Positions 1-64,000 of a stretch of DNA of 64,000 bases are shown here, one piece after another (the stretch's first letter is position 1; every line of letters starts with the position of its first letter). The position numbers and the translations under genes are program-made. Source of the DNA: Pontibacter sp. G13 (GTDB lineage: Bacteria; Bacteroidota; Bacteroidia; J057); the NCBI RefSeq assembly GCF_031851795.1, contig NZ_CP134696.1, forward strand, positions 7,068,001 to 7,132,000, written 5' to 3'. The notes under the pieces were generated by a model that was not told where the DNA came from, made no database searches, and saw nothing but the letters and a program-made list of their open reading frames with translations.

Positions 1-84
1 ATCTCCTTGTGGGTTCCCCGATTTCTCCAAAACATCCAGGGCCGGCAGCGTGTCCTATTCATAGCATCTTAGAAAGCCTCGTTC

Positions 85-720
85 ATGAAATATATCGATC
101 GGTCCAATTGGGCCCGAAGACAGCATTTTGAGTTTTTCACCAGCCTCGATTATCCGCCTTTCAATCTGACTGCGATGGTGGATATCGCCCCACTTTCCCG
201 ATTTGCGAAAGCTCGTAATTGGTCCATTTTCCGGACAGTCCTGTACCTGACTTCAAGGGCTGCGAATGAGATTCCGGAATTTCGGCAGCGGATACGCGGG
301 GAAGATATTGTGGAGCATGAGGTGGTTCACCCTTCCTATACCTCCATGACGGACGCCAATGTGTTCAGCTTCACGGAGGTCGATTATCAGCCTGATATTG
401 AGCAGTTTTTTGCCGAATGCCTCGCGGCTGAATCAGCGGTCAAGTCCGAGGCCAGCTTGGAGGACGATCCCAATCGGGATGACTATTTGTTCCTATCCTG
501 TGTGCCTTGGGTGCACTTCACGAGTTTTGTGCATCCCGTGCATATCAGTGGGGTGGACAGCGTGCCGAGGATCACGTGGGGCAAGCATGTCTGGAAGGGG
601 GACCGGCTGGAAATGCCGCTGAGTATGCAAGCACATCACGCCCTCGTGGACGGCTGGCATACTGGACAGTTTTTCAAGCTGATGGAGGAAATGGCTCAGA
701 CCCCCGAAGCCTTCCTTTGA
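85..720 (+). CDS. Chloramphenicol acetyltransferase-family (CatA-like) acyltransferase
   Basis: 211 residues, the normal length for type A chloramphenicol acetyltransferases, which move acetyl from acetyl-CoA to a hydroxyl of the drug. The C-terminal part carries the family signature HHALVDG, with the expected catalytic base at His185 and Asp189 four residues later. The N-terminal region (RxxxFEFF, then YPPFNLTAMVDI) also fits the family. It has no signal peptide and should be cytoplasmic. The gene starts at an ATG and its last 25 bp overlap the end of the convergent glycosyltransferase gene. Many chromosomal CatA relatives in Bacteroidota have no shown resistance role, so the family is clear but the substrate is not. 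Confidence 0.85.
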   Translation: MKYIDRSNWARRQHFEFFTSLDYPPFNLTAMVDIAPLSRFAKARNWSIFRTVLYLTSRAANEIPEFRQRIRGEDIVEHEVVHPSYTSMTDANVFSFTEVDYQPDIEQFFAECLAAESAVKSEASLEDDPNRDDYLFLSCVPWVHFTSFVHPVHISGVDSVPRITWGKHVWKGDRLEMPLSMQAHHALVDGWHTGQFFKLMEEMAQTPEAFL

Positions 721-1886
721 TCCAGCCAGCGCGAGACCGAGTAGGCGACCCAGCCCATGAGGAGTGGGTCGATGGGAATTCGATATCTGGGTTCTCCGTG
801 GAGGAATGCATGTACTCCACTGAAATACAGGATAGTGAGTAGGATGGGGAACCAGAGAATCCCTCGGTTGGACATCCGCAGCCAACCCACCAAGGCCCAT
901 GCAAACAGCATCACAAGCGCGAGGGAAAGGCCCCAGACGATCCATCCACGGAGTCCCCAGAAAACTTCTGAAGGACCCAGCCAAAATTTGCGGAGATTGA
1001 GGAGCGGAGCGCGTAGCAAGTCGATCGGATGCTCGGCAAAATGTTGCATGACGGCCTCTCGCAATGCCTGATCTCGTTGAATGGGGTCTGGGATGTCTGC
1101 ATAAATTCCCAAATCGTAGAGGTGGTCTCCGACCCAGATTCCGGTTGTGTCGCTGGGGACATTGACTTGGCCGTGGTACCAGACTTCGCCCATGCCATGG
1201 TTGAGTCGGACGAATTGATCGTATTTCTGGGTATTGTGCCACCACCAAGGTGCGAGGAACAGGAGGTAAATGAAGACGTATTTGCCCATTTCCATGAAAA
1301 TCGTTCTGCGCGGCGACCGATGGACGAGCAGGTAGGAAAGCAATAGGAGCGGTGCCAATATATCCAAGGTGGGACGAATGAGGATCGACAGCACGGCAAT
1401 CATGCTTCCTTGCCAGAAATACCGGTGATGCCAGCACCAGACGATCGCAATCAGGCACGTGGTAAATGGCACTTCCGTGTAGGCATGATCCGAAAAATAT
1501 ATAAGCGTAGGCCAGCAGGCATACCCAATCGCCGCCCAAACGCCTGCCTGATGTGCGCGATCTCTTCCCAAAGCGTGGGAAATGCTGCTAGTCCAACTGT
1601 ACAGCAGCCAGCATCCGAGTGCCGACAGCAGCCAATTGAAGTAAATCACATTCGGGAATCCTCCGACCAATACCAAGATGGCTGGATAGCCCGGCATGAT
1701 CTTGATGCTCGAAAGCAGTTGTCCCGCCTTCAATTCCTCCATCGCCAATTGATACACCCCATCATCTCGGGTGAGGTGCGAATAGCCATCAGGATGGTAA
1801 ATCGTCATCCAGATCAGCATGCGAATGGCCACAGTCAACAGGCAGATGTGCCATATCCGGATATGTCTCCAACTGAATCTGGTCAA
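696..1886 (-). CDS. GT-C type membrane glycosyltransferase (ArnT/PMT, family 39-like)
   Basis: 396 residues with about ten hydrophobic segments. After the first membrane segment there is a loop with the acidic pair RDDGVYQLA, where GT-C enzymes keep the catalytic aspartate that acts on lipid-linked sugar donors. A proline/tryptophan-rich segment (APWWWHN) sits mid-protein. It would act in the inner membrane and glycosylate an envelope component. The start is a TTG directly behind the stop of the hydrolase gene; the first in-frame ATG (1820) would cut into the first membrane helix, so TTG is preferred. It is co-transcribed with the upstream hydrolase (3-bp gap). The acceptor cannot be told. 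Confidence 0.75.
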   Translation of the reverse strand: MTRFSWRHIRIWHICLLTVAIRMLIWMTIYHPDGYSHLTRDDGVYQLAMEELKAGQLLSSIKIMPGYPAILVLVGGFPNVIYFNWLLSALGCWLLYSWTSSISHALGRDRAHQAGVWAAIGYACWPTLIYFSDHAYTEVPFTTCLIAIVWCWHHRYFWQGSMIAVLSILIRPTLDILAPLLLLSYLLVHRSPRRTIFMEMGKYVFIYLLFLAPWWWHNTQKYDQFVRLNHGMGEVWYHGQVNVPSDTTGIWVGDHLYDLGIYADIPDPIQRDQALREAVMQHFAEHPIDLLRAPLLNLRKFWLGPSEVFWGLRGWIVWGLSLALVMLFAWALVGWLRMSNRGILWFPILLTILYFSGVHAFLHGEPRYRIPIDPLLMGWVAYSVSRWLDQRKASGV

Positions 1887-1889
1887 AGC

Positions 1890-2771
1890 TCAGGAGAGGT
1901 TAGGGGTGGGGGCGAGCATCATTTCAAGCGCGGCGCGTCCCCATCGATCGGGATCTTCCAGCATGGGGTAGTGCCCCAATTGATCCAGGAGCTTAAGTTG
2001 GCTGTGGGGGATTTCGTCATGTAGGACGGTGGCCATTTTTGCGACTGCGACGGGGTCCTCTGTCGCCCAGAGGATCTGGATGGGAAGTTGGGTCTGTTGG
2101 AGGGAGCCAATCCATCTGTGCCAAAATTGGGATCGCTCGCGGATGTATTGGGTCAATTTTGGGAGGGCTTCCCTGCCGCCCTTGGCAATGAGCAATTGCC
2201 AGAGGGATTCCAATTCTTCCATCGTCAGATAGTCAGGCCGATAGCCGATTTTGCGCATATTTCGCTGAAAGGTGGAGAAGGAAGCCAGTTTGGCGACCGT
2301 TGGGCCCCATCGTTTGTGCATGAGCAGCTTCTGGATCGGTCGAAGTTGGGACAGCTCGATGTGCATGCTGCCATTGGCGAGCAGTACTCCGGTGAGGTCC
2401 ATGGGGAGTAATTCGCGATGATGTCGGGCGATGAGTTCTGTGGCGATACTTGTGCCGTAGTCGTGTGCCAATACCTGTGCGCGCGTGAGGTTGAGTTTTT
2501 GCCAGAGGAGCAATGCCACGTCTGTCTGGTCGATGAGGGAGTAGGAATAATCGGAAGGCTTGTCGGAAAGGCCGAAGCCGGGGTGATCATGGACGATGAC
2601 CCGAAAATGCCGTTCCAGCATGGGCAATACCTTGACGTAATCCCATGAACAGGTGGGATACCCATGCAAAATTACCAGTGGTGGTTTCATGGAGTCGGAA
2701 TCGTAGTAGAAGACCCGCATCCCCAAAATCTCGGCGTAGGTGCCTTTTTGTTCCCATTCCGCGATCGTCAT
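1890..2771 (-). CDS. Alpha/beta hydrolase with Asp nucleophile (haloalkane dehalogenase/epoxide hydrolase/MEST-like)
   Basis: 293 residues. The oxyanion-hole motif is HGYP (36-39). The nucleophile elbow reads AHDYGTS, with Asp104 rather than Ser at the nucleophile position, as in haloalkane dehalogenases, epoxide hydrolases and mammalian MEST proteins. The likely acid is Asp239 (WATEDPVA) and the likely base His267 (LGHYPMLEDPD). There is no signal peptide. I chose the ATG at 2771 because an AGGA-type ribosome site lies just upstream; the longer reading frame to 2840 adds sequence unlike the family. It lies 3 bp ahead of the glycosyltransferase gene, so both are probably one transcript. The substrate is unknown; the HDYG elbow resembles MEST more than a dehalogenase. 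Confidence 0.82.
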   Translation of the reverse strand: MTIAEWEQKGTYAEILGMRVFYYDSDSMKPPLVILHGYPTCSWDYVKVLPMLERHFRVIVHDHPGFGLSDKPSDYSYSLIDQTDVALLLWQKLNLTRAQVLAHDYGTSIATELIARHHRELLPMDLTGVLLANGSMHIELSQLRPIQKLLMHKRWGPTVAKLASFSTFQRNMRKIGYRPDYLTMEELESLWQLLIAKGGREALPKLTQYIRERSQFWHRWIGSLQQTQLPIQILWATEDPVAVAKMATVLHDEIPHSQLKLLDQLGHYPMLEDPDRWGRAALEMMLAPTPNLS

Positions 2772-2854
2772 AGTCCTGTCATCCTTTTGGCATTGTGGAA
2801 ATGTATCCTGCCAATCAAGCCAAATTCGGTGAGATCGCAAAATGGGGGAGGGTA

Positions 2855-2880
2855 CAAAAAAAGCCGGCTCTGAGCCGGCT
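2855..2880 (-). terminator. Intrinsic terminator of the 58-residue protein gene
   Basis: On the minus strand a perfect 8-bp stem (AGCCGGCT, 3-nt loop) is followed by seven T residues, 49 bp after the stop of the small basic protein gene. It separates that transcript from the hydrolase gene downstream. Confidence 0.85.
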
Positions 2881-2928
2881 AATTGTTGGCGGACGAATCC
2901 GCCTGTATGTCGTGCTGCAACGTGCGCA

Positions 2929-3105
2929 TTAGCTCGCTGCTTGAACTGCTTTCACTTTGGCCTCCAAGGATTGGATGACATCGTAGTTAGCACGCTCTGG
3001 AGTCATTTTGAATTTCTGAGTGACAGGGTTGGTCATCAAAGAAAATCTTCTCCGGCTAGCTCGGCTACGCAACTTCAGCTTCTTTTTCGTATACTTCTTG
3101 GACAT
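2929..3105 (-). CDS. Small highly basic protein, 58 residues, unrecognised
   Basis: I do not recognise this protein. It starts MSKKYTKKKLKL and has an arginine-rich stretch (RSRASRRRF), then a more ordinary C-terminal half ending VKAVQAAS. About a third of the residues are Lys or Arg, as in small ribosomal or nucleic-acid-binding proteins. Support for a real gene is strong: ATG start, an AAGGA ribosome site 6 nt upstream, a promoter with the exact -7 element TACCTTTG (the same octamer as the rpmG promoter) and its own terminator. It is divergent to nothing and stands alone between the NdpA-like gene and the hydrolase. A ribosome-associated role is only a guess from charge and promoter. Confidence 0.8.
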   Translation of the reverse strand: MSKKYTKKKLKLRSRASRRRFSLMTNPVTQKFKMTPERANYDVIQSLEAKVKAVQAAS

Positions 3106-3132
3106 GATTTTTCCTTTTTCTTACAGTGGAGG

Positions 3133-3163
3133 CAAAGGTAGCTAATTCTTCAAAAAACAGAAA
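3133..3163 (-). promoter_or_regulatory. Bacteroidota-type promoter for the 58-residue protein gene
   Basis: On the minus strand TTTC, 19 nt, then TACCTTTG, matching the primary-sigma consensus TTTG-N19-TAnnTTTG with one mismatch. The predicted transcript starts about 20 nt before the ATG. Confidence 0.65.
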
Positions 3164-3212
3164 ACTATTTTCAAAATTATTGAGCATTTCCGTAACCTTT
3201 CCTCAGAAGCTG

Positions 3213-4271
3213 CTAGGATTCCATTTCCTCGTTGAAGTAGACGCGGTAGTAAAACATATCGCGCTGCTCGTCATAGCACCGTTCGAGGTACTGCTCGGTA
3301 TCCTCAAGGCGCTTGGGATCGATTCGGATCTCCAGCGGCGTATCAAGCTTGATGATGCTCTTGAAGTTCTTCTTCTGCGTACGGACGGCATATTTGCTGA
3401 TCTCGAATCCTTCCTCAGCGGGTGCCAATCCCGTGTCCTGCTCGTAATCCTTGCGGTAGGTGTCGAATTTCTCCTGTGTCTCAGGCTTGGGAAAGACCTC
3501 CTTCTTGAAGTCGTTCATGTCGAAGTCCTGATTATCCATGAAGTAGTTCATGGATTTGTTCAGGAACATCACCTGCTCCTTTTTGTCCTCCTCACGTGAA
3601 AGTACCTCGTCGCAGAAGTCGCGTGTGAGGTTCATGAAGTTCTCGGTCTGGTAGCTGTGGTCGTGGAGACGCTGTACCTGCAGGAATTCATCACGCCAGT
3701 ACTGCGTGTCCTCGCTGACTTTGTTGATCATCAGGACGCTGAATCCGTCGTCTTCGAAGGTTTTGAAGATGAGGCATCCTTTGTCGAGTTTCTTGACATT
3801 GATCCCGAGTGCGGGCTCGATGGAAACCGCATCCGGCTCCTCGTCCACTTTGAGGAACATGTCCTTGATTTCGGATTTGAAGATCCCGATGGCTTCGAGT
3901 TCTACGCCATCCACGACGCATTCGCGGAAATGAGCAACGTGCAACTCGCCGGATTTGATGTAAGGGTGCTGGGAGCGGTCATACAGGTGCATCAAGATCC
4001 GGTGGGAAACGTCGAGGAATTCCTCCCGGCTCTGGGAGAATAGTTCCCCGATGGATTTGTACATCATATTGTGCTCCAAGCTCACCGGGTGGGAAAACTT
4101 GAAGAATTCCTCGGCCTTGAACGGCTTGAGGTAATAGTCTTGAAGAATAAAGGCCAAACGCTCATCCAACTCGACCAGCGACTTGGAGGCTACGTACCCC
4201 TGTTTCTTGGATTTGTTTCCGACCTTGTGTACCGCGAGGGTAGTCAGGCGGGCATTCGACAAATCGATCAT
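3213..4271 (-). CDS. Nucleoid-associated protein, NdpA/YejK family
   Basis: 352 residues, cytoplasmic, no membrane segment. The N-terminus (a Val-His-Lys-Val-Gly-Asn-Lys stretch) and the central PALGINVKKLDKGCLIFKT region fit the 37-kDa nucleoid-associated protein family, whose E. coli member YejK binds the nucleoid. Bacteroidota members are usually 330-350 residues, so it is full length. The ATG at 4271 follows an acceptable spacer. It is monocistronic: the 158-bp upstream gap separates it from nnr. Its action on DNA in this phylum has not been shown as far as I know. Confidence 0.85.
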   Translation of the reverse strand: MIDLSNARLTTLAVHKVGNKSKKQGYVASKSLVELDERLAFILQDYYLKPFKAEEFFKFSHPVSLEHNMMYKSIGELFSQSREEFLDVSHRILMHLYDRSQHPYIKSGELHVAHFRECVVDGVELEAIGIFKSEIKDMFLKVDEEPDAVSIEPALGINVKKLDKGCLIFKTFEDDGFSVLMINKVSEDTQYWRDEFLQVQRLHDHSYQTENFMNLTRDFCDEVLSREEDKKEQVMFLNKSMNYFMDNQDFDMNDFKKEVFPKPETQEKFDTYRKDYEQDTGLAPAEEGFEISKYAVRTQKKNFKSIIKLDTPLEIRIDPKRLEDTEQYLERCYDEQRDMFYYRVYFNEEMES

Positions 4272-4429
4272 CTGTAATTCTAATTGGGAAGCTGATGAAT
4301 GTTCATTCCTTCACGCCAACAGCAGGAAGATCCTCAACACGCAACAGCCGCTTTGAAGAAATGTGCCCGGCAAAATACGTCAACGGCATTGACATAGGCA
4401 ATGGATGGAGGAGGTGAGATTTCCCACAG

Positions 4430-5950
4430 TTATCCACAATCGGTTCTGAGTTGTGAAATGAGGTCCATCGCAGAAATATGCGCCTGTCCCAACTGGGTGG
4501 CAGCCCGATCTCCTGCCTGCCCGTGGAAAAAGGCGCCTGCCGAGGCGGCTTCCATCGTGCCCATTCCACCCGCTGCCAAGGCGGCAATCACTCCCGAAAG
4601 CACATCCCCACTGCCTCCTGTGGCCATTCCGGGGTTTCCCGTGGTGTTGATGTGGGTACGTCCATCGGGATGGGCGATGATGGTTCCCGCGCCTTTGAGA
4701 AGCACGGTGACTTGTCGATCCTGTGCCAATCGCTCGGCGGATTCCATGCGACGGGCATTCACGTTTTCGAGCCCTGTGAGTCGGCGCATCTCTCCCGGAT
4801 GTGGCGTCAAGATCGTCTGCTCGGGAAGCATGGCCCATAGCTCGGGCATCTGGGAGAGGATATTCAGCCCGTCTGCATCCAAAATCAACGGAACCTGGAT
4901 CATCGGTAGCGCTTCTGCCAGAAATTTCCGGGTGTCCGGATGAGTGCCCATTCCGGGACCTAGCGCAATCGCCGATTTGCCGGAAAGATGTTGATCCATC
5001 AATCTGGCGTCATCTGGGGTCAAATGCTCATCGCTCGATCTGGAAGTCAGGCACATGGCCTCGGGGACATGGCTGTAGAATGGGAGCCGACAACTCTCCG
5101 GTACCAGTGCCGTGCAGAGACCCGCACCTGCCCGAATAGCCGCTGAAGCGGTCAGGATAGGAGCCCCAGCCATTTGGCGACTACCACCGATCACCAAGAC
5201 GTGCCCGAAGGTGCCTTTGTGTCCGGCTGTGGGTCGCAAAGGGATTTGCTGTGAGATCCATTCGCCTGTAATGGTCCGCCGCTGAATGCCCAATTCCTCG
5301 ATGACTTCTGGCCAGATGCCGATGTCGTGCACATGGACTTGGCCACACTCTAGCATGGCCGGAGTAACCACGTGGCAGACTTTGGGAAGCTGGAAGGTAA
5401 TGGTGTGCTCGGCTCGGATCACCGGGTTGATGGTCTCGCCCGTGTTGGCGTTCAATCCACTAGGCAGATCGATAGCTACCGTTGGGAGTGATGTTTTCCG
5501 GAAGAATTGGACCAATTCCAAAATGCTGCCCCGGAGCGGTTCCGTCACGCCAAACCCCAGCAAGGCGTCGATGAGCAGCGGTGGAGTAGGGAAGGAGCTA
5601 AGTACCTCGGAAGGGGCATCTTGACCAAATGGATTGATGGGAATGGGCAATTCCCCGATGATCCGATAATTGATCTCGGCATCCCCTTGGTAGCGTGCTG
5701 GATCGTGAGAGAGGATGATTTGGACATCCTTCCCCGCCAGATGTAAATGACGGGCAATGACTAGTCCATCTCCGCCATTGTTGCCCGGGCCCGCCAGAAT
5801 CAGGAAGGTCTGTTGATCAGGGTATTGCTTTAGGATCTCCTGCGTGGCACCGCCAGCGGCCTGTTCCATGAGCACAATGCCGGGGACATGGCGCTCGTGG
5901 ATTTGGATATGGTCTGCCTGTTTGATCTGTGGGCCGGTGGCGACGAGCAT
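4430..5950 (-). CDS. nnr: Bifunctional NAD(P)H-hydrate epimerase / ADP-dependent dehydratase
   Basis: 506 residues with the two-domain layout of the nicotinamide-nucleotide repair enzyme. The N-terminal epimerase domain (about 1-215) has the signature GPGNNGGDG and interconverts R- and S-NAD(P)HX. The C-terminal ribokinase-fold dehydratase (about 225-500) has the GSGDVLSG anion-hole motif and removes water using ADP. Damaged NADH and NADPH are thereby restored in the cytosol. The ATG at 5950 is chosen because the reading frame upstream codes non-family sequence and overlaps the preceding gene, which stops 7 bp earlier. It is the last gene of a three-gene minus-strand operon. Confidence 0.95.
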   Translation of the reverse strand: MLVATGPQIKQADHIQIHERHVPGIVLMEQAAGGATQEILKQYPDQQTFLILAGPGNNGGDGLVIARHLHLAGKDVQIILSHDPARYQGDAEINYRIIGELPIPINPFGQDAPSEVLSSFPTPPLLIDALLGFGVTEPLRGSILELVQFFRKTSLPTVAIDLPSGLNANTGETINPVIRAEHTITFQLPKVCHVVTPAMLECGQVHVHDIGIWPEVIEELGIQRRTITGEWISQQIPLRPTAGHKGTFGHVLVIGGSRQMAGAPILTASAAIRAGAGLCTALVPESCRLPFYSHVPEAMCLTSRSSDEHLTPDDARLMDQHLSGKSAIALGPGMGTHPDTRKFLAEALPMIQVPLILDADGLNILSQMPELWAMLPEQTILTPHPGEMRRLTGLENVNARRMESAERLAQDRQVTVLLKGAGTIIAHPDGRTHINTTGNPGMATGGSGDVLSGVIAALAAGGMGTMEAASAGAFFHGQAGDRAATQLGQAHISAMDLISQLRTDCG

Positions 5951-5957
5951 GCTGGAA

Positions 5958-6467
5958 TTAGTTGGAGGGTTGGATTTTCTGGATGGGCCATCCGGCGTCT
6001 TTGAGCACCCAGAAAGCGGTGTCGGCCTGAGAGGTCCCACGTTGAATTTGGCTGGGAAGGTACAGGATTTTTTCAAATTGCCGAGAGCCCCGCCTAAACC
6101 AGATATGGATATTGGCACGAGATACGCCGATCACCGCCGGGTGGTATTCGATGCGCTCCACATGTTCCCGCTGAATCATCGTCGCCAGCGAAATATTCCG
6201 GTATTGAAACGCCGCATACAGGGCACCCAGCGCAGCCAGTGCAAAAAATGCCACGAGGAACCAGTTTTCGATTCCATAGGTGATACCTGCCCCGACGGTC
6301 AGGGCGATGGCGAGCAGGGTGTACAGGATCCAAGCAGTCCGGAGGCCCTTGGAGTGAAGCCATCCTTGGAGCCTCCCCGTCCAGCCCCGGTGCTCCACCT
6401 CGATCCGGTCGGGAAGCACGAGGCATTGGCCTTGCTTGATGGGAAATGAATGGACGTGTGTGCGCAT
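5958..6467 (-). CDS. Two-helix membrane protein of unknown function (PH-like)
   Basis: 169 residues. Two adjacent membrane helices (about 45-85, WILYTLLAIALTVGAG and WFLVAFFALAALGALY) sit between a short N-terminal beta-rich part and a C-terminal part that looks like a small beta domain (ERIEYHPAVIGVSRANIHIWF). This arrangement resembles bacterial PH-like membrane proteins, but I cannot assign a family. It is the middle gene of an operon, 9 bp after the lipoprotein gene and 7 bp before nnr. Confidence 0.7.
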   Translation of the reverse strand: MRTHVHSFPIKQGQCLVLPDRIEVEHRGWTGRLQGWLHSKGLRTAWILYTLLAIALTVGAGITYGIENWFLVAFFALAALGALYAAFQYRNISLATMIQREHVERIEYHPAVIGVSRANIHIWFRRGSRQFEKILYLPSQIQRGTSQADTAFWVLKDAGWPIQKIQPSN

Positions 6468-6476
6468 ACAGGCGGA

Positions 6477-7031
6477 TTAGTTGGATTGAATCTGAGATTG
6501 GTACTCCTCCACGAGATCCGCTACCCGATAGAGCTTCCGTTTGGTCATCCATTTTTCCTTCTGGAATTGCAGGTCCATCACCTGTGTCGGGAAGGATTCG
6601 TCCAGCCCGAGGTCCCAACGCGATTCCAGATAGATCAGCTCGGGATCGACCTCCTCGAAATCCCCGTGATAGATCATGTTGTCCACTTCCAGCGGGACTT
6701 CCTTGAGGTGCTTTTCACGGAGAGACTCGTCTCCGTACAGCTCGGTCCAGATCACGTATCGGCTCCCTCCGACATTGAGGAGGCCGCCTTTGTCCACCTT
6801 GAAATTTTGGTCCTTGATGACCTCGCCGGATTCGTCTGTCACGACAATGGTGTGGATGGAACCCGGTGCCAGATCGATTCGCTTGTAGCTCTTGGGAGGC
6901 ATTTTGTAGGCAAGTTCGTCGATCTTGACTTCGAGGGTCTGGTCTCCAAAATTGTCCAGATCCACATTTCCATCGTTGCAGCCCATCAAGGCAAATCCGG
7001 CCATCAGGCAAATCAGGTGGAAAAACTTCAT
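6477..7031 (-). CDS. Lipoprotein of unknown function
   Basis: 184 residues starting MKFFHLICLMAGFALMGC, a clear lipoprotein signal with lipidated Cys at 18. The mature part is acidic and beta-rich, with a segment resembling an immunoglobulin-like fold (APGSIHTIVVTDESGEVI) and a C-terminal part rich in Glu, Asp and Lys. The ATG at 7031 fits the signal peptide; the longer reading frame adds an unconvincing 56-residue extension. First gene of the operon with the two-helix protein and nnr. No family recognised. Confidence 0.75.
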   Translation of the reverse strand: MKFFHLICLMAGFALMGCNDGNVDLDNFGDQTLEVKIDELAYKMPPKSYKRIDLAPGSIHTIVVTDESGEVIKDQNFKVDKGGLLNVGGSRYVIWTELYGDESLREKHLKEVPLEVDNMIYHGDFEEVDPELIYLESRWDLGLDESFPTQVMDLQFQKEKWMTKRKLYRVADLVEEYQSQIQSN

Positions 7032-7274
7032 AGAGGTCATGTTGAGTCGTAGGTAACGGCAGGACTCTCCTGCTTCCAATGGCTTCAATGAGCCGGGACC
7101 CCGCAAGTACGTTGCACGGGGCCTTAGACAAAAAAACACATATCCCTTGGATTTGCCAACCTTCTGGATTGTCTGGAAGGCCGAATTCGGAAAGTTCAAT
7201 AATTGGGAATGGGAACACTGCCCTGATTTCGAGGTTCTTCATGGTACTTCAGTCCACCCCAAACGGAAACCGAC

Positions 7275-7658
7275 ATGATCGAAGCAACGGAACAGGCCAG
7301 ACAGGTGATCGCCCTGCATTGGCGGGCTTTTCAGGCCAACGACCTCCAGAAGGTGCTTTCCCACTATGCGGACGAGGCGCTCTTCTGTACCCCGGACGGG
7401 CCGCTCAAGGGCAAACAAGACCTTGAGGCGCTCTATCGCGAAATGTTCAAGCTCCTGCCTGCCAATGAAACCCACTGGGAGTTCAAGCAGACCTTTGTGG
7501 ATGACAATCGGGTGTACTGCATCTGGATGGCCGAAAGTCCCTTGGTGCGGATTCCCATCGGATCGGATACCTTTATCCTGGAAGACGGCAAGATCGTTTA
7601 CCAGACCTTCGCAGGGTATCTCACCCCCCAAGAACCGGGACGGGCCTCCTTTTCCTGA
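7275..7658 (+). CDS. SnoaL-like / NTF2-fold protein
   Basis: 127 residues with the usual layout of the NTF2-like superfamily: an N-terminal helix pair (QARQVIALHWRAFQANDLQKVLSHYADEALF), then the loop GPLKGKQDLEALYREMF and a beta sheet ending in GKIVYQTFAGYL. Such proteins are small-molecule isomerases, hydrolases or binding proteins, and ligand cannot be inferred. No signal peptide. Own terminator downstream; divergent from the lipoprotein operon with a 243-bp gap that should hold both promoters. Confidence 0.8.
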   Translation: MIEATEQARQVIALHWRAFQANDLQKVLSHYADEALFCTPDGPLKGKQDLEALYREMFKLLPANETHWEFKQTFVDDNRVYCIWMAESPLVRIPIGSDTFILEDGKIVYQTFAGYLTPQEPGRASFS

Positions 7659-7685
7659 TCCCCAAATGTTATGTGTGAAAAAAAG

Positions 7686-7726
7686 CGGCTACCTCCTGTT
7701 GGTTGGGGGGTAGCCGTTGTTTTTTA
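7686..7726 (+). terminator. Intrinsic terminator of the SnoaL-like gene
   Basis: Perfect 8-bp stem CGGCTACC/GGTAGCCG with a 15-nt loop followed by TTGTTTTTT on the plus strand, 28 bp after the stop codon. Confidence 0.75.
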
Positions 7727-7834
7727 GAAATGAACGATGCAATGTTGAACTCGCTCCGTGAAGTATCCCCTCCCAAAAACCACCCAAACTCTCGATACAT
7801 CTGCACAGCCCAAAAACCATCCACGCAGAAGTGA

Positions 7835-8908
7835 TCACTGATAGGCCTTCAGCAATTCTCCCAAGATCGCATACGCCCTGTTGTGGCCATATCGGGGTCC
7901 GTAGGCTGTAGAGGTCAGCGCGATGACCATGTTTTCCGAGGGGATGACGATGAGGTGATTGCCGCCGCGACCTGATGCCCAGAGGTAATCATAGGTCTTG
8001 CCTTCGATCGTTCGCTGTGTCTTGTACCAGAACATGCCGTAGCTGTCGGTCAGATTCCAATAGTCCGTGAGGTCGAAGGCCTTCCGATCGATCAATTGCC
8101 GGATGTATGCAGGTTGGACGATTTGCTGACCTGCCCATTCTCCCTCATGGGCCACCAGTACGCCCAATTTCGCGAAATCCAATGCGGAGAGATACAGGGT
8201 TCCGGCCGCGACTGTCTGATCGGCGGCATTGGTGTACCAATAATATTGCGTGATGCCCAGCGGTTCAAACACCTTTTCCTTGGCGAATGCGCGGAGACTC
8301 ATTCCGGAAGTTTCCTCGATGACAGCTCCGATCAATGCCGCGTGCAGATCCGCATACACCCAGCGCGTTCCCGGTTTCTCCACCAGCGGAACGCTCAGGA
8401 TGTAGGCCATCCAATCATCTTTGGCGCCCCAATGTCCCACATGTCCGGGGGTTTGTGAATCGTCCGAATCAGCATCCAGACCCGAGGACATGTCCAATAG
8501 ATCTCTGAGGGTGATTTTCCGGTAATCCGGATTCAGAGTGGGGTATTTGTCCTGCGGGAAAAAGGAGTAAACATCCTGATCCAAGCTCTCCACCAATCCC
8601 GATTGCATGGCGACTCCCAGCAGCAGGGACGTGATGCTCTTGCCAGCCGAGCGGACATCGAGGATTTGATTCCGCCAAAAGGTATTGTAGTACCATTCGA
8701 TCACCAGTTGATGGTCTTTGATCACGACCAATCCCGTGAAGTCCCGATGTTCCGTTTCCGCGATCTTGGCCTCAAGCGCATTGAGGGAATCTACATTGAA
8801 CCCTGCCGCCGCCTGATCCAGGACAGGAAGCTGTGGAACAGGTGGCCGTTGGGCTAGGGCAGGGCTGCATGCGAAGATCAGCACGAACAAACCGTGAAGA
8901 GGTCTCAT
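7835..8908 (-). CDS. Beta-lactamase-family serine hydrolase, secreted
   Basis: 357 residues. Signal peptide at 1-19 (FVLIFACSPALA). The penicillin-binding-protein-like fold is shown by SAGK (SxxK motif, acylation Ser and general base Lys), by the second motif region WVYADLHAALIG, and by a C-terminal GRGGNHLIV in place of KTG/HxG. The YxN motif reads Tyr-Ala-Asp, so the usual Asn is Asp here. Members of this family (class C/EstB type) include esterases and D-amino-acid peptidases as well as beta-lactamases. Periplasmic or surface location is expected. Monocistronic; not clearly an antibiotic resistance gene. Confidence 0.85.
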   Translation of the reverse strand: MRPLHGLFVLIFACSPALAQRPPVPQLPVLDQAAAGFNVDSLNALEAKIAETEHRDFTGLVVIKDHQLVIEWYYNTFWRNQILDVRSAGKSITSLLLGVAMQSGLVESLDQDVYSFFPQDKYPTLNPDYRKITLRDLLDMSSGLDADSDDSQTPGHVGHWGAKDDWMAYILSVPLVEKPGTRWVYADLHAALIGAVIEETSGMSLRAFAKEKVFEPLGITQYYWYTNAADQTVAAGTLYLSALDFAKLGVLVAHEGEWAGQQIVQPAYIRQLIDRKAFDLTDYWNLTDSYGMFWYKTQRTIEGKTYDYLWASGRGGNHLIVIPSENMVIALTSTAYGPRYGHNRAYAILGELLKAYQ

Positions 8909-9003
8909 GAGGAATTGGTTTGGTCGCTAAAATAGTTCGACTAGCTGATTGATAATAGGCTGCTCAGCAAATCGTGTCGAGTTTTTCATGTCTGGAATGA
9001 TTT

Positions 9004-9172
9004 GGGCGTGCCCCTGCGGTCGGGCAGGTTGGGTGTCTCTCGGAAGATGGGTCGCAGGGTCAGGCTCCTGCAGGCTCGCTGGCGCTCGGTCCCAGATCCG
9101 GTGGCGATAGATCGCCGCCACCGGATCTGCGACTCCGCCCAAGGGCGGCCCTTCCGGAGCCTTCACGCCGCG
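9004..9172 (+). repeat. GGGCGTG-type non-coding repeat, copy A (degenerate)
   Basis: Begins GGGCGTGCCCC followed by TGCGGTCGGGC and later GCTCGCTGGCGCTCGGT, and ends near a CTTCACGCCGCG block. The same ends recur in copies B and C. The block is GC-rich, codes for nothing plausible and contains internal palindromes (a GATCCGGTGGCG half answered by CGCCACCGGATC). Right border is approximate. Confidence 0.6.
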
Positions 9173-9240
9173 GCAAGGCCATCCGCACATGTCAGGAGGG
9201 ACTTGTATCCGCATAGGCCCATTGGGTAGAGGTGCGGCTG

Positions 9241-9443
9241 ACGGGTGAGGCGTGAAGAGCCTGGAGGATTCAGTCGGTGGGATGCCTCAAGCTGCTGGTT
9301 CGTGCGAGAAAATAGGAGGTCCAAGAAGCCCAGAACCTGCTTTTTTGCCCACCGACCGAGCGACCAGCGAGTCCGGAAGGGTCTGGCCCCGCGACGCTCA
9401 TGCCAAGGGACATCCTTCCTGCCAAGCACGCGGGGACACGCCC
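9241..9443 (-). repeat. GGGCGTG-type non-coding repeat, copy B (inverted)
   Basis: Read on the minus strand it starts GGGCGTGTCCCC, then GCGTGCTTGGCA and an AAGGAT block, as in copy C at 51 kb, and ends near TTCACGCCTCAC. It faces copy A, giving a 440-bp head-out inverted pair. The sequence preceding each start contains ATGAT or ATCAT. Confidence 0.6.
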
Positions 9444-9491
9444 AGATGATGCCCAGCATCCAGATTCATCTCCAAGCATCCATTTTTCAAG

Positions 9492-9526
9492 CAAAAAGGG
9501 CCTGCCCCATATCGAGGCAGACCCTT
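9492..9526 (-). terminator. Intrinsic terminator of the paaN-like gene
   Basis: On the minus strand an 11-bp stem with one T-G pair (AAGGGTCTGCC / GGCAGGCCCTT), then TTTTTGC, 26 bp after the stop codon. Confidence 0.75.
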
Positions 9527-9551
9527 GAATTCGTTTGAGGCAGATACCTGA

Positions 9552-11264
9552 TTAGGCTTCCGCAGGTGGCTCAGGGATAAACACCCGGCTCCCGACGATC
9601 GTGAATCGCTTGGTCACAAAGGATGGATCGGTCAGGGATGCATTGCCTGCTGGGTTGCCGCCTGTCACGTGGAAATCGGAGAAACCAGCGTTTTGGTTCA
9701 CCCAGAAGTTTCCGGTGAAGTTGGTGGAAACCGGCGTGGCAGATTCCGCCATTTCTTCCTCTACGCGCTCGATGACAGCCTCGTCGGTGCTGTGGAGCGT
9801 GCAGGAGATTGCGCCTTTTTCGGAGGCGAGTTTTTTGGCGAGTGCCAAGCTCTCCTCGGTATTTTCGGTGGGGATCACCATGGCGATCGGCCCGAATACT
9901 TCCTTGCTGAATACCTCGTACTGATCCGCGGCCACCTCGATGAGGCTTGGTGCAGCGAGACGCGCATTGGGGAATTCAGGATTGGAGACCTCTGGTCCTT
10001 CGAGCAAGACCTTGCCCAGCGAGGAAGCGGCTTCCTTGACCCGAGCGGCTGTGGCCGGGTTTTGGATCGCGCCGAGAATGCCGGGGCCTGCTTTGGGGTG
10101 CGTGGCGAGACCTGCCATGGATTTGGCCAATCCTGCTACCACCTCATCATAGGATACCTGCTCGCCGTTGACCTTGATTCCGTCTTTGGGAATGAAGATG
10201 TTTTGCGGGCACGTACACATTTGTCCGGAGTACATGGACAGCGAGAAGCCCAAGTTTCCGAGCATTTTCTTGAGGTTGTCGGTGCTGTCGAGGATGACAG
10301 AGTTTACCCCAGCCTTTTCCGTGAAGGTGGTTTTGCCTTTTCCGCCCAAGGTTTCGATGAAATCACCGTAGGCATTGCCGCCTGTGAAGTCGATCAATTT
10401 GACCGCCTCGCTGTCGGTGAATGCGCCTGTGATCGGAGCCTCGGCCTTGTCGGTCGCCAATTGAGCGATGTGTACGTCCAGTCCGTGCTTGGCGAGCACA
10501 TTTTGGATTTCCTGTACGACGATCGCAATTGGATAGATAGACAATGGGTGCGGTTTGACGATCACAGGGTTGCCGGTGATCAAGTCTGCATACAGGCCCG
10601 GAACGGTGTTCCATACCGGGAAGGTCGATACGCCGATGGCAAGCCCCACGCCTTTAGGCACGAATCGGTATCGCTTTTCCATCTTGACCTCGAATTTGCC
10701 CATTGGCTTTACCCATTCGAAGGTAGAGGTCGGAAAGCGGTTCATTTCGAAGAGTGCCAATGCGATGGTTTCGATGGCGCGATCCAAAGCATGCGGCCCA
10801 GAAGCCTGGAAGGACATCATGAAAGATTGTCCAGTGGTATGCATGGTAGCGTAGGCCAGTTCGAAGAATCTTTCCTTGATGGCGTCGAGGGATTCCATCA
10901 GGAGGGCAGCACGGGACTGCACATCGACTTTGCGCCAAGATTTGAGGGCGTCCTGTGCGCGGTCGATGTAGTCTTGTGGGTTTTCGGAGATCGGGTAGGA
11001 GAGATTGAGCGCTTCCTGCGTGTAGGGAGAGGCCTCATCACTCACGAGGGTGGCATCGTGCTGTTGGTGAAGCGGGAGCAGATTTCCAATTTGCGCTTGA
11101 TAAGCGGCAAGTCCTTCGTCGTTGGCTGTTTCACCATAGATCCGCTTGGAAGGTGGCTCTGGGTAGTGTGCGTAGAATGTCCGCTTGTGGACAGCTTCCA
11201 GGGCCTTGTCCAGCGATTCCTTGTGTTTCGCGAACAATTCAGGAGTCGAGGTCGTCGCGTTCAT
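9552..11264 (-). CDS. paaN: PaaN-type aldehyde dehydrogenase
   Basis: 570 residues, the length of the PaaN family that has only the aldehyde dehydrogenase domain and lacks the MaoC hydratase half of PaaZ. Shared landmarks are TFPVWNTVPGLYADLITGNPVIVKPHP in the cofactor domain, the segment FTGGNAYGDF, and the catalytic Cys in SGQMCTCPQNIF. Family members take part in aerobic phenylacetate breakdown, oxidising the ring-opened semialdehyde with NAD(P). No other paa genes are in the window, so the gene is an orphan here or the rest lies elsewhere. ATG start; monocistronic with its own terminator. Confidence 0.9.
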   Translation of the reverse strand: MNATTSTPELFAKHKESLDKALEAVHKRTFYAHYPEPPSKRIYGETANDEGLAAYQAQIGNLLPLHQQHDATLVSDEASPYTQEALNLSYPISENPQDYIDRAQDALKSWRKVDVQSRAALLMESLDAIKERFFELAYATMHTTGQSFMMSFQASGPHALDRAIETIALALFEMNRFPTSTFEWVKPMGKFEVKMEKRYRFVPKGVGLAIGVSTFPVWNTVPGLYADLITGNPVIVKPHPLSIYPIAIVVQEIQNVLAKHGLDVHIAQLATDKAEAPITGAFTDSEAVKLIDFTGGNAYGDFIETLGGKGKTTFTEKAGVNSVILDSTDNLKKMLGNLGFSLSMYSGQMCTCPQNIFIPKDGIKVNGEQVSYDEVVAGLAKSMAGLATHPKAGPGILGAIQNPATAARVKEAASSLGKVLLEGPEVSNPEFPNARLAAPSLIEVAADQYEVFSKEVFGPIAMVIPTENTEESLALAKKLASEKGAISCTLHSTDEAVIERVEEEMAESATPVSTNFTGNFWVNQNAGFSDFHVTGGNPAGNASLTDPSFVTKRFTIVGSRVFIPEPPAEA

Positions 11265-11830
11265 GATGGATATGGTTTTGTATTATTGTTCAGGGGCAAA
11301 GGGAGGGAAACGATTGCAAATGCCATTCGCCATTTCGAGTACCTCCCTCGACAATAGAGCAAACATACACAGAATTCTGGGATAATCGGCATGCGAATGA
11401 CGTCGGATGTGCGTGTTTGGAAACCCAAATTGGAAGGAAATGAGATGGTATGGTGTCGGGAGCTTGACCGATCCAACGCCTTCAAAACTGTCCAGTGACA
11501 TGGGGGATGACGAACCGATATGCCGGAAACGGGGGATTTCGGTTGGTTTTGCTTGGCGAACGGTCCGGAAATTCTCATGGTTGAAGCCACGAAGTGGTAC
11601 GGGTTTCCGTTGTAGAGTCATACAGTTCAGACAATTCTCCCCAAATCTTACGCTACCACCACGTATCTATTCAATTGGCACTCGGTCTGTTAGGCCTTCG
11701 TTCTTTGATGAGCAGTTGGTGGTCCCTGTAGGAGGGACCTTTCCGGATTTTTTTGAAAAACCATTCCAAGTCTTTTGGCTTTTGGGGAAAATGATTACCT
11801 TTGTCTGCTGTTTACAAAACGCAGAAGATA
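11265..11830. other. 566-bp gap: divergent control region of paaN and rpmG
   Basis: No gene supported; the 149-codon plus-strand frame here is poor in normal composition and runs into rpmG in another frame. A hairpin GGTCCCT/AGGGACC at 11721-11739 followed by TTTCCGGATTTTTTT is terminator-like. The rpmG promoter is at the right end. Confidence 0.6.
11774..11803 (+). promoter_or_regulatory. Promoter of rpmG
   Basis: TTTG, 18 nt, TACCTTTG: a near-perfect Bacteroidota housekeeping promoter. Predicted start is near 11810, giving a 20-nt leader before the rpmG ATG. Confidence 0.75.
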
Positions 11831-12019
11831 ATGGCCAAGAAGAGCAAAGCGATTAGAGCCCAAGTAATCCTTGAGTGTACAGAGCACAAGGATTCTGGCA
11901 TGCCGGGTACATCCCGCTACGTGACCACAAAGAACCGCAGGAATACGCCTGGTCGCCTGGAGTTGAAGAAATACAACCCCATTCTTAAGCGCTACACTAT
12001 CCACAAGGAAATCAAGTAA
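11831..12019 (+). CDS. rpmG: 50S ribosomal protein bL33
   Basis: 62 residues, starting [16 protein letters not shown], with the bL33 core [24 protein letters not shown]. Only one Cys remains (ECTEHKD), so this is the zinc-independent form. It is part of the large ribosomal subunit near the E site. The ATG at 11831 is preceded by AGAAGATA. It is followed after 14 bp by the DUF4295 gene, the usual Bacteroidota order, but bL28 (rpmB), which commonly comes just before, is absent. Confidence 0.97.
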
Positions 12020-12033
12020 CAAACCCATAAGTC

Positions 12034-12195
12034 ATGGCAAAGAAGACGGTTGCGGGCTACCGGGATAAATCCAAAGCGAAAACTTTCACAAAAGTTGTTC
12101 GTGCGGTGAAGAACCCCGAAACAGGAGCCTACTCATACAAAGAAGATATTGTCCCTACAGATATGGTTAAGGATTTCTTGAAAGACAACAAGTAA
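12034..12195 (+). CDS. DUF4295 family small basic protein
   Basis: 53 residues, MAKKTVAGYRDKSKAKTF to the C-terminal VKDFLKDNK. This family is nearly confined to Bacteroidota and almost always follows rpmG, so a ribosome-linked function is likely but not shown. The gene is 14 bp behind rpmG and ends 25 bp before a strong terminator, so the two form one transcript. ftsY, often the next gene, is not here. Confidence 0.92.
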   Translation: MAKKTVAGYRDKSKAKTFTKVVRAVKNPETGAYSYKEDIVPTDMVKDFLKDNK

Positions 12196-12219
12196 TTCTC
12201 AATTCGTAGAGACCAGCAT

Positions 12220-12247
12220 AATCCGGCCAAGTGCCGGATTTTTTTTT
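12220..12247 (+). terminator. Terminator of the rpmG-DUF4295 operon
   Basis: 8-bp stem AATCCGGC/GCCGGATT with a 5-nt loop, followed by a run of nine T residues. Confidence 0.9.
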
Positions 12248-12308
12248 GTCATTTTTTTCCGGAAATTGTCGCTTTCCCGAAACCTCTAGAAACGAAAATC
12301 TTCCATTG

Positions 12309-14573
12309 ATGAATCGATTGGCTCGGAATACTGTTGGATTGTTGTTGCTTTTATGTCTGTGGCTCCCATCACGTGGAGCGACCGTATGGCCGGTTTCTTC
12401 CCTCGCAGATGCAGGTGCTGGAACCCTTCGCAGTCAGCTTCAATCCGCCCAAGACGGCGATACGCTCAAATTCACCCTCCCCGGAACGGTCCTGCTCGAT
12501 AGCGTGATCTACATCAACAAGGATGTAGCCGTGGTGGGTTTTGGCCCAGACCAGACCATTCTGGATGGACAGGGGAGTTCCCGAATTTTTTATTGCGAGG
12601 ACAGTACCGATGTCTACGTTTCCGGAATTCATTTCACCCGAGGCGTATTGCTTCCCGAAGAGATCTTCCAAGGCGGTGGAGCCATTTCCACGAGAAACAA
12701 GCTCACCGTTGTCAATTGCCTGTTTTCGGAAAATGAGGCTGAATATGGTGGAGCCATTTTTGGCGAAGGCTTTAACCAGCGACAAGTGGAGATCGATATT
12801 CTGCATAGTGCATTCATCCACAACAAGGCTCGCCGAACTACCTCGGAGGATGTCTCCCGATCAGGCGGGGCGATCTTTGTCGATAGCCGCGAAGGGGGAA
12901 GCGCTGCATTGACTATTGAGAATGCGACATTCTCTGGCAATGAAGCAGATCTCGCGGGAGGAGCCATCTTCCTCATAGGCGATCCTGCCGGTGGGGCTAG
13001 CTTGGATGGTACCAACCTCACCATTGCCTACAATCACGCCTACCGTGGAGGGGGAATCGACAACTCCCAAGCAGAGTCCATTCGCTTAGCCAACTCTATC
13101 GTCGCCCTCAATACATCCGATATTGATCTGGACGACATCTATGGGAGCTTCAAGTCTCAGGGAAATAACCTCATTGGGGATACCACCGCATTCGTTGGAC
13201 AGGCTCCGTATTTGCTACCCACGGATATTGGGCAAGTGAATCCGGGTCTGGCTCCTTTGGGAAATAATGGAAGCATTCTTCCTACTCACGCCTTGACGTG
13301 TTCCAGCCCTGCCATCGATGCAGGAAATGACACCAAAGCCTCCCTGCTGGATTTGAGAGGTCAGGCACGTGTGGGTACTTCGGATATCGGTTCTCATGAG
13401 CGAAATGAGGTCATCGATCTTCAAATCACCACTGTGGCCGATCGCAACCTCGGCTCCTTGCGCCAAGCGCTGATACTGGCTTGTCCGGGGGATACCTTGT
13501 CCATGTCGCAGATCTTTGGGACTATCTGGATTGACCGGACCTTGGAGATCGATCAAGATGTGGTCCTGTTGGGGAATCCTCAGCAAGGGGTGAAGATTCA
13601 AACTGATTCTGCCATTCGTCTGATGCATGTAGCTCCCGAAGTGACCGCGACCTTGGCGTATTTGACGCTGGAGGGAGGCGATCCATCCCTATTTGGGGGC
13701 GGAGCAATCCAAAACCAAGGCCACTTGACAGCCTTTAACAGCTCATTCATCCGAAATCGCGCGGAAAGCGGGGGAGCCATTGCCAACTATGGGGTGAACG
13801 CTCCTGCAACCTTGAATCTGACCAATTGTACTTTTGGCGAGAACGAAGCTGAATTCTTGGATGGAGGCGCCATTGACAACCGCTCTTTGGGCTTTCCTGC
13901 CGCCACCGAAATTGAGCATTGTACCTTTGTCAACAATACGGCCGGCAATAACGGCGGCGCACTGTTTGCCAATAATCCCGGCGAAGTGACCATTTCCAAT
14001 AGCCTCTTTTCTGGGAACTTCTCCAATCTCGGCAGAGCGATGAATGCGCAAGTCGTCTCGAATGGCCATAACTTGGTTTCCGACACCACTGGCAGCGGAT
14101 TCCAGCCAGTTGCGGGGGATATTGTTCAGACCAATGCCTCGATCGATCCGCTTGGGGATTATGGCGGTCCTACCGTGACGTATCGCCTGCAATCCGGTAG
14201 CCCTGCGATTGATGCGGGTAGCAATGCCGGAATCTCAGAATTGGATCAGCGCGGGTATTTGCGGATTTTCAATGGAATTTCCGATATCGGCGCCTACGAA
14301 TACGATCCTGCCACCTCGCTCGATCTCCTCCCTGCCACTGCCTTTTCCTTGTATCCCAATCCTGCTCGTGATTACCTGATGGTGAAATCCGAAGGTATGT
14401 CCTTGGACATGGCGCAATGGGAACTTTCCAACCTGTTGGGACAGCAGATCTGGTCCGTACAGCAACCTTTGGGCAACCAACGGATTGCCCTTCCGGATTT
14501 GACCCCGGGCGTTTACTTGTTGACTATTCGGACTGATTCGGCTACTTGGACCGGAAAATTCTTGGCTGAATAG
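12309..14573 (+). CDS. Beta-helix (PMP/choice-of-anchor Q-like) surface protein with T9SS sorting domain
   Basis: 754 residues. Signal peptide at 1-23. Repeats with GGAI motifs and NCLFSENEA / NCTFGENEA-type strands form a right-handed beta helix like polymorphic outer-membrane proteins. Two SPAIDAGN blocks close two halves (about residues 330 and 640), so the body is an internal duplication. The last 80 residues (YPNPARDYL, LSNLLGQQIW, LTPGVYLLTI) form a type A T9SS sorting domain, so it is exported across the outer membrane and attached to the surface or released. The ATG at 12309 fits the signal peptide; the frame upstream overlaps the rpmG terminator. Likely an adhesin or structural protein. 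Confidence 0.88.
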   Translation: MNRLARNTVGLLLLLCLWLPSRGATVWPVSSLADAGAGTLRSQLQSAQDGDTLKFTLPGTVLLDSVIYINKDVAVVGFGPDQTILDGQGSSRIFYCEDSTDVYVSGIHFTRGVLLPEEIFQGGGAISTRNKLTVVNCLFSENEAEYGGAIFGEGFNQRQVEIDILHSAFIHNKARRTTSEDVSRSGGAIFVDSREGGSAALTIENATFSGNEADLAGGAIFLIGDPAGGASLDGTNLTIAYNHAYRGGGIDNSQAESIRLANSIVALNTSDIDLDDIYGSFKSQGNNLIGDTTAFVGQAPYLLPTDIGQVNPGLAPLGNNGSILPTHALTCSSPAIDAGNDTKASLLDLRGQARVGTSDIGSHERNEVIDLQITTVADRNLGSLRQALILACPGDTLSMSQIFGTIWIDRTLEIDQDVVLLGNPQQGVKIQTDSAIRLMHVAPEVTATLAYLTLEGGDPSLFGGGAIQNQGHLTAFNSSFIRNRAESGGAIANYGVNAPATLNLTNCTFGENEAEFLDGGAIDNRSLGFPAATEIEHCTFVNNTAGNNGGALFANNPGEVTISNSLFSGNFSNLGRAMNAQVVSNGHNLVSDTTGSGFQPVAGDIVQTNASIDPLGDYGGPTVTYRLQSGSPAIDAGSNAGISELDQRGYLRIFNGISDIGAYEYDPATSLDLLPATAFSLYPNPARDYLMVKSEGMSLDMAQWELSNLLGQQIWSVQQPLGNQRIALPDLTPGVYLLTIRTDSATWTGKFLAE

Positions 14574-14627
14574 CCCCTGCTTCTTGATACTGAAACTCTA
14601 CTGTGTTGACCCTATAAAGACTGAGAT

Positions 14628-16730
14628 TTGAAAACCTCCCATTTTCTCATTGCCAGCTTCATGGCGAGTGTCCTGTTCTGGACCGGCTGCCAATTGAATC
14701 CCGTCAAGGATATCGGCTGGAACGCTGATGTCTTGGCTCCGTTGGCGTATTCTCGCGTGGACATTTTTCAGGCAGTTCAGGATTCGAGCTTGTTGGAAAC
14801 GGGTCCCGACGATCTGCTTCAGATCACGTATCGGGACACCTTGGTGGAGATTAATCTCGCCGAAATCATCGAGCTCCCAGACACGGGAAAGGATTTCTCT
14901 GTGAGACTGGATACCCTGACGCTGGATTCCGACACCGTTGCGCAGCAGTTTACCCTTGGGCAATTGGCTCAACAATTAGCCAATGACGGCAATATATTCG
15001 CAGGGGTCATCATCGCCAATCACGGGGGTACGTTGCCCGCGATTCCCAATTTTCCTGGCCTGAGTTCTGGAGCTGTTCCAGTAGATGCCAGCGAATTTTT
15101 CACGACGGCCACCCTGAGTGAAGGAACCCTGTCACTTACCTTGGACAACCAGTTTCCATTGGATTTGGCCAATGTGACGTTCGAAATTCGAAATCTGGGT
15201 ATGGCAGGTCCTCCATTGGTAAGCGATGTATTTGATACGCTGAGAGCAGGAACATCCGAAACTCGTGCGTACGATCTGGCTGGAAAGACCCTGCTGGGAG
15301 ATTTGGAAGGAGAATTGGTGAATATGGATCTGGTGGGTGGTAACAATGTCCCCGTCGATACTACTGATTATGTGGAGATTCGATTGGCGGCGCTAGATAT
15401 GAAGGCACAGACTGCCACCGCGGTATTCCCCGGTCAGGTCATCTTGGATACCTTGCAAGAGACGAGATACTCATTTGGGGAGGAGTTTTCTGATGTCCGT
15501 CTGACGAAACTCAAGGTTCGGACCGGAACGATTCGTGCCATTGCCACCAGTACCGTGGAGGATACTTTGCTGTTTAGATACGGACTTCCCTCGGCTGTCA
15601 ACGATCAGGGAGAAACCCCCAGTGTGGAATTGAAGCTCGATCCTGCTCCATCTGGTGGTGTCATCAATCAGACCCGGACTGCGACCTTGGAGGGATTTAC
15701 GCTGGATATGACCGGCACCGAGATTGGCTACAATACCCTTTTGGAAGAAGTATTCATTGAGCTTCCGTATTCGGGCAATTTGATCACGCTGGAAGAGACC
15801 GATAGTGTCGTAGTCACCTTCGAATTGGTGGATATCGAACCGATCTATGTGGAGGGATATTTGGGACAGCAACAGTTGGCCTATTCTGGTTCTGAAGCTG
15901 TGGATTTCTTCGATGATCTCGATTTGGATCGACTGTACCTGTCGGATGCAAATGCCGCATTGACGTTTGAGAATAGCATGGGATTGGACGCGAGTTTGGT
16001 GATCCGAGACTTGTCTGCGAGCAATAGCGAAACGGGGGAATCCATCAAGCTTTCAGGCTCGCCTTTGGTAGCCGGACCGATTCACATTCCGGGTATTTCT
16101 GCACCTGACACCTTTAACGCTGCCTATACCACCTTGGAACTCAATTCCCAAAACTCCAATATCGTCCGTGTCATCAATGTGTTGGCAGATGAGATCTCGT
16201 ACGAATTGGAGGCCGAAACCAATATCTCCAACCCCAATGGCGAATACATCAATTTCGCCACAGAAGATAGCCGATTGGCGGCCTACCTCGATCTGGAAAT
16301 TCCGGTGAAAGGCTTGGTGGAAGGGTTCAAACTGGCCGATACCGTATTGGTGGATTTCGGATCAGATATCGACCTCACCCGGATAGACGGAGGAATGCTT
16401 CGATTGATCGTGGACAATGGATTCCCATTCGAAGTGGAATTGCAGGCCTCCCTGTACACTGAGGATTTTACGGAATTGGTCCCCATTTCCCAAGATGGAC
16501 TTGTCGAAGCTGCTACGGTGGAAAATAGCGGCCGAGTCGAAAGCCCTGTACAGAGCGTGATCGAGCAGACCTATTCGTCCGAAGACTTGACTCTTGCAAT
16601 CGATCAAGCCAAATATTTGGTATTCGAAGCGAAGATGCGCACACGGCCGTCAGAAGAAGAAGTGGCCATATTTGCGGATTATGAGTTGCTCGTAAAACTT
16701 GTGGGCCAATTCTCTTACCAAGTTCGATAA
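14628..16730 (+). CDS. Large outer-membrane lipoprotein, Bacteroidota family of unknown function
   Basis: 700 residues. N-terminus MKTSHFLIASFMASVLFWTGC is a lipoprotein signal with Cys21. The start is a TTG; it is preferred to the ATG at 14661 because it supplies the positively charged n-region. After the Cys comes NPVKDIGWNADVLAPLAYS, an opening I know from uncharacterised Bacteroidota lipoproteins found beside DUF5723 genes. The rest is many repeated all-beta modules with Asp/Thr-rich turns and no Cys. It lies 54 bp after the beta-helix gene and 149 bp before the DUF5723 gene, all on one strand without a clear terminator, so an outer-membrane module is likely. Function unknown. Confidence 0.75.
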   Translation: MKTSHFLIASFMASVLFWTGCQLNPVKDIGWNADVLAPLAYSRVDIFQAVQDSSLLETGPDDLLQITYRDTLVEINLAEIIELPDTGKDFSVRLDTLTLDSDTVAQQFTLGQLAQQLANDGNIFAGVIIANHGGTLPAIPNFPGLSSGAVPVDASEFFTTATLSEGTLSLTLDNQFPLDLANVTFEIRNLGMAGPPLVSDVFDTLRAGTSETRAYDLAGKTLLGDLEGELVNMDLVGGNNVPVDTTDYVEIRLAALDMKAQTATAVFPGQVILDTLQETRYSFGEEFSDVRLTKLKVRTGTIRAIATSTVEDTLLFRYGLPSAVNDQGETPSVELKLDPAPSGGVINQTRTATLEGFTLDMTGTEIGYNTLLEEVFIELPYSGNLITLEETDSVVVTFELVDIEPIYVEGYLGQQQLAYSGSEAVDFFDDLDLDRLYLSDANAALTFENSMGLDASLVIRDLSASNSETGESIKLSGSPLVAGPIHIPGISAPDTFNAAYTTLELNSQNSNIVRVINVLADEISYELEAETNISNPNGEYINFATEDSRLAAYLDLEIPVKGLVEGFKLADTVLVDFGSDIDLTRIDGGMLRLIVDNGFPFEVELQASLYTEDFTELVPISQDGLVEAATVENSGRVESPVQSVIEQTYSSEDLTLAIDQAKYLVFEAKMRTRPSEEEVAIFADYELLVKLVGQFSYQVR

Positions 16731-16879
16731 ATCTTTGGTATCATCCTTTTCGGGTGGATTTTGACAGACCTAATGGGACCTATGGATTTTTGCAAGCTAA
16801 TGGCAAGACCCGATCGTCTCTACACCTTGACCTAAACAGGAACATGAACGTGCTGACATTCGCTCAAATACATTTGAAT

Positions 16880-18172
16880 ATGACCTTTCGTTTCCTTTGC
16901 ATAGCCATGATGTTGGGAGCTGGTTTGGGGCTACAGACCCGTACAATTGCCCAAAACAGCCTCCATCTTCAATTTATGCCCAATCAGGCAACCGCTCAGT
17001 TTATCCAACCCGCCTATGTCTATGGGATCGAGGGAGGATCGATTATCGCAGGCGGAAGCGTGGATTATTTGGTGGGAAACAACGCTTTTGCGCTGGATAT
17101 GCTCAATCAGGCAGGCCCTAGATGGGAGGAAGATGCCCGCTCCACACTAGTCGATGCGCTCAATGGAGACACGCGTTTCAGGCTGGGGCTCAACGCTCAG
17201 GGCATCCTCAATGTCAAGTTGAAAAATCACAACTATAGTCTTTCTTTCAGAAATCGGATCGGCGGATACAGTCGGATCAACAATCCTCAGACGATGGGTT
17301 TGTTGCTTTTCGGCAATGCGCAATATGCGGGGACGACCGTACAGGATGAGAATCTCGCCTTTCGCCAGTATAGTTTTTCGGAGATTGGCTTGGGCACAGG
17401 CATAGATTTGGGGAAGGTTACCCTCGGGGTCCGAATCAAAGGATACATGGGACACGCGCTTTATCACATTGAGGATTTGTCCTATGCGCTTTCCACTTCC
17501 GAATTGGGGGACGAATTGGCGCTTCAGAGTACCTATGAGATTTTTGAGAGCACCGAAGATGCCAGCATGGGCGCGGGCGCGGGATTGGATTTGGGGTTGA
17601 TCGTGGAAGTGCAGGAGAATTTGACCTTGCAAGCTTCTTTGCTCGATCTGGGATTCATCCGTTGGGAAGGCCAATCCGTGGCCAATGATGTGAATGTCAC
17701 CTACTCTGGGGCAGAAATTGTGAATCTGTTTGATGCAGACCTTCAGGACTTGAGCTTCTTGCTGGCCACAGACACCCTGTTAGGCGAGGTATTCCCAGAT
17801 ACTACCGAAGGCGCCTATACGATGGGGCTTCCCGGCTCGGTGAATTTAGGGGCTAGCTGGATCGTGAAGGAGCACAACAATTTCTTCGCATCCTTCCACT
17901 ATGATCTGGATCAATTCGGCCGAAACGCACAGATTCCCCTATTCAATGTGGGGTATCATCGTACGTTGGGAGCATTTCGATTGGGATTGAATAGTTATGT
18001 CGGTGGGGTCGAAGGATACGGGGTAGGCGCCATGGGTGCCGCCAATTTCAAGTTTGGATCGGTGATGAATGCTTCGCTGTTTGCCCACATGGATAATTTG
18101 GTAGGGCTGGTCGCTCCCGGAACGGGAAGGGGCTATGCTTGGCACATGGGACTCACCGTAGGCTTCCCGTAA
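16880..18172 (+). CDS. DUF5723 family outer-membrane beta-barrel protein
   Basis: 430 residues. Signal peptide at about 1-24 (CIAMMLGAGLGLQTRTIAQ). The body alternates hydrophobic and polar residues with Gly/aromatic turns, and ends LTVGFP, as transmembrane beta strands do. The mid-segment GAGAGLDLGLIVEVQENLTLQASLLDLGFIRW fits DUF5723, which is related to the FadL/PorV type of barrel. It should sit in the outer membrane and may work with the lipoprotein encoded just upstream. The ATG at 16880 matches the signal peptide. Confidence 0.8.
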   Translation: MTFRFLCIAMMLGAGLGLQTRTIAQNSLHLQFMPNQATAQFIQPAYVYGIEGGSIIAGGSVDYLVGNNAFALDMLNQAGPRWEEDARSTLVDALNGDTRFRLGLNAQGILNVKLKNHNYSLSFRNRIGGYSRINNPQTMGLLLFGNAQYAGTTVQDENLAFRQYSFSEIGLGTGIDLGKVTLGVRIKGYMGHALYHIEDLSYALSTSELGDELALQSTYEIFESTEDASMGAGAGLDLGLIVEVQENLTLQASLLDLGFIRWEGQSVANDVNVTYSGAEIVNLFDADLQDLSFLLATDTLLGEVFPDTTEGAYTMGLPGSVNLGASWIVKEHNNFFASFHYDLDQFGRNAQIPLFNVGYHRTLGAFRLGLNSYVGGVEGYGVGAMGAANFKFGSVMNASLFAHMDNLVGLVAPGTGRGYAWHMGLTVGFP

Positions 18173-18308
18173 AAAAATATTCAAAAAAATGATTGAAAGG
18201 GTAGGGGGTTCCTACCCTTTCGACATATAGAGATGTACGAAACGTCAAAACCAACTTTCGCAAACGCGCGAAAAGACTGGCAAACATATAATTTCAAGGT
18301 GGTTATTT

Positions 18309-18345
18309 ATCTCCCGCTCAATTATGGGCGGGAGATTTTTGTTTT
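18309..18345 (+). terminator. Terminator of the envelope gene cluster, overlapping the acyltransferase stop
   Basis: 9-bp stem ATCTCCCGC/GCGGGAGAT then TTTTTGTTTTT on the plus strand. The stop codon of the convergent acyltransferase gene lies in its loop region. A second, weaker hairpin (GAAAGGGTAGG/CCTACCCTTTC, about 18195-18220) lies between. Confidence 0.7.
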
Positions 18346-18950
18346 TGCAGCGCTAGACTCGAATCGAAAAAATCCTGATAGGCGTTATTGAGGGTTGGGA
18401 GATCTTGGATTTCCGTATGGTCAAATCGCTTGAGGTACAGATGCACCTGTGGCTTTGGCTGCGAAAAGTAATCTACCGTTGCCACAAACCCGATGAGCTG
18501 GAACCCGGGGGAATGTCTAAGGAGCCGTTTGAGTCCCGGGTGAAAGGTGATCTGCTGTTCGTAGAGGGAATGAATCGCCCCCTGAGGATACATGAGGACG
18601 AGATTCTCCGGAGCCTGAAGCAATTTTGCCGCATAATCAAAAGACTCGACAATGCCCCGAGTGCCCGGATGAATGGAAAAGGCACCTCCGCGACGCATGA
18701 AAGGACGTTTGGAGAGTTCTCGCTCCAGCATCATGACATGGTAATTCTTGTGGAATTTGGCTTCATTAAGTGCCAAAGGCCAGAATCCATCCCACCAGCT
18801 GATGTGATTGCCGATCATCAAAATGGCTTGCTCGGTATCCCATTCCTCCAACGGATCATAGGTGAAGGATGCAAACTGCCTGCTGATACTGAGCTTGGTA
18901 AAGGTCCTCCAGAACCATCTGCCGAATTTGGTGGGCGCAGCCTTGATCAT
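18318..18950 (-). CDS. PlsC-like 1-acylglycerol-3-phosphate acyltransferase family protein
   Basis: 210 residues with the acyltransferase motif NHISWWDG (the HX4D catalytic pair) at about 47-54 and a second motif YPQGAIHS where typical members have EGTR. Related Bacteroidota proteins share the hallmark HVMMLERELSKRPF segment. It should attach to the inner membrane and acylate a lipid precursor, but the substrate is open because the second motif is not canonical. I take the ATG at 18950 (MIKAAPTKFGRW); the frame extends upstream to a TTG at 19103, through an extension lacking family resemblance. Divergent from the PhnD-like gene. Confidence 0.8.
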   Translation of the reverse strand: MIKAAPTKFGRWFWRTFTKLSISRQFASFTYDPLEEWDTEQAILMIGNHISWWDGFWPLALNEAKFHKNYHVMMLERELSKRPFMRRGGAFSIHPGTRGIVESFDYAAKLLQAPENLVLMYPQGAIHSLYEQQITFHPGLKRLLRHSPGFQLIGFVATVDYFSQPKPQVHLYLKRFDHTEIQDLPTLNNAYQDFFDSSLALQKQKSPAHN

Positions 18951-19043
18951 CGAATACGGGTATTGAGGAAATGAACAATCACGGAATTTCCCGATTCTGT
19001 ACCGGATGATCAAGTACGGTTCGCGAATTCGGAATTTCCTCGG

Positions 19044-19074
19044 TTGACTACCCTCCATTGGTGGTGTATATTTG
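19044..19074 (+). promoter_or_regulatory. Promoter of the PhnD-like / TonB receptor operon
   Basis: TTG, 20 nt, TATATTTG, matching the -33 and -7 elements of Bacteroidota. Predicted start near 19081, about 70 nt before the ATG at 19150. Confidence 0.6.
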
Positions 19075-19149
19075 TCCCTATCTAGGTTTCCGTATTGCTC
19101 CAATACCGAAGCTGCTTACCATTCCCCTAGTTATTCGGAATTCTGCTGC

Positions 19150-21009
19150 ATGTTGAAATTGTTTCGCCTAAGCCTGCTGTTTGGATGCCTACTGCTTTGT
19201 TTGCCTGCTTTGGGCAACGCCTCAGATACCCTTCATGTAGGATTGATCCGCTATAAATCCCCCACCGATTTTCGCTCCACTTTTTTCCCGTTGTTCGAGC
19301 AACTCGGAGACGCCCTCAATCGTCCCGTGAACATTCAGGTTTTCGAGTCCGATTCCGCTGATTTGGGCTATGCGCTCCATTCAGGGGAAATGGATCTGGG
19401 GCTTTTTACCCAATTTCCCTATCTAAAGGCTAGTGAACTTTTTCCCTCCTTGACGGTATTTGCGACCCATAAGGTCGGAGGAGCGGCTTCTTTCGAAGGA
19501 GCCATTGTCGTCAGGAAATCCGGTTGGACAGAAGAGGTGGATCAATTGGCAGATCTACGCGGCAAGTCATTTGCCTTTGTGAAACCTACCTCTACATCTG
19601 GGTACAAACTACCTAATGGCATCTTACAGGAACTTGGACTGAATCAGGCTGAAGGATTCTTCTCCCAAATCTCCTTTTCCGGATCACACTCTGCTTCACT
19701 GGAAGGTCTTCTCGATGGCACCTATGATGGAGTGGCGGTCGATATGCGATCTTTTAAATCCCTGCCGAAAGCCAATCAGGAGAAACTGGTGATCCTTAGG
19801 ACCTATTCTGTGCCCAACCATGCTTATGTATTTGGGCCCAACGTCCCGCAATCTGAGCGAAATCAGATTCTGGAGGCCATGACCCATCTACACCTTCAGT
19901 CAGGAGCGAAGGCTGCATTTGACAATCCACTGGGAATTTCCAGATGGGTATCTCAAGAAGACGAAGCCTACAATTCGCTGAGACGCTACCTGAACATGGT
20001 TCGGAGCCGTGCCAAGTTGTCTTTGCAATTCCACCTTAGATCCAGTGCCCAAAAATCCCTGGAGGCAAAGGGGGACTTGATTGAGGAAATGCATGATCAA
20101 GTGGATGAGGCGATCGAGCATACAGGTAGATTTGAGGTCGTGGAAAAAGGGGGATTTGCCCACCAGCTGGAACTGTTTATCTCCAGCATTGACGAATCCG
20201 AATATTCCGTACAGATTAAATGGAATGGTAGTCAATTCGAGACTTACACGCTCACCGCTCGGCAACTGATTTCCGACCTTCCGAGCTTGGTCAAGGTAGC
20301 CCTGCTCGAAAATCTTCCCATTAAGGCTCCATTGCTCAAGGCTGGCGATCGCTGGCAGATTACCTATGGATCTGCGGATGGCTTGAATTTGAAGGACTTT
20401 GCCTTTTCCTATGTGCGAAATGGCCGTGAGATATCTATTCCTAAGACCGATGTGCTGAATTTGACCGAGTCAAACACGATCTTCCAGTCCGTAGCGGATT
20501 TCGAGGAAGATATGGTCATTTTCATCCGAGGAGTTCATGCTGATCCTTTTCAACAGCCTACATCCGAGGAAGAATTGATCTTGGAAGAAGGGTTTTGGGA
20601 TAATCCCGACCATGTGTGGGGGGTGATTGGTCTGATTGTGGCGATCCTGTCGGTGGGATTTGGTGCCTGGTTCACCCGAAGAAAGCAGAAGCGTTTCCGG
20701 AATCTACTGTACTCTTGCAATGATTTGCTCAAAGACATGCTAGAGGAACAGCACAATCTGGAGCTTCGATTGGAGGATTTGAAGCATGTGATCTCCAGAA
20801 GTTTGGAGAAAGGCCATATCAGCGAAAACCAATTCCTGATTCTTCAAAGAAGACTCAATGACATTGAGGGATTGCTGCAAGGCTGGAGAAATCTGCAAGA
20901 AGTGCTCAATCCAGAGCTCGAAGCACAGATCAGAAATATGCTCAAGGTGGAGACCATCACCGAGCGAGAGTTCAACCAATTGGACACATTATTGAAGCGC
21001 AAATCCTGA
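19150..21009 (+). CDS. PhnD-like periplasmic binding domain fused to one membrane helix and a cytoplasmic coiled coil
   Basis: 619 residues. Signal peptide at 1-24. Residues about 27-300 match the PhnD/phosphonate-type solute-binding fold (LHVGLIRYKSPTDFRSTFFPLFEQLGDAL, then GKSFAFVKPTSTSGYKLP and YDGVAVDMRS). Residues about 310-480 are an extra beta-rich domain. A single membrane helix follows at about 489-508, with an RRKQKR stop-transfer signal, and the tail (about 515-619) is a coiled coil with no kinase, cyclase or HAMP motif. So a ligand bound outside could change a cytoplasmic coil. The gene ends 31 bp before a TonB receptor gene. Ligand, partner and role unknown. Confidence 0.8.
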   Translation: MLKLFRLSLLFGCLLLCLPALGNASDTLHVGLIRYKSPTDFRSTFFPLFEQLGDALNRPVNIQVFESDSADLGYALHSGEMDLGLFTQFPYLKASELFPSLTVFATHKVGGAASFEGAIVVRKSGWTEEVDQLADLRGKSFAFVKPTSTSGYKLPNGILQELGLNQAEGFFSQISFSGSHSASLEGLLDGTYDGVAVDMRSFKSLPKANQEKLVILRTYSVPNHAYVFGPNVPQSERNQILEAMTHLHLQSGAKAAFDNPLGISRWVSQEDEAYNSLRRYLNMVRSRAKLSLQFHLRSSAQKSLEAKGDLIEEMHDQVDEAIEHTGRFEVVEKGGFAHQLELFISSIDESEYSVQIKWNGSQFETYTLTARQLISDLPSLVKVALLENLPIKAPLLKAGDRWQITYGSADGLNLKDFAFSYVRNGREISIPKTDVLNLTESNTIFQSVADFEEDMVIFIRGVHADPFQQPTSEEELILEEGFWDNPDHVWGVIGLIVAILSVGFGAWFTRRKQKRFRNLLYSCNDLLKDMLEEQHNLELRLEDLKHVISRSLEKGHISENQFLILQRRLNDIEGLLQGWRNLQEVLNPELEAQIRNMLKVETITEREFNQLDTLLKRKS

Positions 21010-21040
21010 ATAGCCAGGTAGATACGAAACTAAGTGACAC

Positions 21041-23332
21041 ATGATGAGATATTTTTGGGGAGCTGCCCTATGGATGATATGGGGCATCAGTTCCCTGATG
21101 GGCCAAGTGATCTTGACTGGCCAAGTCTTGGATGCCTCCACAGGATTGCCCATTGAAGGCGCCATTGTAGGGGAGTGGGAAGGGACTGCCAGCGTCTATT
21201 CCATGCAAGATGGAAGTTTTTCTCTGGCTGTCAGCGAACTTCCCTTGGAAATGGGGGTAAGGCTTTCCGGGTATGAAACTTGGTCAGGGAAGGTTGAGGA
21301 TGAAAATCAAGATCTGACCATCAGATTGGTTCATTCCGGATTCGAGATGGATCAAGTCATCATGACCGGTTGGACTGATGGTAAGCGTGCGATAGATCAG
21401 GTGGGTTCCGTTAGTTTGTTGGGCGCAACGGCCCTGAATCGCGATTTGCCCATTTCCCCGGCCAATGTCCTGAATCGAGTTCCCGGCGTCATCATGCAGG
21501 TGGGAGCGTTGAACACCAATCGTCTCACCATTCGCGGTGCTGGGGCAAGAACCCAATATGGGACCAACAAGATTCGGGCGTATTTCAATGAGATTCCCAT
21601 CTCTACAGGGGATGGGGAAACTACCGTAGAGGATGTCGATCTCAGTCAGATCGGTCGGATTACGGTATTGAAAGGACCGGCTTCCAGCCTGTACGGCGCT
21701 GGCCTGGGAGGGACCCTGATCATGCAGACTCGGGAATCCGCTACCAATACCCGTAGGCTATCCCAAAGCTTTACAGGTGGCTCATTTGGTCTTAAGAGAT
21801 GGACCACAAATTGGCAATCCAACCAAGACAAAACGAGGCTACTTGTCAATTTCAACCGGACCGGGCAAACTGGATTTCGGGAGAATAGTGAATATCAGCG
21901 CACGGGGTTGACCACTGCTGTGGAGGTAGATGCGGGTGCCTCCGGTACCTTGACGATTTTAGCGTCATATATCGATCTGTTGGCAGAGATTCCGAGTTCC
22001 TTGGATTCAACAGATTTTATGGATTCTCCCTCCTCCGCCGCTTTCACTTGGAACAAGACCCAAGGCTATGAAGATTACACCAAAGCCATGATGGGCGTCG
22101 GATATCGCCATCACTGGAATGACCAATGGCAATCCCAGACCTCCCTGTTCATCTCGGGTAAGCAAGGTGAAGAAGTTGCTCCATTTGCTATCAGAAAGGA
22201 CGGATTCCAAACACTTGGTGGTCGGTTCAAACTGAGCTGGCAGGACACTGTGGGATATGGACAAATGGTCTTGGCAGTCGGGGGAGAAGGTTTTGCCGAG
22301 CAGTACGATTGGCGGACTTACCAGAATGTGGATCGGGTAGGTGTGCAAGGAGAATTGACTTCCGATAACCTTGAGCAGAGATCCTATGTCAATGCCTTTT
22401 GGCAAATGGACTGGAATTTTGCCCCTAAGCTGAGTCTTGCGGCTGGCTTGAATGCGAATGTGACCCAATTCGATTATCAGGATTTCTATACCCCAGATAG
22501 TTTGGATCAATCTGCGCAACGGACCTTCCCAGTGGTTTGGTCTCCCCGGATCGGCCTATTGGCCAAACCGATAGACGGGTTGAATATTCATGCAAGTCTG
22601 AGCCACGGCTTCTCGCCTCCTTCGCTTGAGGAGACCCTGTTGCCCGATGGGGCACGTAACCCGGATCTCTTGCCCGAGACTGGCTGGAATCTGGAACTAG
22701 GGGCTCGCGGCAGAATTCTGGATGGACTGTTGAGCTATGAGCTATCGGTCTATCGTCTTTGGTTGGATAATCTGATAGTGGCTGAGCGACTGACTGAAGA
22801 TACCTATATCGGCCGAAATGCAGGTTCCACGGTTCACACAGGGGTAGAGGCCTATGCTGATTATGTGGTGTGGCAGTCCGAGGCGATTCGCTTTTCTATT
22901 TGGGGAAGTTACACCTGGGCTCATTACCTATTCGATGATTATGCCGATGCCTCCAAAGAAGCAACCTACGATGGAAATCGCCTTCCGGGACTTCCTGCTC
23001 ATCATATCAATGCCGGGTTTGATTTTGCAGCCACTTGGGGATTGTATGCCGCCGGAACGTTCCAGCATGTAGGAGAAATGCCGCTAGACGATGCCAATCT
23101 GAAATGGGTAAATGCCTATCAGGTGATGAACGGCAAGCTCGGATTTCGTCGGACCTTTTGGAATCATCTGGAGTTGGATGTCTATGGAGGCGTGCAGAAT
23201 ATCATGGATACCCATTACGCGGCGATGGTCTTGGTCAATGCAATCGGATTTGGCGGAGCTGATCCACGCTATTTCTATCCGGGTGCTCCGCGAAATGCGT
23301 ATGCTGGAGCTCAGGTGAGCTGGAAGCTATAG
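21041..23332 (+). CDS. TonB-dependent outer-membrane receptor, FecA-like
   Basis: 763 residues. Signal peptide at 1-21, then a carboxypeptidase-regulatory-like domain (about 22-95, GQVLDASTGLPIEGAIV). The plug (about 115-230) includes NVLNRVPGVIMQVGALNTNRLTIRG and GRITVLKGPASSLYGAG, and the 22-strand barrel follows to the C-terminal QVSWKL. Such receptors import siderophores or other large ligands using TonB energy. It is 31 bp after the PhnD-like gene and shares its promoter, so the two are expected to handle the same substrate. A citrate- or siderophore-like ligand is suggested by overall resemblance only. Confidence 0.92.
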   Translation: MMRYFWGAALWMIWGISSLMGQVILTGQVLDASTGLPIEGAIVGEWEGTASVYSMQDGSFSLAVSELPLEMGVRLSGYETWSGKVEDENQDLTIRLVHSGFEMDQVIMTGWTDGKRAIDQVGSVSLLGATALNRDLPISPANVLNRVPGVIMQVGALNTNRLTIRGAGARTQYGTNKIRAYFNEIPISTGDGETTVEDVDLSQIGRITVLKGPASSLYGAGLGGTLIMQTRESATNTRRLSQSFTGGSFGLKRWTTNWQSNQDKTRLLVNFNRTGQTGFRENSEYQRTGLTTAVEVDAGASGTLTILASYIDLLAEIPSSLDSTDFMDSPSSAAFTWNKTQGYEDYTKAMMGVGYRHHWNDQWQSQTSLFISGKQGEEVAPFAIRKDGFQTLGGRFKLSWQDTVGYGQMVLAVGGEGFAEQYDWRTYQNVDRVGVQGELTSDNLEQRSYVNAFWQMDWNFAPKLSLAAGLNANVTQFDYQDFYTPDSLDQSAQRTFPVVWSPRIGLLAKPIDGLNIHASLSHGFSPPSLEETLLPDGARNPDLLPETGWNLELGARGRILDGLLSYELSVYRLWLDNLIVAERLTEDTYIGRNAGSTVHTGVEAYADYVVWQSEAIRFSIWGSYTWAHYLFDDYADASKEATYDGNRLPGLPAHHINAGFDFAATWGLYAAGTFQHVGEMPLDDANLKWVNAYQVMNGKLGFRRTFWNHLELDVYGGVQNIMDTHYAAMVLVNAIGFGGADPRYFYPGAPRNAYAGAQVSWKL

Positions 23333-23364
23333 GCAGTCGTGTGGCAACGAACACAGATATTTCT

Positions 23365-23400
23365 GCCGGAGATAAAGCTATTTATCTCCGGCATTTTTTT
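23365..23400 (+). terminator. Terminator of the TonB receptor operon
   Basis: Perfect 12-bp stem GCCGGAGATAAA/TTTATCTCCGGC, loop GCTA, then an A and a run of T residues. The stop codon of the opposite-strand TVP38 gene lies in the loop. Confidence 0.9.
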
Positions 23401-24085
23401 CTGCCCTTTTCCATGCTCTTCGCATGAGGAAGAATATTCCGAGAGAAGTCAAGATGATCAATGCGCTGGTGGCAACTTGTTCAGTGCTTGAGGTCTCTGG
23501 GTATTGGATGGCGGTCCACAAATCTTGGGCGTTTCGAGCAGTGATAAAGGCGATCATCGTCCGGGGGATCATGCCGATCAGGGTGCCAGCGAGATAGGTT
23601 CCCCAAGGAATGCGGATTTGCCCTAGCACCATATTGCTCACAGCGAAAGGAAGAACTGGTGAGAGTCTGGCCAATATGAGCATCCGTAATGGGCTCTGGG
23701 CTATTTCATCCAGAAACCGTGTGTATCGAGGCTGCTGAAAAATAGCACTTTGACTGTAACGCCGAAAAAGCCCGATCCCGAGGAGTCTTCCTATAGTTGC
23801 TGCAATGGTGTAGGAAAGCACAATGCCTATCCAAGCTTCCCATCCGAACAGGAAGCCACTGGCGATGGCAACAAATGTCGTAGGGGTGAGTGCCAATGCC
23901 ATCGTCAAGGAAGCGACCAGATAAAAAAGTACCTCTGATTGGACTCCAATGGAGCCTCCCTCAAAACCAGAATGCTGGAATGCCCACGTCAAGAGTGAAC
24001 TTACGATGAGTGGCAAAACCACTGTAAGTGCGATCCAGCCCCAGTAAGTCCATCCTCCCTTTGCTTCCTGTAATTCCGATTCCAT
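23378..24085 (-). CDS. TVP38/TMEM64 (DedA-like) family membrane protein
   Basis: 235 residues with five or six membrane segments. The family core is GFLFGWEAWIGIVLSYTIAATIGRLLG followed by ARLSPVLPFAVSNMVLGQIRIPWGTYLAGTLIGMIP, which includes the conserved R-x-S-P and GxxPRT-type positions. DedA/VTT proteins move lipids or support membrane potential. A TAGGTTTG octamer 5 bp upstream of the ATG would give a leaderless or nearly leaderless transcript. Follows the histidine kinase gene on the same strand after a strong hairpin. Confidence 0.88.
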   Translation of the reverse strand: MESELQEAKGGWTYWGWIALTVVLPLIVSSLLTWAFQHSGFEGGSIGVQSEVLFYLVASLTMALALTPTTFVAIASGFLFGWEAWIGIVLSYTIAATIGRLLGIGLFRRYSQSAIFQQPRYTRFLDEIAQSPLRMLILARLSPVLPFAVSNMVLGQIRIPWGTYLAGTLIGMIPRTMIAFITARNAQDLWTAIQYPETSSTEQVATSALIILTSLGIFFLMRRAWKRAEKNAGDK

Positions 24086-24172
24086 CCCGCAAACCTACGA
24101 AAAAGCGGATTTTGGGTCGAGCATCATCCCGATGAATTCAGGCAACAATTGATGAGGGCACCATATTCAACT

Positions 24173-24204
24173 AGCCCCCGCACTCGATTGGGAGTGCGGG
24201 GGCT
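24173..24204 (-). terminator. Strong hairpin between histidine kinase and TVP38 genes
   Basis: Perfect 13-bp GC-rich stem (AGCCCCCGCACTC/GAGTGCGGGGGCT, 6-nt loop), 24 bp after the kinase stop. No T run follows on the minus strand, so termination would be weaker or factor-assisted. Confidence 0.5.
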
Positions 24205-24227
24205 GATCGTTGATTTGTAGAGCGGGA

Positions 24228-26330
24228 TTAGACTAGCTGCTTTTCAGCAGGTTCCATGATAGGATTCTTGGGCAGCGTGAAATACACCGTTGTTCCTTCT
24301 CCCAGTGTGGAGTTGATCCAGATTCGGCCTTTGTGTTGTTCCACGATTTTTTTGCAGATGGATAGGCCGATTCCCGTTCCCTTGTACTTGGACTTGCGAT
24401 TGTGGAGCCGGAGGAACAATCCGAAGATCTTCTCTTCATAGGCTTTGTCCATGCCTATTCCATTGTCCTTGACCGAGAATAGATATTCTTCTCCCTGCTG
24501 ATGCGCATTGATCTGAATGACCGGGGGATCATCACTTCGGAACTTGATGGCATTATCGATCAGGTGATCAAACAGCTGGGTAACTTGAGTAGAGTTCGCA
24601 GTCAAAGTCGGAAGCTCGCTCATTTGGATACGGGCGCCATGCATGCTCTTTTCTCGCGTTCTGATCTGAATGATCTTGGTCACAACTTGTTTGGTGTCTA
24701 CGTCTGCGAAGGAATGTTGGAAGATTCCCACCACGGAATAAGCCAGCAAATCCGCCAGAAGGGCATCCATGCGTTCGACTCCCTTGGTGATGAAATCAAT
24801 GAACTCATCGGCATCATCATCCAGCTTTCCATAGTAGCGTCGCTTCAGTAAGGTCGCGAATGAACCGATGCTTCGGAGAGGCTCCCGGAGATCGTGCGAG
24901 GTTACATGGGCAAACTGTCGAAGATCGTCATTGGAGCTTGTCAGTCGCTCATTCTGCAATTGGATTTCCTCATTCTTTTGAGCCAACAGGACGTTGACTT
25001 CTCTGAGGGTCTTGTTGCGGTTGTAGACCAAGTACAACAAAGCCATCAAAAAGATACACCCTGTACCGAAGCCGTAAATGTAGATCTTCTTGCGGTAGGT
25101 GAGGTTTTCTTCCTGCAGGGTGGTGATTTGTGCCTGAGTTCTCTGATCGTGTTGCTCTTGCTCAACCCGATGGAGCATAGCCATCTTCTTCTGGTCGATC
25201 AGGGAGTCCTTGATTTGAACATACCGCTTGTAGTGGTTGAATGCCAAATCCACTTCACCAAGTTGTTCGTAGGCCTCAGATTTGACTTTGTAAAGGTCTC
25301 TGATGAGGTGTGGAATATTGAGTGCGGCAGCATCTCCTTCAATATCTTCGACCAACTTGAATGCGCCGGAAGAATGTCCCATTTGGATGTAGGCCTCTGC
25401 GAGTTGGATACCCGAAGAAACCCATTCGCGCTTGGGACCATTGGCTTGGAATATTTCGTAGGCGTGTTGGAAGTGATCCACTGCTTTGGAAAACTCACCT
25501 TCATCCTTGTAGATTTTACCGATCAACCCTTCTGAGTAAGCTGAGCCATAGACGTAGGAAATACTGTCTGCGAGAATTCTGGACTTATTCACATAAAGCA
25601 GGGCTGAATCCAATTTATTCAGACCAACAAATGCAAATCCGATACAGGCGATACTCGTGTAGAGCTTGATGGCGATCCGCTTGGACTCACGAGGAAGTTC
25701 GTAGGGCTTGTCGTACAGATATTCGTAGTAATCGTTGGAGATTTTGAATCTGCGAAGTGCGGCATCGTATTTTTTCTGGGAGTAGTTGAGTACGCCCATA
25801 ATGCGGTTGCCGGTGGCCAGCGTCAAAGTATCTTGCTGTTCTTTACCGATTTCCAGGGCTTCGTACTGGTATTTGATGGCTCGGTCGTAATCCCCCAATT
25901 CCGTGTAGACTTCGGCGATCTGAGACATCGTCAATGCCCGATCGATGGGTTGATTGAGCTCTTGGGCGAGCGCATCTGCTTGGTGGAGGTACTGGAGAGA
26001 TTGATCGTAGAGATCGAGGGGGAAGAATAGTACTTGTCCCAAATAATGGTAGAACTTGTACTGCATTCCGGGATGGTTCAACTCCTCGGCAAGCTTGGCT
26101 CCTCTGAAATACCACGTGCGAGCTTCTTCATACTCTTGGTCGTCGTAGTAGTATTGGCCTAGGGTAAAGTAGATGTCGAGGATTTCCGGCAATGATCCTT
26201 GGTCATACAGGATGGCCACCTGATCTTTCAGGCTGTCCACATTGATAGGTTGTGCCTGAATCGAGGAAAGCCCCCAAAATAGGATGCCGCAGAAACCCGC
26301 GAGAATCCGGTTAACTTGCTTTAAGGTCAT
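24228..26330 (-). CDS. TPR-containing sensor histidine kinase
   Basis: 700 residues. Signal peptide at 1-26, then about eight tetratricopeptide repeats in the periplasm (about 30-390), one membrane helix (about 415-435, YGFGTGCIFLMALLYLVYN), a short coiled coil, the dimerisation/phosphoacceptor domain with the H-box FAHVTSHDLREPL, and an ATPase domain with NAIKFRSDD, DNGIGMD and GTGIGLS boxes (N, G1 and G2). So periplasmic protein contacts are turned into phosphotransfer. No response regulator gene is adjacent. Closest in layout to the Bacteroidota TPR-HK group. Confidence 0.92.
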   Translation of the reverse strand: MTLKQVNRILAGFCGILFWGLSSIQAQPINVDSLKDQVAILYDQGSLPEILDIYFTLGQYYYDDQEYEEARTWYFRGAKLAEELNHPGMQYKFYHYLGQVLFFPLDLYDQSLQYLHQADALAQELNQPIDRALTMSQIAEVYTELGDYDRAIKYQYEALEIGKEQQDTLTLATGNRIMGVLNYSQKKYDAALRRFKISNDYYEYLYDKPYELPRESKRIAIKLYTSIACIGFAFVGLNKLDSALLYVNKSRILADSISYVYGSAYSEGLIGKIYKDEGEFSKAVDHFQHAYEIFQANGPKREWVSSGIQLAEAYIQMGHSSGAFKLVEDIEGDAAALNIPHLIRDLYKVKSEAYEQLGEVDLAFNHYKRYVQIKDSLIDQKKMAMLHRVEQEQHDQRTQAQITTLQEENLTYRKKIYIYGFGTGCIFLMALLYLVYNRNKTLREVNVLLAQKNEEIQLQNERLTSSNDDLRQFAHVTSHDLREPLRSIGSFATLLKRRYYGKLDDDADEFIDFITKGVERMDALLADLLAYSVVGIFQHSFADVDTKQVVTKIIQIRTREKSMHGARIQMSELPTLTANSTQVTQLFDHLIDNAIKFRSDDPPVIQINAHQQGEEYLFSVKDNGIGMDKAYEEKIFGLFLRLHNRKSKYKGTGIGLSICKKIVEQHKGRIWINSTLGEGTTVYFTLPKNPIMEPAEKQLV

Positions 26331-26449
26331 GGCAAAGCAGTACTAGTGATGTCGGATAAGTCGCCGAGGGGAATACCCGCCAGCTCGCACAATCTCGGTG
26401 AATGGTCCTTGAACGTGGAATCCGTCATCTTCAATAATCCGATTCGTGT

Positions 26450-26485
26450 TCAAAAAGACAAAAGGGACGTTGGTGAACGCCCCTT
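26450..26485 (-). terminator. Terminator of the GWxTD protein gene
   Basis: 10-bp stem AAGGGGCGTT/AACGTCCCTT on the minus strand with one mismatch, followed by TTGTCTTTTTG, about 100 bp past the stop codon. Confidence 0.65.
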
Positions 26486-26587
26486 CATGCATAGCAATTT
26501 TTCTGCCAATTTTTTCATTTTGCGATCCGTAGTGATTGCTTTTTGCAAACAGCTCGGATTCGCACCAGGTTTCGTCTCAAGTCAAGC

Positions 26588-28045
26588 CTATTGGCCCTCG
26601 AAATCCACACCTCCCGGGCTGCTCACACGTGAATCCAATTGTTGCTCCCATCTTGGATTGTTGCGCTCATCATACTTGTCAGAGTGCAAGAGGGGATACT
26701 CGTTGGTGGCGCTGTTGGGTTCGTAGAAGACAAACCGAACGCTCGCCTGCTTGCCAAGACGGTCATATACCCAGATTTCGTAAGGGAGGCGATAGTTGTC
26801 CGAAGGGAATTGATTGATCTGGTTGGGAATGCCATATCTCAGGAAAACCCTTCCGCGGTCCGTCGTCCATCCTTCTCGCAGACTGGACTTGAAGTGCTGG
26901 TTTACATATTTGAGGGCGTTGAGATGGCCCTGCCATAGATCTTGGATGGAGTATTGAGAGTCTTTGATCCGCTTCTGGAAGAAACCGTAAAGGTAGTTCA
27001 CCTTTTGGTCGTAATCCTCCAGCGCTTTGGCGAAATCTTTTTCTTGCTCGGTGGAACGGTAGGTCAGGGTTCGGATATAGTAGTCCAACTCCTTTTCTTC
27101 ATAGTCGCTGAAGATGTTGAGCGCCGCGTTGGATGCTGCAATGGGCTCGCCTAGTTGCGCATCTGCCTTGGGGTTGTAGATGTAGAACTTCTTGCGGAAG
27201 ATTTTGACCTTGCGGTTCTTTCCATTCAGCAACTCTATTTGTAGATAATAGGTCCCAGAACCGAGGTTGGTGATGTCGATTTCTGGCTTGATGACATTTA
27301 CCCGATTGGTATTCAGTACAAATGGAGTTTCCCTTTCAGTCCCCCAAAGCCTGTTTTCACCTTGATAGATAACTCGCTGAACGTAGAAAGCCTCCTCGTC
27401 AAATAGATTGTCACTATTGTAGAATTCCTGATAGAAGGTCATGATCTTCTCATTGACGAAGGTCGAGTTTGTGACCATGGGGATGAAGTCGTCTCTGCCA
27501 GGACCTCTTTTGTTGGAGGTAGAATCCAACGGCATCACCCCATTCACCCATTTGATATCAGAAAATGCAAACTCCGACTTGGGGAGGTATTTGACCGTGA
27601 ATTCATTGATGGCCATGGCTTTGGCTGGCGTCTCCGAGTGGGAATCGACCGCTTGAAGGCGCAAGAGGTATGTTCCGGGTTCTAGCTTCCATTCATGGAT
27701 ATTCATGGGAGACCTTTCCAGAGAGAGGGATTCCACTGTCGTATCATTCAACCACAGTTCGCCACTTGGGAGCAAGTTGTAATTCTCTGACACCACCTCT
27801 GTAGTGTCGCCATCAGTGATTTTTTGGATCAAAATGGTCATGTCGACCTTGAAGCCAAACCTTCCCGACTCATCTTTGCGATAGGACAAGGAAGAGCTGG
27901 AGATGGAATAGTACATTTGTACATAGGGCTGACCGTCACTTATCCGCTGGAATCTGCAGATGTCCATGTACAATTCCGGCTGAGTACCTTGACTGAATCC
28001 AAGGGTAGGGAGTATGGTGAAAAGCAGGAAAAGGAATCGATTCAT
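26588..28045 (-). CDS. GWxTD domain protein, secreted
   Basis: 485 residues. Signal peptide at 1-19 (FLFTILPTLGFSQG). An N-terminal beta-sandwich (30-150) precedes a central helical part and, near residue 400, the family motif EGWTTDRGRVFLRYGIP. The family occurs in Bacteroidota and Acidobacteria and its function is not known. No enzyme residues are evident. The protein probably sits in the periplasm or on the outer membrane. Monocistronic; divergent from the WbqC gene. Confidence 0.85.
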   Translation of the reverse strand: MNRFLFLLFTILPTLGFSQGTQPELYMDICRFQRISDGQPYVQMYYSISSSSLSYRKDESGRFGFKVDMTILIQKITDGDTTEVVSENYNLLPSGELWLNDTTVESLSLERSPMNIHEWKLEPGTYLLRLQAVDSHSETPAKAMAINEFTVKYLPKSEFAFSDIKWVNGVMPLDSTSNKRGPGRDDFIPMVTNSTFVNEKIMTFYQEFYNSDNLFDEEAFYVQRVIYQGENRLWGTERETPFVLNTNRVNVIKPEIDITNLGSGTYYLQIELLNGKNRKVKIFRKKFYIYNPKADAQLGEPIAASNAALNIFSDYEEKELDYYIRTLTYRSTEQEKDFAKALEDYDQKVNYLYGFFQKRIKDSQYSIQDLWQGHLNALKYVNQHFKSSLREGWTTDRGRVFLRYGIPNQINQFPSDNYRLPYEIWVYDRLGKQASVRFVFYEPNSATNEYPLLHSDKYDERNNPRWEQQLDSRVSSPGGVDFEGQ

Positions 28046-28135
28046 GCTGTTTGTTGTAAGAAATTTCCTTACAAGTTAGCATTCAGATGCGCTTGATGCT
28101 AGTTTATCCCTATGCCTCTGTTACCCGGAAATTCC

Positions 28136-28143
28136 TACCTTTG
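28136..28143 (+). promoter_or_regulatory. -7 element upstream of the WbqC gene
   Basis: TACCTTTG, an exact -7 octamer, 34 bp before the ATG. No good TTTG lies at the right distance, so the promoter is partial. Confidence 0.45.
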
Positions 28144-28177
28144 CCTGCCGTTTTATTCACTGAATTGAATCACCCCC

Positions 28178-28807
28178 ATGTCTACATCTGATCTCCCTAT
28201 TTTTCCCATCGCCTACTTTCCTCCGGTTCATTGGTTCGCAGCAGCGTTGAAGTATGATCGGATTGTCTTGGAGATCAGTCAATTCTATCGAAAGCAGCAG
28301 TATACTTCTCGGGCACATGTCCGATTGCCCAATCAAGTCTATCCCTTGACGATTCCGGTTGAGCGTCGTGGAGCGAGGGTGCCTATTGCCGACAAAAAGA
28401 TCACTTTTACCGAATCATGGCAGCAGCAGCATTGGCGGAGTTTGGTCACTGCATATCGCAATTCTCCCTATTTCGAGTACTATGAAGATCGACTTCAACC
28501 CCTTTTTGAACGGGAGTTTGAGCGGCTAATAGATCTGCATGTTGCTATCTTGGACCTTGTTTTTCCGTGGCTCAGTCATCAGCCGGAGCTATTGCTGTCC
28601 CAAAGTTTTCAACCTTCTGAAGCCTATTCGAAAGATTTTCGGGGAGATTTCGATCCTGCTAGAAAGAAATTTCCCGATTGGTTTGTGGAAGTTCCTTATC
28701 CGCAGGTCTTTGGGGAATTCGAAGTGGGCCTGAGCATTCTGGATTTGTTGTTCAACGAAGGCCCCAACAGCCGTTCCATTTTGTTGAATAGCTGGAAGGA
28801 ATCGTGA
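28178..28807 (+). CDS. WbqC family protein
   Basis: 209 residues with the family opening PIFPIAYFPPVHWFAAAL and the conserved KNRVRI-like strand replaced by YTSRAHVRLPNQVYPLTIPV. WbqC-like proteins are found in O-antigen and glycopeptide clusters and are thought to modify sugars, but no reaction has been fixed. Cytoplasmic. ATG start at 28178. Sits 121 bp before ribBA on the same strand. Confidence 0.85.
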   Translation: MSTSDLPIFPIAYFPPVHWFAAALKYDRIVLEISQFYRKQQYTSRAHVRLPNQVYPLTIPVERRGARVPIADKKITFTESWQQQHWRSLVTAYRNSPYFEYYEDRLQPLFEREFERLIDLHVAILDLVFPWLSHQPELLLSQSFQPSEAYSKDFRGDFDPARKKFPDWFVEVPYPQVFGEFEVGLSILDLLFNEGPNSRSILLNSWKES

Positions 28808-28928
28808 TAATCCGTGAATATCCTCCACAATCTTACGGCAGTAGGCCATTTGGCCTATTCTTGCCAAAATGGATGGCCTTTGGCTTAATGTTTTCGTACA
28901 TTTGAGGGTTGACAAGGTATCCAAGCCT

Positions 28929-30146
28929 ATGAATTCTATCAAAATTGATTCAATCGAAGCAGCCCTAGCGGATATCCGGAATGGCAAAATGGTCATCGTT
29001 GTAGATGATCAAGACCGGGAAAACGAGGGAGATTTCGTGATTGCGGCTGAGTTCGCTACCCCTGAAGTCATCAATTTCATGGCCACACACGGCCGAGGAT
29101 TGATCTGCGTGCCCTTGACCGAGGCTCGTTGCGATGAATTGCAACTTGACCCAATGGTGGGCGAGAATACCGACCATTTTGAGACTGCATTCACAGTGTC
29201 TGTAGATTACAAACACGATGGATGCACCACTGGGATTTCCGCTTCTGATCGTTCCAAAACGGTCATGTCATTGCTCAATCCCGATACCAAGCCCGAGGAT
29301 CTCCGCCGTCCGGGGCACATTTTCCCGCTCAAAGCCAAGGAAGGGGGTGTGATTCGTCGCGCTGGCCATACGGAGGCAGGCGTGGATTTGGCCAAATTGG
29401 CGGGTCTGGAACCTGCGGCAGTGATCGTAGAGATCATGAATGAGGATGGCTCCATGGCGAGACTCCCAGACCTTCGAAAGGTAGCGGACAAGTTCGACAT
29501 GAAGCTCATCACCATCGAGGATCTGATCGCTTATCGGTTGGAGAAAGAATCCTTGATCGAGCGAGAAATCACGGTGGATATGCCTACCGAACAAGGCAAT
29601 TTCCAAATGACTGCCTATCGCCAAACCGATACAGGAGAAGTTCATTTGGCACTGACCAAAGGAACTTGGGAGCCAGACGAGCCTGTCTTGGTTCGGGTAC
29701 ACTCATCCTGTGTGACTGGTGATATCTTTGGTTCTTGCCGATGCGATTGTGGCCCACAGTTGGCCGCAGCCATGTCTATGGTTGAGGAGGCAGGTAAAGG
29801 AGTCGTGCTCTACATGAAGCAGGAAGGACGCGGAATTGGCCTCGTGAATAAGCTCAAAGCCTACAAGCTTCAAGAGCAAGGATACGATACCGTGGAAGCC
29901 AACCTTGAGCTCGGGTTCAAGATGGACGAAAGAGATTATGGTGTGGGTGCCCAGATCATTAGAGATCTCGGAATTCGCAAATTGAGACTGATGACCAATA
30001 ACCCGAAAAAGCGCGCTGGCTTGATTGGATATGGTCTGAAAATCGTGGAGAATGTGGCCATTGAAATTGAGGCAAATCAACACAATGAAAAATATTTGTT
30101 GACCAAAAAACTCAAAATGGGCCATGCGATCATGAAGGAAATGTAA
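28929..30146 (+). CDS. ribBA: Bifunctional riboflavin enzyme: DHBP synthase / GTP cyclohydrolase II
   Basis: 405 residues. Residues 1-200 are 3,4-dihydroxy-2-butanone-4-phosphate synthase, with RENEGDFV and [16 protein letters not shown] as metal and substrate motifs. Residues 205-400 are GTP cyclohydrolase II, with the zinc cysteines in [15 protein letters not shown] and [11 protein letters not shown]. The two halves feed both branches of riboflavin synthesis. The ATG at 28929 (MNSIKID) fits the family; the frame extends upstream without homology. A TACATTTG -7 element lies at 28897-28904. There is no RFN/FMN riboswitch in the 120-bp leader. Confidence 0.97.
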
Positions 30147-30168
30147 ATTGCCGGCGATTCTTGTCGGC

Positions 30169-31791
30169 ATGAAACAAACCCTCGCATACATTCCCCCCAA
30201 ATGGTTTTTCCCCGCCATTCCCGTGGTCTTGATCACCGGATTGGCGGGGATTCTGTTATGGAGCGCCTGGCAGCATAACGATCAACAGCTGATATTTCCG
30301 CTAGATGACACTTATATCCATTTGGCGATCTCCGAGCATCTGGTAGAAACAGGTATTTGGGCTCCTACCGGCGATCGATTCCAGTCCACCTCTTCTTCGC
30401 CCGGATTTACGATTCTCCTTTCGACGGTGATGAAGCTGTTGGGAAATCATGCCTGGCTTCCCCTCCTCATCAATTTTCCTGTGGGAATCGCGTTGGTTGT
30501 GCAATTCTGGAGGTGGATATCAGCTGAAGTTTCCAACTCCGTGTGGGGATCGCTTTTGACCCTGATATTCAGTCTGTTGCTGCCTGTGCATCTGCTGATC
30601 CTATGCGGCCTTGAGCACATAGTCCATATTGGGTTGATTATGAGTGTTGGATATTCCTGGGCGAGGTGGATGAGTGGGGATCAGACACCGAGAATGGGGG
30701 TGTTTTGGACATTGGTCATGTTGTCAGTCTGGTTCAGATATGAGAGCCTATTTTTGGTGGCGGCTATGGGCGGGCTTATGATGCTCAGGAAGCAGTGGAA
30801 GGACGGGCTCGTTCTTTGGGGAGTAGGTTGGACCCCGGTTTTGATTATGGGAATTTGGTCAATCGGGCAAGGAGGAACCTTTCTTCCGCTCTCAATTCTG
30901 TCCAAAGGCCATGCCCCAGGTTTGATCGGCCAACAATTGTGGGGGGTCCTTCTCCGAGGCTTGGAAAGCCTTTATGAAAATCCTTTTATCTGGGTTCAGG
31001 TAATCGTGTTGCTGGCTGGATTGGTCCGATCCCAATGGCTGGGGATGCGCTGGCGGAGGGGAGAATGGCTCGCAGTTGCTTCCTTATTTGCCGCGATTCC
31101 GCAAATCTGGCTGGCGGAGATAGGGGGATACCGATACGAGGCTTGGTGGATGGGATTGGCGATGCTGGCGATCATTCAGATCGGAAGTACGATTGAATTT
31201 CCTCGTATGTCCCTGAAGTCTTGGGCGCTAATGGGAATTACGATAGGGGTGTTAATGCTCCCTTTGGGCATGCGGTCGATGTTTTTCACTGCGAATTACC
31301 GAACCTCCACCACCAATGTGTACCATCAGCATATCCAGATTTCAAAATTCTTTCAAGCTCATTTCCCTAAGGCTTCTGTTGCTACCAATGATATCGGGGC
31401 CTTGTCCTATTTTACGGATATTCGACTGACGGACTTGGTGGGGTTGGGAGATCAAGCGGTGTACGAAGCGATCCAAGCGGGAGATCATGGCCCTTCGTTT
31501 ACAGCGGAGTTGACAAATAGGCGCGAGATCCAATTTGCCGTCATTCACGAGTTCTGGACAGGGCGCTTTATTCCTGAAAATTGGGTGGCGGTTGCAGATT
31601 GGACCATTCCGGACAATTTCATCTGTGCGGGCCCTACCATGACCTTTTTTGCCTCTGATTCCTTGCAGGCAAAGACATTGGAGGAAGCTCTGACCCAGTT
31701 TCAGTCCGAACTTCCTCCAAGTATCGATGTCGAATATCGGCATCCTAATGATGCCCAGCAGGAAGATCCTCCTTCAGTTTCCGCTGAATAG
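30169..31791 (+). CDS. GT-C type membrane glycosyltransferase, second copy type
   Basis: 540 residues with about ten membrane helices. After the first helix the loop LDDTYIHLAISEHLVETG holds two adjacent Asp, the usual catalytic site in family 39/83 enzymes, and a soluble C-terminal region follows (about 390-540, TNDIGALSYFTDIRLTDLVGLGD). It would use polyprenol-phosphate sugars at the inner membrane. The ATG at 30169 is chosen over a TTG at 30148 that overlaps the ribBA end closely. The last 47 bp overlap the end of the convergent metal-binding lipoprotein gene. Confidence 0.75.
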   Translation: MKQTLAYIPPKWFFPAIPVVLITGLAGILLWSAWQHNDQQLIFPLDDTYIHLAISEHLVETGIWAPTGDRFQSTSSSPGFTILLSTVMKLLGNHAWLPLLINFPVGIALVVQFWRWISAEVSNSVWGSLLTLIFSLLLPVHLLILCGLEHIVHIGLIMSVGYSWARWMSGDQTPRMGVFWTLVMLSVWFRYESLFLVAAMGGLMMLRKQWKDGLVLWGVGWTPVLIMGIWSIGQGGTFLPLSILSKGHAPGLIGQQLWGVLLRGLESLYENPFIWVQVIVLLAGLVRSQWLGMRWRRGEWLAVASLFAAIPQIWLAEIGGYRYEAWWMGLAMLAIIQIGSTIEFPRMSLKSWALMGITIGVLMLPLGMRSMFFTANYRTSTTNVYHQHIQISKFFQAHFPKASVATNDIGALSYFTDIRLTDLVGLGDQAVYEAIQAGDHGPSFTAELTNRREIQFAVIHEFWTGRFIPENWVAVADWTIPDNFICAGPTMTFFASDSLQAKTLEEALTQFQSELPPSIDVEYRHPNDAQQEDPPSVSAE

Positions 31792-32110
31792 GCTGCGTAC
31801 AGCAGGCGGGAAGATTTCCCCGGTTATTGGGGTTTCCATCAAAAAATTCAGTATTGAACCCCAGATCTGATACGGCTTGTTGGACTTGATCCGCCGATAC
31901 CGCATTGGCACGGAAGGTGACTGTCGCCTGACTGCGCTCGAGATTCCACTCGGCTGATACGACCCCTTCAGTATTATTCAAGGCTTGCTCAATGAGTGCT
32001 TTGCATTCCTCACAACTTCCTTCAACAAAAAAACGGGTGGTTTCCTCGGGGCCACAGCTGGTGATCAGCAAAATCATGGCAAAGAGGAAGGAGATATTCA
32101 GGTATTTCAT
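31745..32110 (-). CDS. Lipoprotein with heavy-metal-associated (HMA) domain
   Basis: 121 residues. Lipoprotein signal MKYLNISFLFAMILLITSC (Cys19). The mature part is an HMA-like ferredoxin fold with the metal motif SCEEC in place of MxCxxC, and a VSAEWNLERSQATVTFRA strand. The C-terminal tail has a CC pair (LPACCTQ). It probably handles copper or mercury in the periplasm. A TAAGTTTG element at 32138-32145 inside the neighbouring gene could drive it. Confidence 0.85.
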   Translation of the reverse strand: MKYLNISFLFAMILLITSCGPEETTRFFVEGSCEECKALIEQALNNTEGVVSAEWNLERSQATVTFRANAVSADQVQQAVSDLGFNTEFFDGNPNNRGNLPACCTQPIQRKLKEDLPAGHH

Positions 32111-32127
32111 GTAGGATTGGATTGAAT

Positions 32128-32631
32128 CTATCTTGGCAAACTTACAGGGAGGTTGGGTGTTTGGTCCTTGCGTTGTTCACGCTGGAATTGTTCCTTCAGA
32201 TGGGGTTCCATGGGCTTGACTCCTGCTCCTCCCTCATAGACGAGCTTTCCCCCGATCGAGGCACCATATCCCATGACTCCCAGCATCGCTGCAAAAATCA
32301 CGGCATAGGCCCACAATTCCGGCTTGACAGTTTTGCGTATTCGGAGGTATTTCCACACAAGCATCATGGCGAACAGCCAAGCCGCGATATATCCCCAGAG
32401 TTCATGGGTTTCCACCCATTCGTGTATTTGTTGGGTGTGTACAAGACTAGATTCAGCGCTTCGGCCTGTGAATATGGCCACGATCATTCCAGCCCAGCCC
32501 AAAGCATGTAGCCAAAATCCTCCTTGGCCAAATAGTCGTTCCTCGGGTTTGATGGCTTGGGCGAAATAGGCTAGGCCTGCCACAATCAGAAGGGCAATGG
32601 GAAAATGTACGCTAATGGGGTGCCATTCCAT
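32128..32631 (-). CDS. DUF2231 membrane protein
   Basis: 167 residues with four membrane helices. The start MEWHPISVHFPIALL has the DUF2231 opening with conserved His in HPxxVHFP, and helix 3 begins near HEWVETHELWGYIAAWLF. Bacteroidota members sit beside c-type cytochromes or cupredoxins, though no function is proven. Here it lies 17 bp before the HMA lipoprotein gene on the same strand, so they may be one transcript. The ATG at 32631 matches the family opening. Confidence 0.85.
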   Translation of the reverse strand: MEWHPISVHFPIALLIVAGLAYFAQAIKPEERLFGQGGFWLHALGWAGMIVAIFTGRSAESSLVHTQQIHEWVETHELWGYIAAWLFAMMLVWKYLRIRKTVKPELWAYAVIFAAMLGVMGYGASIGGKLVYEGGAGVKPMEPHLKEQFQREQRKDQTPNLPVSLPR

Positions 32632-32725
32632 GAATAAGAAAACGTTCGGGTGAATGAAGGCGCAGCTTTTGGTAGATAAATCAAATTTGCCACCGGAGAA
32701 TCTCAATAGATGCAGGAAAACTCGT

Positions 32726-33078
32726 TTGCAGCCAAAAAAGAACCCCTTTTTCCAATTTCGGTCAAAGCTGTATTTGGGGAGATTTTTTGAAGCGAAAGTG
32801 CTCAGGATCAGGTTCTCAGTCAGATATTTTTGCAGATCATAGTGGGGCTATGTTCGAAAAAATATCAAACTGAGGTTCTGGAAATGTGCACTTGCAGCCA
32901 AAAAAGAACCCCTTTTTCCAATTCCGGTCAAAGCTGTATTTGGGGAGATTTTTTGAAGCGAAAGTGCTCAGGATCAGGTTCTCAGGCAGATATTTTTGCA
33001 GATCATAGTGGGACTATGTTCGAAAAAATATCAAACTGAGGTTCTGGAAATGTGCACTTGCAGCCAAAAAAGAACCCC
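32726..33078. repeat. 166-bp direct tandem repeat, 2.1 copies, with a conserved hairpin
   Basis: Copy 1 is 32726-32891, copy 2 is 32892-33057, and the first 21 bp of a third follow. I count three substitutions between the two full copies. Each has an imperfect hairpin about 60 nt long (32815-32874 and 32981-33040): outer CTCAG/CTGAG, middle GATATTTTT/AAAAATATC and inner CATAG/CTATG around a TGGGG or TGGGA loop. None of the three changes falls in a stem. Confidence 0.9.
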
Positions 33079-33092
33079 AAAATACAGCTTAA

Positions 33093-33121
33093 AAAAAAGG
33101 CAAGCGCGAGGCTTGCCTTTT
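33093..33121 (-). terminator. Bidirectional terminator for the small 69-residue gene
   Basis: Stem AAGGCAAGC/GCTTGCCTT with a 4-nt loop; on the minus strand it is followed by eight T residues, on the plus strand by TTTTT. Confidence 0.8.
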
Positions 33122-33219
33122 TGCGCCGAGGCGCAATTTATACTTTATGGACAAAATGAGAAAATCTCTTGAAACGGAGATTTGCCAGGGATTAGGGACA
33201 AAAGCTAGGTTTGACCGAA

Positions 33220-33429
33220 TCAAGCGGTTTTGGCGCTCAACATTTGGGTCAGCCGAGTTTGGTACTGCTCGGTTTGGTGGAGAAACGCACAGATCACGCT
33301 GGCTTGAGCCCGCATGGCCGGTTCTTCCATCTCAGGAAGGCCATTTCTCAGTTTTTCAGCGATTTCAGCAGCTTTCTTCATGGCGGCTTCAAGCTCTACC
33401 GTGTAGCTGATGATTTCTTGGGTTTGCAT
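33220..33429 (-). CDS. Small helical protein, 69 residues, unrecognised
   Basis: I do not recognise a family. MQTQEIISYTVELEAAMKKAAEIAEKL reads as a long amphipathic helix, and the rest (EEPAMRAQASVICAFLHQTEQYQTRL) is also helical. The frame begins at an ATG at 33429 and ends 100 bp before a strong terminator with a T run, which supports a real gene. Alternative start at 33495 is less likely. Function unknown. Confidence 0.55.
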   Translation of the reverse strand: MQTQEIISYTVELEAAMKKAAEIAEKLRNGLPEMEEPAMRAQASVICAFLHQTEQYQTRLTQMLSAKTA

Positions 33430-33593
33430 ACGCTTGTGTGGTTGAAGAGCAACTATTACTTGAGTAATACTAGGGAAATTTAACCGTTCCTGCAAATTTC
33501 TTACGGCGATATTTGCTGTTTGAAGGGCTATTTATTCGGGGTGAATGGTCGGGCTGGGCGGCTGTATGGATTTTGCAAATGGTTCTGCCTCAC

Positions 33594-33622
33594 GAAAAAA
33601 GCCCAACAATGTATGCTGGGCT
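33594..33622 (-). terminator. Terminator of the small Cys-containing lipoprotein gene
   Basis: On the minus strand AGCCCA ... TGGGCT followed by TTTTTT, 20 bp after the stop codon. The stem is 6 bp. Confidence 0.6.
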
Positions 33623-33643
33623 GAGAATTTTGGAGGATTCGAA

Positions 33644-33895
33644 TTAGTTGCCACATTTGGCCAATTCTTTCACGAGGTCCATTTTGGGCATGTCCCCGTA
33701 TGCCTCCCTACATTTTTTGTACATTTTTTCGGTTTTGGAAAGATCTGCCTCTTCCCCGTTGAGGGCATCTTGCATGGCTTCTGAAGCTCTTTTCACCAGC
33801 TTGTCTTTGCAATCGCATACACTGGGTTTTCCGCAGCCAGTCAAAGCAATTCCAAATAAGGACACTACGATCAAGGCACTCAATCTTGATTTCAT
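33644..33895 (-). CDS. Small Cys-rich lipoprotein, 83 residues
   Basis: Lipoprotein signal MKSRLSALIVVSLFGIALTGC (Cys21). The mature part has four further Cys: KPSVCDCKDK, MYKKCREAYG and the C-terminal AKCGN, with helical charged segments. No known family; the spaced cysteines could form disulphides in the periplasm. ATG at 33895, a better start than 33955. Own terminator downstream. Confidence 0.75.
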   Translation of the reverse strand: MKSRLSALIVVSLFGIALTGCGKPSVCDCKDKLVKRASEAMQDALNGEEADLSKTEKMYKKCREAYGDMPKMDLVKELAKCGN

Positions 33896-34024
33896 AATAG
33901 TCAGGGTTAGGAGGTGGATATTCAGATGAATGGGAGATGCAATCCGCTCATTCACCTGAATATACCCCCAAAATTCGGGGGATCATTCCGTCGTTCAAAA
34001 TCCATGTAGGATAATTTCCACATC

Positions 34025-36313
34025 CTACTTATTTTTTTCTGGAACACGAGTAGCTGAATCCTCAGAAGTGGTATCCGGAACCATTGATTCTGAGTCCATT
34101 TTGGGCTCGATCACATTTTCCAAAATACTCCAAGAGCTGGGGGTTCCTACGTCTTTCCCCAAAATCCAGTGATCGTAGAGAAGTTGGATGGTTCCATCTT
34201 TGGTCTTGAATTTGATCCAGTCGTCGATAAACCGGGACCATTCCTCATCAGGGCCTCCCAATGGAAATACCAACGGGATCTCTACCTGAATGGGAAGCGG
34301 ATTTACGACGGCATATTCAGGATGAAGCAGCGTCAATACGGCCCCTCGTTCGGCACTTGACAAAAGCGCATCGATCCGAATGGTATCTGGAAGCAAGGAA
34401 TCCTGCGCAAAGAATTGCTCTACTGAATCCAGCTGATACAGGCCAGCATGTGGGAAAAAGGACTGGATTTTTCGTCCAAACTCCTTTTGCTCCATGTATC
34501 CAACTGTAAAGGTGTCAATGGCCATGGTTCCCTGAAAACTCTTGAATGCGGAACGCCCAGAGTGGGCCACCAGAGCCAGATGCACATCCATGTAGGGATC
34601 GCTCAGTAGGATTTCCTGTGCGTATTTTCCCGAGAGGAACACATCCTGAACGGCGATGTCCACATAGTCTTTGTTGATGTACTCAACCAATTTGTGCTGG
34701 GGAATGGGGACAAACTCTAAGGTGACCTCCAAGGTCCTCGCCAAATCATACGCCATTTCAATCCCTAGCCCCACGAGGCTTCCTTTGGCATTGTGATAGG
34801 TGAATGGGGTTTCTCCTTCTTGATAACCTACCCGCAAAACTCCTCTGGCTTTAGCCCGGCTGAGACGAGATTGACGGCCGCGGAGCCGTTTAGGGTTGCG
34901 TTTGGGGGGATCGATGATTTCATAGGCCACGGTGTCATTCACCATTTCCATGTTGTTCACCAATTCGTCTTTCTTGTAGGCATCGCTGAGTGAATAGTCC
35001 AAATATGCCCGGAGGGGAATCAGAACCAGCAAGAACAATCCGATTCCAGAAGCGATCACAGAAATCAATTTGGGCCAATCCACCTTGAAGATTCCGTGTG
35101 CCCGACTCAGGGTCAGCATGGTGACGACCATGAGGTACATGGCGCCAAGCACTACCCGGATTCGGTCCGTGAAAACAGTAGATACAATGAAGAGGTTGAA
35201 GGCGTCTTTCGGAATATCCAAAAGATCCAGCATGAAAGGAATCCCAGTCACCGGTGCCACGAAGCTACTCAGCAGGGTAGAACCAAGAAGGGTAGGGTAG
35301 TCGGTCCACTCTAGGGCCTGCCCGCTCGTCCAGGCCGCAAATGGTACAAATACGAATATGACGAGCGTGCCCAAATTGGGGAAGGGATAAAATAGCGGCA
35401 TTAGGATATCTACGGCAGAGAGATTTTCCTCGGAATTCTGCTCATACCGCCTCAAGAGTCGTTTCATGTTGCTGATCAGCTCGGGAAGCACCACGATGAT
35501 TTTTCCTGTTGCAAATATGGTCAGCAGGGTACCTTGCGTGTATCGGATGAGATGCTTGGCTTGAAAAGGCGTACAGGAAGCCATGATGCCCGGCACAACC
35601 CAAAACGTGAGAATGAGCGCTGCGATGGCATAAGTCAACAGGTACGCCTGCATTTTGCCCAATTCCTCCCAAGTGATAACACCGGCCGTACTCGCAGCAA
35701 TCGCAAATACCCCGTATGGAGTGAGCTTGATGATCAGCTTGTTGACGTGATTGAGGCCTTCATTGAAGATGTCCAGAAACTCCAATACTCGTTCCTTGCC
35801 GGGAACATTCATCATGCCGATTCCCATGAAAATTCCAAACAGCACGACTGCTGGAACCATGCTATTGGCTAAAGAGGAGAAGGGATTCGCAGGAATATAC
35901 AAGGACAGAAAATCGATCTGGGCAGGAGGATCGATCAAGCTGGCACTGTAGAACGAAGCCGAGTGCCATTCCGGAAATGCCAAAGGAAGCAGGACAATGG
36001 CCGCCAAGCCAATCAGTAATAGCAATCCCATGAACATGAGTCCATTGGTAATTAGCTTTTTACCTTCCTTGAGGGAGAGCCTGCCGATATTGACGATCAG
36101 AGAGATCAGGATATAGGGGAGCACCGTCATTTGCAGCAAGCCTATAAATACATCCCCGACAAACTTGAGGCTCGCCACGCGGTCTCCGAAAAATAGGCCC
36201 ATCAGAATCCCCAAGATGAGTCCGATCAAGATCTTGACCGAAAGCCCACCGGGATTTGTGGCTTGATCTCCTGCCTTCGCCTTCTTTTGGGATTTGGGTG
36301 ATTTTCCTGTCAT
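34025..36313 (-). CDS. Dicarboxylate/amino acid symporter (DAACS) fused to a periplasmic solute-binding domain
   Basis: 762 residues. Residues about 25-420 are a glutamate/dicarboxylate:cation symporter (SLC1/GltP type) with eight helices and two re-entrant hairpins. Key positions are altered: TM7 has YPFPNLGT in place of the sodium-site motif NMDGT, and TM8 reads TDRIRVVLGAM, keeping D-x-x-R but not the Asn. A ninth helix (about 440-460, IASGIGLFLLVLIPLRAYL) would carry the C-terminus to the periplasm. There residues about 490-735 form a bacterial solute-binding domain (RVGYQEGETPFTYHN, GIEMAYDLARTL, DIAVQDVFLSG). Probably a substrate-fed transporter or a sensor. Start ATG at 36313. Confidence 0.88.
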   Translation of the reverse strand: MTGKSPKSQKKAKAGDQATNPGGLSVKILIGLILGILMGLFFGDRVASLKFVGDVFIGLLQMTVLPYILISLIVNIGRLSLKEGKKLITNGLMFMGLLLLIGLAAIVLLPLAFPEWHSASFYSASLIDPPAQIDFLSLYIPANPFSSLANSMVPAVVLFGIFMGIGMMNVPGKERVLEFLDIFNEGLNHVNKLIIKLTPYGVFAIAASTAGVITWEELGKMQAYLLTYAIAALILTFWVVPGIMASCTPFQAKHLIRYTQGTLLTIFATGKIIVVLPELISNMKRLLRRYEQNSEENLSAVDILMPLFYPFPNLGTLVIFVFVPFAAWTSGQALEWTDYPTLLGSTLLSSFVAPVTGIPFMLDLLDIPKDAFNLFIVSTVFTDRIRVVLGAMYLMVVTMLTLSRAHGIFKVDWPKLISVIASGIGLFLLVLIPLRAYLDYSLSDAYKKDELVNNMEMVNDTVAYEIIDPPKRNPKRLRGRQSRLSRAKARGVLRVGYQEGETPFTYHNAKGSLVGLGIEMAYDLARTLEVTLEFVPIPQHKLVEYINKDYVDIAVQDVFLSGKYAQEILLSDPYMDVHLALVAHSGRSAFKSFQGTMAIDTFTVGYMEQKEFGRKIQSFFPHAGLYQLDSVEQFFAQDSLLPDTIRIDALLSSAERGAVLTLLHPEYAVVNPLPIQVEIPLVFPLGGPDEEWSRFIDDWIKFKTKDGTIQLLYDHWILGKDVGTPSSWSILENVIEPKMDSESMVPDTTSEDSATRVPEKNK

Positions 36314-36411
36314 GGTGCCAATGAATGCCCTTCTGGACAAACACACCTTATAACTCGCCCTATCCGAGAGTGTTGTAAGCTCGCACTTTCGGACAAAAAC
36401 AGGAACGTAAG

Positions 36412-37149
36412 CTATTCGTTCAGGAAATTCTGTTGATTGAGGGTTTTGAGCACAGCAGATCGGTAATTGCGGCCAATGGGGATTTCCACTTCTTGAATCT
36501 CCACATGCGAATTTGAAAATGCCTCGATCTTGTCCAGTGCTACGATGAATGATCGGTGCACGCGAAGAAATTGATGCTCAGGAAGTTTTTCTTCCATATA
36601 GCTGATGCGTTGGTAGGCTGTGACGGATTTTGTCTTGGTCCGAACCCGAATGTAATCCTTGAGGCTTTCGATATACAGGACATCCTTCAACAAGACCTTG
36701 ACCATCTTCTTGTCGGATTTGAGGTAAATGAATGCATCTTGATATGCCGAAGGTTGGGCGGAAGGCATAGGCGGTGCCTGTAAGACGCCAGGGCCGGTAG
36801 GAAGCTGGATTTTGTTGATGGTTCGCAAGAATCGTTCGAAGGGGATCGGTTTCAGGAGGTAATCCACGACATTCAATTCGTAGCCTTCCAGGGCATAATC
36901 CCGATAGGCAGTCGTGAACACCACCTTGGGAGGATGGGAGAGATTGCGCAATAGTTCGATCCCCGTTAGTTTGGGCATTTGTATATCGAGGAAGAGCAGG
37001 TCGATATTTTCTCGATGGAGTAGGTTGAACGCCTCGATGGCATTGTCTGATTTGGCCACCAATTCGAGGTTGTCTAGGCGATCGATGTAACTTTCCAGTA
37101 TTTCCAGCGCCAGCGGTTCGTCATCGACGATCATGCATCTAATTTTCAT
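36412..37149 (-). CDS. LytTR response regulator
   Basis: 245 residues. Receiver domain 1-115 with DDEP acidic pair, phospho-Asp in LLFLDIQMPKLTG, and switch Lys in YLLKPI. LytTR DNA-binding domain about 145-245 (IYLKSDKKMVKVLLKDVLYIES, VHRSFIVALDKI). It binds DNA as a transcription regulator. The start ATG overlaps the stop of the upstream kinase gene by four bases (ATGA), so translation is coupled. Confidence 0.95.
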   Translation of the reverse strand: MKIRCMIVDDEPLALEILESYIDRLDNLELVAKSDNAIEAFNLLHRENIDLLFLDIQMPKLTGIELLRNLSHPPKVVFTTAYRDYALEGYELNVVDYLLKPIPFERFLRTINKIQLPTGPGVLQAPPMPSAQPSAYQDAFIYLKSDKKMVKVLLKDVLYIESLKDYIRVRTKTKSVTAYQRISYMEEKLPEHQFLRVHRSFIVALDKIEAFSNSHVEIQEVEIPIGRNYRSAVLKTLNQQNFLNE

Positions 37150-38267
37150 CTTCGCAAACTTAATTTCAGGACGATCAACCAAGTATCCGCATCGTCAACT
37201 ACTTTGAGTTCATGAGCTTCAGGGTACAGGAGCTGTAGCCTTCTACGGACATTTTTCAGGCCAATACCCCCAGTGTATTCCAGCTCGGGTTTGGGTAATC
37301 GGGAACGGCTATTCTCCACTTTCAGGACCAAGTGCTCATGATTGACATTGAGGTTGATGGTGATCCATTTTTCTTTGACCTCATCGCTTACCCCGTGTTT
37401 GAAGCTATTTTCGATAAATGGAAGCAGCAGTAGGGGCGCAATCTGGGCCGTATAGGTGTCTCCAGTGACATCGAAGGAAATATCCAATTCACGGCCATAT
37501 CTGATCTTCTCCAAAGCGATATAGTTGTGGAGGGATTCGATTTCTTTGCTCAATGGAACCGTTTCGGTACCTGTGTCATACAGCATATAATGGATCAATC
37601 CCGACAATCTCAGCACCACTTGCGGGGCCATCTCAGATTGCTTGAGCGTCAATGCGTACAGGTTGTTGAGCGTGTTGAAGAGGAAATGCGGATGGATTTG
37701 GGATTTGAGGAATTTGAGCTCTGCCTCCAATTTTCCCTTTTCCATGGCACGGGCTTTCTGTTGATCCTCAAACCAGTAGCGGGTCACCTTGATCAGGGTG
37801 GCAATGATGATCACATAGATCGCTGTCAAGGCATTTTGGAGAATTCGTTTGCTGTCCCACTGCTGGAAGAATTCCAAGTCCTCTGCGGGATATCGCTGTG
37901 GCAAGGTCCAGTGAAATAAGATTTGCCATTGGCACACGCCCACCAATACCACCAAAATCAGGAGGGAAAACCCAAATGCCATGGTTTTGCCACGCATAAA
38001 CATTCTCGGAAGCAAGAGGTATAGCGTAGCATAAACTGCCATCATTTTCACCGGAAGCAGGGTCAGCTCCGCGATATACGTATCCATCAGCGAATCCGCC
38101 TCATCGATGTGGATCGCTGCGAAAAAGGTTACATAGGAAAACCAGAAGAGAAAATGGGAAACCCACCGATTTCTAAAAATGGGAAACCGAAATATTGGAT
38201 GTGAGGCCCAGTCCCTGAAATACTCTGATTGCGTTTCTGATGTAGAAAATTGGCCCCTTGTGTTCAT
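37146..38267 (-). CDS. LytS-type sensor histidine kinase
   Basis: 373 residues. Four membrane helices (about 30-190) without a large extracellular part, then the His_kinase domain with SQIHPHFLFNTLNNLYAL (phospho-His) and an ATPase domain with PFIENSFKHG and GGIGLKNVRRRL. It senses a membrane or near-membrane signal and passes phosphate to the LytTR regulator. The start at 38267 (MNTRGQFSTSETQ) is the best ATG; the frame upstream lacks likeness. The pair forms an operon with ATGA coupling. Confidence 0.93.
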   Translation of the reverse strand: MNTRGQFSTSETQSEYFRDWASHPIFRFPIFRNRWVSHFLFWFSYVTFFAAIHIDEADSLMDTYIAELTLLPVKMMAVYATLYLLLPRMFMRGKTMAFGFSLLILVVLVGVCQWQILFHWTLPQRYPAEDLEFFQQWDSKRILQNALTAIYVIIIATLIKVTRYWFEDQQKARAMEKGKLEAELKFLKSQIHPHFLFNTLNNLYALTLKQSEMAPQVVLRLSGLIHYMLYDTGTETVPLSKEIESLHNYIALEKIRYGRELDISFDVTGDTYTAQIAPLLLLPFIENSFKHGVSDEVKEKWITINLNVNHEHLVLKVENSRSRLPKPELEYTGGIGLKNVRRRLQLLYPEAHELKVVDDADTWLIVLKLSLRR

Positions 38268-38712
38268 AGACAGATGTTCCAAGAATAAAATAAACGGATT
38301 TTCCGGAATGCTGACACGCCTCGATTGCGAATCCCAATAAAATGATGGCCCTTCAGATGAAACTGGGGCCACTTTGAGAGCTTCAATCGTCCCTACAGGC
38401 AGCGCATGGATGATAATAGGACTTTTTTTCGACTCGTGCAGGTTTTTTAACAATTGCAACACGGTTTGTTTCTCCACTATCGGGAATTTCGACCGATGGC
38501 ACATTTCCGCCGTCGTATAACGCAGTTAGGCTGACAAGTGGCACAAAAGCTGCAAAATGTGGATTGTGTCGGAGATATTGGGCAGTTGGCCGAATTGCTG
38601 AATACCTCATGGTATTTCTTCCGTATTTACCATTGTTGACATCAACACAGAATTAAAAATTCCGTTCGGTACGCCGGGCGGTTCTCATGAATAAAAGCGT
38701 TAGAGTTGTGTG

Positions 38713-38749
38713 ATCCCCTCCGACATCTTTTGATGGAGGGGATTTTTTT
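38713..38749 (+). terminator. Plus-strand terminator without an annotated gene
   Basis: 9-bp stem ATCCCCTCC/GGAGGGGAT with loop GACATCTTTTGAT, then seven T residues. Nothing plus-strand precedes it within 600 bp, so it may end a small RNA or a leader transcript. Confidence 0.7.
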
Positions 38750-39020
38750 GTTTCCATCCCACCCATCAACACCGAGCTTTCGGCCTCATCCCACCTCGGT
38801 CGTTTGCCTGTTCCTCCTTTGCTCTCCAGCTCTGGACTTAAACAAGATATCGTAGATCTGCTTCGCCAATGCATCGAGAACATTCAATCCTCGATATCAT
38901 CTCGGAGAAGGTGCTTAGAATCCGTTTGACAGGATTTTGGCAAGTGGCTGTTTATGAGGAAGTAAAAATGAAATGCTGCTGCTTATGCGAGCAAAACAGC
39001 CTCACCCCATCCGATTCTCT

Positions 39021-39055
39021 CAAAAACATAAGGGCCGCCCGAATAGGCAGCCCTT
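39021..39055 (-). terminator. Terminator of the NTF2-like gene
   Basis: On the minus strand AAGGGCTGCC ... GGCGGCCCTT (one mismatch) followed by ATGTTTTTG. Confidence 0.6.
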
Positions 39056-39128
39056 CTAGACCACAGCCCTTACTAGGTAGTAAGTTCTTGAATTGTGTTT
39101 GCGTGTTGAATGGATGGTTTGTCCTTCC

Positions 39129-39995
39129 TTAGATCGGGATGGACATGGCTTTGATCTCCTTGTGGGAAGCCTTATGGGTAATCTGCCATTTGCCGTCAGT
39201 TTTCACGAGACAGATATAGTCGGTGATCATGGCATTGATTTTTTTGTATCGGAGCTTCACCTTGGCCACGGCAATATTTCCGGTGATGTCCACGCTTTCA
39301 ATGATTTGTTGGCGCTTGCGATTCGGACTCTGACGGGCGTGAAGATTCAGGTAGTCTTGCATGGAAAGGCGCTGGCAGGTTTTGTGCTTGGGGTGCACAA
39401 AGGCCATATCAGCTTGCGGATGGAATGCCTTTTTGAAAATCTCTCCATCGTGGGTCTGGCCCCCCGAGAGATAGTCCCGGATGGTCTGATAGATCTCGAT
39501 CTGGGTGGCTTTTCGGTCCTGTCGAGTGATATGTGGCGTTTCAAAAGAAGCCCACTCCGTGTAGCTCACCCGGCTGATGATCCGCCATTCGTCATCCACC
39601 TTCATGATGGTGATGTAGTCTGTCATCCGCTTGGGGAGATGCTGCCAAGTGATGACCGTCTTGGCCAATGCCACTTCGCCTGTAACATCCAAACTTTCTA
39701 GGAGCATGTCCCGGCAATGCTTTCGCTCCGGAAGCTGGGACAAGGTGGTCAAGTATTCACCGATTTGGAACTTCTGGTATTCGCCAGACTCAACATCGAC
39801 ATAGGTCAAATAGGCGTGGGGATGGTATGCCTCTGCAATGGCATTGATGTCCCCGAAATTGACTCCTTCGAAATAGAAGTTCAGGGTCTTTCTAATCTCG
39901 CGAATGGTGGCACGATCGACCTTGTGCGAACGCGTGGCAAAGGATTGAACAGAAAAAAGAAGGGACAAGGCAAGGAAAATTACCTGGGATTTCAT
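39129..39995 (-). CDS. Secreted protein with two tandem lumazine-binding/NTF2-like domains
   Basis: 288 residues. Signal peptide at 1-21 (ALSLLFSVQSFA). Two copies of the same domain follow: in the first, AYHPHAYLTYVDVESGEY and ESLDVTGEVALAKTVITWQ; in the second, AFHPQADMAFVHPKHKTC and ESVDITGNIAVAKVKLRYK. Both end TDYI-xx-K-D-WRI or TDYI-xxxK-D-WQI. Such domains resemble putative lumazine-binding proteins (NTF2 fold, usually one domain of about 130 residues). Ligand unknown; location periplasmic. Confidence 0.8.
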   Translation of the reverse strand: MKSQVIFLALSLLFSVQSFATRSHKVDRATIREIRKTLNFYFEGVNFGDINAIAEAYHPHAYLTYVDVESGEYQKFQIGEYLTTLSQLPERKHCRDMLLESLDVTGEVALAKTVITWQHLPKRMTDYITIMKVDDEWRIISRVSYTEWASFETPHITRQDRKATQIEIYQTIRDYLSGGQTHDGEIFKKAFHPQADMAFVHPKHKTCQRLSMQDYLNLHARQSPNRKRQQIIESVDITGNIAVAKVKLRYKKINAMITDYICLVKTDGKWQITHKASHKEIKAMSIPI

Positions 39996-40328
39996 GGAAA
40001 AGGGGTTGATGCATGGAAAGGAACTACGTGGGATAAATTCGGCCTTGAGTCTAGAAGAAGGTGTATTTCCAACGATTTCTCAAATCAATTCGCCCACGGG
40101 ATCTGACTGCTCGATGGACCTTGGATGTCATCTCCTGAGGCGTTTTGACGATGTAATAGAGGATTTGGCAGAAACCCCTCGGGGTTGTGTGCCGTTCGTC
40201 GAAAAACACATGCAGTTGGTCGAAAATGATCCCAAAATTCCGATGAAACTTCCCATCCAAAATTGACGGCCTTGTTGCCCTTTGAACTTGCCATCCGTAC
40301 CTTTGTCCTCGCTAAACAGACTCCACCG
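39996..40328. other. 333-bp gap: divergent control region of NTF2-like gene and hemB
   Basis: Holds the hemB promoter at its right end. Minus-strand frame of 69 codons (40051-40260) has no start signal or similarity, so no gene is called. Confidence 0.6.
40275..40305 (+). promoter_or_regulatory. Promoter of hemB
   Basis: TTG, 20 nt, TACCTTTG (exact -7). Transcription would begin about 15 nt before the ATG. Confidence 0.6.
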
Positions 40329-41303
40329 ATGAGAATCAGACCCCGTAGAAACCGCTCCAGCGCCACCATTCGCGATATGGTGCAGGAAACCCAAGTCACA
40401 TTGAGTTCCCTGATTACGCCGATCTTCTTGATGCCCGGCAAGGATACCCGAGAGCGCATTGCTTCCATGCCCGGTATTTACCGATATAGCATAGACCTGA
40501 TGCTTGTGGAGATTCAGGCTTGTTGGGATCTTGGGCTTCGCACCTTCATTTTATTTCCCGCTGTCCCGGATGAATGGAAGGATTCGCAAGCGACCTATTC
40601 CTACAACGCCGACAATTTCTACCTCGACGCCATCCGTCAAGCCAAATCCCAATTTCCGGAGATTTGCATCATCACTGATGTGGCTATGGACCCGTACTCG
40701 TCTGATGGGCATGATGGGGTAGTGGAAAACGGCCAGATCCTCAATGACCGGACGCTACCGATTCTCGCCAAAATGGCGGTAGCACAAGCCGAAGCCGGAG
40801 CTGATATCATCGGACCCTCTGACATGATGGATGGAAGGGTAGGGGTGATCCGCGATGCTTTGGATGAGGCAGGGTTCACCGATGTGGCGATCATGAGCTA
40901 CACGGCCAAATATGCAAGTGCGTTCTATGGACCATTTCGGGATGCATTGGATTCTGCACCCAAATTTGGCGACAAGAAAACCTACCAGATGAATCCTGCC
41001 AATGGTCGTGAAGCCATCATCGAAGGCGAGCTGGATACGCAGGAAGGCGCCGATTACCTCATGGTGAAGCCTGCCCTTTCCTACCTAGATGTCATCCAGA
41101 CCTTGAAGGAGAACTTCCTGCTGCCGATTGTCGCCTACAATGTCTCTGGAGAATTTTCGATGGTCAAAGCTGCCGCCATGCAAGGGTGGTTGGATGAGGA
41201 AAAAATCATGATGGAGGTATTGACCAGCATCCGTCGTGCCGGTGCCGATCTTGTAATCACCTATTTTGCCAAGGCGGTAGCCGAGCTTTACGCCAGGCAA
41301 TAA
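40329..41303 (+). CDS. hemB: Delta-aminolevulinate dehydratase (porphobilinogen synthase)
   Basis: 324 residues. Makes porphobilinogen from two 5-aminolevulinate molecules, a step of haem synthesis in the cytosol. Schiff-base lysines are Lys194 (SYTAKYASAFYGPFRDA) and Lys247 (YLMVKPALSYLD). The metal site segment is TDVAMDPYSSDGHDG, with Asp at the positions that are Cys in zinc enzymes, so this is a magnesium-type, zinc-independent form. Start ATG at 40329 agrees with family length; the frame upstream is not conserved. Promoter and terminator flank it. Confidence 0.97.
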   Translation: MRIRPRRNRSSATIRDMVQETQVTLSSLITPIFLMPGKDTRERIASMPGIYRYSIDLMLVEIQACWDLGLRTFILFPAVPDEWKDSQATYSYNADNFYLDAIRQAKSQFPEICIITDVAMDPYSSDGHDGVVENGQILNDRTLPILAKMAVAQAEAGADIIGPSDMMDGRVGVIRDALDEAGFTDVAIMSYTAKYASAFYGPFRDALDSAPKFGDKKTYQMNPANGREAIIEGELDTQEGADYLMVKPALSYLDVIQTLKENFLLPIVAYNVSGEFSMVKAAAMQGWLDEEKIMMEVLTSIRRAGADLVITYFAKAVAELYARQ

Positions 41304-41332
41304 GAGGATTCGAAATCAGAATACAAGCGAGA

Positions 41333-41366
41333 AGGCTGTCTCAACGGGGCAGCCTCCTTGTTTTTA
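41333..41366 (+). terminator. Terminator of hemB
   Basis: AGGCTG ... CAGCCT stem extended by G-C pairs, then CCTTGTTTTT on the plus strand, 29 bp after the stop. Confidence 0.65.
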
Positions 41367-42065
41367 TTCAGCGATGATAGTCGTGTCGACGCGGAAGGAA
41401 AGCGTATCGTATTGGCCTCCTGCGACCAATTTCACTTCTCCATATTGATATTCGCAGAAGGTAGAGTCTGGACCTCCCGCCGGATCAATCATAGGTTCGC
41501 AAATTGATCTTTCGAAAGCATACGTCTGTCCATTGGACCATTGGAGATTCAGCATTTGGGATGCAGCACACCCTTCTACCAAGGTGCCTTCTTGTACGAG
41601 CCACATGCTGGTGTCTGACAAGGCAATCAACCACCGCATGTCGAAGGTTGAGCAAATGTCCCAGTTTATCCTTAGGGATAGGGATTGCATCGAATCGCGG
41701 ACAGGATGGTAGGCAATGATTCCCGAGCCTTCTTCGAAGAGGATAGTCGGATCTAGGCGCTGAAGTACAGGCTCAATCTGAGCATTGAGGGTAGTGTCAT
41801 ACACATCGTCGAAAATCAGGTGTCCTTGCCAACTTGTGATGGGGATTTGAGGCGCCCAAATGCCAAGGCTTTGCAGGAGTGCCGTGTCCACCGTTGAAGA
41901 AGTCGCTACGGACTGAGCAGTCGATGGAGCCGCTTCTGGAAGAGGAATCGTTTCCAGAGGAGGAGCTATCCTTTCTCGGTACCCAGAGGGAGCGTGGCAT
42001 CCGATGAGGCTTGAAACCAATAGGAAGAAGGACAAAAGGGATTGCTTGGACAGATGATTTTGCAT
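41364..42065 (-). CDS. Lipoprotein of unknown function
   Basis: 233 residues. Signal MQNHLSKQSLLSFFLLVSSLIGC with Cys23. The mature part is Pro/Ser/Thr-rich at first, then beta-rich, with Cys near DICSTFDM, EGCAAS and RSICEPM, FCEYQ. No known family. ATG at 42065 chosen for the signal. Convergent with hemB. Confidence 0.7.
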   Translation of the reverse strand: MQNHLSKQSLLSFFLLVSSLIGCHAPSGYRERIAPPLETIPLPEAAPSTAQSVATSSTVDTALLQSLGIWAPQIPITSWQGHLIFDDVYDTTLNAQIEPVLQRLDPTILFEEGSGIIAYHPVRDSMQSLSLRINWDICSTFDMRWLIALSDTSMWLVQEGTLVEGCAASQMLNLQWSNGQTYAFERSICEPMIDPAGGPDSTFCEYQYGEVKLVAGGQYDTLSFRVDTTIIAE

Positions 42066-42246
42066 GAAGGTCTGTATCGAGGATCTTGATCGGCGCATGG
42101 CAATATAACGAACCCTCGGATACCGTGGGAATGTATAAAATCAGATGACGTGTATGTTCGCAATCCAAGCAGTCCTTCCTTGGCAAGAAAAATAGGGGCC
42201 ATCTCCCAGCAGGAAATGACCCCGTGTCCATGATTGTGGAGGTATG

Positions 42247-42915
42247 CTAAAATTGTTCCTTGACGACTTCAGTTCTCGCTTGCTCGTAGTACTCGAGGCT
42301 TTGCTCGAAGCGAATGAATCGATCTGTCTGCGAATATCTCCAAGTTTCTCCCAAACGCATATTCACGCCGCTGATCTTGGATTCTACCACGATGGTATCT
42401 GCCTCGGTGTAGAGATTGAGTTGATCAAAAGACTCAAAACTGGTGGCGGTATTGGGAATGATCGGGCAGTTCTCAAGCTGATCCAATGAAGGACCATCAG
42501 CAGCAAACCATTTCCTCAGGAATCCCAAATGCTGTTCCGAGCATTGGTATCCAAGTCCAAGCCCTGAAATGACCTGGCATTTGAGGTTGCTCATGTCCTC
42601 TTGGGCATCGCCGTCCCATTCGCATTCTGAACCCACGAAGGTGGAAACAAATCCGACAGCGGCCTTTTCGGCTTCGGACAGCTGGTCTAGCATCGCCATA
42701 TCCACTTGGATGGCGGAAATGGTATCCTTCAATAGTGAGTCAAACACCCGTTCTCGGCGAAGAAGTGCTTTTCCAGCTTGGGCATTGGGTGCTTGGGTCT
42801 CCACTACGGGAGTAGAAGTGGGTAATTCTTCCGGAGCAGAATCATGAGTAGTTTCGGAGCAGGCAAATGCGAAAATCAGGCAGGGTAGCACCAGCCAATT
42901 GTGCCAATGGGTCAT
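42247..42915 (-). CDS. Lipoprotein of unknown function, second
   Basis: 222 residues. Signal MTHWHNWLVLPCLIFAFAC (Cys19). Low-complexity linker of Thr/Pro/Glu, then a mixed helical and beta domain with four Cys (SECEWD, LKCQVIS, YQCSEQH, ENCPI). ATG at 42915; the TTG four codons earlier is less likely. A TATATTTG -7 element is at 42972-42979. Unlike its neighbour in sequence. No family recognised. Confidence 0.7.
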   Translation of the reverse strand: MTHWHNWLVLPCLIFAFACSETTHDSAPEELPTSTPVVETQAPNAQAGKALLRRERVFDSLLKDTISAIQVDMAMLDQLSEAEKAAVGFVSTFVGSECEWDGDAQEDMSNLKCQVISGLGLGYQCSEQHLGFLRKWFAADGPSLDQLENCPIIPNTATSFESFDQLNLYTEADTIVVESKISGVNMRLGETWRYSQTDRFIRFEQSLEYYEQARTEVVKEQF

Positions 42916-43099
42916 AGAAAAAGACAATCTGATAAGTGGGTCTAAATGTGAGGAAGGACGGTATTTGACCGCAAATATACCCTCAAAAAGAAGAGCCAGA
43001 GAGGAATTGGATGTTTACTGGCCGGTTATGGGAGGCCAACCGTGACAATTGGCGGATAGATGGATATGTTTCGTAAAAAGTCTATCTGTACCAAAAATA

Positions 43100-43135
43100 C
43101 GAAAGGGGAATCAATTTGCCTTGATTCCCCTTTCG
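43100..43135 (-). terminator. Bidirectional hairpin after the TonB receptor gene
   Basis: Perfect 15-bp stem CGAAAGGGGAATCAA/TTGATTCCCCTTTCG with loop TTTGCC. The minus strand then has TATTTTTGG. Confidence 0.75.
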
Positions 43136-43153
43136 TTTGGTAGATTTCTGTGC

Positions 43154-45442
43154 CTAAAAGCCCAACTGGAGGGACATCAGGATATTTCGACCCATTCCCT
43201 CGACAGAAGCCCCGTGGTAGCGGTAGGTTTCATCCAGAAGGTTTTGGATGCCCACCATGGCATATCCCCACGGAAAATCGTAGCCTACCCGGAGATCCAG
43301 TCGATTCCAGCCTGCGGTACCATTGGGTCCGATGTAGGGATTGGCGATATCATTGGGGGAAAGATTGTCTTGTTCAGCGGTATAGAACCATTCCATTTTT
43401 CCCCAGACCCCTTTTCTGCTTTTGTACTGGAACCCAAGACGGCTATTGAGCGGAGCAATCTCACTCAAGGGCTGGTCCAATGAAATGCTTTTGCCGAGGG
43501 CGTAGGCAATTCCTCCGTAGAAAGCCACGGTGCGGTTGACTGGAATTTCAATCTCTGCCTCCACCCCTTGGATATAAGCTTGCCCGACATTCTGTTCCTG
43601 ATACACCGGAACCCCCTCATATTGTCCTTCTCCCTCCCAAGAGCCCGGAGTCCAATCGATATAGTCTGTGTATTGAGTTCGGTAGACGGAAAATGATCCA
43701 GAGAAATGACTGGTTTTGGCCTTGAACCCGATCTGCGAGGTAAACGAGCGCTCGCCTGCCAGACTGTCGGATGGGATTGCCCAACCCAATTGGTTTCTTC
43801 CGAAACTCCCCAGATCGTACAGATTAGGTGCTCGGTATCCCGTGGTAAATGAGGAGAACAATTGATAATTGGGGTGAAGCGGATACATGGCCGAAATATT
43901 CCCCGTCAGGGCCAGCGGTTTCACTTCGGTATTGGAGCTAGCGAGATTGTCGAGGTTGTTGGAGGTAGCGGTTGCCCGCCCGCCGAAAGTCAATCTCAGC
44001 TTGAGTACATCGAATGTCTGAATGGTATAAACGGACAGGTTACGGCCGATACTGCCATCTGGGAGCATTCCTCGAGTGGGCATGGGATCTTCGTTGCCGT
44101 CCTCAAATAGCTGTGCTTGAGTATTGGCTTGGTCGTAGTACCACTCCACACCAGAGACCAGATTCCAATAGAGATTGGGTTGGGACTTGACTTCGAATTT
44201 GGCGCCAAGGGTCTGGATATCGGTTTCCTCTTTGCGATTCAACTCGGAAAGCCCTTCGGCCTGGTCCAACTCGAAATCATGGGATTGCCAGCTAGCCTTG
44301 ACCGAAAGCTGCTTGAACCATTTGTTGTCGAAATGGCCATTCCAGCCCACGTATGAGATCTGTTGTGTACGGTCCAATTGCCCTTCTTGGGCCGCCATGC
44401 CGTTTTTGGGTTGATCTGTCAATCCCACATTGGACTGGTCCTGTGCAATGTAGGCAGCGATAATTTCATGATCTTGATTGACCTTTGCTTTGGCCAGTAA
44501 TCGGTATGATTGCTGTTGGTAATCAGAGTTGGGCAGTCTTCCTCGATCTCCCGCCAGCGGAAGGTTCCCGAAATCTTGAAGGCCATATCCTGCCAAGATG
44601 CCCACCTGCTCATTGCCGAGACTTATTTCCCCATTGCCTCCGTACAAAGCATCTCCGGTCCAGAGTTGGCCTTGTAGGCGACCATGCACTTCCCAGCCAT
44701 CATCTGCATACACCGGTTGGCGAGCGGTCATGGACACGACTCCGCCAAATGCCTCCGCGCCATGTGCCACACTTCCGGTACCTAGGAGTACCTCTGCTCT
44801 GTCAATCATAAATGGATCGATCATCCCAAGCGGGTTTCCTCCTGAGATGGGGAGGAATGCAGCACCTAGCCGAATATCATTTAGGCGGTACACATTTCTA
44901 TTTCCGGTCACCCCACGAAGCTGTAGGGATCCGTCTGCCAAAAATTGGGGCTGGTTCCAAACTCCTGAAAATTGGGACAGGGCTTCGGAAGTCTGCCTTG
45001 GTTGATCTTGAATCAGGTTGTATGCATCAATCCGATAAGCGGTGGAAGGGGAATACATGGGATCGCGATCGTATCGCTGTGGGAGATCAATGGGTTGCTG
45101 CTCCAATTGTCTCACAGAAATGAGCATGGCAACTCCGGTGGATACCAATGAATCGGTGCCAATGACAATTTCCTGAGTAGTGGATTTGAAGCCCGGACGG
45201 CTAAACTGAAGGGTGTAGACACCCGGCTCAATGCCTTTGAGGGTAAAATACCCATTCTGGTCTGCCCAGCCATCGAGTGTAGTGCCCAGCAGTTCCACCT
45301 TGGCGCCCTTGAGGGGTTTGCCGGTTCCACGGTTGTAAATCGAACCTTGTAGGGTGGTTTGTTGTGCTAATCCTATCATGGGCAGCCCCATCAACAGGAT
45401 AATCAAGAGGGCCTGCACGTGAAAAAGGAAACGGTCTTTCAT
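43154..45442 (-). CDS. TonB-dependent outer-membrane receptor
   Basis: 762 residues. Signal peptide at 1-27 (LIILLMGLPMIGLAQ), then a carboxypeptidase-regulatory-like domain (about 30-115, GSIYNRGTGKPLKGAKVEL). Plug about 140-255 with SEALSQFSGVWNQPQFLADGSLQLRGVTGN and DRAEVLLGTGSVAHGAEAFGG. The barrel follows, with a C-terminal aromatic. ATG at 45442 (MKDRFLF) fits. No SusD-like gene lies next to it, so it belongs to the siderophore/cobalamin-like group rather than the SusC group; ligand unknown. No riboswitch was seen in the upstream 540 bp. Confidence 0.92.
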   Translation of the reverse strand: MKDRFLFHVQALLIILLMGLPMIGLAQQTTLQGSIYNRGTGKPLKGAKVELLGTTLDGWADQNGYFTLKGIEPGVYTLQFSRPGFKSTTQEIVIGTDSLVSTGVAMLISVRQLEQQPIDLPQRYDRDPMYSPSTAYRIDAYNLIQDQPRQTSEALSQFSGVWNQPQFLADGSLQLRGVTGNRNVYRLNDIRLGAAFLPISGGNPLGMIDPFMIDRAEVLLGTGSVAHGAEAFGGVVSMTARQPVYADDGWEVHGRLQGQLWTGDALYGGNGEISLGNEQVGILAGYGLQDFGNLPLAGDRGRLPNSDYQQQSYRLLAKAKVNQDHEIIAAYIAQDQSNVGLTDQPKNGMAAQEGQLDRTQQISYVGWNGHFDNKWFKQLSVKASWQSHDFELDQAEGLSELNRKEETDIQTLGAKFEVKSQPNLYWNLVSGVEWYYDQANTQAQLFEDGNEDPMPTRGMLPDGSIGRNLSVYTIQTFDVLKLRLTFGGRATATSNNLDNLASSNTEVKPLALTGNISAMYPLHPNYQLFSSFTTGYRAPNLYDLGSFGRNQLGWAIPSDSLAGERSFTSQIGFKAKTSHFSGSFSVYRTQYTDYIDWTPGSWEGEGQYEGVPVYQEQNVGQAYIQGVEAEIEIPVNRTVAFYGGIAYALGKSISLDQPLSEIAPLNSRLGFQYKSRKGVWGKMEWFYTAEQDNLSPNDIANPYIGPNGTAGWNRLDLRVGYDFPWGYAMVGIQNLLDETYRYHGASVEGMGRNILMSLQLGF

Positions 45443-46000
45443 ACAGCGAGATTTCGGAATCATGAAGCGGAAGTCCCATCGGGAGCCACTTTCAGCCTAG
45501 GGCAATGTTACGATCTTTGGGGGGGATCCCCGAATCATTTTTGATAATTTTCATAGATCGAAAACATAGCGATTCTAGGCAATTGTCGGACGCTGAAAAT
45601 CACTTTTGGAAAAATTCCCAAAAAAGTTTCTTCGTCGCTTCTTCCAATTCGTTAGGATATCCACACCGATCTCGGGAGAAAGGCATGGGTTGGGAAACCA
45701 CTCAAATTAGCCGAGAACGGGGCGAATCTTCCCAGCCAACCGATGAGTCTGGACAAACTGGGGTTGAAATCCGAATATTGTCCGCTCGGGAAGGGTTGCG
45801 TGCGCTGTATCGGTAAAATTCATACTTTGAAATATATTCACATTCAATCAAATCGGCCCTCACGGGATTGTATATGCATCCTCGCGGATGATTGTTGGTT
45901 GTTTGGTTTCGCAGATGAAAATCTGCCTAGGGGAGTTCGGAACTCTGTCAGATGTCGTCATGCGCGATGTGTTGCAGGTTTCCGACCCTTTTTGGTTTCA
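45443..46000. other. 558-bp gap upstream of the TonB receptor gene
   Basis: No gene, riboswitch or clear promoter seen. One imperfect palindrome (TTTTGGAAAAATTCCCAAAA) lies near 45600-45630. Confidence 0.5.
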
Positions 46001-47860
46001 TTACCTCACGATGAGGTTGGATTGAATCGAATGACCCTGTAGCACGAGATGAACCAGATAGACTCCTGTGGCCACGTGCTCAGAGAGTGGAATACGGACT
46101 GCCCCGGATGAGGAAAAGGCATTTCCCATGTCTACTGTCCTTCCCGCCAAATCCCGGATCGTCCATTCGCAGGCTACATCCGCTTCCCACGGTCCCCGCA
46201 TGAATACAGCCTCTCCCTTGGAAACCGGATTGGGGAACAGCTGAATGGATGTCCTGCCCATAGAATGGATTTCCACCGTATTCGACAGAAAGATCCTGCC
46301 TTCGAAGTCCAGCAATTTTACTCGATAAATGGAAGCGGGTAGGGGACTGGGATCAAATGCCCGATGGGATGCTAAATGAGCCGCCTCCAATGAGAGTGCC
46401 TGAAATTCCCGAAGCGAAGGATGCCATCGTTGAATGTCGATTCGATTCCAGTCAGACAATCCATGAACTTCCCAGTTGAGCTCGATACCGCTGCCCAACG
46501 CTTGGCCAACCAGGTCGATCTGGATGTGGTCGAGGACGCATGATTCTCCGGTGGTTTCGGTGGGGATGGTATATCCGGTCAATGAAACACCGTTCGTGCC
46601 TGAAATGGCTCCTTGTGGATCATTTGCGCATGCTGCTGCCACGCCTCGAATTCCTCCTGAAAGTTGGGTCGTGGTGGCTCCTGGCACCGCATTCGAAGTC
46701 CAGACCACGCCGCCAGATCCGCCTCCACCGGGGCCTTCGCAGTTGATGTTGGTACTCCCTCCATCGCCTCCATTGACCGAAAGTGTGAGATTGGTCGCGG
46801 GGTCGATATTGTCCACTTGAAGGGCAATGACCCCTCCAGCACCACCGCCTGAATTTCCGTCGGATTGATTGCCCATAGGCACGACATCAGCCCCATTTGC
46901 TCGAATGTCAAACCCATTTCCGATGAGCTGGAACGCTTCGATCATGATGATTCCCCCTCCATTGCCGCCATTGCTGGCTTGTCCATTGTCTTCATGGCCA
47001 GCACCGCCTCCGCCACCCATGAAGAGATAGGGATTGGCTGGTGAATATCCCCAGCTTGCGAGCGTCTTGCCGGGTACGCCCGGGAAATTGCCACTGCAAA
47101 AGGCGCTTCCGTCCTTGTCTCCGCCTCTACCTCCAGCTGAATAGTTGCTACCGCCCGCTCCTCCGCTATTGTGACGATTGCCTCCTCCGCCGCCATTGGC
47201 TTGGGGACCGCGGGCATAATTGGTACTGGTTGGAATGGCGATGCCTTCGCCTTTCTGACCGCCGTTGGTTGAGTTGGTCAATGCATAGGAATTGGTGGTG
47301 AAAAAGCAATTGGATGTCCCATTGTCCGGAATCCCTCCTCGAAATCCTTGGCCTGAGACGTCGATGTCTGCGCCAAGTTCCAAGGTATTGTTGACGGAAA
47401 AGGCCAAGATCCCTCCTGTTGCGCCATCCCACGGCTGGGCAGTCAAGGTACCATCAACATACGCATTGGCATAGGTGGGGACTCGGATCAATTGGCTGGA
47501 GGAAGTGGGGGAATAGGTGTTTTGGAGCGGGTATTCGAAGCTGATTTCCCCATTGGTGGTGTTGACGTTGCAAACGGAAGCCCATTCGTAGGTACCGGCG
47601 CCATTGAGGCTTGTGATGGTTCCGTAGGCACTGCCCGTGGTGGAAATGGTGGCTCCTTGCATCTGGATGAGTAGCACCTGATCTGCAAGGTCGAAATCAG
47701 AGGCATCTGAAACCGTGATCGAGTTGGAGAGTGGGTCTGTGGCCGTGATGGCCGTGTAGGAATTGATAATCCCTGAAATTGTGTCTGGTTGCGCTTGGGC
47801 CTTCCCAAGAGGTAACAGGCCCAGCAGGAGAATTCCGGCGAGTAGCAATTGAATCTGCAT
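46001..47860 (-). CDS. Glycine-rich surface protein with T9SS sorting domain
   Basis: 619 residues. Signal peptide at 1-24. After a small N-terminal domain (TGSAYGTITSLNGAGTYEWASVC) the middle (about 185-385) is very Gly-rich, with GGGGGNRHNSGGAGGSNYSAGGRGGDK and similar runs, and resembles the domain of glycine-rich Bacteroidota surface proteins. The C-terminal part (about 430-619) has a fibronectin-like stretch and a T9SS type A sorting domain (IQLFPNPVSKGEAV, VATGVYLVHLVL). It should be surface-attached. ATG at 47860 fits. Role possibly adhesive. Confidence 0.85.
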   Translation of the reverse strand: MQIQLLLAGILLLGLLPLGKAQAQPDTISGIINSYTAITATDPLSNSITVSDASDFDLADQVLLIQMQGATISTTGSAYGTITSLNGAGTYEWASVCNVNTTNGEISFEYPLQNTYSPTSSSQLIRVPTYANAYVDGTLTAQPWDGATGGILAFSVNNTLELGADIDVSGQGFRGGIPDNGTSNCFFTTNSYALTNSTNGGQKGEGIAIPTSTNYARGPQANGGGGGNRHNSGGAGGSNYSAGGRGGDKDGSAFCSGNFPGVPGKTLASWGYSPANPYLFMGGGGGAGHEDNGQASNGGNGGGIIMIEAFQLIGNGFDIRANGADVVPMGNQSDGNSGGGAGGVIALQVDNIDPATNLTLSVNGGDGGSTNINCEGPGGGGSGGVVWTSNAVPGATTTQLSGGIRGVAAACANDPQGAISGTNGVSLTGYTIPTETTGESCVLDHIQIDLVGQALGSGIELNWEVHGLSDWNRIDIQRWHPSLREFQALSLEAAHLASHRAFDPSPLPASIYRVKLLDFEGRIFLSNTVEIHSMGRTSIQLFPNPVSKGEAVFMRGPWEADVACEWTIRDLAGRTVDMGNAFSSSGAVRIPLSEHVATGVYLVHLVLQGHSIQSNLIVR

Positions 47861-47962
47861 GGGCAAAATGGATTGTGAACAAGAATATACACCAAAAACC
47901 CACGCATTCAAGGGGATTACATGGCCCTAGACTGACAATCGAATTCGGAAATCCTGAATTCC

Positions 47963-49048
47963 TTGGATTTCGGGGTTGCCTGTTTTTCCAAAAATCATGA
48001 GTTTCGTGCAAACCTCAACCGATTCCCCTTGGTACATCTTCGAAAAATCCGCCTATTGCTGGGCACGCTTACCCTTCGGAAACTCTGGAATTTCGGCTGG
48101 ATATACCTGTCGTTTTTCGTTTCCAAATGGATGAGGAGGTCTTGGCACCGAGGCAATCCCGTGAAGATCGGTTTCGAACCCACGACCTTTTGCAATCTTC
48201 GCTGCCCAGAATGTCCTTCTGGCTTGAGGTCGTTTACCCGTCCTACTGGAATGGCCCAGATGGATCTATTCCGCCATACGGTGGATCAGTTGTTTGGAGA
48301 TTTGGTGTACCTGTTGCTCTATTTTCAGGGAGAACCTTACCTCAACCCTGACTTCCTCGACATGGCTGCATACGCCCACCAGAAGGGGATTTATTCCGCG
48401 ACTTCTACGAATGGACATTATTTGACCCCGGAGAATGCCCGCAAAACGGTGGAAAGCGGACTGTCTGAGGTGATCATCTCCATAGATGGCACCACACAGG
48501 ATACTTATGAAGCCTACCGAATTGGAGGGAATTTGGAGAAGGTCAAGCAAGGAGTAGCCAATCTTGTAGAGGCCCGAAAAGCTGCTGGCTCGCTCCACCC
48601 CTTTATTGTGATCCAATTCTTGGTCGTCAAGCCCAATGAGCACCAAATCGAGGCTGTGAAGGAAATGGGGCAGTCGCTTGGCGTGGATCAGGTCGTCTTC
48701 AAAACTGCGCAGGTCTACGAATTCAAGCATGGCAATGACCTGATCCCGGACAACAATCGATACAGCAGATATCGCCAGCAAACCGATGGGACTTGGACCA
48801 TCAAGAATCCGTTAGACAACCAATGCTGGAAGCTCTGGCATGGAGCCGAAATCACATGGGATGGCAAAGTGCTGCCTTGCTGTTTCGATAAAGATGCCGC
48901 CCATGAAATGGGTAATTTGGTGGAGACGCCCTTCTGGGAAATTTGGCGAAGCCCCGCCTATGATGCTTTCCGAAACCAGCTTTTGACTTCCCGCGCCGAA
49001 ATAGATATGTGCCGCAACTGCTCCGAAGGCACGAGAGTATTCGCCTGA
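47963..49048 (+). CDS. Radical SAM protein with SPASM domain
   Basis: About 361 residues from a TTG at 47963; the true start may be the TTG at 48029 or the ATG at 48131. The radical SAM motif is CNLRCPEC (CxxxCxxC, 4Fe-4S), then a TIM-barrel with GEPYLNPDF. The C-terminal SPASM part has CWKLWHG, LPCCFDKD and MCRNCSEG, binding further clusters. Family members modify peptides or sugars by radical chemistry. No precursor peptide gene was seen beside it. Divergent from the glycine-rich gene, leaving about 100 bp. Confidence 0.82.
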   Translation: MDFGVACFSKNHEFRANLNRFPLVHLRKIRLLLGTLTLRKLWNFGWIYLSFFVSKWMRRSWHRGNPVKIGFEPTTFCNLRCPECPSGLRSFTRPTGMAQMDLFRHTVDQLFGDLVYLLLYFQGEPYLNPDFLDMAAYAHQKGIYSATSTNGHYLTPENARKTVESGLSEVIISIDGTTQDTYEAYRIGGNLEKVKQGVANLVEARKAAGSLHPFIVIQFLVVKPNEHQIEAVKEMGQSLGVDQVVFKTAQVYEFKHGNDLIPDNNRYSRYRQQTDGTWTIKNPLDNQCWKLWHGAEITWDGKVLPCCFDKDAAHEMGNLVETPFWEIWRSPAYDAFRNQLLTSRAEIDMCRNCSEGTRVFA

Positions 49049-49190
49049 TCGTCAGGAATTCCTTACACAAATCAACGATTGCTGCATCTTGGCCACGTTT
49101 TGGGTGAATTGTCCATACCCGCCACAACCGCGCCCTTGGGAAAAATTGCGTAACTTACAGCACTAACTAGACTGTACTTAATCGCCATAC

Positions 49191-51491
49191 ATGGCTTCGG
49201 AAACGCAAAATCAGAAGTTTGGAACCCTGCCTGTTTTCTTGACCTCCATCTGTACGATCCTCGGAGCGATCCTCTTTCTCCGGTTTGGATGGGCAGTGGG
49301 GCAAGTGGGACTTTTGGGGACTTTGGCCATCATCCTGATTGGACATTTGGTCACGCTCCCCACCTCACTCGCCATCGCGGAGATTGCCACCAATCAACGT
49401 GTGGAAGGAGGCGGGGCCTACTACATCATCTCTCGCTCGTTTGGATTGAACATCGGCGGTGCCATCGGTATCGCGCTTTATCTCTCCCAAGCCATTTCGG
49501 TGGCGTTCTATGTCATTGCATTTGCACAATCCACCGCACCCTTGTTCGAGTGGCTGGATGTGTGGACCCTCAAACAATTTGGCTGGACGATCAACCATTG
49601 GGACTACCGCATGGTGAGTCTCCCAACGATGGGCCTCTTGTCCTTGCTTGTCCTGACTAGAGGGGCCAATTCTGGCATGAACCTGCTCTACATCGTGGCA
49701 GGGGTATTGTTTGTCTCTCTCCTCATGTTCTTTGCCGGAACTCCGGAAACGCCCATGGAATTTGCAGGCGTTGCGGATTTGTTCCTCAACAAATTCCATC
49801 CGGAAGATTTCAGCGTCGGGGAATTGGCCACCATGGGACTCTCGGCTGAAAAGCCAGAATACTTTTATGTGTTCACCATTATTTTCCCGGCTTTCACGGG
49901 GATCATTGCAGGATTGGGCTTGTCTGGAGACCTCAAGGACCCGGGCAAATCGATTCCTACTGGTACGATTGCTGCCACCTTGGTCGGGATGTTTGTCTAT
50001 GTCCTGGTCGCCTTCAAGTTGGCATTTTCCCTTCCTCCCGAAGTGCTGGCCAATAAGGATCGTCTGGTCATGTCAGAGATCGCCATCTGGGCCCCGATCA
50101 TTCCCATTGGATTGGCTGCTGCGGCTATTTCCTCTGCGTTGGGTTCTGTGCTGGTAGCTCCACGAACGCTTCAGGCGTTGGGTGGAGACAAGATCTTCCC
50201 TACGGCCCGGATCAATAGTTGGATCGCCTCCACCCGGAAACGCGATTCGGAACCCATCAATGGCGGAATTTTGACTGTCCTGATTGCCTTTGTCTTCGTG
50301 TTTATCGGTGATGTGGACTTTGTGGCGGAGATCATCTCGATGTTCTTCATGGTGACGTATGGTGCGATCTGCCTGATTTCTTTTTTGGAGCATTTCTCCT
50401 CCAATCCCGCTTACAGGCCGAGTTTTACTTCGCGTTGGTACTTCTCACTAGCTGGGGCCATCTTCTGCATCTGGCTGATGTTCAAGATGAATCTTGAGTA
50501 CGCGGTCGGGTCGGTGATTCTGATGGCACTGATCTACGTCTGGGTGAGCCGGTACAACGACAACAACGGCATGACCCGCATCTTCAAAGGGGTGATATTC
50601 CAAATCAGCCGTGGACTGCGTGTCATGCTCCAGAAAGCTGCCGAAGAGGAGGATTACGAGGAGCACTGGGTACCCTCTGTGATCTGTATTTCCCAGCACA
50701 GCTTCGAGCGACTGGCGGCTTTCGATATGGTGAGATTCATCTCCCAACGATATGGATTCGGTACCTATATCCACATGATTCGGGATTTCTATTCCAAGGA
50801 TACGGTCGCTCAATCCCGCGATGTTCAGAAGCGCTTGTTGCAGCGAACTCGGGTAAGTCGAAGCAAGGTCTATGTCGATACGATGATCTCGCCTTCCTAC
50901 ACTTCCGCGGTCGCTCAGGTGTTGCAGATTCCGGGGATCTCGGGTCAGGACAACAACATGATTCTCTTCGAATACTTCCGTCATGACACGACTCGTCTGC
51001 CGGATATGGTGGACAATATCGGCCTGATCAAAGCGGCGGATTTCGATGCGCTGATCCTCCAAAGTTCAGAGAAGGGATTTGGGTATAAGCACGAAATCCA
51101 CATCTGGTTGACCTCGGAGGACTTCGTGAATGGAAACTTGATGATTTTGCTGGCCTACATCATTCTGGGGCACTCCGAATGGAAAGGTGGCGAAATCAAG
51201 ATCTTTGCGGTGTATCCCGAAAAAGATGTCAAGCAACAGAAGGACAAGCTCCTGCGACTGATTGCCGAGGGACGTATGGCCATCTCTCCCAACAACATCG
51301 AGGTGATTGCCCATCCAGAGAACCAGAGTATCAAATCCATCATCACAGACCGGTCCGTGGACGCGGATTTGACCCTGATCGGTTTTGGGGATGAAGATCT
51401 GGCCAACCGCTATGATGAGGTATTCTCCGGATACGATGATCTCGGGAATGTTCTCTTTGTGAATACCGACCGGGAGAAGGCCATCGACTAG
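49191..51491 (+). CDS. SLC12-like cation-chloride cotransporter
   Basis: 766 residues. Twelve helices of the amino acid-polyamine-organocation fold at 1-470, with FLTSICTILGAILFLRFGWAVG in TM1 and GLSGDLKDPGKSIPTGT in TM6, as in Na-K-Cl cotransporters. The C-terminal domain (about 480-766) is soluble and regulatory, with the segment SVDADLTLIGFG. It may move Na+, K+ or Cl- across the inner membrane, for osmotic balance. ATG at 49191. Followed after 19 bp by a GGGCGTG repeat. Confidence 0.88.
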   Translation: MASETQNQKFGTLPVFLTSICTILGAILFLRFGWAVGQVGLLGTLAIILIGHLVTLPTSLAIAEIATNQRVEGGGAYYIISRSFGLNIGGAIGIALYLSQAISVAFYVIAFAQSTAPLFEWLDVWTLKQFGWTINHWDYRMVSLPTMGLLSLLVLTRGANSGMNLLYIVAGVLFVSLLMFFAGTPETPMEFAGVADLFLNKFHPEDFSVGELATMGLSAEKPEYFYVFTIIFPAFTGIIAGLGLSGDLKDPGKSIPTGTIAATLVGMFVYVLVAFKLAFSLPPEVLANKDRLVMSEIAIWAPIIPIGLAAAAISSALGSVLVAPRTLQALGGDKIFPTARINSWIASTRKRDSEPINGGILTVLIAFVFVFIGDVDFVAEIISMFFMVTYGAICLISFLEHFSSNPAYRPSFTSRWYFSLAGAIFCIWLMFKMNLEYAVGSVILMALIYVWVSRYNDNNGMTRIFKGVIFQISRGLRVMLQKAAEEEDYEEHWVPSVICISQHSFERLAAFDMVRFISQRYGFGTYIHMIRDFYSKDTVAQSRDVQKRLLQRTRVSRSKVYVDTMISPSYTSAVAQVLQIPGISGQDNNMILFEYFRHDTTRLPDMVDNIGLIKAADFDALILQSSEKGFGYKHEIHIWLTSEDFVNGNLMILLAYIILGHSEWKGGEIKIFAVYPEKDVKQQKDKLLRLIAEGRMAISPNNIEVIAHPENQSIKSIITDRSVDADLTLIGFGDEDLANRYDEVFSGYDDLGNVLFVNTDREKAID

Positions 51492-51510
51492 GTAGGTGAT
51501 GGCTTGTGTG

Positions 51511-51716
51511 CGCGTGAGGGATGGGAATGGTGCGAGGTACGAGCAGTCCGAGCTGCCTGCTATATGGAAATGGAATCCCCTTTCTGATGGGTCTGCTCAA
51601 AGTATCAGTACCGCTCAGATGTGTGAGGACGGAGCACCGCGAACCCATGTACAAGCCCGACCCGGCGGCGACTCTGCCCAGCAAGGATCCTTTGCCAAGC
51701 ACGCCGGGGCACGCCC
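51511..51716 (-). repeat. GGGCGTG-type non-coding repeat, copy C
   Basis: Read on the minus strand it starts GGGCGTGCCCC, then GGCGTGCTTGGCAAAGGAT, CGCCGGGTCGGGCTT, and ends CATCCCTCACGCG. The start is preceded by ATGATG. It matches copies A and B at 9 kb in both ends. No plausible protein. Confidence 0.7.
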
Positions 51717-51749
51717 TAAACATCATCTGAATACCTAGGAGTCAACCAG

Positions 51750-51787
51750 AAAGCCCCGCCTATCCAAACATGGTAGGCGGGGCTTTT
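51750..51787 (-). terminator. Bidirectional terminator between SLC12-like and barrel genes
   Basis: 12-bp stem AAGCCCCGCCTA/TAGGCGGGGCTT, with a T-run of four on the plus strand and a short T tract on the minus strand. Confidence 0.75.
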
Positions 51788-51823
51788 GGCGACTGAATCA
51801 GCTTGTGGAGCTAGGCCGATCGA

Positions 51824-52342
51824 CTAGAAATCCCCAAAGGAATAGAAGAACGATACAGAAAACATATCGCCGAATTCGGGCAGGGTATTCTTGGTGTAGG
51901 CTGCGCGAATGCCGACAGGAATACCAGCGATGTTGCCCCTAAGGCCAGCATTGAATACAGGCCCGCGGGATTCGTACCATCCGGAATTCATTTCGCTCAT
52001 GGAGTATCCGACTCCTGCAAATCCTCCAAAATCAGAATAGGTATAGGGCGTAGCTGCATGGCCAAAGTTGACCTCTAGCATGATCGGCAAATCATACGCG
52101 TAAGCTCCACCTACCTGGCTCTCATAATAGATGAAGCCTGCGAGGTGCGTGCCTATGGAAATCGTCCCTTCGTCGGCAAACTCTACAACATTCAGCCGTG
52201 GAGAGTAGAGGATACAACCATCTGTACTGGTTGGGGTAAAGTACACTCCTCCGCCAGCACTATGGTTGAACGAAAGCTGACCGAAGGAAAATTGGGATAC
52301 TGTTGTGAGTATCAAGGTTGTGATAAACAGACATTTGTTCAT
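51824..52342 (-). CDS. Small outer-membrane beta-barrel protein
   Basis: 172 residues. Signal peptide at 1-21. The rest alternates hydrophobic/polar residues with Gly-rich turns (GGFAGVGYSMSE, FNAGLRGNIAGIPVGIRAAY) and ends in SFFYSFGDF, the typical C-terminal aromatic. About eight strands. ATG at 52342. No known family. Confidence 0.75.
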   Translation of the reverse strand: MNKCLFITTLILTTVSQFSFGQLSFNHSAGGGVYFTPTSTDGCILYSPRLNVVEFADEGTISIGTHLAGFIYYESQVGGAYAYDLPIMLEVNFGHAATPYTYSDFGGFAGVGYSMSEMNSGWYESRGPVFNAGLRGNIAGIPVGIRAAYTKNTLPEFGDMFSVSFFYSFGDF

Positions 52343-52489
52343 GGTAAAAAAATAGGTTTCTGGTTGTGGGGGATTTCCCCTAATTGGGTGCGAATATGCG
52401 TATATTTAGGTCTATTGTCAATTGCGATAAGCGATAAAATTCAAAACATGTAAATATATGAATTGCTTGATTGTTGAGTGTCAGACTCA

Positions 52490-52523
52490 TAAAAAACGCC
52501 GCTTCCTGTGAGAAAGCGGCGTT
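52490..52523 (-). terminator. Terminator of the cyclophilin gene
   Basis: On the minus strand AACGCCGCTT ... AAGCGGCGTT followed by TTTTATG, 27 bp after the stop. Confidence 0.8.
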
Positions 52524-52549
52524 TGTGGAAAAAAAGGGGGAACAAAAAC

Positions 52550-53212
52550 CTATTGGAGATCTGGGAACAGGTTTCCGGTTTCGTCCATTTTTGCCATTTT
52601 TTTTCGGGACAATTTCTTGACTGTCATTGTCATGGTGACATCTTCTTTTGGGCGATTGCCGAGTCTGCGATCGGTTTCCACTGCGGCGATTTTGTCTACG
52701 ACATCCAATCCGACAAATACCTGTCCAAACACTGTGTAGCTCCCATTGAGGTGGCGAGTTCCCTTGGCTGATTGAACGATGTAGAATTGACTTCCACTGG
52801 ATTTTTTTTCGGGATTGACTCGGTCGCCTTGTCTGGCAGCTGCAAGAGCGCCCTTGTTGTGGGAAAGGCTACTGACGAATTCAGCATCGATGGTATAGCC
52901 CGGGCCGCCATTGCCGATTTGCGAGGCATCTCCGCCTTCTTTGGAGTTGGGATCCCCTCCCTGAATCATGAAATTATTGATGACGCGATGGAAGGTCGTG
53001 CCGTCAAAGAATCCTTCCTTGACCAGTTTGAGGAAGTTTTCCTTGTGTTTGGGAGTGAGGTCGTATAGGCGAACATACATCTCTCCCATGGAGGTGGAAA
53101 TGATGACGACCTCTTCCTTGCCCTTGAGCTTTTTCTGCGCGGATACGGTGGATGGAATGATCAGGGTAATGGCGAGGAGGGCGGTCAGTGCGAATGAAAA
53201 CAGATTCTTCAT
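52550..53212 (-). CDS. Cyclophilin-type peptidyl-prolyl isomerase, exported
   Basis: 220 residues. Signal peptide at 1-22 (ALLAITLIIPSTVSAQ). The cyclophilin domain (about 30-215) has TTFHRVINNFMIQGGDP with the catalytic Arg, and GSQFYIVQSAKGTRHLNGSYTVFGQVFVG, the usual loop. It speeds cis-trans proline isomerisation in the periplasm. ATG at 53212 chosen over the longer frame from 53323. Confidence 0.95.
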   Translation of the reverse strand: MKNLFSFALTALLAITLIIPSTVSAQKKLKGKEEVVIISTSMGEMYVRLYDLTPKHKENFLKLVKEGFFDGTTFHRVINNFMIQGGDPNSKEGGDASQIGNGGPGYTIDAEFVSSLSHNKGALAAARQGDRVNPEKKSSGSQFYIVQSAKGTRHLNGSYTVFGQVFVGLDVVDKIAAVETDRRLGNRPKEDVTMTMTVKKLSRKKMAKMDETGNLFPDLQ

Positions 53213-53380
53213 GTGAGGAATTGGGGTTGAAATGCTTCGACCATCGATCGGAGAATCCATCCTTGGGGGAAATTCATCCGATGGGCCGATACGAAGATAA
53301 TGATTTGCTTCCGTTGGAAACAATCAGCTATTTTGAAGGATCAAAGGCCAAGTCGGTTGGCCCATCCCAAAGAAAGACCC

Positions 53381-53845
53381 ATGCGAACGATAGCCGTGCT
53401 TGCGCTCTGCCTAATGGCGTTATTGACGACCCGATGCCATAATCCCAACAAGGGGGCGCTCAGTGAAGAATCTCGAACTGAGTTGGATCGCTTTGTGGAT
53501 ACGCATGCTTCCCTCGAAAAGAAATATTGGATGCTGGCCGATAAAATGGCTCAAGCGCTGGAGGAAGCTGCCGCCATCCCCGACAATGCAGGCGCGATGG
53601 ATCATTTGAGGAGATTTGCCTCAGATAATGATTATGCCATCGAATTGATCTCCACAGAATTTGATGGATGGCAGCGACATGTCAATGATGATGATTTGAT
53701 GCATTTTACCATCACGCTCTACCAGCAGCGATCCGGGAAGAAATTGCGTACGCTGCATCCAGCCTTCGAGCGCAGAATCTCGGTAGACCCAGCCCTGCAC
53801 AAGGAATACCTCGAATGGATCGGGGTCATGAAACTAGTCCGCTAG
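53381..53845 (+). CDS. Small lipoprotein, helical, unrecognised
   Basis: 154 residues. Signal MRTIAVLALCLMALLTTRC (Cys19). The mature part is helical, with ESRTELDRFVDTHASLEKKYWMLADKMAQALEEAA, no Cys. No known family. ATG at 53381. Its stop shares the CTAG at 53842-53845 with the stop of the convergent ABC exporter gene. Confidence 0.7.
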   Translation: MRTIAVLALCLMALLTTRCHNPNKGALSEESRTELDRFVDTHASLEKKYWMLADKMAQALEEAAAIPDNAGAMDHLRRFASDNDYAIELISTEFDGWQRHVNDDDLMHFTITLYQQRSGKKLRTLHPAFERRISVDPALHKEYLEWIGVMKLVR

Positions 53846-55674
53846 CCCGCAAACTGCATGTGATACAGTTTGCTGTAGACGCCGTCTGCGTCCAGCAATT
53901 GATCGTGCGTACCACGTTCTGCAATTCCTCCCTCTTTCAATGCCAAGATCTGATCGGCCTGTTGAATGGTGGAAAGCCTATGGGCAATCACCAAACTCGT
54001 GCGGTTCTGCATGAGGCTATCCAGCGCATCCTGTACCAATCGCTCGGATTCGGTGTCCAGATTGGACGTGGCTTCGTCAAGGATCAGGATGGGAGGATTT
54101 CGTAGGACAGCTCGGGCAATGGAAATGCGTTGGCGCTGACCCCCAGAGAGTTTGGTGCCTCGTTCCCCAATCACCGTATCGTAGCCTTGTGGCAGCTCCA
54201 TGATGAACTCGTGGGCATTGGCGATTTTGGCCGCTTCGATGACTTCCTCGCGATTCCTGTCTTTGAGGCCGTAGGCAATATTGTTCAATACGGTATCGTG
54301 GAAGAGGATTCCTTCCTGCGAAACGACCCCTATCAACCCCCTCAAATTGGCAATGGCCATTTGATTGGTGGGTTTTCCATCCAATTTGATCGTTCCCTGA
54401 TAAGGTTCATAAAACCGAGGGATCAGGTCTGCCAAGGTGGATTTGCCACTGCCAGAGGGACCTACCAGCGCGACAGTTTGCCCCTTTTTTATGGAGAATG
54501 AGACATCCTTGAGAATGTCTTCTTCCTGGTATTTGAACCAAACGTTTTCGAAGGAAATGTTGTCTGCGAATTGCTCGACCCGAATCGGATTGTCCACTTC
54601 CTGAATCTGAGGTTCTTCATCCAGCAACTTCTGAATCCGGTCGTGGGCAGCAATGCCTTTTTGGACTTTGGTCAATGCATTGGAAAACGCCTTGATGGGT
54701 TGGAGAAGCTGTGAGAAAACCCCGATAAACCCGATAAATTCCGATGCCTTGATTTCGGAGCTAGCGCCTTCATTGAGAATCAGCGAACCTCCATAATAGA
54801 TGATGGTACAGATTACCCCGATACTCAGGACTTCTGTAAGCGGCGAAGCGATCGCGACTCTTCTTCGAATGCTGACCTGAAGATCGGCGTAGGCTTGGTT
54901 GGTTTCCTCGAATCGCTCCTTTTCGTATTGCTCTTTTTGGAAGGACTTTACGATACGGATGCCGGAAATGAATTCATCCAATAAGCTGATTTGCTCCCCA
55001 AGCACATCCTGTCCTTTTCTGGCGGTGAGTTTGAGGGGCTTGGCGATATTGTTGATGAGCAATCCTGTGATGGGAAGCAGGATCAATGTAAAGAGGGTCA
55101 GTTTCCAAGAAATTGCCACCATCGTGAGGAGGAGTGCAATGACGACAAACGGCTCCCTGACAATGGTTTGTAGCGTCCCGATGATGGCCTGCTGGACGAC
55201 TTGGACATCTCCAACGACCGTGTTGATGATATCGCCTTTTTTGTTTTTGGTGTAAAACTTGAGGTCAAGTCTGGCGAGATGCTCAAACAGTTTGTTTCTG
55301 ATTTTCCGGACAATTCCTTCTTCGAATGGCGCCATAAACCACGAGGTCAAGTATCGGGAAATACTCTTGAGGAAAATGGAGCCCAATAAGAATATGCAAA
55401 ACCTTAAGAGGAGATCACCGGGCGGCAGGGTTTGTTTGAGGAGATACAGCTGATAATAGCCGTGATCCTTGAGCGATTGGGAATCGAAGACATCCAAGGG
55501 GGTCTCCGGAGCGGCTAGGACCGTTTGGGTGTCGAAGAGGATTTCGAGAAACGGGATGATCGAGATGAGAGAGAACGTACTGAAGATTGTGTACAGCACT
55601 GTAAAAAACAGTGCGACGCCCCCCATCCACAAATAAGACCGGCCGTAAGCCAGGATTCTAAAATATGCCCACAT
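53842..55674 (-). CDS. ABC exporter, MsbA-like (membrane and ATP-binding domains fused)
   Basis: 610 residues. Six helices in 1-320, then an ATPase domain (about 360-600) with Walker A GPSGSGKST, signature LSGGQRQR, Walker B ILILDEAT, and H-loop IAHRLST. A half-transporter that dimerises, likely flipping lipids such as lipid A core or exporting lipid-linked compounds. ATG at 55674; a TTG 7 codons before lacks signal. Promoter is perfect: TTTG-N19-TACCTTTG. Confidence 0.93.
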   Translation of the reverse strand: MWAYFRILAYGRSYLWMGGVALFFTVLYTIFSTFSLISIIPFLEILFDTQTVLAAPETPLDVFDSQSLKDHGYYQLYLLKQTLPPGDLLLRFCIFLLGSIFLKSISRYLTSWFMAPFEEGIVRKIRNKLFEHLARLDLKFYTKNKKGDIINTVVGDVQVVQQAIIGTLQTIVREPFVVIALLLTMVAISWKLTLFTLILLPITGLLINNIAKPLKLTARKGQDVLGEQISLLDEFISGIRIVKSFQKEQYEKERFEETNQAYADLQVSIRRRVAIASPLTEVLSIGVICTIIYYGGSLILNEGASSEIKASEFIGFIGVFSQLLQPIKAFSNALTKVQKGIAAHDRIQKLLDEEPQIQEVDNPIRVEQFADNISFENVWFKYQEEDILKDVSFSIKKGQTVALVGPSGSGKSTLADLIPRFYEPYQGTIKLDGKPTNQMAIANLRGLIGVVSQEGILFHDTVLNNIAYGLKDRNREEVIEAAKIANAHEFIMELPQGYDTVIGERGTKLSGGQRQRISIARAVLRNPPILILDEATSNLDTESERLVQDALDSLMQNRTSLVIAHRLSTIQQADQILALKEGGIAERGTHDQLLDADGVYSKLYHMQFAG

Positions 55675-55714
55675 TTTGTACCTTCGTGCTTTCAAACACT
55701 GAAATCAAGCCCAA

Positions 55715-55745
55715 CAAAGGTATATGGAGGAATCCATTGTTCAAA
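55715..55745 (-). promoter_or_regulatory. Consensus promoter of the MsbA-like gene
   Basis: On the minus strand TTTG, exactly 19 nt, TACCTTTG: a full match to the Bacteroidota consensus. It overlaps the first codons of rbfA (ATG 55724) on the other strand. Leader of about 34 nt to the ATG. Confidence 0.85.
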
Positions 55746-56107
55746 AGAAAACAGCCAAATTGATCCAACAGGAACTGGGGACAATTCTTCAGCGTGAGCA
55801 TAACTATTTTCCGAATGTCATGCTGTCAATCCATGTCGTCCGGATCACGAAAGATTTGGGGCTGGCAAGGATATATTTGACTGCATTTCCAGACGGACAA
55901 TTGGAAGAAGTGGCAGATACGCTCAACGAGCATCAGGTAGAAATTCGGCGGGCACTCTCCGCTCGGATTCGCAACAAGCTCCGCAAAATGCCCGAAATCC
56001 GATTTTATCCGGATGATTCTTTCAGGGAGTCTCAGCGCATCAATGACCTGCTGGACAATCTGGACATTCCTTCCGAATCCGACGATTCGGAGGAAAATGA
56101 AAATTAG
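55724..56107 (+). CDS. rbfA: Ribosome-binding factor A
   Basis: 127 residues with the KH-like fold of RbfA: SIVQKKTAKLIQQELGTIL, the central VRITKDLGLARIYLTAFP, and RNKLRKMPEIRFYPDDSF. It helps 30S maturation in the cold. Acidic C-terminal tail (SESDDSEENEN). Followed after 38 bp by the lolE-like gene, as in most Bacteroidota. Confidence 0.95.
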   Translation: MEESIVQKKTAKLIQQELGTILQREHNYFPNVMLSIHVVRITKDLGLARIYLTAFPDGQLEEVADTLNEHQVEIRRALSARIRNKLRKMPEIRFYPDDSFRESQRINDLLDNLDIPSESDDSEENEN

Positions 56108-56145
56108 TTACTAGCTTCTGCTCCCAACCGGCAACTCCTCCTTTC

Positions 56146-57381
56146 ATGAATGTCAAATTCACCATCGCCAAACGCTACTTGTTCGGCAAGAAATCCAGCA
56201 ATGCCATCAATGTGATCTCCTGGGTCGCGATGATCGGTATCGGCGTAGGCGTGGCGGCCCTGATTTTGGTGCTTTCGGTCTTCAACGGTCTTACCTCTTT
56301 CATCGAAGATCTCTTCGCAGGGGTAGATCCGGATATCAAGATCGTGGCATCCTCGGGATTTCATTTCGAGCATGATGAGGAGTTGTACGAGCAGTTGGCC
56401 AAACATCCCAAAGTTGCGGCAATCACCCGCACAGTCGAAGGGAAAGTAGGATTTGAGTACGTAGACAATCAAGTCCTTGGCACGCTCAAAGGGGTGGAAT
56501 CTTCAGAATATTTGGCTGTTAACCCCCTGGACTCATCGGTGTATGTCGGTGAATTCGGATTGGCTCGTCAGAACGGTGTCCAGCAGGCGGTATTCGGGGC
56601 TAGCGTGGCGGCTGGGCTTTCTGCGGATCTCCATGATGAGATTCTGCCCATCACGGTATTTTACATTCCCCAGAAAGCCTCCATGCTCAATCCCCAGAAG
56701 TCCATCCGGACGGATCGGGTCTTCCCCTCAGGCTTCTTTTCCATTCAAAAGGAATACGACGAAACGCTCGTGGTTTCGGATTTTGAGTTTGTGCAAAATC
56801 TCTTCCGTCTGAAGAATCAAGTTTCTTCCTACGAAATTCGCCTCAAGAACATTGACGATGCTAGCGCTTTCAAGGAAGAAATTCAGCCTTGGCTCGGTGA
56901 AAACTTGGAGGCCTTGACGTGGTTTGAGCAGCACATTACCTTGTACAAGGTCATGCGCAACGAAAAGTACATCTCTTATTTGATTTTGGTGCTGATCTTG
57001 GCGATTGCCGCGGTCAACATTGTGGGGAGTCTATACATGATCGTTTTGGAGAAAAAGCGAGATATCGCCATCCTCATGTCCATGGGGACGACCTCTTCCT
57101 TTATTCGAGGCGTATTCCAGCAGACAGGCCTCTTGGTCGGTGCCGTTGGAGGAATGATCGGGGTCCTGCTGGCATTGATTGCCGGTCTTGCCCAGAAATA
57201 CCTCAAGCTGATCAAGCTCAATGGCGGTGAAAGCTTTCGGGTAGATGCCTTTCCGATTGAAATGCAGTTTGGAGATTTTGCGCTGGTATTTGTGACCGTC
57301 CTCCTTCTTGCATGGATTGCCTCCCTTTATCCTTCGAATAAGGCTTCGAGTGGCAATATTGTCGAGGGATTGAGCAAATAA
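56146..57381 (+). CDS. Lipoprotein-releasing ABC permease (LolC/LolE family)
   Basis: 411 residues. N-terminal helix, a periplasmic domain (about 50-270), then three helices with the FtsX-like fold (ISYLILVLILAIAAVNIVGSLYMIVLEKKRDIAILMSMG). The opening KFTIAKRYLFGKKSSNAINVISW is typical of LolE in Bacteroidota. It transfers lipoproteins to LolA with an ATPase (LolD) coded elsewhere. It closes convergent with tamL, 20 bp apart, with no obvious hairpin. Confidence 0.92.
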   Translation: MNVKFTIAKRYLFGKKSSNAINVISWVAMIGIGVGVAALILVLSVFNGLTSFIEDLFAGVDPDIKIVASSGFHFEHDEELYEQLAKHPKVAAITRTVEGKVGFEYVDNQVLGTLKGVESSEYLAVNPLDSSVYVGEFGLARQNGVQQAVFGASVAAGLSADLHDEILPITVFYIPQKASMLNPQKSIRTDRVFPSGFFSIQKEYDETLVVSDFEFVQNLFRLKNQVSSYEIRLKNIDDASAFKEEIQPWLGENLEALTWFEQHITLYKVMRNEKYISYLILVLILAIAAVNIVGSLYMIVLEKKRDIAILMSMGTTSSFIRGVFQQTGLLVGAVGGMIGVLLALIAGLAQKYLKLIKLNGGESFRVDAFPIEMQFGDFALVFVTVLLLAWIASLYPSNKASSGNIVEGLSK

Positions 57382-57401
57382 ATTTCCCTCAAATTTTCTA
57401 C

Positions 57402-59954
57402 TCAGAAGGGGTATCCAATCCCGAGGTTGAACTGCCTTCGCGAGGCCAGCCGTTCGACTTCTGGGTTGTTGAAGACCCATTTCTGTTCCAAGTCTGGGGC
57501 AAATAGCTGCTGCCCGAAGTCGAGCCTGACAATCAAGAAGGAGAAATCAAATCGGAATCCCAGACCCGCATCGACTCCCAAGACCAAGTTCTCCTTTCGA
57601 AGGGAGGCTTTTCCATCTCCAAAGAATTCGTCGGCTTTCTTGCTGAACCAGACATTGCCCATATCTAGGAATAGGGCCATCTCGAACCAAGAAATCAGGT
57701 TGAATCGATACTCTGCGTTGAGTTCGAGCTTGTATTCCCCTCCCGGCCCAAAAAGCGTAGTCAATCGACTGCTATCATCGAGCCCCAAGTCAGAAAGCCT
57801 CCCCACACGTCCCGGTCCCAAGGTTTTGGAAGGCCAGCCTCTCATCCCTGAGATACCGCCTCCAAAGAACCGCCCATCTTTGGTGATGATCGGGGTTTTG
57901 TTGTATGAAGAACCCGCTCCGATATAGCCTCGAAATACCGCTTCTGTGGTTTTGGTAATGGGGTAGTAGATTTTCCCTTCCAGCGATCCTCGGAAATATT
58001 GACCATAGAATACCTCATTGTCAAACAGGAGGAATTGGTTGTCATTGAGATCGTCGTCCCTGCCGATGGCAAAGTTGAGCTGTTCGATCAAGTAGGGGAG
58101 AAACCCCCCGTTTTCCAGCGTGATTCTGTACCAGTAAGTAGGCCGCGCTCGGGTCTTCATGTAGTTTTGGCGCGTGTAGGAATAGGTGAATTTGGAACTT
58201 AGGCGATTGCTGAAATCCTGATCCAAGGGAGGCGGAAGCTGTGTCACCAGGGTGTCAAGGTCCGATCCAGAGGATACATCTGGTTGGATGTAGTCCAAGG
58301 AAATGAGGGTCAATCTGCTCACGGCCAGATCCTTGAAGGGAATATGGTTCCAACGGTAAGACATATTGGCACCGGGCGCAAACTGGGAGAAATCCTGCTG
58401 GCGTTCAAGATCGGCATTGAGGCTCAAGATGGTCGTAGGGCTAAATCGGCTGAAATCTCGTTTGATGGATTTCGGGATGGCCCATTTGATGACATTGATC
58501 CCCAAAAAGCGCTGGATATTGAGTTCAGCTTTTCCCCCCAATTGGTAGTAAAGATCATTGACCCTGCCAGATTCACTTTCAGTGGTGGTCCAACCGATGT
58601 TGCCGCTAACCCCCACTTCGAGTAGCTCCGATTTCTTGAAGGTGTTTCGGTTCCGGACGGTGATATTGGCACCAATACTAGGCAAGTTGGCGGCCAGTGA
58701 GGTGATATCCCTTGTGAAGGTCTCTGTACCCAATTGGATCTGGTACTGAGGAGCCATTTGCAACTCGATGTCCACGTCCATCAGCGCTTCCCCCACGATG
58801 GGATAGCGGATGAGGCTATATTTCAACATGGTGAGCTCCTGCAGCCTGCGAAAGGTCAGCTGCGTCCAAGACAGACTATAGGATCGGTTTTCCCGCAAAT
58901 GAATTCGCTGGGCGAGGAAATTATAATTGAGCCTAGAGAGTTGGGAGGAATCCACGAGGAAAGTCTCTTGTAGGGTGGAATCCATCCGCTTAAATTTGAG
59001 GTTGAGGCTATCTCGGATTGGAATTGTCAGTTCTTGGGGTCTCAATCTCAAGATGCGGGGCGGGGTGCCTTGTTGAGGAGGTTCCTTGATTCGAACTCGT
59101 ATCTCTCGGACCATGTATCGGATCGGGGTCTTGCTGATCTCGATCTGGATATTGATGGGTTTCCGAGGATGATCGAGGTCGAGCAAAGCCATATCAAAGC
59201 TGTCCAGTCCAGAAGTGTCCACCTCGAAAATGATATCGCTGGGAGAGAATCGAAAGTATCCTCTATTTCTGAAATTCTGGGCCACCCGATTCCGTTCTGC
59301 CGCAAAATCAGCATGGCTATAGAGCTTTCCCGGTTTGAGCAGGGATTTGTTCAAATCGTATACCGCCCGGGCAAAATTGGTTTCTCCCGTACTGTCGCCA
59401 AAAATCAGATCCACTTGGTCAATCTGATACCCTGTATTGGGTGTGACTGTGTAGATCAGGGAGGCTTTGGGCTTTCGCCACTTTTGTTTGGGGGTGTCAA
59501 TTGCGACTGACAAATCGGGATAGAAATGTCCGTTGGCGAAGCATATATTCCTGAGGTTTTCGAGGTCTTCCTGAATCTGGGCCGAATCCACCAATGCAGG
59601 CGGTTCTCCAAACCCAAATTGAAGCCAATGGGTGAATTTTCGGAAGCCCTTGACAGTGTCCTGCTCGGTGAGATCTTCCCGTTTGGGATAGAAGATCCGA
59701 TCGATCCTTACCCCGAAATTGTGGATATGGAGTGGCGTCTTAGGAAGGACCCACCGCCGGTTGGGTTTGCTCTGCACGCCTGAAGCCAATAGCTCCCCGT
59801 CAATTTTGTTGGCCTGGGGCTGCTTGATTTTGGGCTCATTTTTGAGCAAAAAGGAACCTTCAGGTACAAATTTGGTCGCATTGCACCCTGCTCCGAGCAG
59901 ACAGATCCAAAGCAATGTGACCAACCTCGCGTATTTTCGTAATTTTGGGGTCAT
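57402..59954 (-). CDS. tamL: TamL: lipidated BamA-family outer-membrane protein
   Basis: 850 residues. Signal ending LLWICLLGAGC (Cys24), so lipidated, unlike BamA. POTRA-like domains (about 40-440, e.g. VTPNTGYQIDQVDLIFGD, FRNRGYFRFSPSDI) precede a 16-strand Omp85 barrel that ends NLGIGYPF. In Bacteroidota TamL works with TamB in outer-membrane assembly or lipid transport. The ATG is at 59954 and overlaps the ATG of the methyltransferase gene. A TATTTTTG -7 element at 59972-59979 lies inside that gene. Confidence 0.9.
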   Translation of the reverse strand: MTPKLRKYARLVTLLWICLLGAGCNATKFVPEGSFLLKNEPKIKQPQANKIDGELLASGVQSKPNRRWVLPKTPLHIHNFGVRIDRIFYPKREDLTEQDTVKGFRKFTHWLQFGFGEPPALVDSAQIQEDLENLRNICFANGHFYPDLSVAIDTPKQKWRKPKASLIYTVTPNTGYQIDQVDLIFGDSTGETNFARAVYDLNKSLLKPGKLYSHADFAAERNRVAQNFRNRGYFRFSPSDIIFEVDTSGLDSFDMALLDLDHPRKPINIQIEISKTPIRYMVREIRVRIKEPPQQGTPPRILRLRPQELTIPIRDSLNLKFKRMDSTLQETFLVDSSQLSRLNYNFLAQRIHLRENRSYSLSWTQLTFRRLQELTMLKYSLIRYPIVGEALMDVDIELQMAPQYQIQLGTETFTRDITSLAANLPSIGANITVRNRNTFKKSELLEVGVSGNIGWTTTESESGRVNDLYYQLGGKAELNIQRFLGINVIKWAIPKSIKRDFSRFSPTTILSLNADLERQQDFSQFAPGANMSYRWNHIPFKDLAVSRLTLISLDYIQPDVSSGSDLDTLVTQLPPPLDQDFSNRLSSKFTYSYTRQNYMKTRARPTYWYRITLENGGFLPYLIEQLNFAIGRDDDLNDNQFLLFDNEVFYGQYFRGSLEGKIYYPITKTTEAVFRGYIGAGSSYNKTPIITKDGRFFGGGISGMRGWPSKTLGPGRVGRLSDLGLDDSSRLTTLFGPGGEYKLELNAEYRFNLISWFEMALFLDMGNVWFSKKADEFFGDGKASLRKENLVLGVDAGLGFRFDFSFLIVRLDFGQQLFAPDLEQKWVFNNPEVERLASRRQFNLGIGYPF

Positions 59955-60732
59955 GGAGGAACTTTCGAAGGCAAAAATAAAAATTTTCGCCGCTTTGCAG
60001 GTGAAAAAATACAGGTATCGGCACCGGAGATTCGTGGTGGAAGGTTGGAAAATGGTCCAAGAAGCCATCTTGGAACGTTGGAAGGTGGAGGCAATTGTGG
60101 TGCGTGAAGGCGTCGAGTTGAAGTCTGGGTTTGACTTGGGTGGATATCCATGCTTTCAGACTTCAGAAGAGGCGTTCCAGAAGCTCTCCTCCCAAACCCA
60201 TCCTGAAGGAATTTTGGCGATAGTGGAATTTCCGGAAACGGGATTCGGCAAGATGGATGAATTGGATTCCTTGCCAGAAGGTCCAGGTTTGATTTTGCAA
60301 GACATTCAGGACCCGGGCAATCTAGGGACCATCTTGAGGACAGCCGATTGGTTTGGGATCAAGCAGGTCATCTGCTCTAAAGGCTGCTCGGATATCTTGA
60401 ATCCCAAGGTGTTGCGGGCGACGATGGGGGCGATATTCCGGGTGGAAGTTTCCTACACATCGGATCTGACTAGATTGCTCAGAGAAAGCAAGCAGACCAT
60501 TTGGGCTGCCGATATGGAAGGCGAAAATCTAGCTGAGACTCCCTTGGCTCCTGAATCTTGGGTATTGATCGGGAATGAAGCCAATGGTATTGATCGAGAT
60601 TTCCTCAAGCTACCTGCTGTCAAACCGCTGACCATTCCTAGGATCGGGAAAACCGAATCACTCAATGCCGGCATGGCTGCGGGAATCTTGATGTGGCAGC
60701 TCTCTTTTGGGTCCCAAAGCGGACAAAATTGA
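59953..60732 (+). CDS. TrmH/SpoU-family RNA methyltransferase
   Basis: 259 residues. N-terminal substrate-binding part (SKAKIKIFAALQVKKYRYRHRRFVVEGWK) and a SPOUT methyltransferase domain (about 100-255) with DIQDPGNLGTILRTADWFGIKQVIC, VLIGNEANGIDRD and the knot residues IGKTESLNAGMAAGI. It uses S-adenosylmethionine to methylate rRNA or tRNA 2'-O-ribose. ATG at 59953 shares two bases with the tamL ATG. Confidence 0.93.
   Translation: MEELSKAKIKIFAALQVKKYRYRHRRFVVEGWKMVQEAILERWKVEAIVVREGVELKSGFDLGGYPCFQTSEEAFQKLSSQTHPEGILAIVEFPETGFGKMDELDSLPEGPGLILQDIQDPGNLGTILRTADWFGIKQVICSKGCSDILNPKVLRATMGAIFRVEVSYTSDLTRLLRESKQTIWAADMEGENLAETPLAPESWVLIGNEANGIDRDFLKLPAVKPLTIPRIGKTESLNAGMAAGILMWQLSFGSQSGQN
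59972..59979 (-). promoter_or_regulatory. -7 element for tamL inside the methyltransferase gene
   Basis: TATTTTTG on the minus strand, an exact TAnnTTTG, 17 nt upstream of the tamL ATG. No TTTG at 19 nt further up, so the promoter is partial. Confidence 0.5.
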
Positions 60733-60863
60733 AATGCTCGGCATAATTTATGTATGTTGGAATTCTGTACGATTCGTGTATCCTATCCATTAATCCCTAG
60801 ACTTTTTCAGCATTGACCCGCAAATTCCTTCCGTTTAGGCGGACCTCAAATAATCACGCTTTC

Positions 60864-61682
60864 ATGTATAAATGTTTCTTTTCGGGCATGATGGCCCTGT
60901 TCGTAGTCGGCTGTGCTTCCAATGCGCACAATTCCACTGCGGAAGCCCCGGCAGAATCGGATTCCTTGACCCAAATCACAGACACCATTCCCATGGAAGA
61001 ACCTTTAGATACGGTTGCGGTCGAGTACCTGCTCGGAAAATTCGACCCTGCCAAAGCCGAGGATTTCGTTCGGATTGAAGATGCCTACAGTGGAGGAAAT
61101 GCGCGTGGGACCTACCTCCACCAAGAGGCCTACGAGGCATTTAAGAAGATGCATGCAGCGGCTAAGGCAGATGGAGTCACATTGACCATCTTGTCCTCCA
61201 CGCGTAACTTCTGGCGTCAAAAAAGCATCTGGGAAGCCAAATGGACAGGTTCCCGATTGGTAGGAGGGAAAAATCTCGCCAAGACCGTAGCCAATCCTCA
61301 GGATCGGGCATTGGTGATTTTGAAATACAGCTCCATGCCCGGAACTTCTCGTCACCATTGGGGGACAGATATTGATATCAATAACTTCGAGAATAGCTAC
61401 TTCGAATCTGGTCGAGGATTGAAAGAATATCAATGGCTCGTGGCTCACGGCCCAGAGTTTGGATTCTGCCAGCCTTATTCAGCGAAAGGCACTGCGAGAC
61501 CTTTCGGATACGAAATGGAAAAATGGCACTGGTCCTATATGCCTTTGGCCAAACGATATCTAAATTCCTACCAAGCATTGGTGAATCATGATATGATCGA
61601 AGGATTCAAAGGTTCAGAAGCTGCTTCCGGAATTGACGTGATCACCAAATACGTAATGGGCATTTCGCCAGACTGCAAATAG
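60864..61682 (+). CDS. Lipoprotein M15-family D-alanyl-D-alanine carboxypeptidase (VanY-like)
   Basis: 272 residues. Lipoprotein signal MYKCFFSGMMALFVVGC (Cys17). Peptidase domain (about 80-255) with zinc motifs SRHHWGTDID (His164 and Asp171) and EKWHWSY (Glu base, His). Trims peptidoglycan stem peptides at the outer or inner membrane. Terminator downstream. ATG at 60864. Confidence 0.9.
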   Translation: MYKCFFSGMMALFVVGCASNAHNSTAEAPAESDSLTQITDTIPMEEPLDTVAVEYLLGKFDPAKAEDFVRIEDAYSGGNARGTYLHQEAYEAFKKMHAAAKADGVTLTILSSTRNFWRQKSIWEAKWTGSRLVGGKNLAKTVANPQDRALVILKYSSMPGTSRHHWGTDIDINNFENSYFESGRGLKEYQWLVAHGPEFGFCQPYSAKGTARPFGYEMEKWHWSYMPLAKRYLNSYQALVNHDMIEGFKGSEAASGIDVITKYVMGISPDCK

Positions 61683-61702
61683 GCGAGGACATGAATCATC
61701 TT

Positions 61703-61743
61703 TTCGGGCCGATACTTTCAAGGAGTATCGGCCCGAATTTTTG
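61703..61743 (+). terminator. Terminator of the M15 peptidase gene
   Basis: Perfect 14-bp stem TTCGGGCCGATACT/AGTATCGGCCCGAA with a 7-nt loop and a T run. Confidence 0.92.
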
Positions 61744-61979
61744 GTGGACATGGTAGAAGCGAGGGTTTCCCCCCATTGGGGGATAGGACATTCGCTGCTG
61801 AAATGGATTTTCTCTCGAATCCAAGGAAATTCCTACATCCATCTGATTGAGGTTGAATGCGCGAAGTGGTATGTCTATATTTTGGTAAATGGTGTATGTC
61901 TCAGCGGGTAAAAGATCCAGATCGAAGGATCGATTCCATTGAGGAATATTCCTGATTATCAACGATCAACATCGCTTAT

Positions 61980-62765
61980 ATGAAATCTTTCTTTACACTA
62001 CTCTTGGCCATGTCTTGGAGTATGGGTATCGCCATTGGCCAATTATCCTTTACGGAACTCTCATTTGGCAATCGGATTTACGAGATGCCCACCACGGCTT
62101 GGAATGCGCCAGAAATCGGGCATCGCCTGAAATTGAATCCTCCTCAAACCAACGCCGATCCAGCATCCACCGCAGAATTTGAGCAAGGGATGTCCTTGTT
62201 GGGCATTCAATTTGGCATCAATCACAACGGTGGAAATCAGGGAACCAATAGCAACAACAGCAAACTCGCGCGAACCACCAATATCTCCTTGCTCCTCTGC
62301 TATCAGTACTTTCTTGCAGCCCAATTGTCTGTAGGGGGATTTTTTGGGTATGATTACTCATCTACGAAGAACGCAGGATCGGACAATGGATTCTCCAATG
62401 GTGAATTTGTGATTTATCCCTTTATCCGAGCTTATTTCCTGCCTTTTTCCCTGACGACCTTGGCGTTTTTTGCTCAATTCGGTACCCGGTTCGGGTTTGG
62501 AACGGCTAAGCAGACGACCGACCAAGGAGAATTCAAGGACAATTTATTTAGGTTTCAACTGGCGCTTGCATTTGGGATGGCTTGGTTTATCACCCAGCGA
62601 GTGATGCTCGAATTATCCCTTGGGGATTTGGGATGGGGTATTCGGAATCTCAATGAAAAAGACAGTGATTTCCGTCGAAAGGAAAATGAAGTGTTCTTCA
62701 ATTTGGTATCCAAGGGTGTCACCTTGAGCATTTTGTTCAGACTTGGCGCCTTCTCCAATGAATAA
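61980..62765 (+). CDS. Outer-membrane beta-barrel protein of unknown function
   Basis: 261 residues. Signal peptide at 1-20 (AMSWSMGIAIGQ). Beta-rich, with Gly/aromatic turns (LSVGGFFGYDYSS, FAQFGTRFGFG), a low-complexity NHNGGNQGTNSNNSK loop near residue 80, and a C-terminal SILFRLGAFSNE. Typical of small Bacteroidota porin-like proteins. Convergent with the DUF4407 gene. Confidence 0.75.
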   Translation: MKSFFTLLLAMSWSMGIAIGQLSFTELSFGNRIYEMPTTAWNAPEIGHRLKLNPPQTNADPASTAEFEQGMSLLGIQFGINHNGGNQGTNSNNSKLARTTNISLLLCYQYFLAAQLSVGGFFGYDYSSTKNAGSDNGFSNGEFVIYPFIRAYFLPFSLTTLAFFAQFGTRFGFGTAKQTTDQGEFKDNLFRFQLALAFGMAWFITQRVMLELSLGDLGWGIRNLNEKDSDFRRKENEVFFNLVSKGVTLSILFRLGAFSNE

Positions 62766-62773
62766 TGGATTTG

Positions 62774-62809
62774 CACAAAACGGGGACTTCCTCTCGGATA
62801 GTCCCCGTT
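62774..62809 (-). terminator. Terminator between barrel gene and DUF4407 gene
   Basis: 10-bp stem AACGGGGACT/AGTCCCCGTT. On the minus strand a short TTTT follows, so it best serves the DUF4407 gene. Confidence 0.6.
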
Positions 62810-62832
62810 ACACTTCGACACTGGCTAGATGA

Positions 62833-64000
62833 TTAGGCTTCGGCAGGCGTGTTCTGAGCCGCTCGAGCTTTGGCCATTTCGTTCTTTCTCCACTCATCGA
62901 TGGCAGCTCCCGCGATGTCGGCTTGAGCATCGGCAATCTGCTTCATCAGGGCGTCATTGGCGCGAATTTCCGCTTCCAGCCGTTGGCGGTTCCGCTCCAC
63001 GGCTAATTTGAGATTGGTGTTGACCTCCTCATTTGCTGTGGAGATCCGCTCCATTTCGGATACATGGGTCACATGCTTGATGCGCTCCACTCGATCGTCG
63101 TATGGCCCTCTTTCCGTCATCATTTTGAAGAGAATCGGGGCAATCTCGATGAATATAAACATCGCAGTAATGAGCCATTTGGCAATTTTGAGGGTCGGAT
63201 AGGTATCTGTCAATTTGGAGAATGCCTCCAGTTTGGCCATCAATCCATCATATTGGGCGGCAATGTTGTCGATATTGGCCACCTCCTCATCTCGACTTTG
63301 CTTCAGGCGTTCGATATTCGCCTCTACCTCTTCGATTTTCTTTTCCTGCTTGAGTTTAAAATCCTCGTATTCTTGCTCCGCCAAGGCATACTGCTGCTTT
63401 TTTTCCTCATAGATTTTTCCCGCACCGGGACGTCCACTGGCTGAATTTCCTTCTGCCTCTTGGATCATCTCCGCATATCGTTGCTTACGGATGAGGTCAT
63501 AGGCTTGAACTTCCTGATTGAGTTCCACGACCCGAACTTCCAGCTCGGCGATTTGGCCATAGTTGACCTCGATTTCGGATCTTGCATCGGCCCTTTTCTG
63601 CTGCTTTAGCGTCTCGATTTCCATATCGATTTCCTTTTGGAAAAGCCTCAATTCCAAGGGAGTTGCAATGACGAATCCCAGAAGTAGGGCCATGGCCAGT
63701 CTCGGGAAGGCATTCTTCCATTCATCCCACGTGATCTTGGTGGTACCATCTCCTTTTCCGGTGGAGGAAACAATGTATCGGTCCAGATTGAAGATCATCA
63801 ATCCCCAGAATATCCCGAACCCTACCGCCACGCTTGGATCATCGAATGCCGTAAAACATGCATATCCGCCTGCTAGACCAGCCATGATGGCGGTAAACAG
63901 AATTGTACCACCAATGCCGAAATATTTGGCATGATCGGTGGGGCAATCTTTGAGTATTTCGGTGTTGGCTCCCGCGCAGAACCAAAAGAAGGATTGTATT
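62833..64000 (-). CDS. DUF4407 membrane protein with coiled coil, 5' end beyond the window
   Basis: Partial: about 388 codons are visible and the reading frame stays open to the window edge. The visible N-terminus reads SFFWFCAGANTEILKDCPTDHAKYFGIGG, the usual start region of DUF4407. Four helices are near 35-110 and 310-340 of the visible part, with a long coiled coil of Glu/Gln/Lys (IEVNYGQIAELEVRVVELNQEVQAY to KLKQEKKIEEVEANIERL) in the middle. Function unknown; helices suggest the inner membrane. An ATG at 63885 is an internal Met. Confidence 0.88.
   Translation of the reverse strand, partial: IQSFFWFCAGANTEILKDCPTDHAKYFGIGGTILFTAIMAGLAGGYACFTAFDDPSVAVGFGIFWGLMIFNLDRYIVSSTGKGDGTTKITWDEWKNAFPRLAMALLLGFVIATPLELRLFQKEIDMEIETLKQQKRADARSEIEVNYGQIAELEVRVVELNQEVQAYDLIRKQRYAEMIQEAEGNSASGRPGAGKIYEEKKQQYALAEQEYEDFKLKQEKKIEEVEANIERLKQSRDEEVANIDNIAAQYDGLMAKLEAFSKLTDTYPTLKIAKWLITAMFIFIEIAPILFKMMTERGPYDDRVERIKHVTHVSEMERISTANEEVNTNLKLAVERNRQRLEAEIRANDALMKQIADAQADIAGAAIDEWRKNEMAKARAAQNTPAEA

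Follow-up and report, generated by a model that had tools for sequence, protein, structure and literature searches.

Three uses are known for PhnD-type solute-binding domains: in transport proteins, in sensor kinases and in soluble co-sensors. In TtrS and ThsS, a PhnD-like periplasmic sensing domain sends its signal to the cytoplasm, and 838 sensor kinases with such a domain are present in UniProtKB, 154 after removal of close relatives (PMC5408782, in the sections used here). AioX, ArxX and ArrX sense and do not transport (PMC5908839, in the sections used here). Membrane-attached, dimerising binding proteins outside an ABC context are represented by TAXI-GltS (PMC12344293, likewise in the sections used here). 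The binding proteins of ABC transporters that share the Pfam domain include PhnD, PtxB and HtxB. Signalling through a TonB-dependent receptor encoded beside a single-span membrane protein is known from FecA-FecR-FecI.

The locus described here lies in a window of 64,000 nucleotides, the whole stretch of DNA that was analysed (G000:C1:7068001-7132000; genome of 7.67 Mb, three contigs). It encodes a PhnD-type protein that spans the membrane, followed by a TonB-dependent receptor (Table 1). The PhnD-type gene is taken to start at the ATG at 19150, a longer form from the TTG at 19072 being possible; position 19044, where a sequence-only reading of the locus had begun, is not the gene start and corresponds to the first hexamer of a promoter-like site.

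Table 1. Coordinates (window positions) of the PhnD-type protein, its parts and the elements of the predicted transcription unit.
Feature	Position	Strand	Basis or remark
Promoter-like site TTGACT-17-TATATT	19044..19074	+	consensus match only; 5' of PhnD-type gene
PhnD-type membrane-spanning protein, 619 aa	19150..21009 (stop included)	+	Pfam, hydrophobicity, full-length relative in G004
Signal peptide, residues 1 to about 25	19150..19224	+	hydrophobic peak at residues 4-22
PhnD-type solute-binding domain (PF12974), residues 31-274	19240..19971	+	Pfam; pocket-type residues S148, S150, H180, D198
Middle periplasmic domain, residues about 296-480	20035..20589	+	no Pfam, PDB-sequence or fold match
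Membrane helix, residues about 489-509	20614..20676	+	hydrophobicity
Cytoplasmic tail (predicted), residues 510-619, heptad-patterned	20677..21006	+	heptad test; borderline SHOCT-like end, residues 592-618
TonB-dependent receptor, 763 aa: CarbopepD_reg_2, Plug, barrel	21041..23332	+	PF13715, PF07715, PF00593
Terminator-like hairpin, 13 pairs, then TTTTTTT	23364..23393	+	likely end of unit

The solute-binding domain and the single membrane helix proposed in the sequence-only reading were both recovered. The domain matched PF12974 at E 1.2e-42 (146.4 bits against a cut-off of 27) over profile positions 2-242 of 242, and the twelve most hydrophobic windows of 19 residues all lie in the signal peptide or in residues 487-510. 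Because acidic residues precede the helix and RRKQKR follows it, the tail should face the cytoplasm. TtrS and ThsS resemble this protein in their periplasmic PhnD sensing domain and, in the sections of the source used here, differ from it by having kinase domains of their own: neither HisKA nor HATPase was matched in Pfam scans of the window protein (E up to 0.1) or of its relative in genome G004 (E up to 10).

The middle domain had been described as an unknown beta domain, which holds in that no known relative was found; the strands are seen only in a low-confidence model. At E up to 10, a Pfam scan of the window protein's rear half gave no match in this domain; with the rear half of the G004 protein, two matches were obtained, both below threshold (E 0.04 and 0.1). 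A profile search of PDB sequences with the rear half returned nothing credible for the middle domain, and weak coiled-coil-type matches such as haemagglutinin HA2 (best E 0.089). Structure prediction from single sequences gave poor models, with mean pLDDT values of 39.8 and 51.2. The middle-domain model (51.2) has a helix, four strands and a helix, followed by further strands, and Foldseek searches with it gave nothing at E up to 0.001 (best 0.047). A CsgG/TolB-like fold was considered for the helix-strands-helix pattern; no analysis supported this reading.

The 110-residue tail keeps a single heptad register throughout, with L, I, V, M or F at 61% of a/d positions. The coiled coil noticed earlier is thereby confirmed over the whole tail: its heptad score was matched by 2 of 2000 shuffles for the window protein and by none of 2000 for the G004 relative. 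The best 28-residue heptad window is ordinary (422 and 170 of 2000 shuffles, respectively). At the C-terminal end, SHOCT_2 (PF20612, cut-off 24 bits) scored 24.1 bits with the last 40 residues, 23.9 with the whole tail and 19.7 with the whole protein; the G004 tail end scored 14.9. On these borderline scores the tail cannot be assigned clearly to any known output family, a membership that the sequence-only reading had named as one that would speak against it. Its description of a coil with no output domain is correct for kinase domains and less certain for the SHOCT_2-like end. SHOCT domains have been hypothesised to act in oligomerisation and nucleic-acid binding, and the first experiments did not support oligomerisation (PMC3581485, in the sections used here). 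As the score is borderline, the match was not used for mechanism. A second SHOCT-like repeat in the tail (around ISENQF) was suspected and dropped, as this piece gave no SHOCT match.

The full protein was compared with 100 related genomes, its own included, and 7 of them gave a match at E up to 0.001. Full-length matches were confined to its own genome and G004 (residues 14-616 of 619, 36% identity). The G004 protein keeps the whole layout, from PhnD domain and middle domain to membrane helix and tail, and stretches invariant between the two include WGVIGL, ENQFLIL and ITE.EF, in the helix and tail. Since only two intact sequences were found, the statement on conservation comes from a single comparison. 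Searched by itself, the rear half matched in 2 of the 13 family genomes, one of them the window's own. A rear-half profile matched 4 of 395 phylum genomes at E up to 0.01, its own and three others (E 1.2e-4 to 0.009); the latter were taken as chance coiled-coil matches, L018 being an AAA-type protein whose matches all stay below threshold, L019 resembling RNase Y and L020 being a sensor kinase. G004 was absent from these matches, so the 395-genome phylum sample probably does not contain it.

With a whole-protein profile, 4 of the 22 genomes of the order were matched: the window's own and G004 over full length, G001 by a short piece and G010 by the PhnD domain only. In the class, 3 of 395 genomes were matched at E up to 1e-15, the first two again and G078, by a PhnD-only protein. 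The G001 piece is a 122-aa frame (L014:3393-3761) in which the beginning of the protein is joined to a part from further along; its PF12974 score of 25.8 bits is just under the cut-off, and we read it as a decayed remnant. The protein is thus intact in 2 of 13 family genomes, with a putative remnant in a third. The family, order, class and phylum samples overlap, and this distribution holds within them. Searches of a genome-contig collection with the protein and with the two-row alignment gave no confirmed relative; they are weak negatives, as the G004 gene was not returned either. A search of viral contigs gave no confirmed relative, and a search of plasmids returned 112 records; none reached 80% coverage of the query, and those listed (20 of the 112) all fell in the PhnD-domain part.

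In a census of the phylum, PF12974 was found in 162 of 395 genomes at E up to 0.001, in 119 of them over the cut-off. At least seven frames longer than 450 aa occur among the census matches listed, the window's own and six others. Two of the six carry HisKA, HATPase and receiver domains (G312, G471), a third has PAS and HATPase (G212), and a fourth (G413) shows PAS domains as far as the contig end. The fifth (G360) combines a family-3 binding domain and a lytic transglycosylase domain, its PhnD match being secondary, and the last has a partial PhnD match only (G409). None of these six has the architecture of the window protein, and among the titles and abstracts listed in searches of open-licence PMC papers none described a PF12974-middle domain-helix-tail protein. 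The kinase-less membrane-spanning form is best read as a new variant among PhnD-type sensors such as TtrS/ThsS and AioX/ArrX. A conserved version of this kind, with its cytoplasmic tail, would add a fourth use of the PhnD-type domain.

To which ligand the domain might respond can be approached from its solved relatives. Searching the PDB with a two-sequence profile (window and G004) gave ArrX as the best match (3.8e-17), followed by PtxB and others, PhnD included; HtxB was also among the PDB matches. The pocket of AioX consists of Y88, C106, Y131, S161, S163, H192 and D210 (PMC5908839, in the sections used here). Four of these seven residues are identical in the window protein (S148, S150, H180, D198) and in G004, as aligned through ArrX, the AioX-to-ArrX numbering having been matched by offset, which is an inference. 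By the ArrX match and these four residues the window protein resembles AioX, ArxX and ArrX. Y88 falls in a gapped stretch and Y131 corresponds to S114/F115 (tyrosine in G004), so that neither is clearly kept. A ligand of the tetrahedral-oxyanion type is plausible from these alignments. Arsenite binding through a cysteine, as in AioX, is unlikely, because the arsenite-binding cysteine C106 corresponds to a threonine, T87.

A role as the binding protein of a phosphonate ABC transporter appears unlikely, because the genome has a single PF12974 match at E up to 0.001 and PhnE (TIGR01097) was over the cut-off in none of the 13 family genomes. Weak matches to the PhnE profile occur in 9 of these 13, own included; the three in the window's own genome are below the cut-off (best 50.7 bits against 216.7) and indicate that other ABC permeases exist there. 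Compared with PhnD, PtxB and HtxB, which have the Pfam domain in common with it, the window protein spans the membrane and has a predicted cytoplasmic tail, in a family where PhnE does not pass the cut-off.

We tentatively propose, with somewhat less than even confidence, that the protein is a type I receptor of the inner membrane, with a small oxyanion-like compound as its ligand, and that it signals through its tail to an unlinked partner. Its parts, the topology by charge and the full-length conservation are established from the sequences of two genomes; we infer from them the ligand class, the dimer, the signalling and the separately encoded partner. The periplasmic domain would bind a small tetrahedral or oxyanion-like ligand, and binding would close the two lobes of the PhnD-type domain. 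This movement would pass through the middle domain and the membrane helix to a dimeric cytoplasmic coil, which would hold or release a cytoplasmic partner whose gene lies elsewhere. In the genome of the window, the receptor and the TonB importer are probably produced together, and both may serve one solute or related ones; this pairing would be local and not essential to the way in which the receptor works.

Counted for the receptor reading were the PF12974 match, ArrX as best PDB match, the four pocket residues kept, no evident PhnD-type transporter, the topology, the heptad pattern and full-length conservation at 36%. Counted against it were the lack of a kinase adjoining either intact copy, the pocket changes, the weak PhnE-profile matches, the number of intact sequences (two only), the poor structure models and the ordinary best 28-residue heptad window.

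The main rival, which we consider rather unlikely, is that a membrane-anchored binding protein passes its ligand on to a secondary transporter of the inner membrane whose gene lies elsewhere, in the manner of TAXI-GltS and of the membrane-anchored TAXI proteins that have been reported, the tail serving only to dimerise or to dock on the transporter. Secondary transporters with membrane-attached binding proteins are a described theme (PMC12344293, citing Roden et al. 2023, in the sections used here), an SDF symporter fused to SBP_bac_3 is encoded in the same window (34025-36346), and the result with PhnE in the 13 family genomes agrees with this model. The window protein shares with TAXI proteins, as described in those sections, the membrane attachment outside an ABC context. 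However, it scored far below the cut-off of the TAXI model (TIGR02122, 16.2 bits against 84.35), it has no adjacent symporter, and no inner-membrane transporter gene was found directly adjoining either intact copy when the genes were read. Moreover, a cytoplasmic coil of 110 residues would not be needed for mere anchoring.

As had been reported, a TonB receptor follows the PhnD-type gene (PF00593, PF07715 and PF13715); it is on the same strand, with 31 bases between the stop at 21009 and the ATG at 21041. The two genes are likely to form one transcription unit. The operon proposed earlier is supported by the shared strand, the short gap and the flanking promoter- and terminator-like sites, and no more than likely because such sites are no commoner in the region than in shuffles: 3 promoter-like (sigma-70-type) sites were found against 6.3 in shuffles, a weak result by count, and 8 terminator-like sites in the scanned region against 5.7 (sd 2.6). 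The promoter-like site, whose TTGACT-17-TATATT match covers 19044-19072, also reads TTG...TATATTTG and so resembles the Bacteroidota -33/-7 consensus; the pattern TTG..TAnnTTTG occurs 9 times in the window, both strands counted. The unit is flanked upstream by a divergent acyltransferase gene and downstream by a convergent gene for a VTT protein, whose last bases overlap the terminator-like hairpin. The nearest histidine kinase gene in the window (24228-26330, minus strand) lies beyond the VTT gene.

No STN domain was found in the receptor with Pfam. Its best NCBIfam model was PqqU, far below the cut-off (191.5 against 1200), the SusC signature TIGR04057 scored 13 bits against 46.2, and the adjacent genes are not SusD. 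The pair resembles the FecA-FecR-FecI layout in that a TonB receptor lies beside a single-span membrane protein. In contrast to that layout, the window protein is oriented the opposite way, with its binding domain N-terminal and outside and its tail inside; the receptor lacks a detectable STN domain, and the neighbouring genes encode the acyltransferase and the VTT protein, with no FecR or sigma factor gene.

The pairing was not found in the other family genomes. In G004, the PhnD-type gene is followed 21 bases on by a gene for an M14 carboxypeptidase, with an Lrp/AsnC-type regulator upstream, and the best match to the window receptor has 28% identity and lies 2.7 Mb away. A search for the receptor across the order (22 genomes, E up to 1e-20) gave matches in 11. 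Identities of 39-43% over most of the length were found in G009, G007, G002, G006 and G010, fragments at contig ends in G003 (43%) and G005 (41%), and only 25-28% identity in G004, G001 and G019. A TonB ortholog was accordingly counted in 8 of 13 family genomes, including the two fragments and the window's own. In the seven other genomes no PhnD gene was found near the receptor, whose upstream side is truncated by the contig end in G009 and G003, and the full PhnD-type protein was not found anywhere in these seven (G010 has the PhnD-only gene). Four of the seven assemblies are in 390 or more contigs and 87-93% complete, so that a copy could have been missed in them; G002, G006 and G010 are 99-100% complete. 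These comparisons do not support the TonB receptor as a fixed companion of the PhnD-type protein and suggest a local pairing.

It could then be asked whether the two genes are co-transcribed by positional accident and share no function. An intact PhnD-type gene and a TonB ortholog occur together in 1 of 13 family genomes, that of the window, which is one of the two genomes with the intact PhnD-type gene and one of the eight with the TonB ortholog. However, the spacing, the shared strand and the single promoter-like and terminator-like sites argue against accident, as do third neighbours common to both genes: M14 follows the PhnD-type gene in G004 and the TonB ortholog in G003, and a strictosidine-synthase-like gene (SSL; PF03088, PF20067) lies by the G001 remnant and by the receptors of G002 and G010. 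We regard accident as unlikely; it concerns the pairing alone and is compatible with the receptor reading of the protein.

The G004 M14 protein is 61% identical to that of G003, whose gene starts 10 bases after the receptor fragment. The SSL gene directly follows the PhnD remnant in G001 (15 bases), adjoins the receptor in G010 and is one gene away from it in G002; as G002 and G010 share a genus, its proximity to the receptor counts as one event at most. Two shared neighbour families were seen against 0.05 expected by a hand estimate made after the fact (about 8 neighbours to one side and about 22 to the other, each family having one to two members in a genome of about 5500 genes). The window's own M14 and SSL relatives are elsewhere in the genome, and the G006 ortholog of M14 adjoins neither a PhnD-type nor a receptor gene, which counts against a fixed trio. 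When 139 kb around the G004 gene were compared with the window, the PhnD-type gene, three weak matches (22-28% identity) and one shared block were found. This block (ABC protein, RbfA, FtsX-like) is about 5 kb from the PhnD-type gene in G004 and 33 kb from it in the window, which fits an inherited position; no weight was placed on it. A common ancestral neighbourhood of the PhnD-type and receptor genes is plausible from the shared third neighbours, which by themselves show no function. A bolder proposal, and a decidedly unlikely one, would be a new receptor class in one bacterial lineage, in which a kinase-less PhnD protein signals across the inner membrane through a coil with a SHOCT-like end and, having belonged ancestrally to a periplasmic nutrient locus with the TonB importer, M14 and possibly SSL, senses a released or imported product and sets a cytoplasmic partner accordingly.

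The ligand-bound protein could also act as a periplasmic co-sensor of the XSR type that contacts an unlinked histidine kinase on its periplasmic side; the coil would then serve only for dimerisation. ArrX is the closest solved relative, and the gene of the PhnD-only protein in G078 (L011:4604-5518) immediately precedes those of a histidine kinase and a sigma-54-type response regulator, an XSR-like set. However, these genes are adjacent in G078, as AioX, ArxX and ArrX are paired with a kinase and a regulator in the sections of the source used here, whereas no such pair adjoins the PhnD-type gene in the window or in G004. Furthermore, the G078 protein has 305 aa and the ArrX-type chains about 300, while the window protein spans the membrane. 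We consider this role quite improbable.

That the protein links uptake across the outer membrane to ExbB/ExbD/TonB or to a cytoplasmic partner devoted to the receptor, as the sequence-only reading had suggested, is highly improbable. In its favour are the two adjacent genes on the same strand in apparently one unit; no result connected the coil with ExbB/ExbD or TonB. Whether TonB receptors follow the homologs had been set beforehand as the check, and the only other intact homolog found, in G004, lacks the pairing and is followed by M14, the seven other genomes with a TonB ortholog, several of them fragmented assemblies, gave no full PhnD-type protein, the coil should be cytoplasmic while the receptor-binding part of TonB is periplasmic, and no STN domain was found in the receptor. 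This removes the tempting story of the adjacent TonB receptor as fixed companion of the PhnD-type protein. For the receptor reading, the tail offers a direct bait for the partner.

Among the genes scanned, the kinase closest to the PhnD/TonB pair is a TPR-type histidine kinase (TPR repeats, HisKA and HATPase by Pfam), encoded on the strand opposite to the pair, with the convergent VTT gene in between. The window's second TonB receptor has a carboxypeptidase-regulatory-like N-terminal domain. In the class-sample genome G078, the gene of a PhnD-only protein is directly followed by those of a histidine kinase and of a response regulator of the sigma-54 type, and a molybdopterin oxidoreductase lies farther along; as judged from its genes, this locus is XSR-like, that is, similar to the AioX/ArrX-type three-component systems.

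In the family genome G001, the start of the protein is joined to a later stretch and most of the PhnD domain is gone, an apparent remnant of the window's PhnD protein, directly followed by a strictosidine-synthase-like gene.

Pfam searches of two long window frames gave no match, with E up to 0.1 for the 700-aa frame and up to 0.001 for the 636-aa frame. A single 773-aa frame combines PF00375 (Sodium:dicarboxylate symporter) with PF00497 (family-3 solute-binding domain) and, by these domains, is a secondary transporter with a binding protein joined on. In G004, a family genome with an intact PhnD protein, three frames of ~96-103 aa each, spaced by ~250 bases, are highly alike over the first 60 residues, which were those compared; they are probably a tandem repeat, not genes.

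Positions of the features described
Stretch	Positions	Strand	Feature
Window	14628-16730	+	700-aa frame
Window	24228-26330	-	Histidine kinase
Window	34025-36346	-	773-aa frame
Window	43154-45463	-	Second TonB receptor
Window	46001-47911	-	636-aa frame
L011 (G078)	1742-12477		XSR-like locus
L014 (G001)	3393-3761		Apparent PhnD remnant
L087 (G004)	14187-15000		Tandem frames
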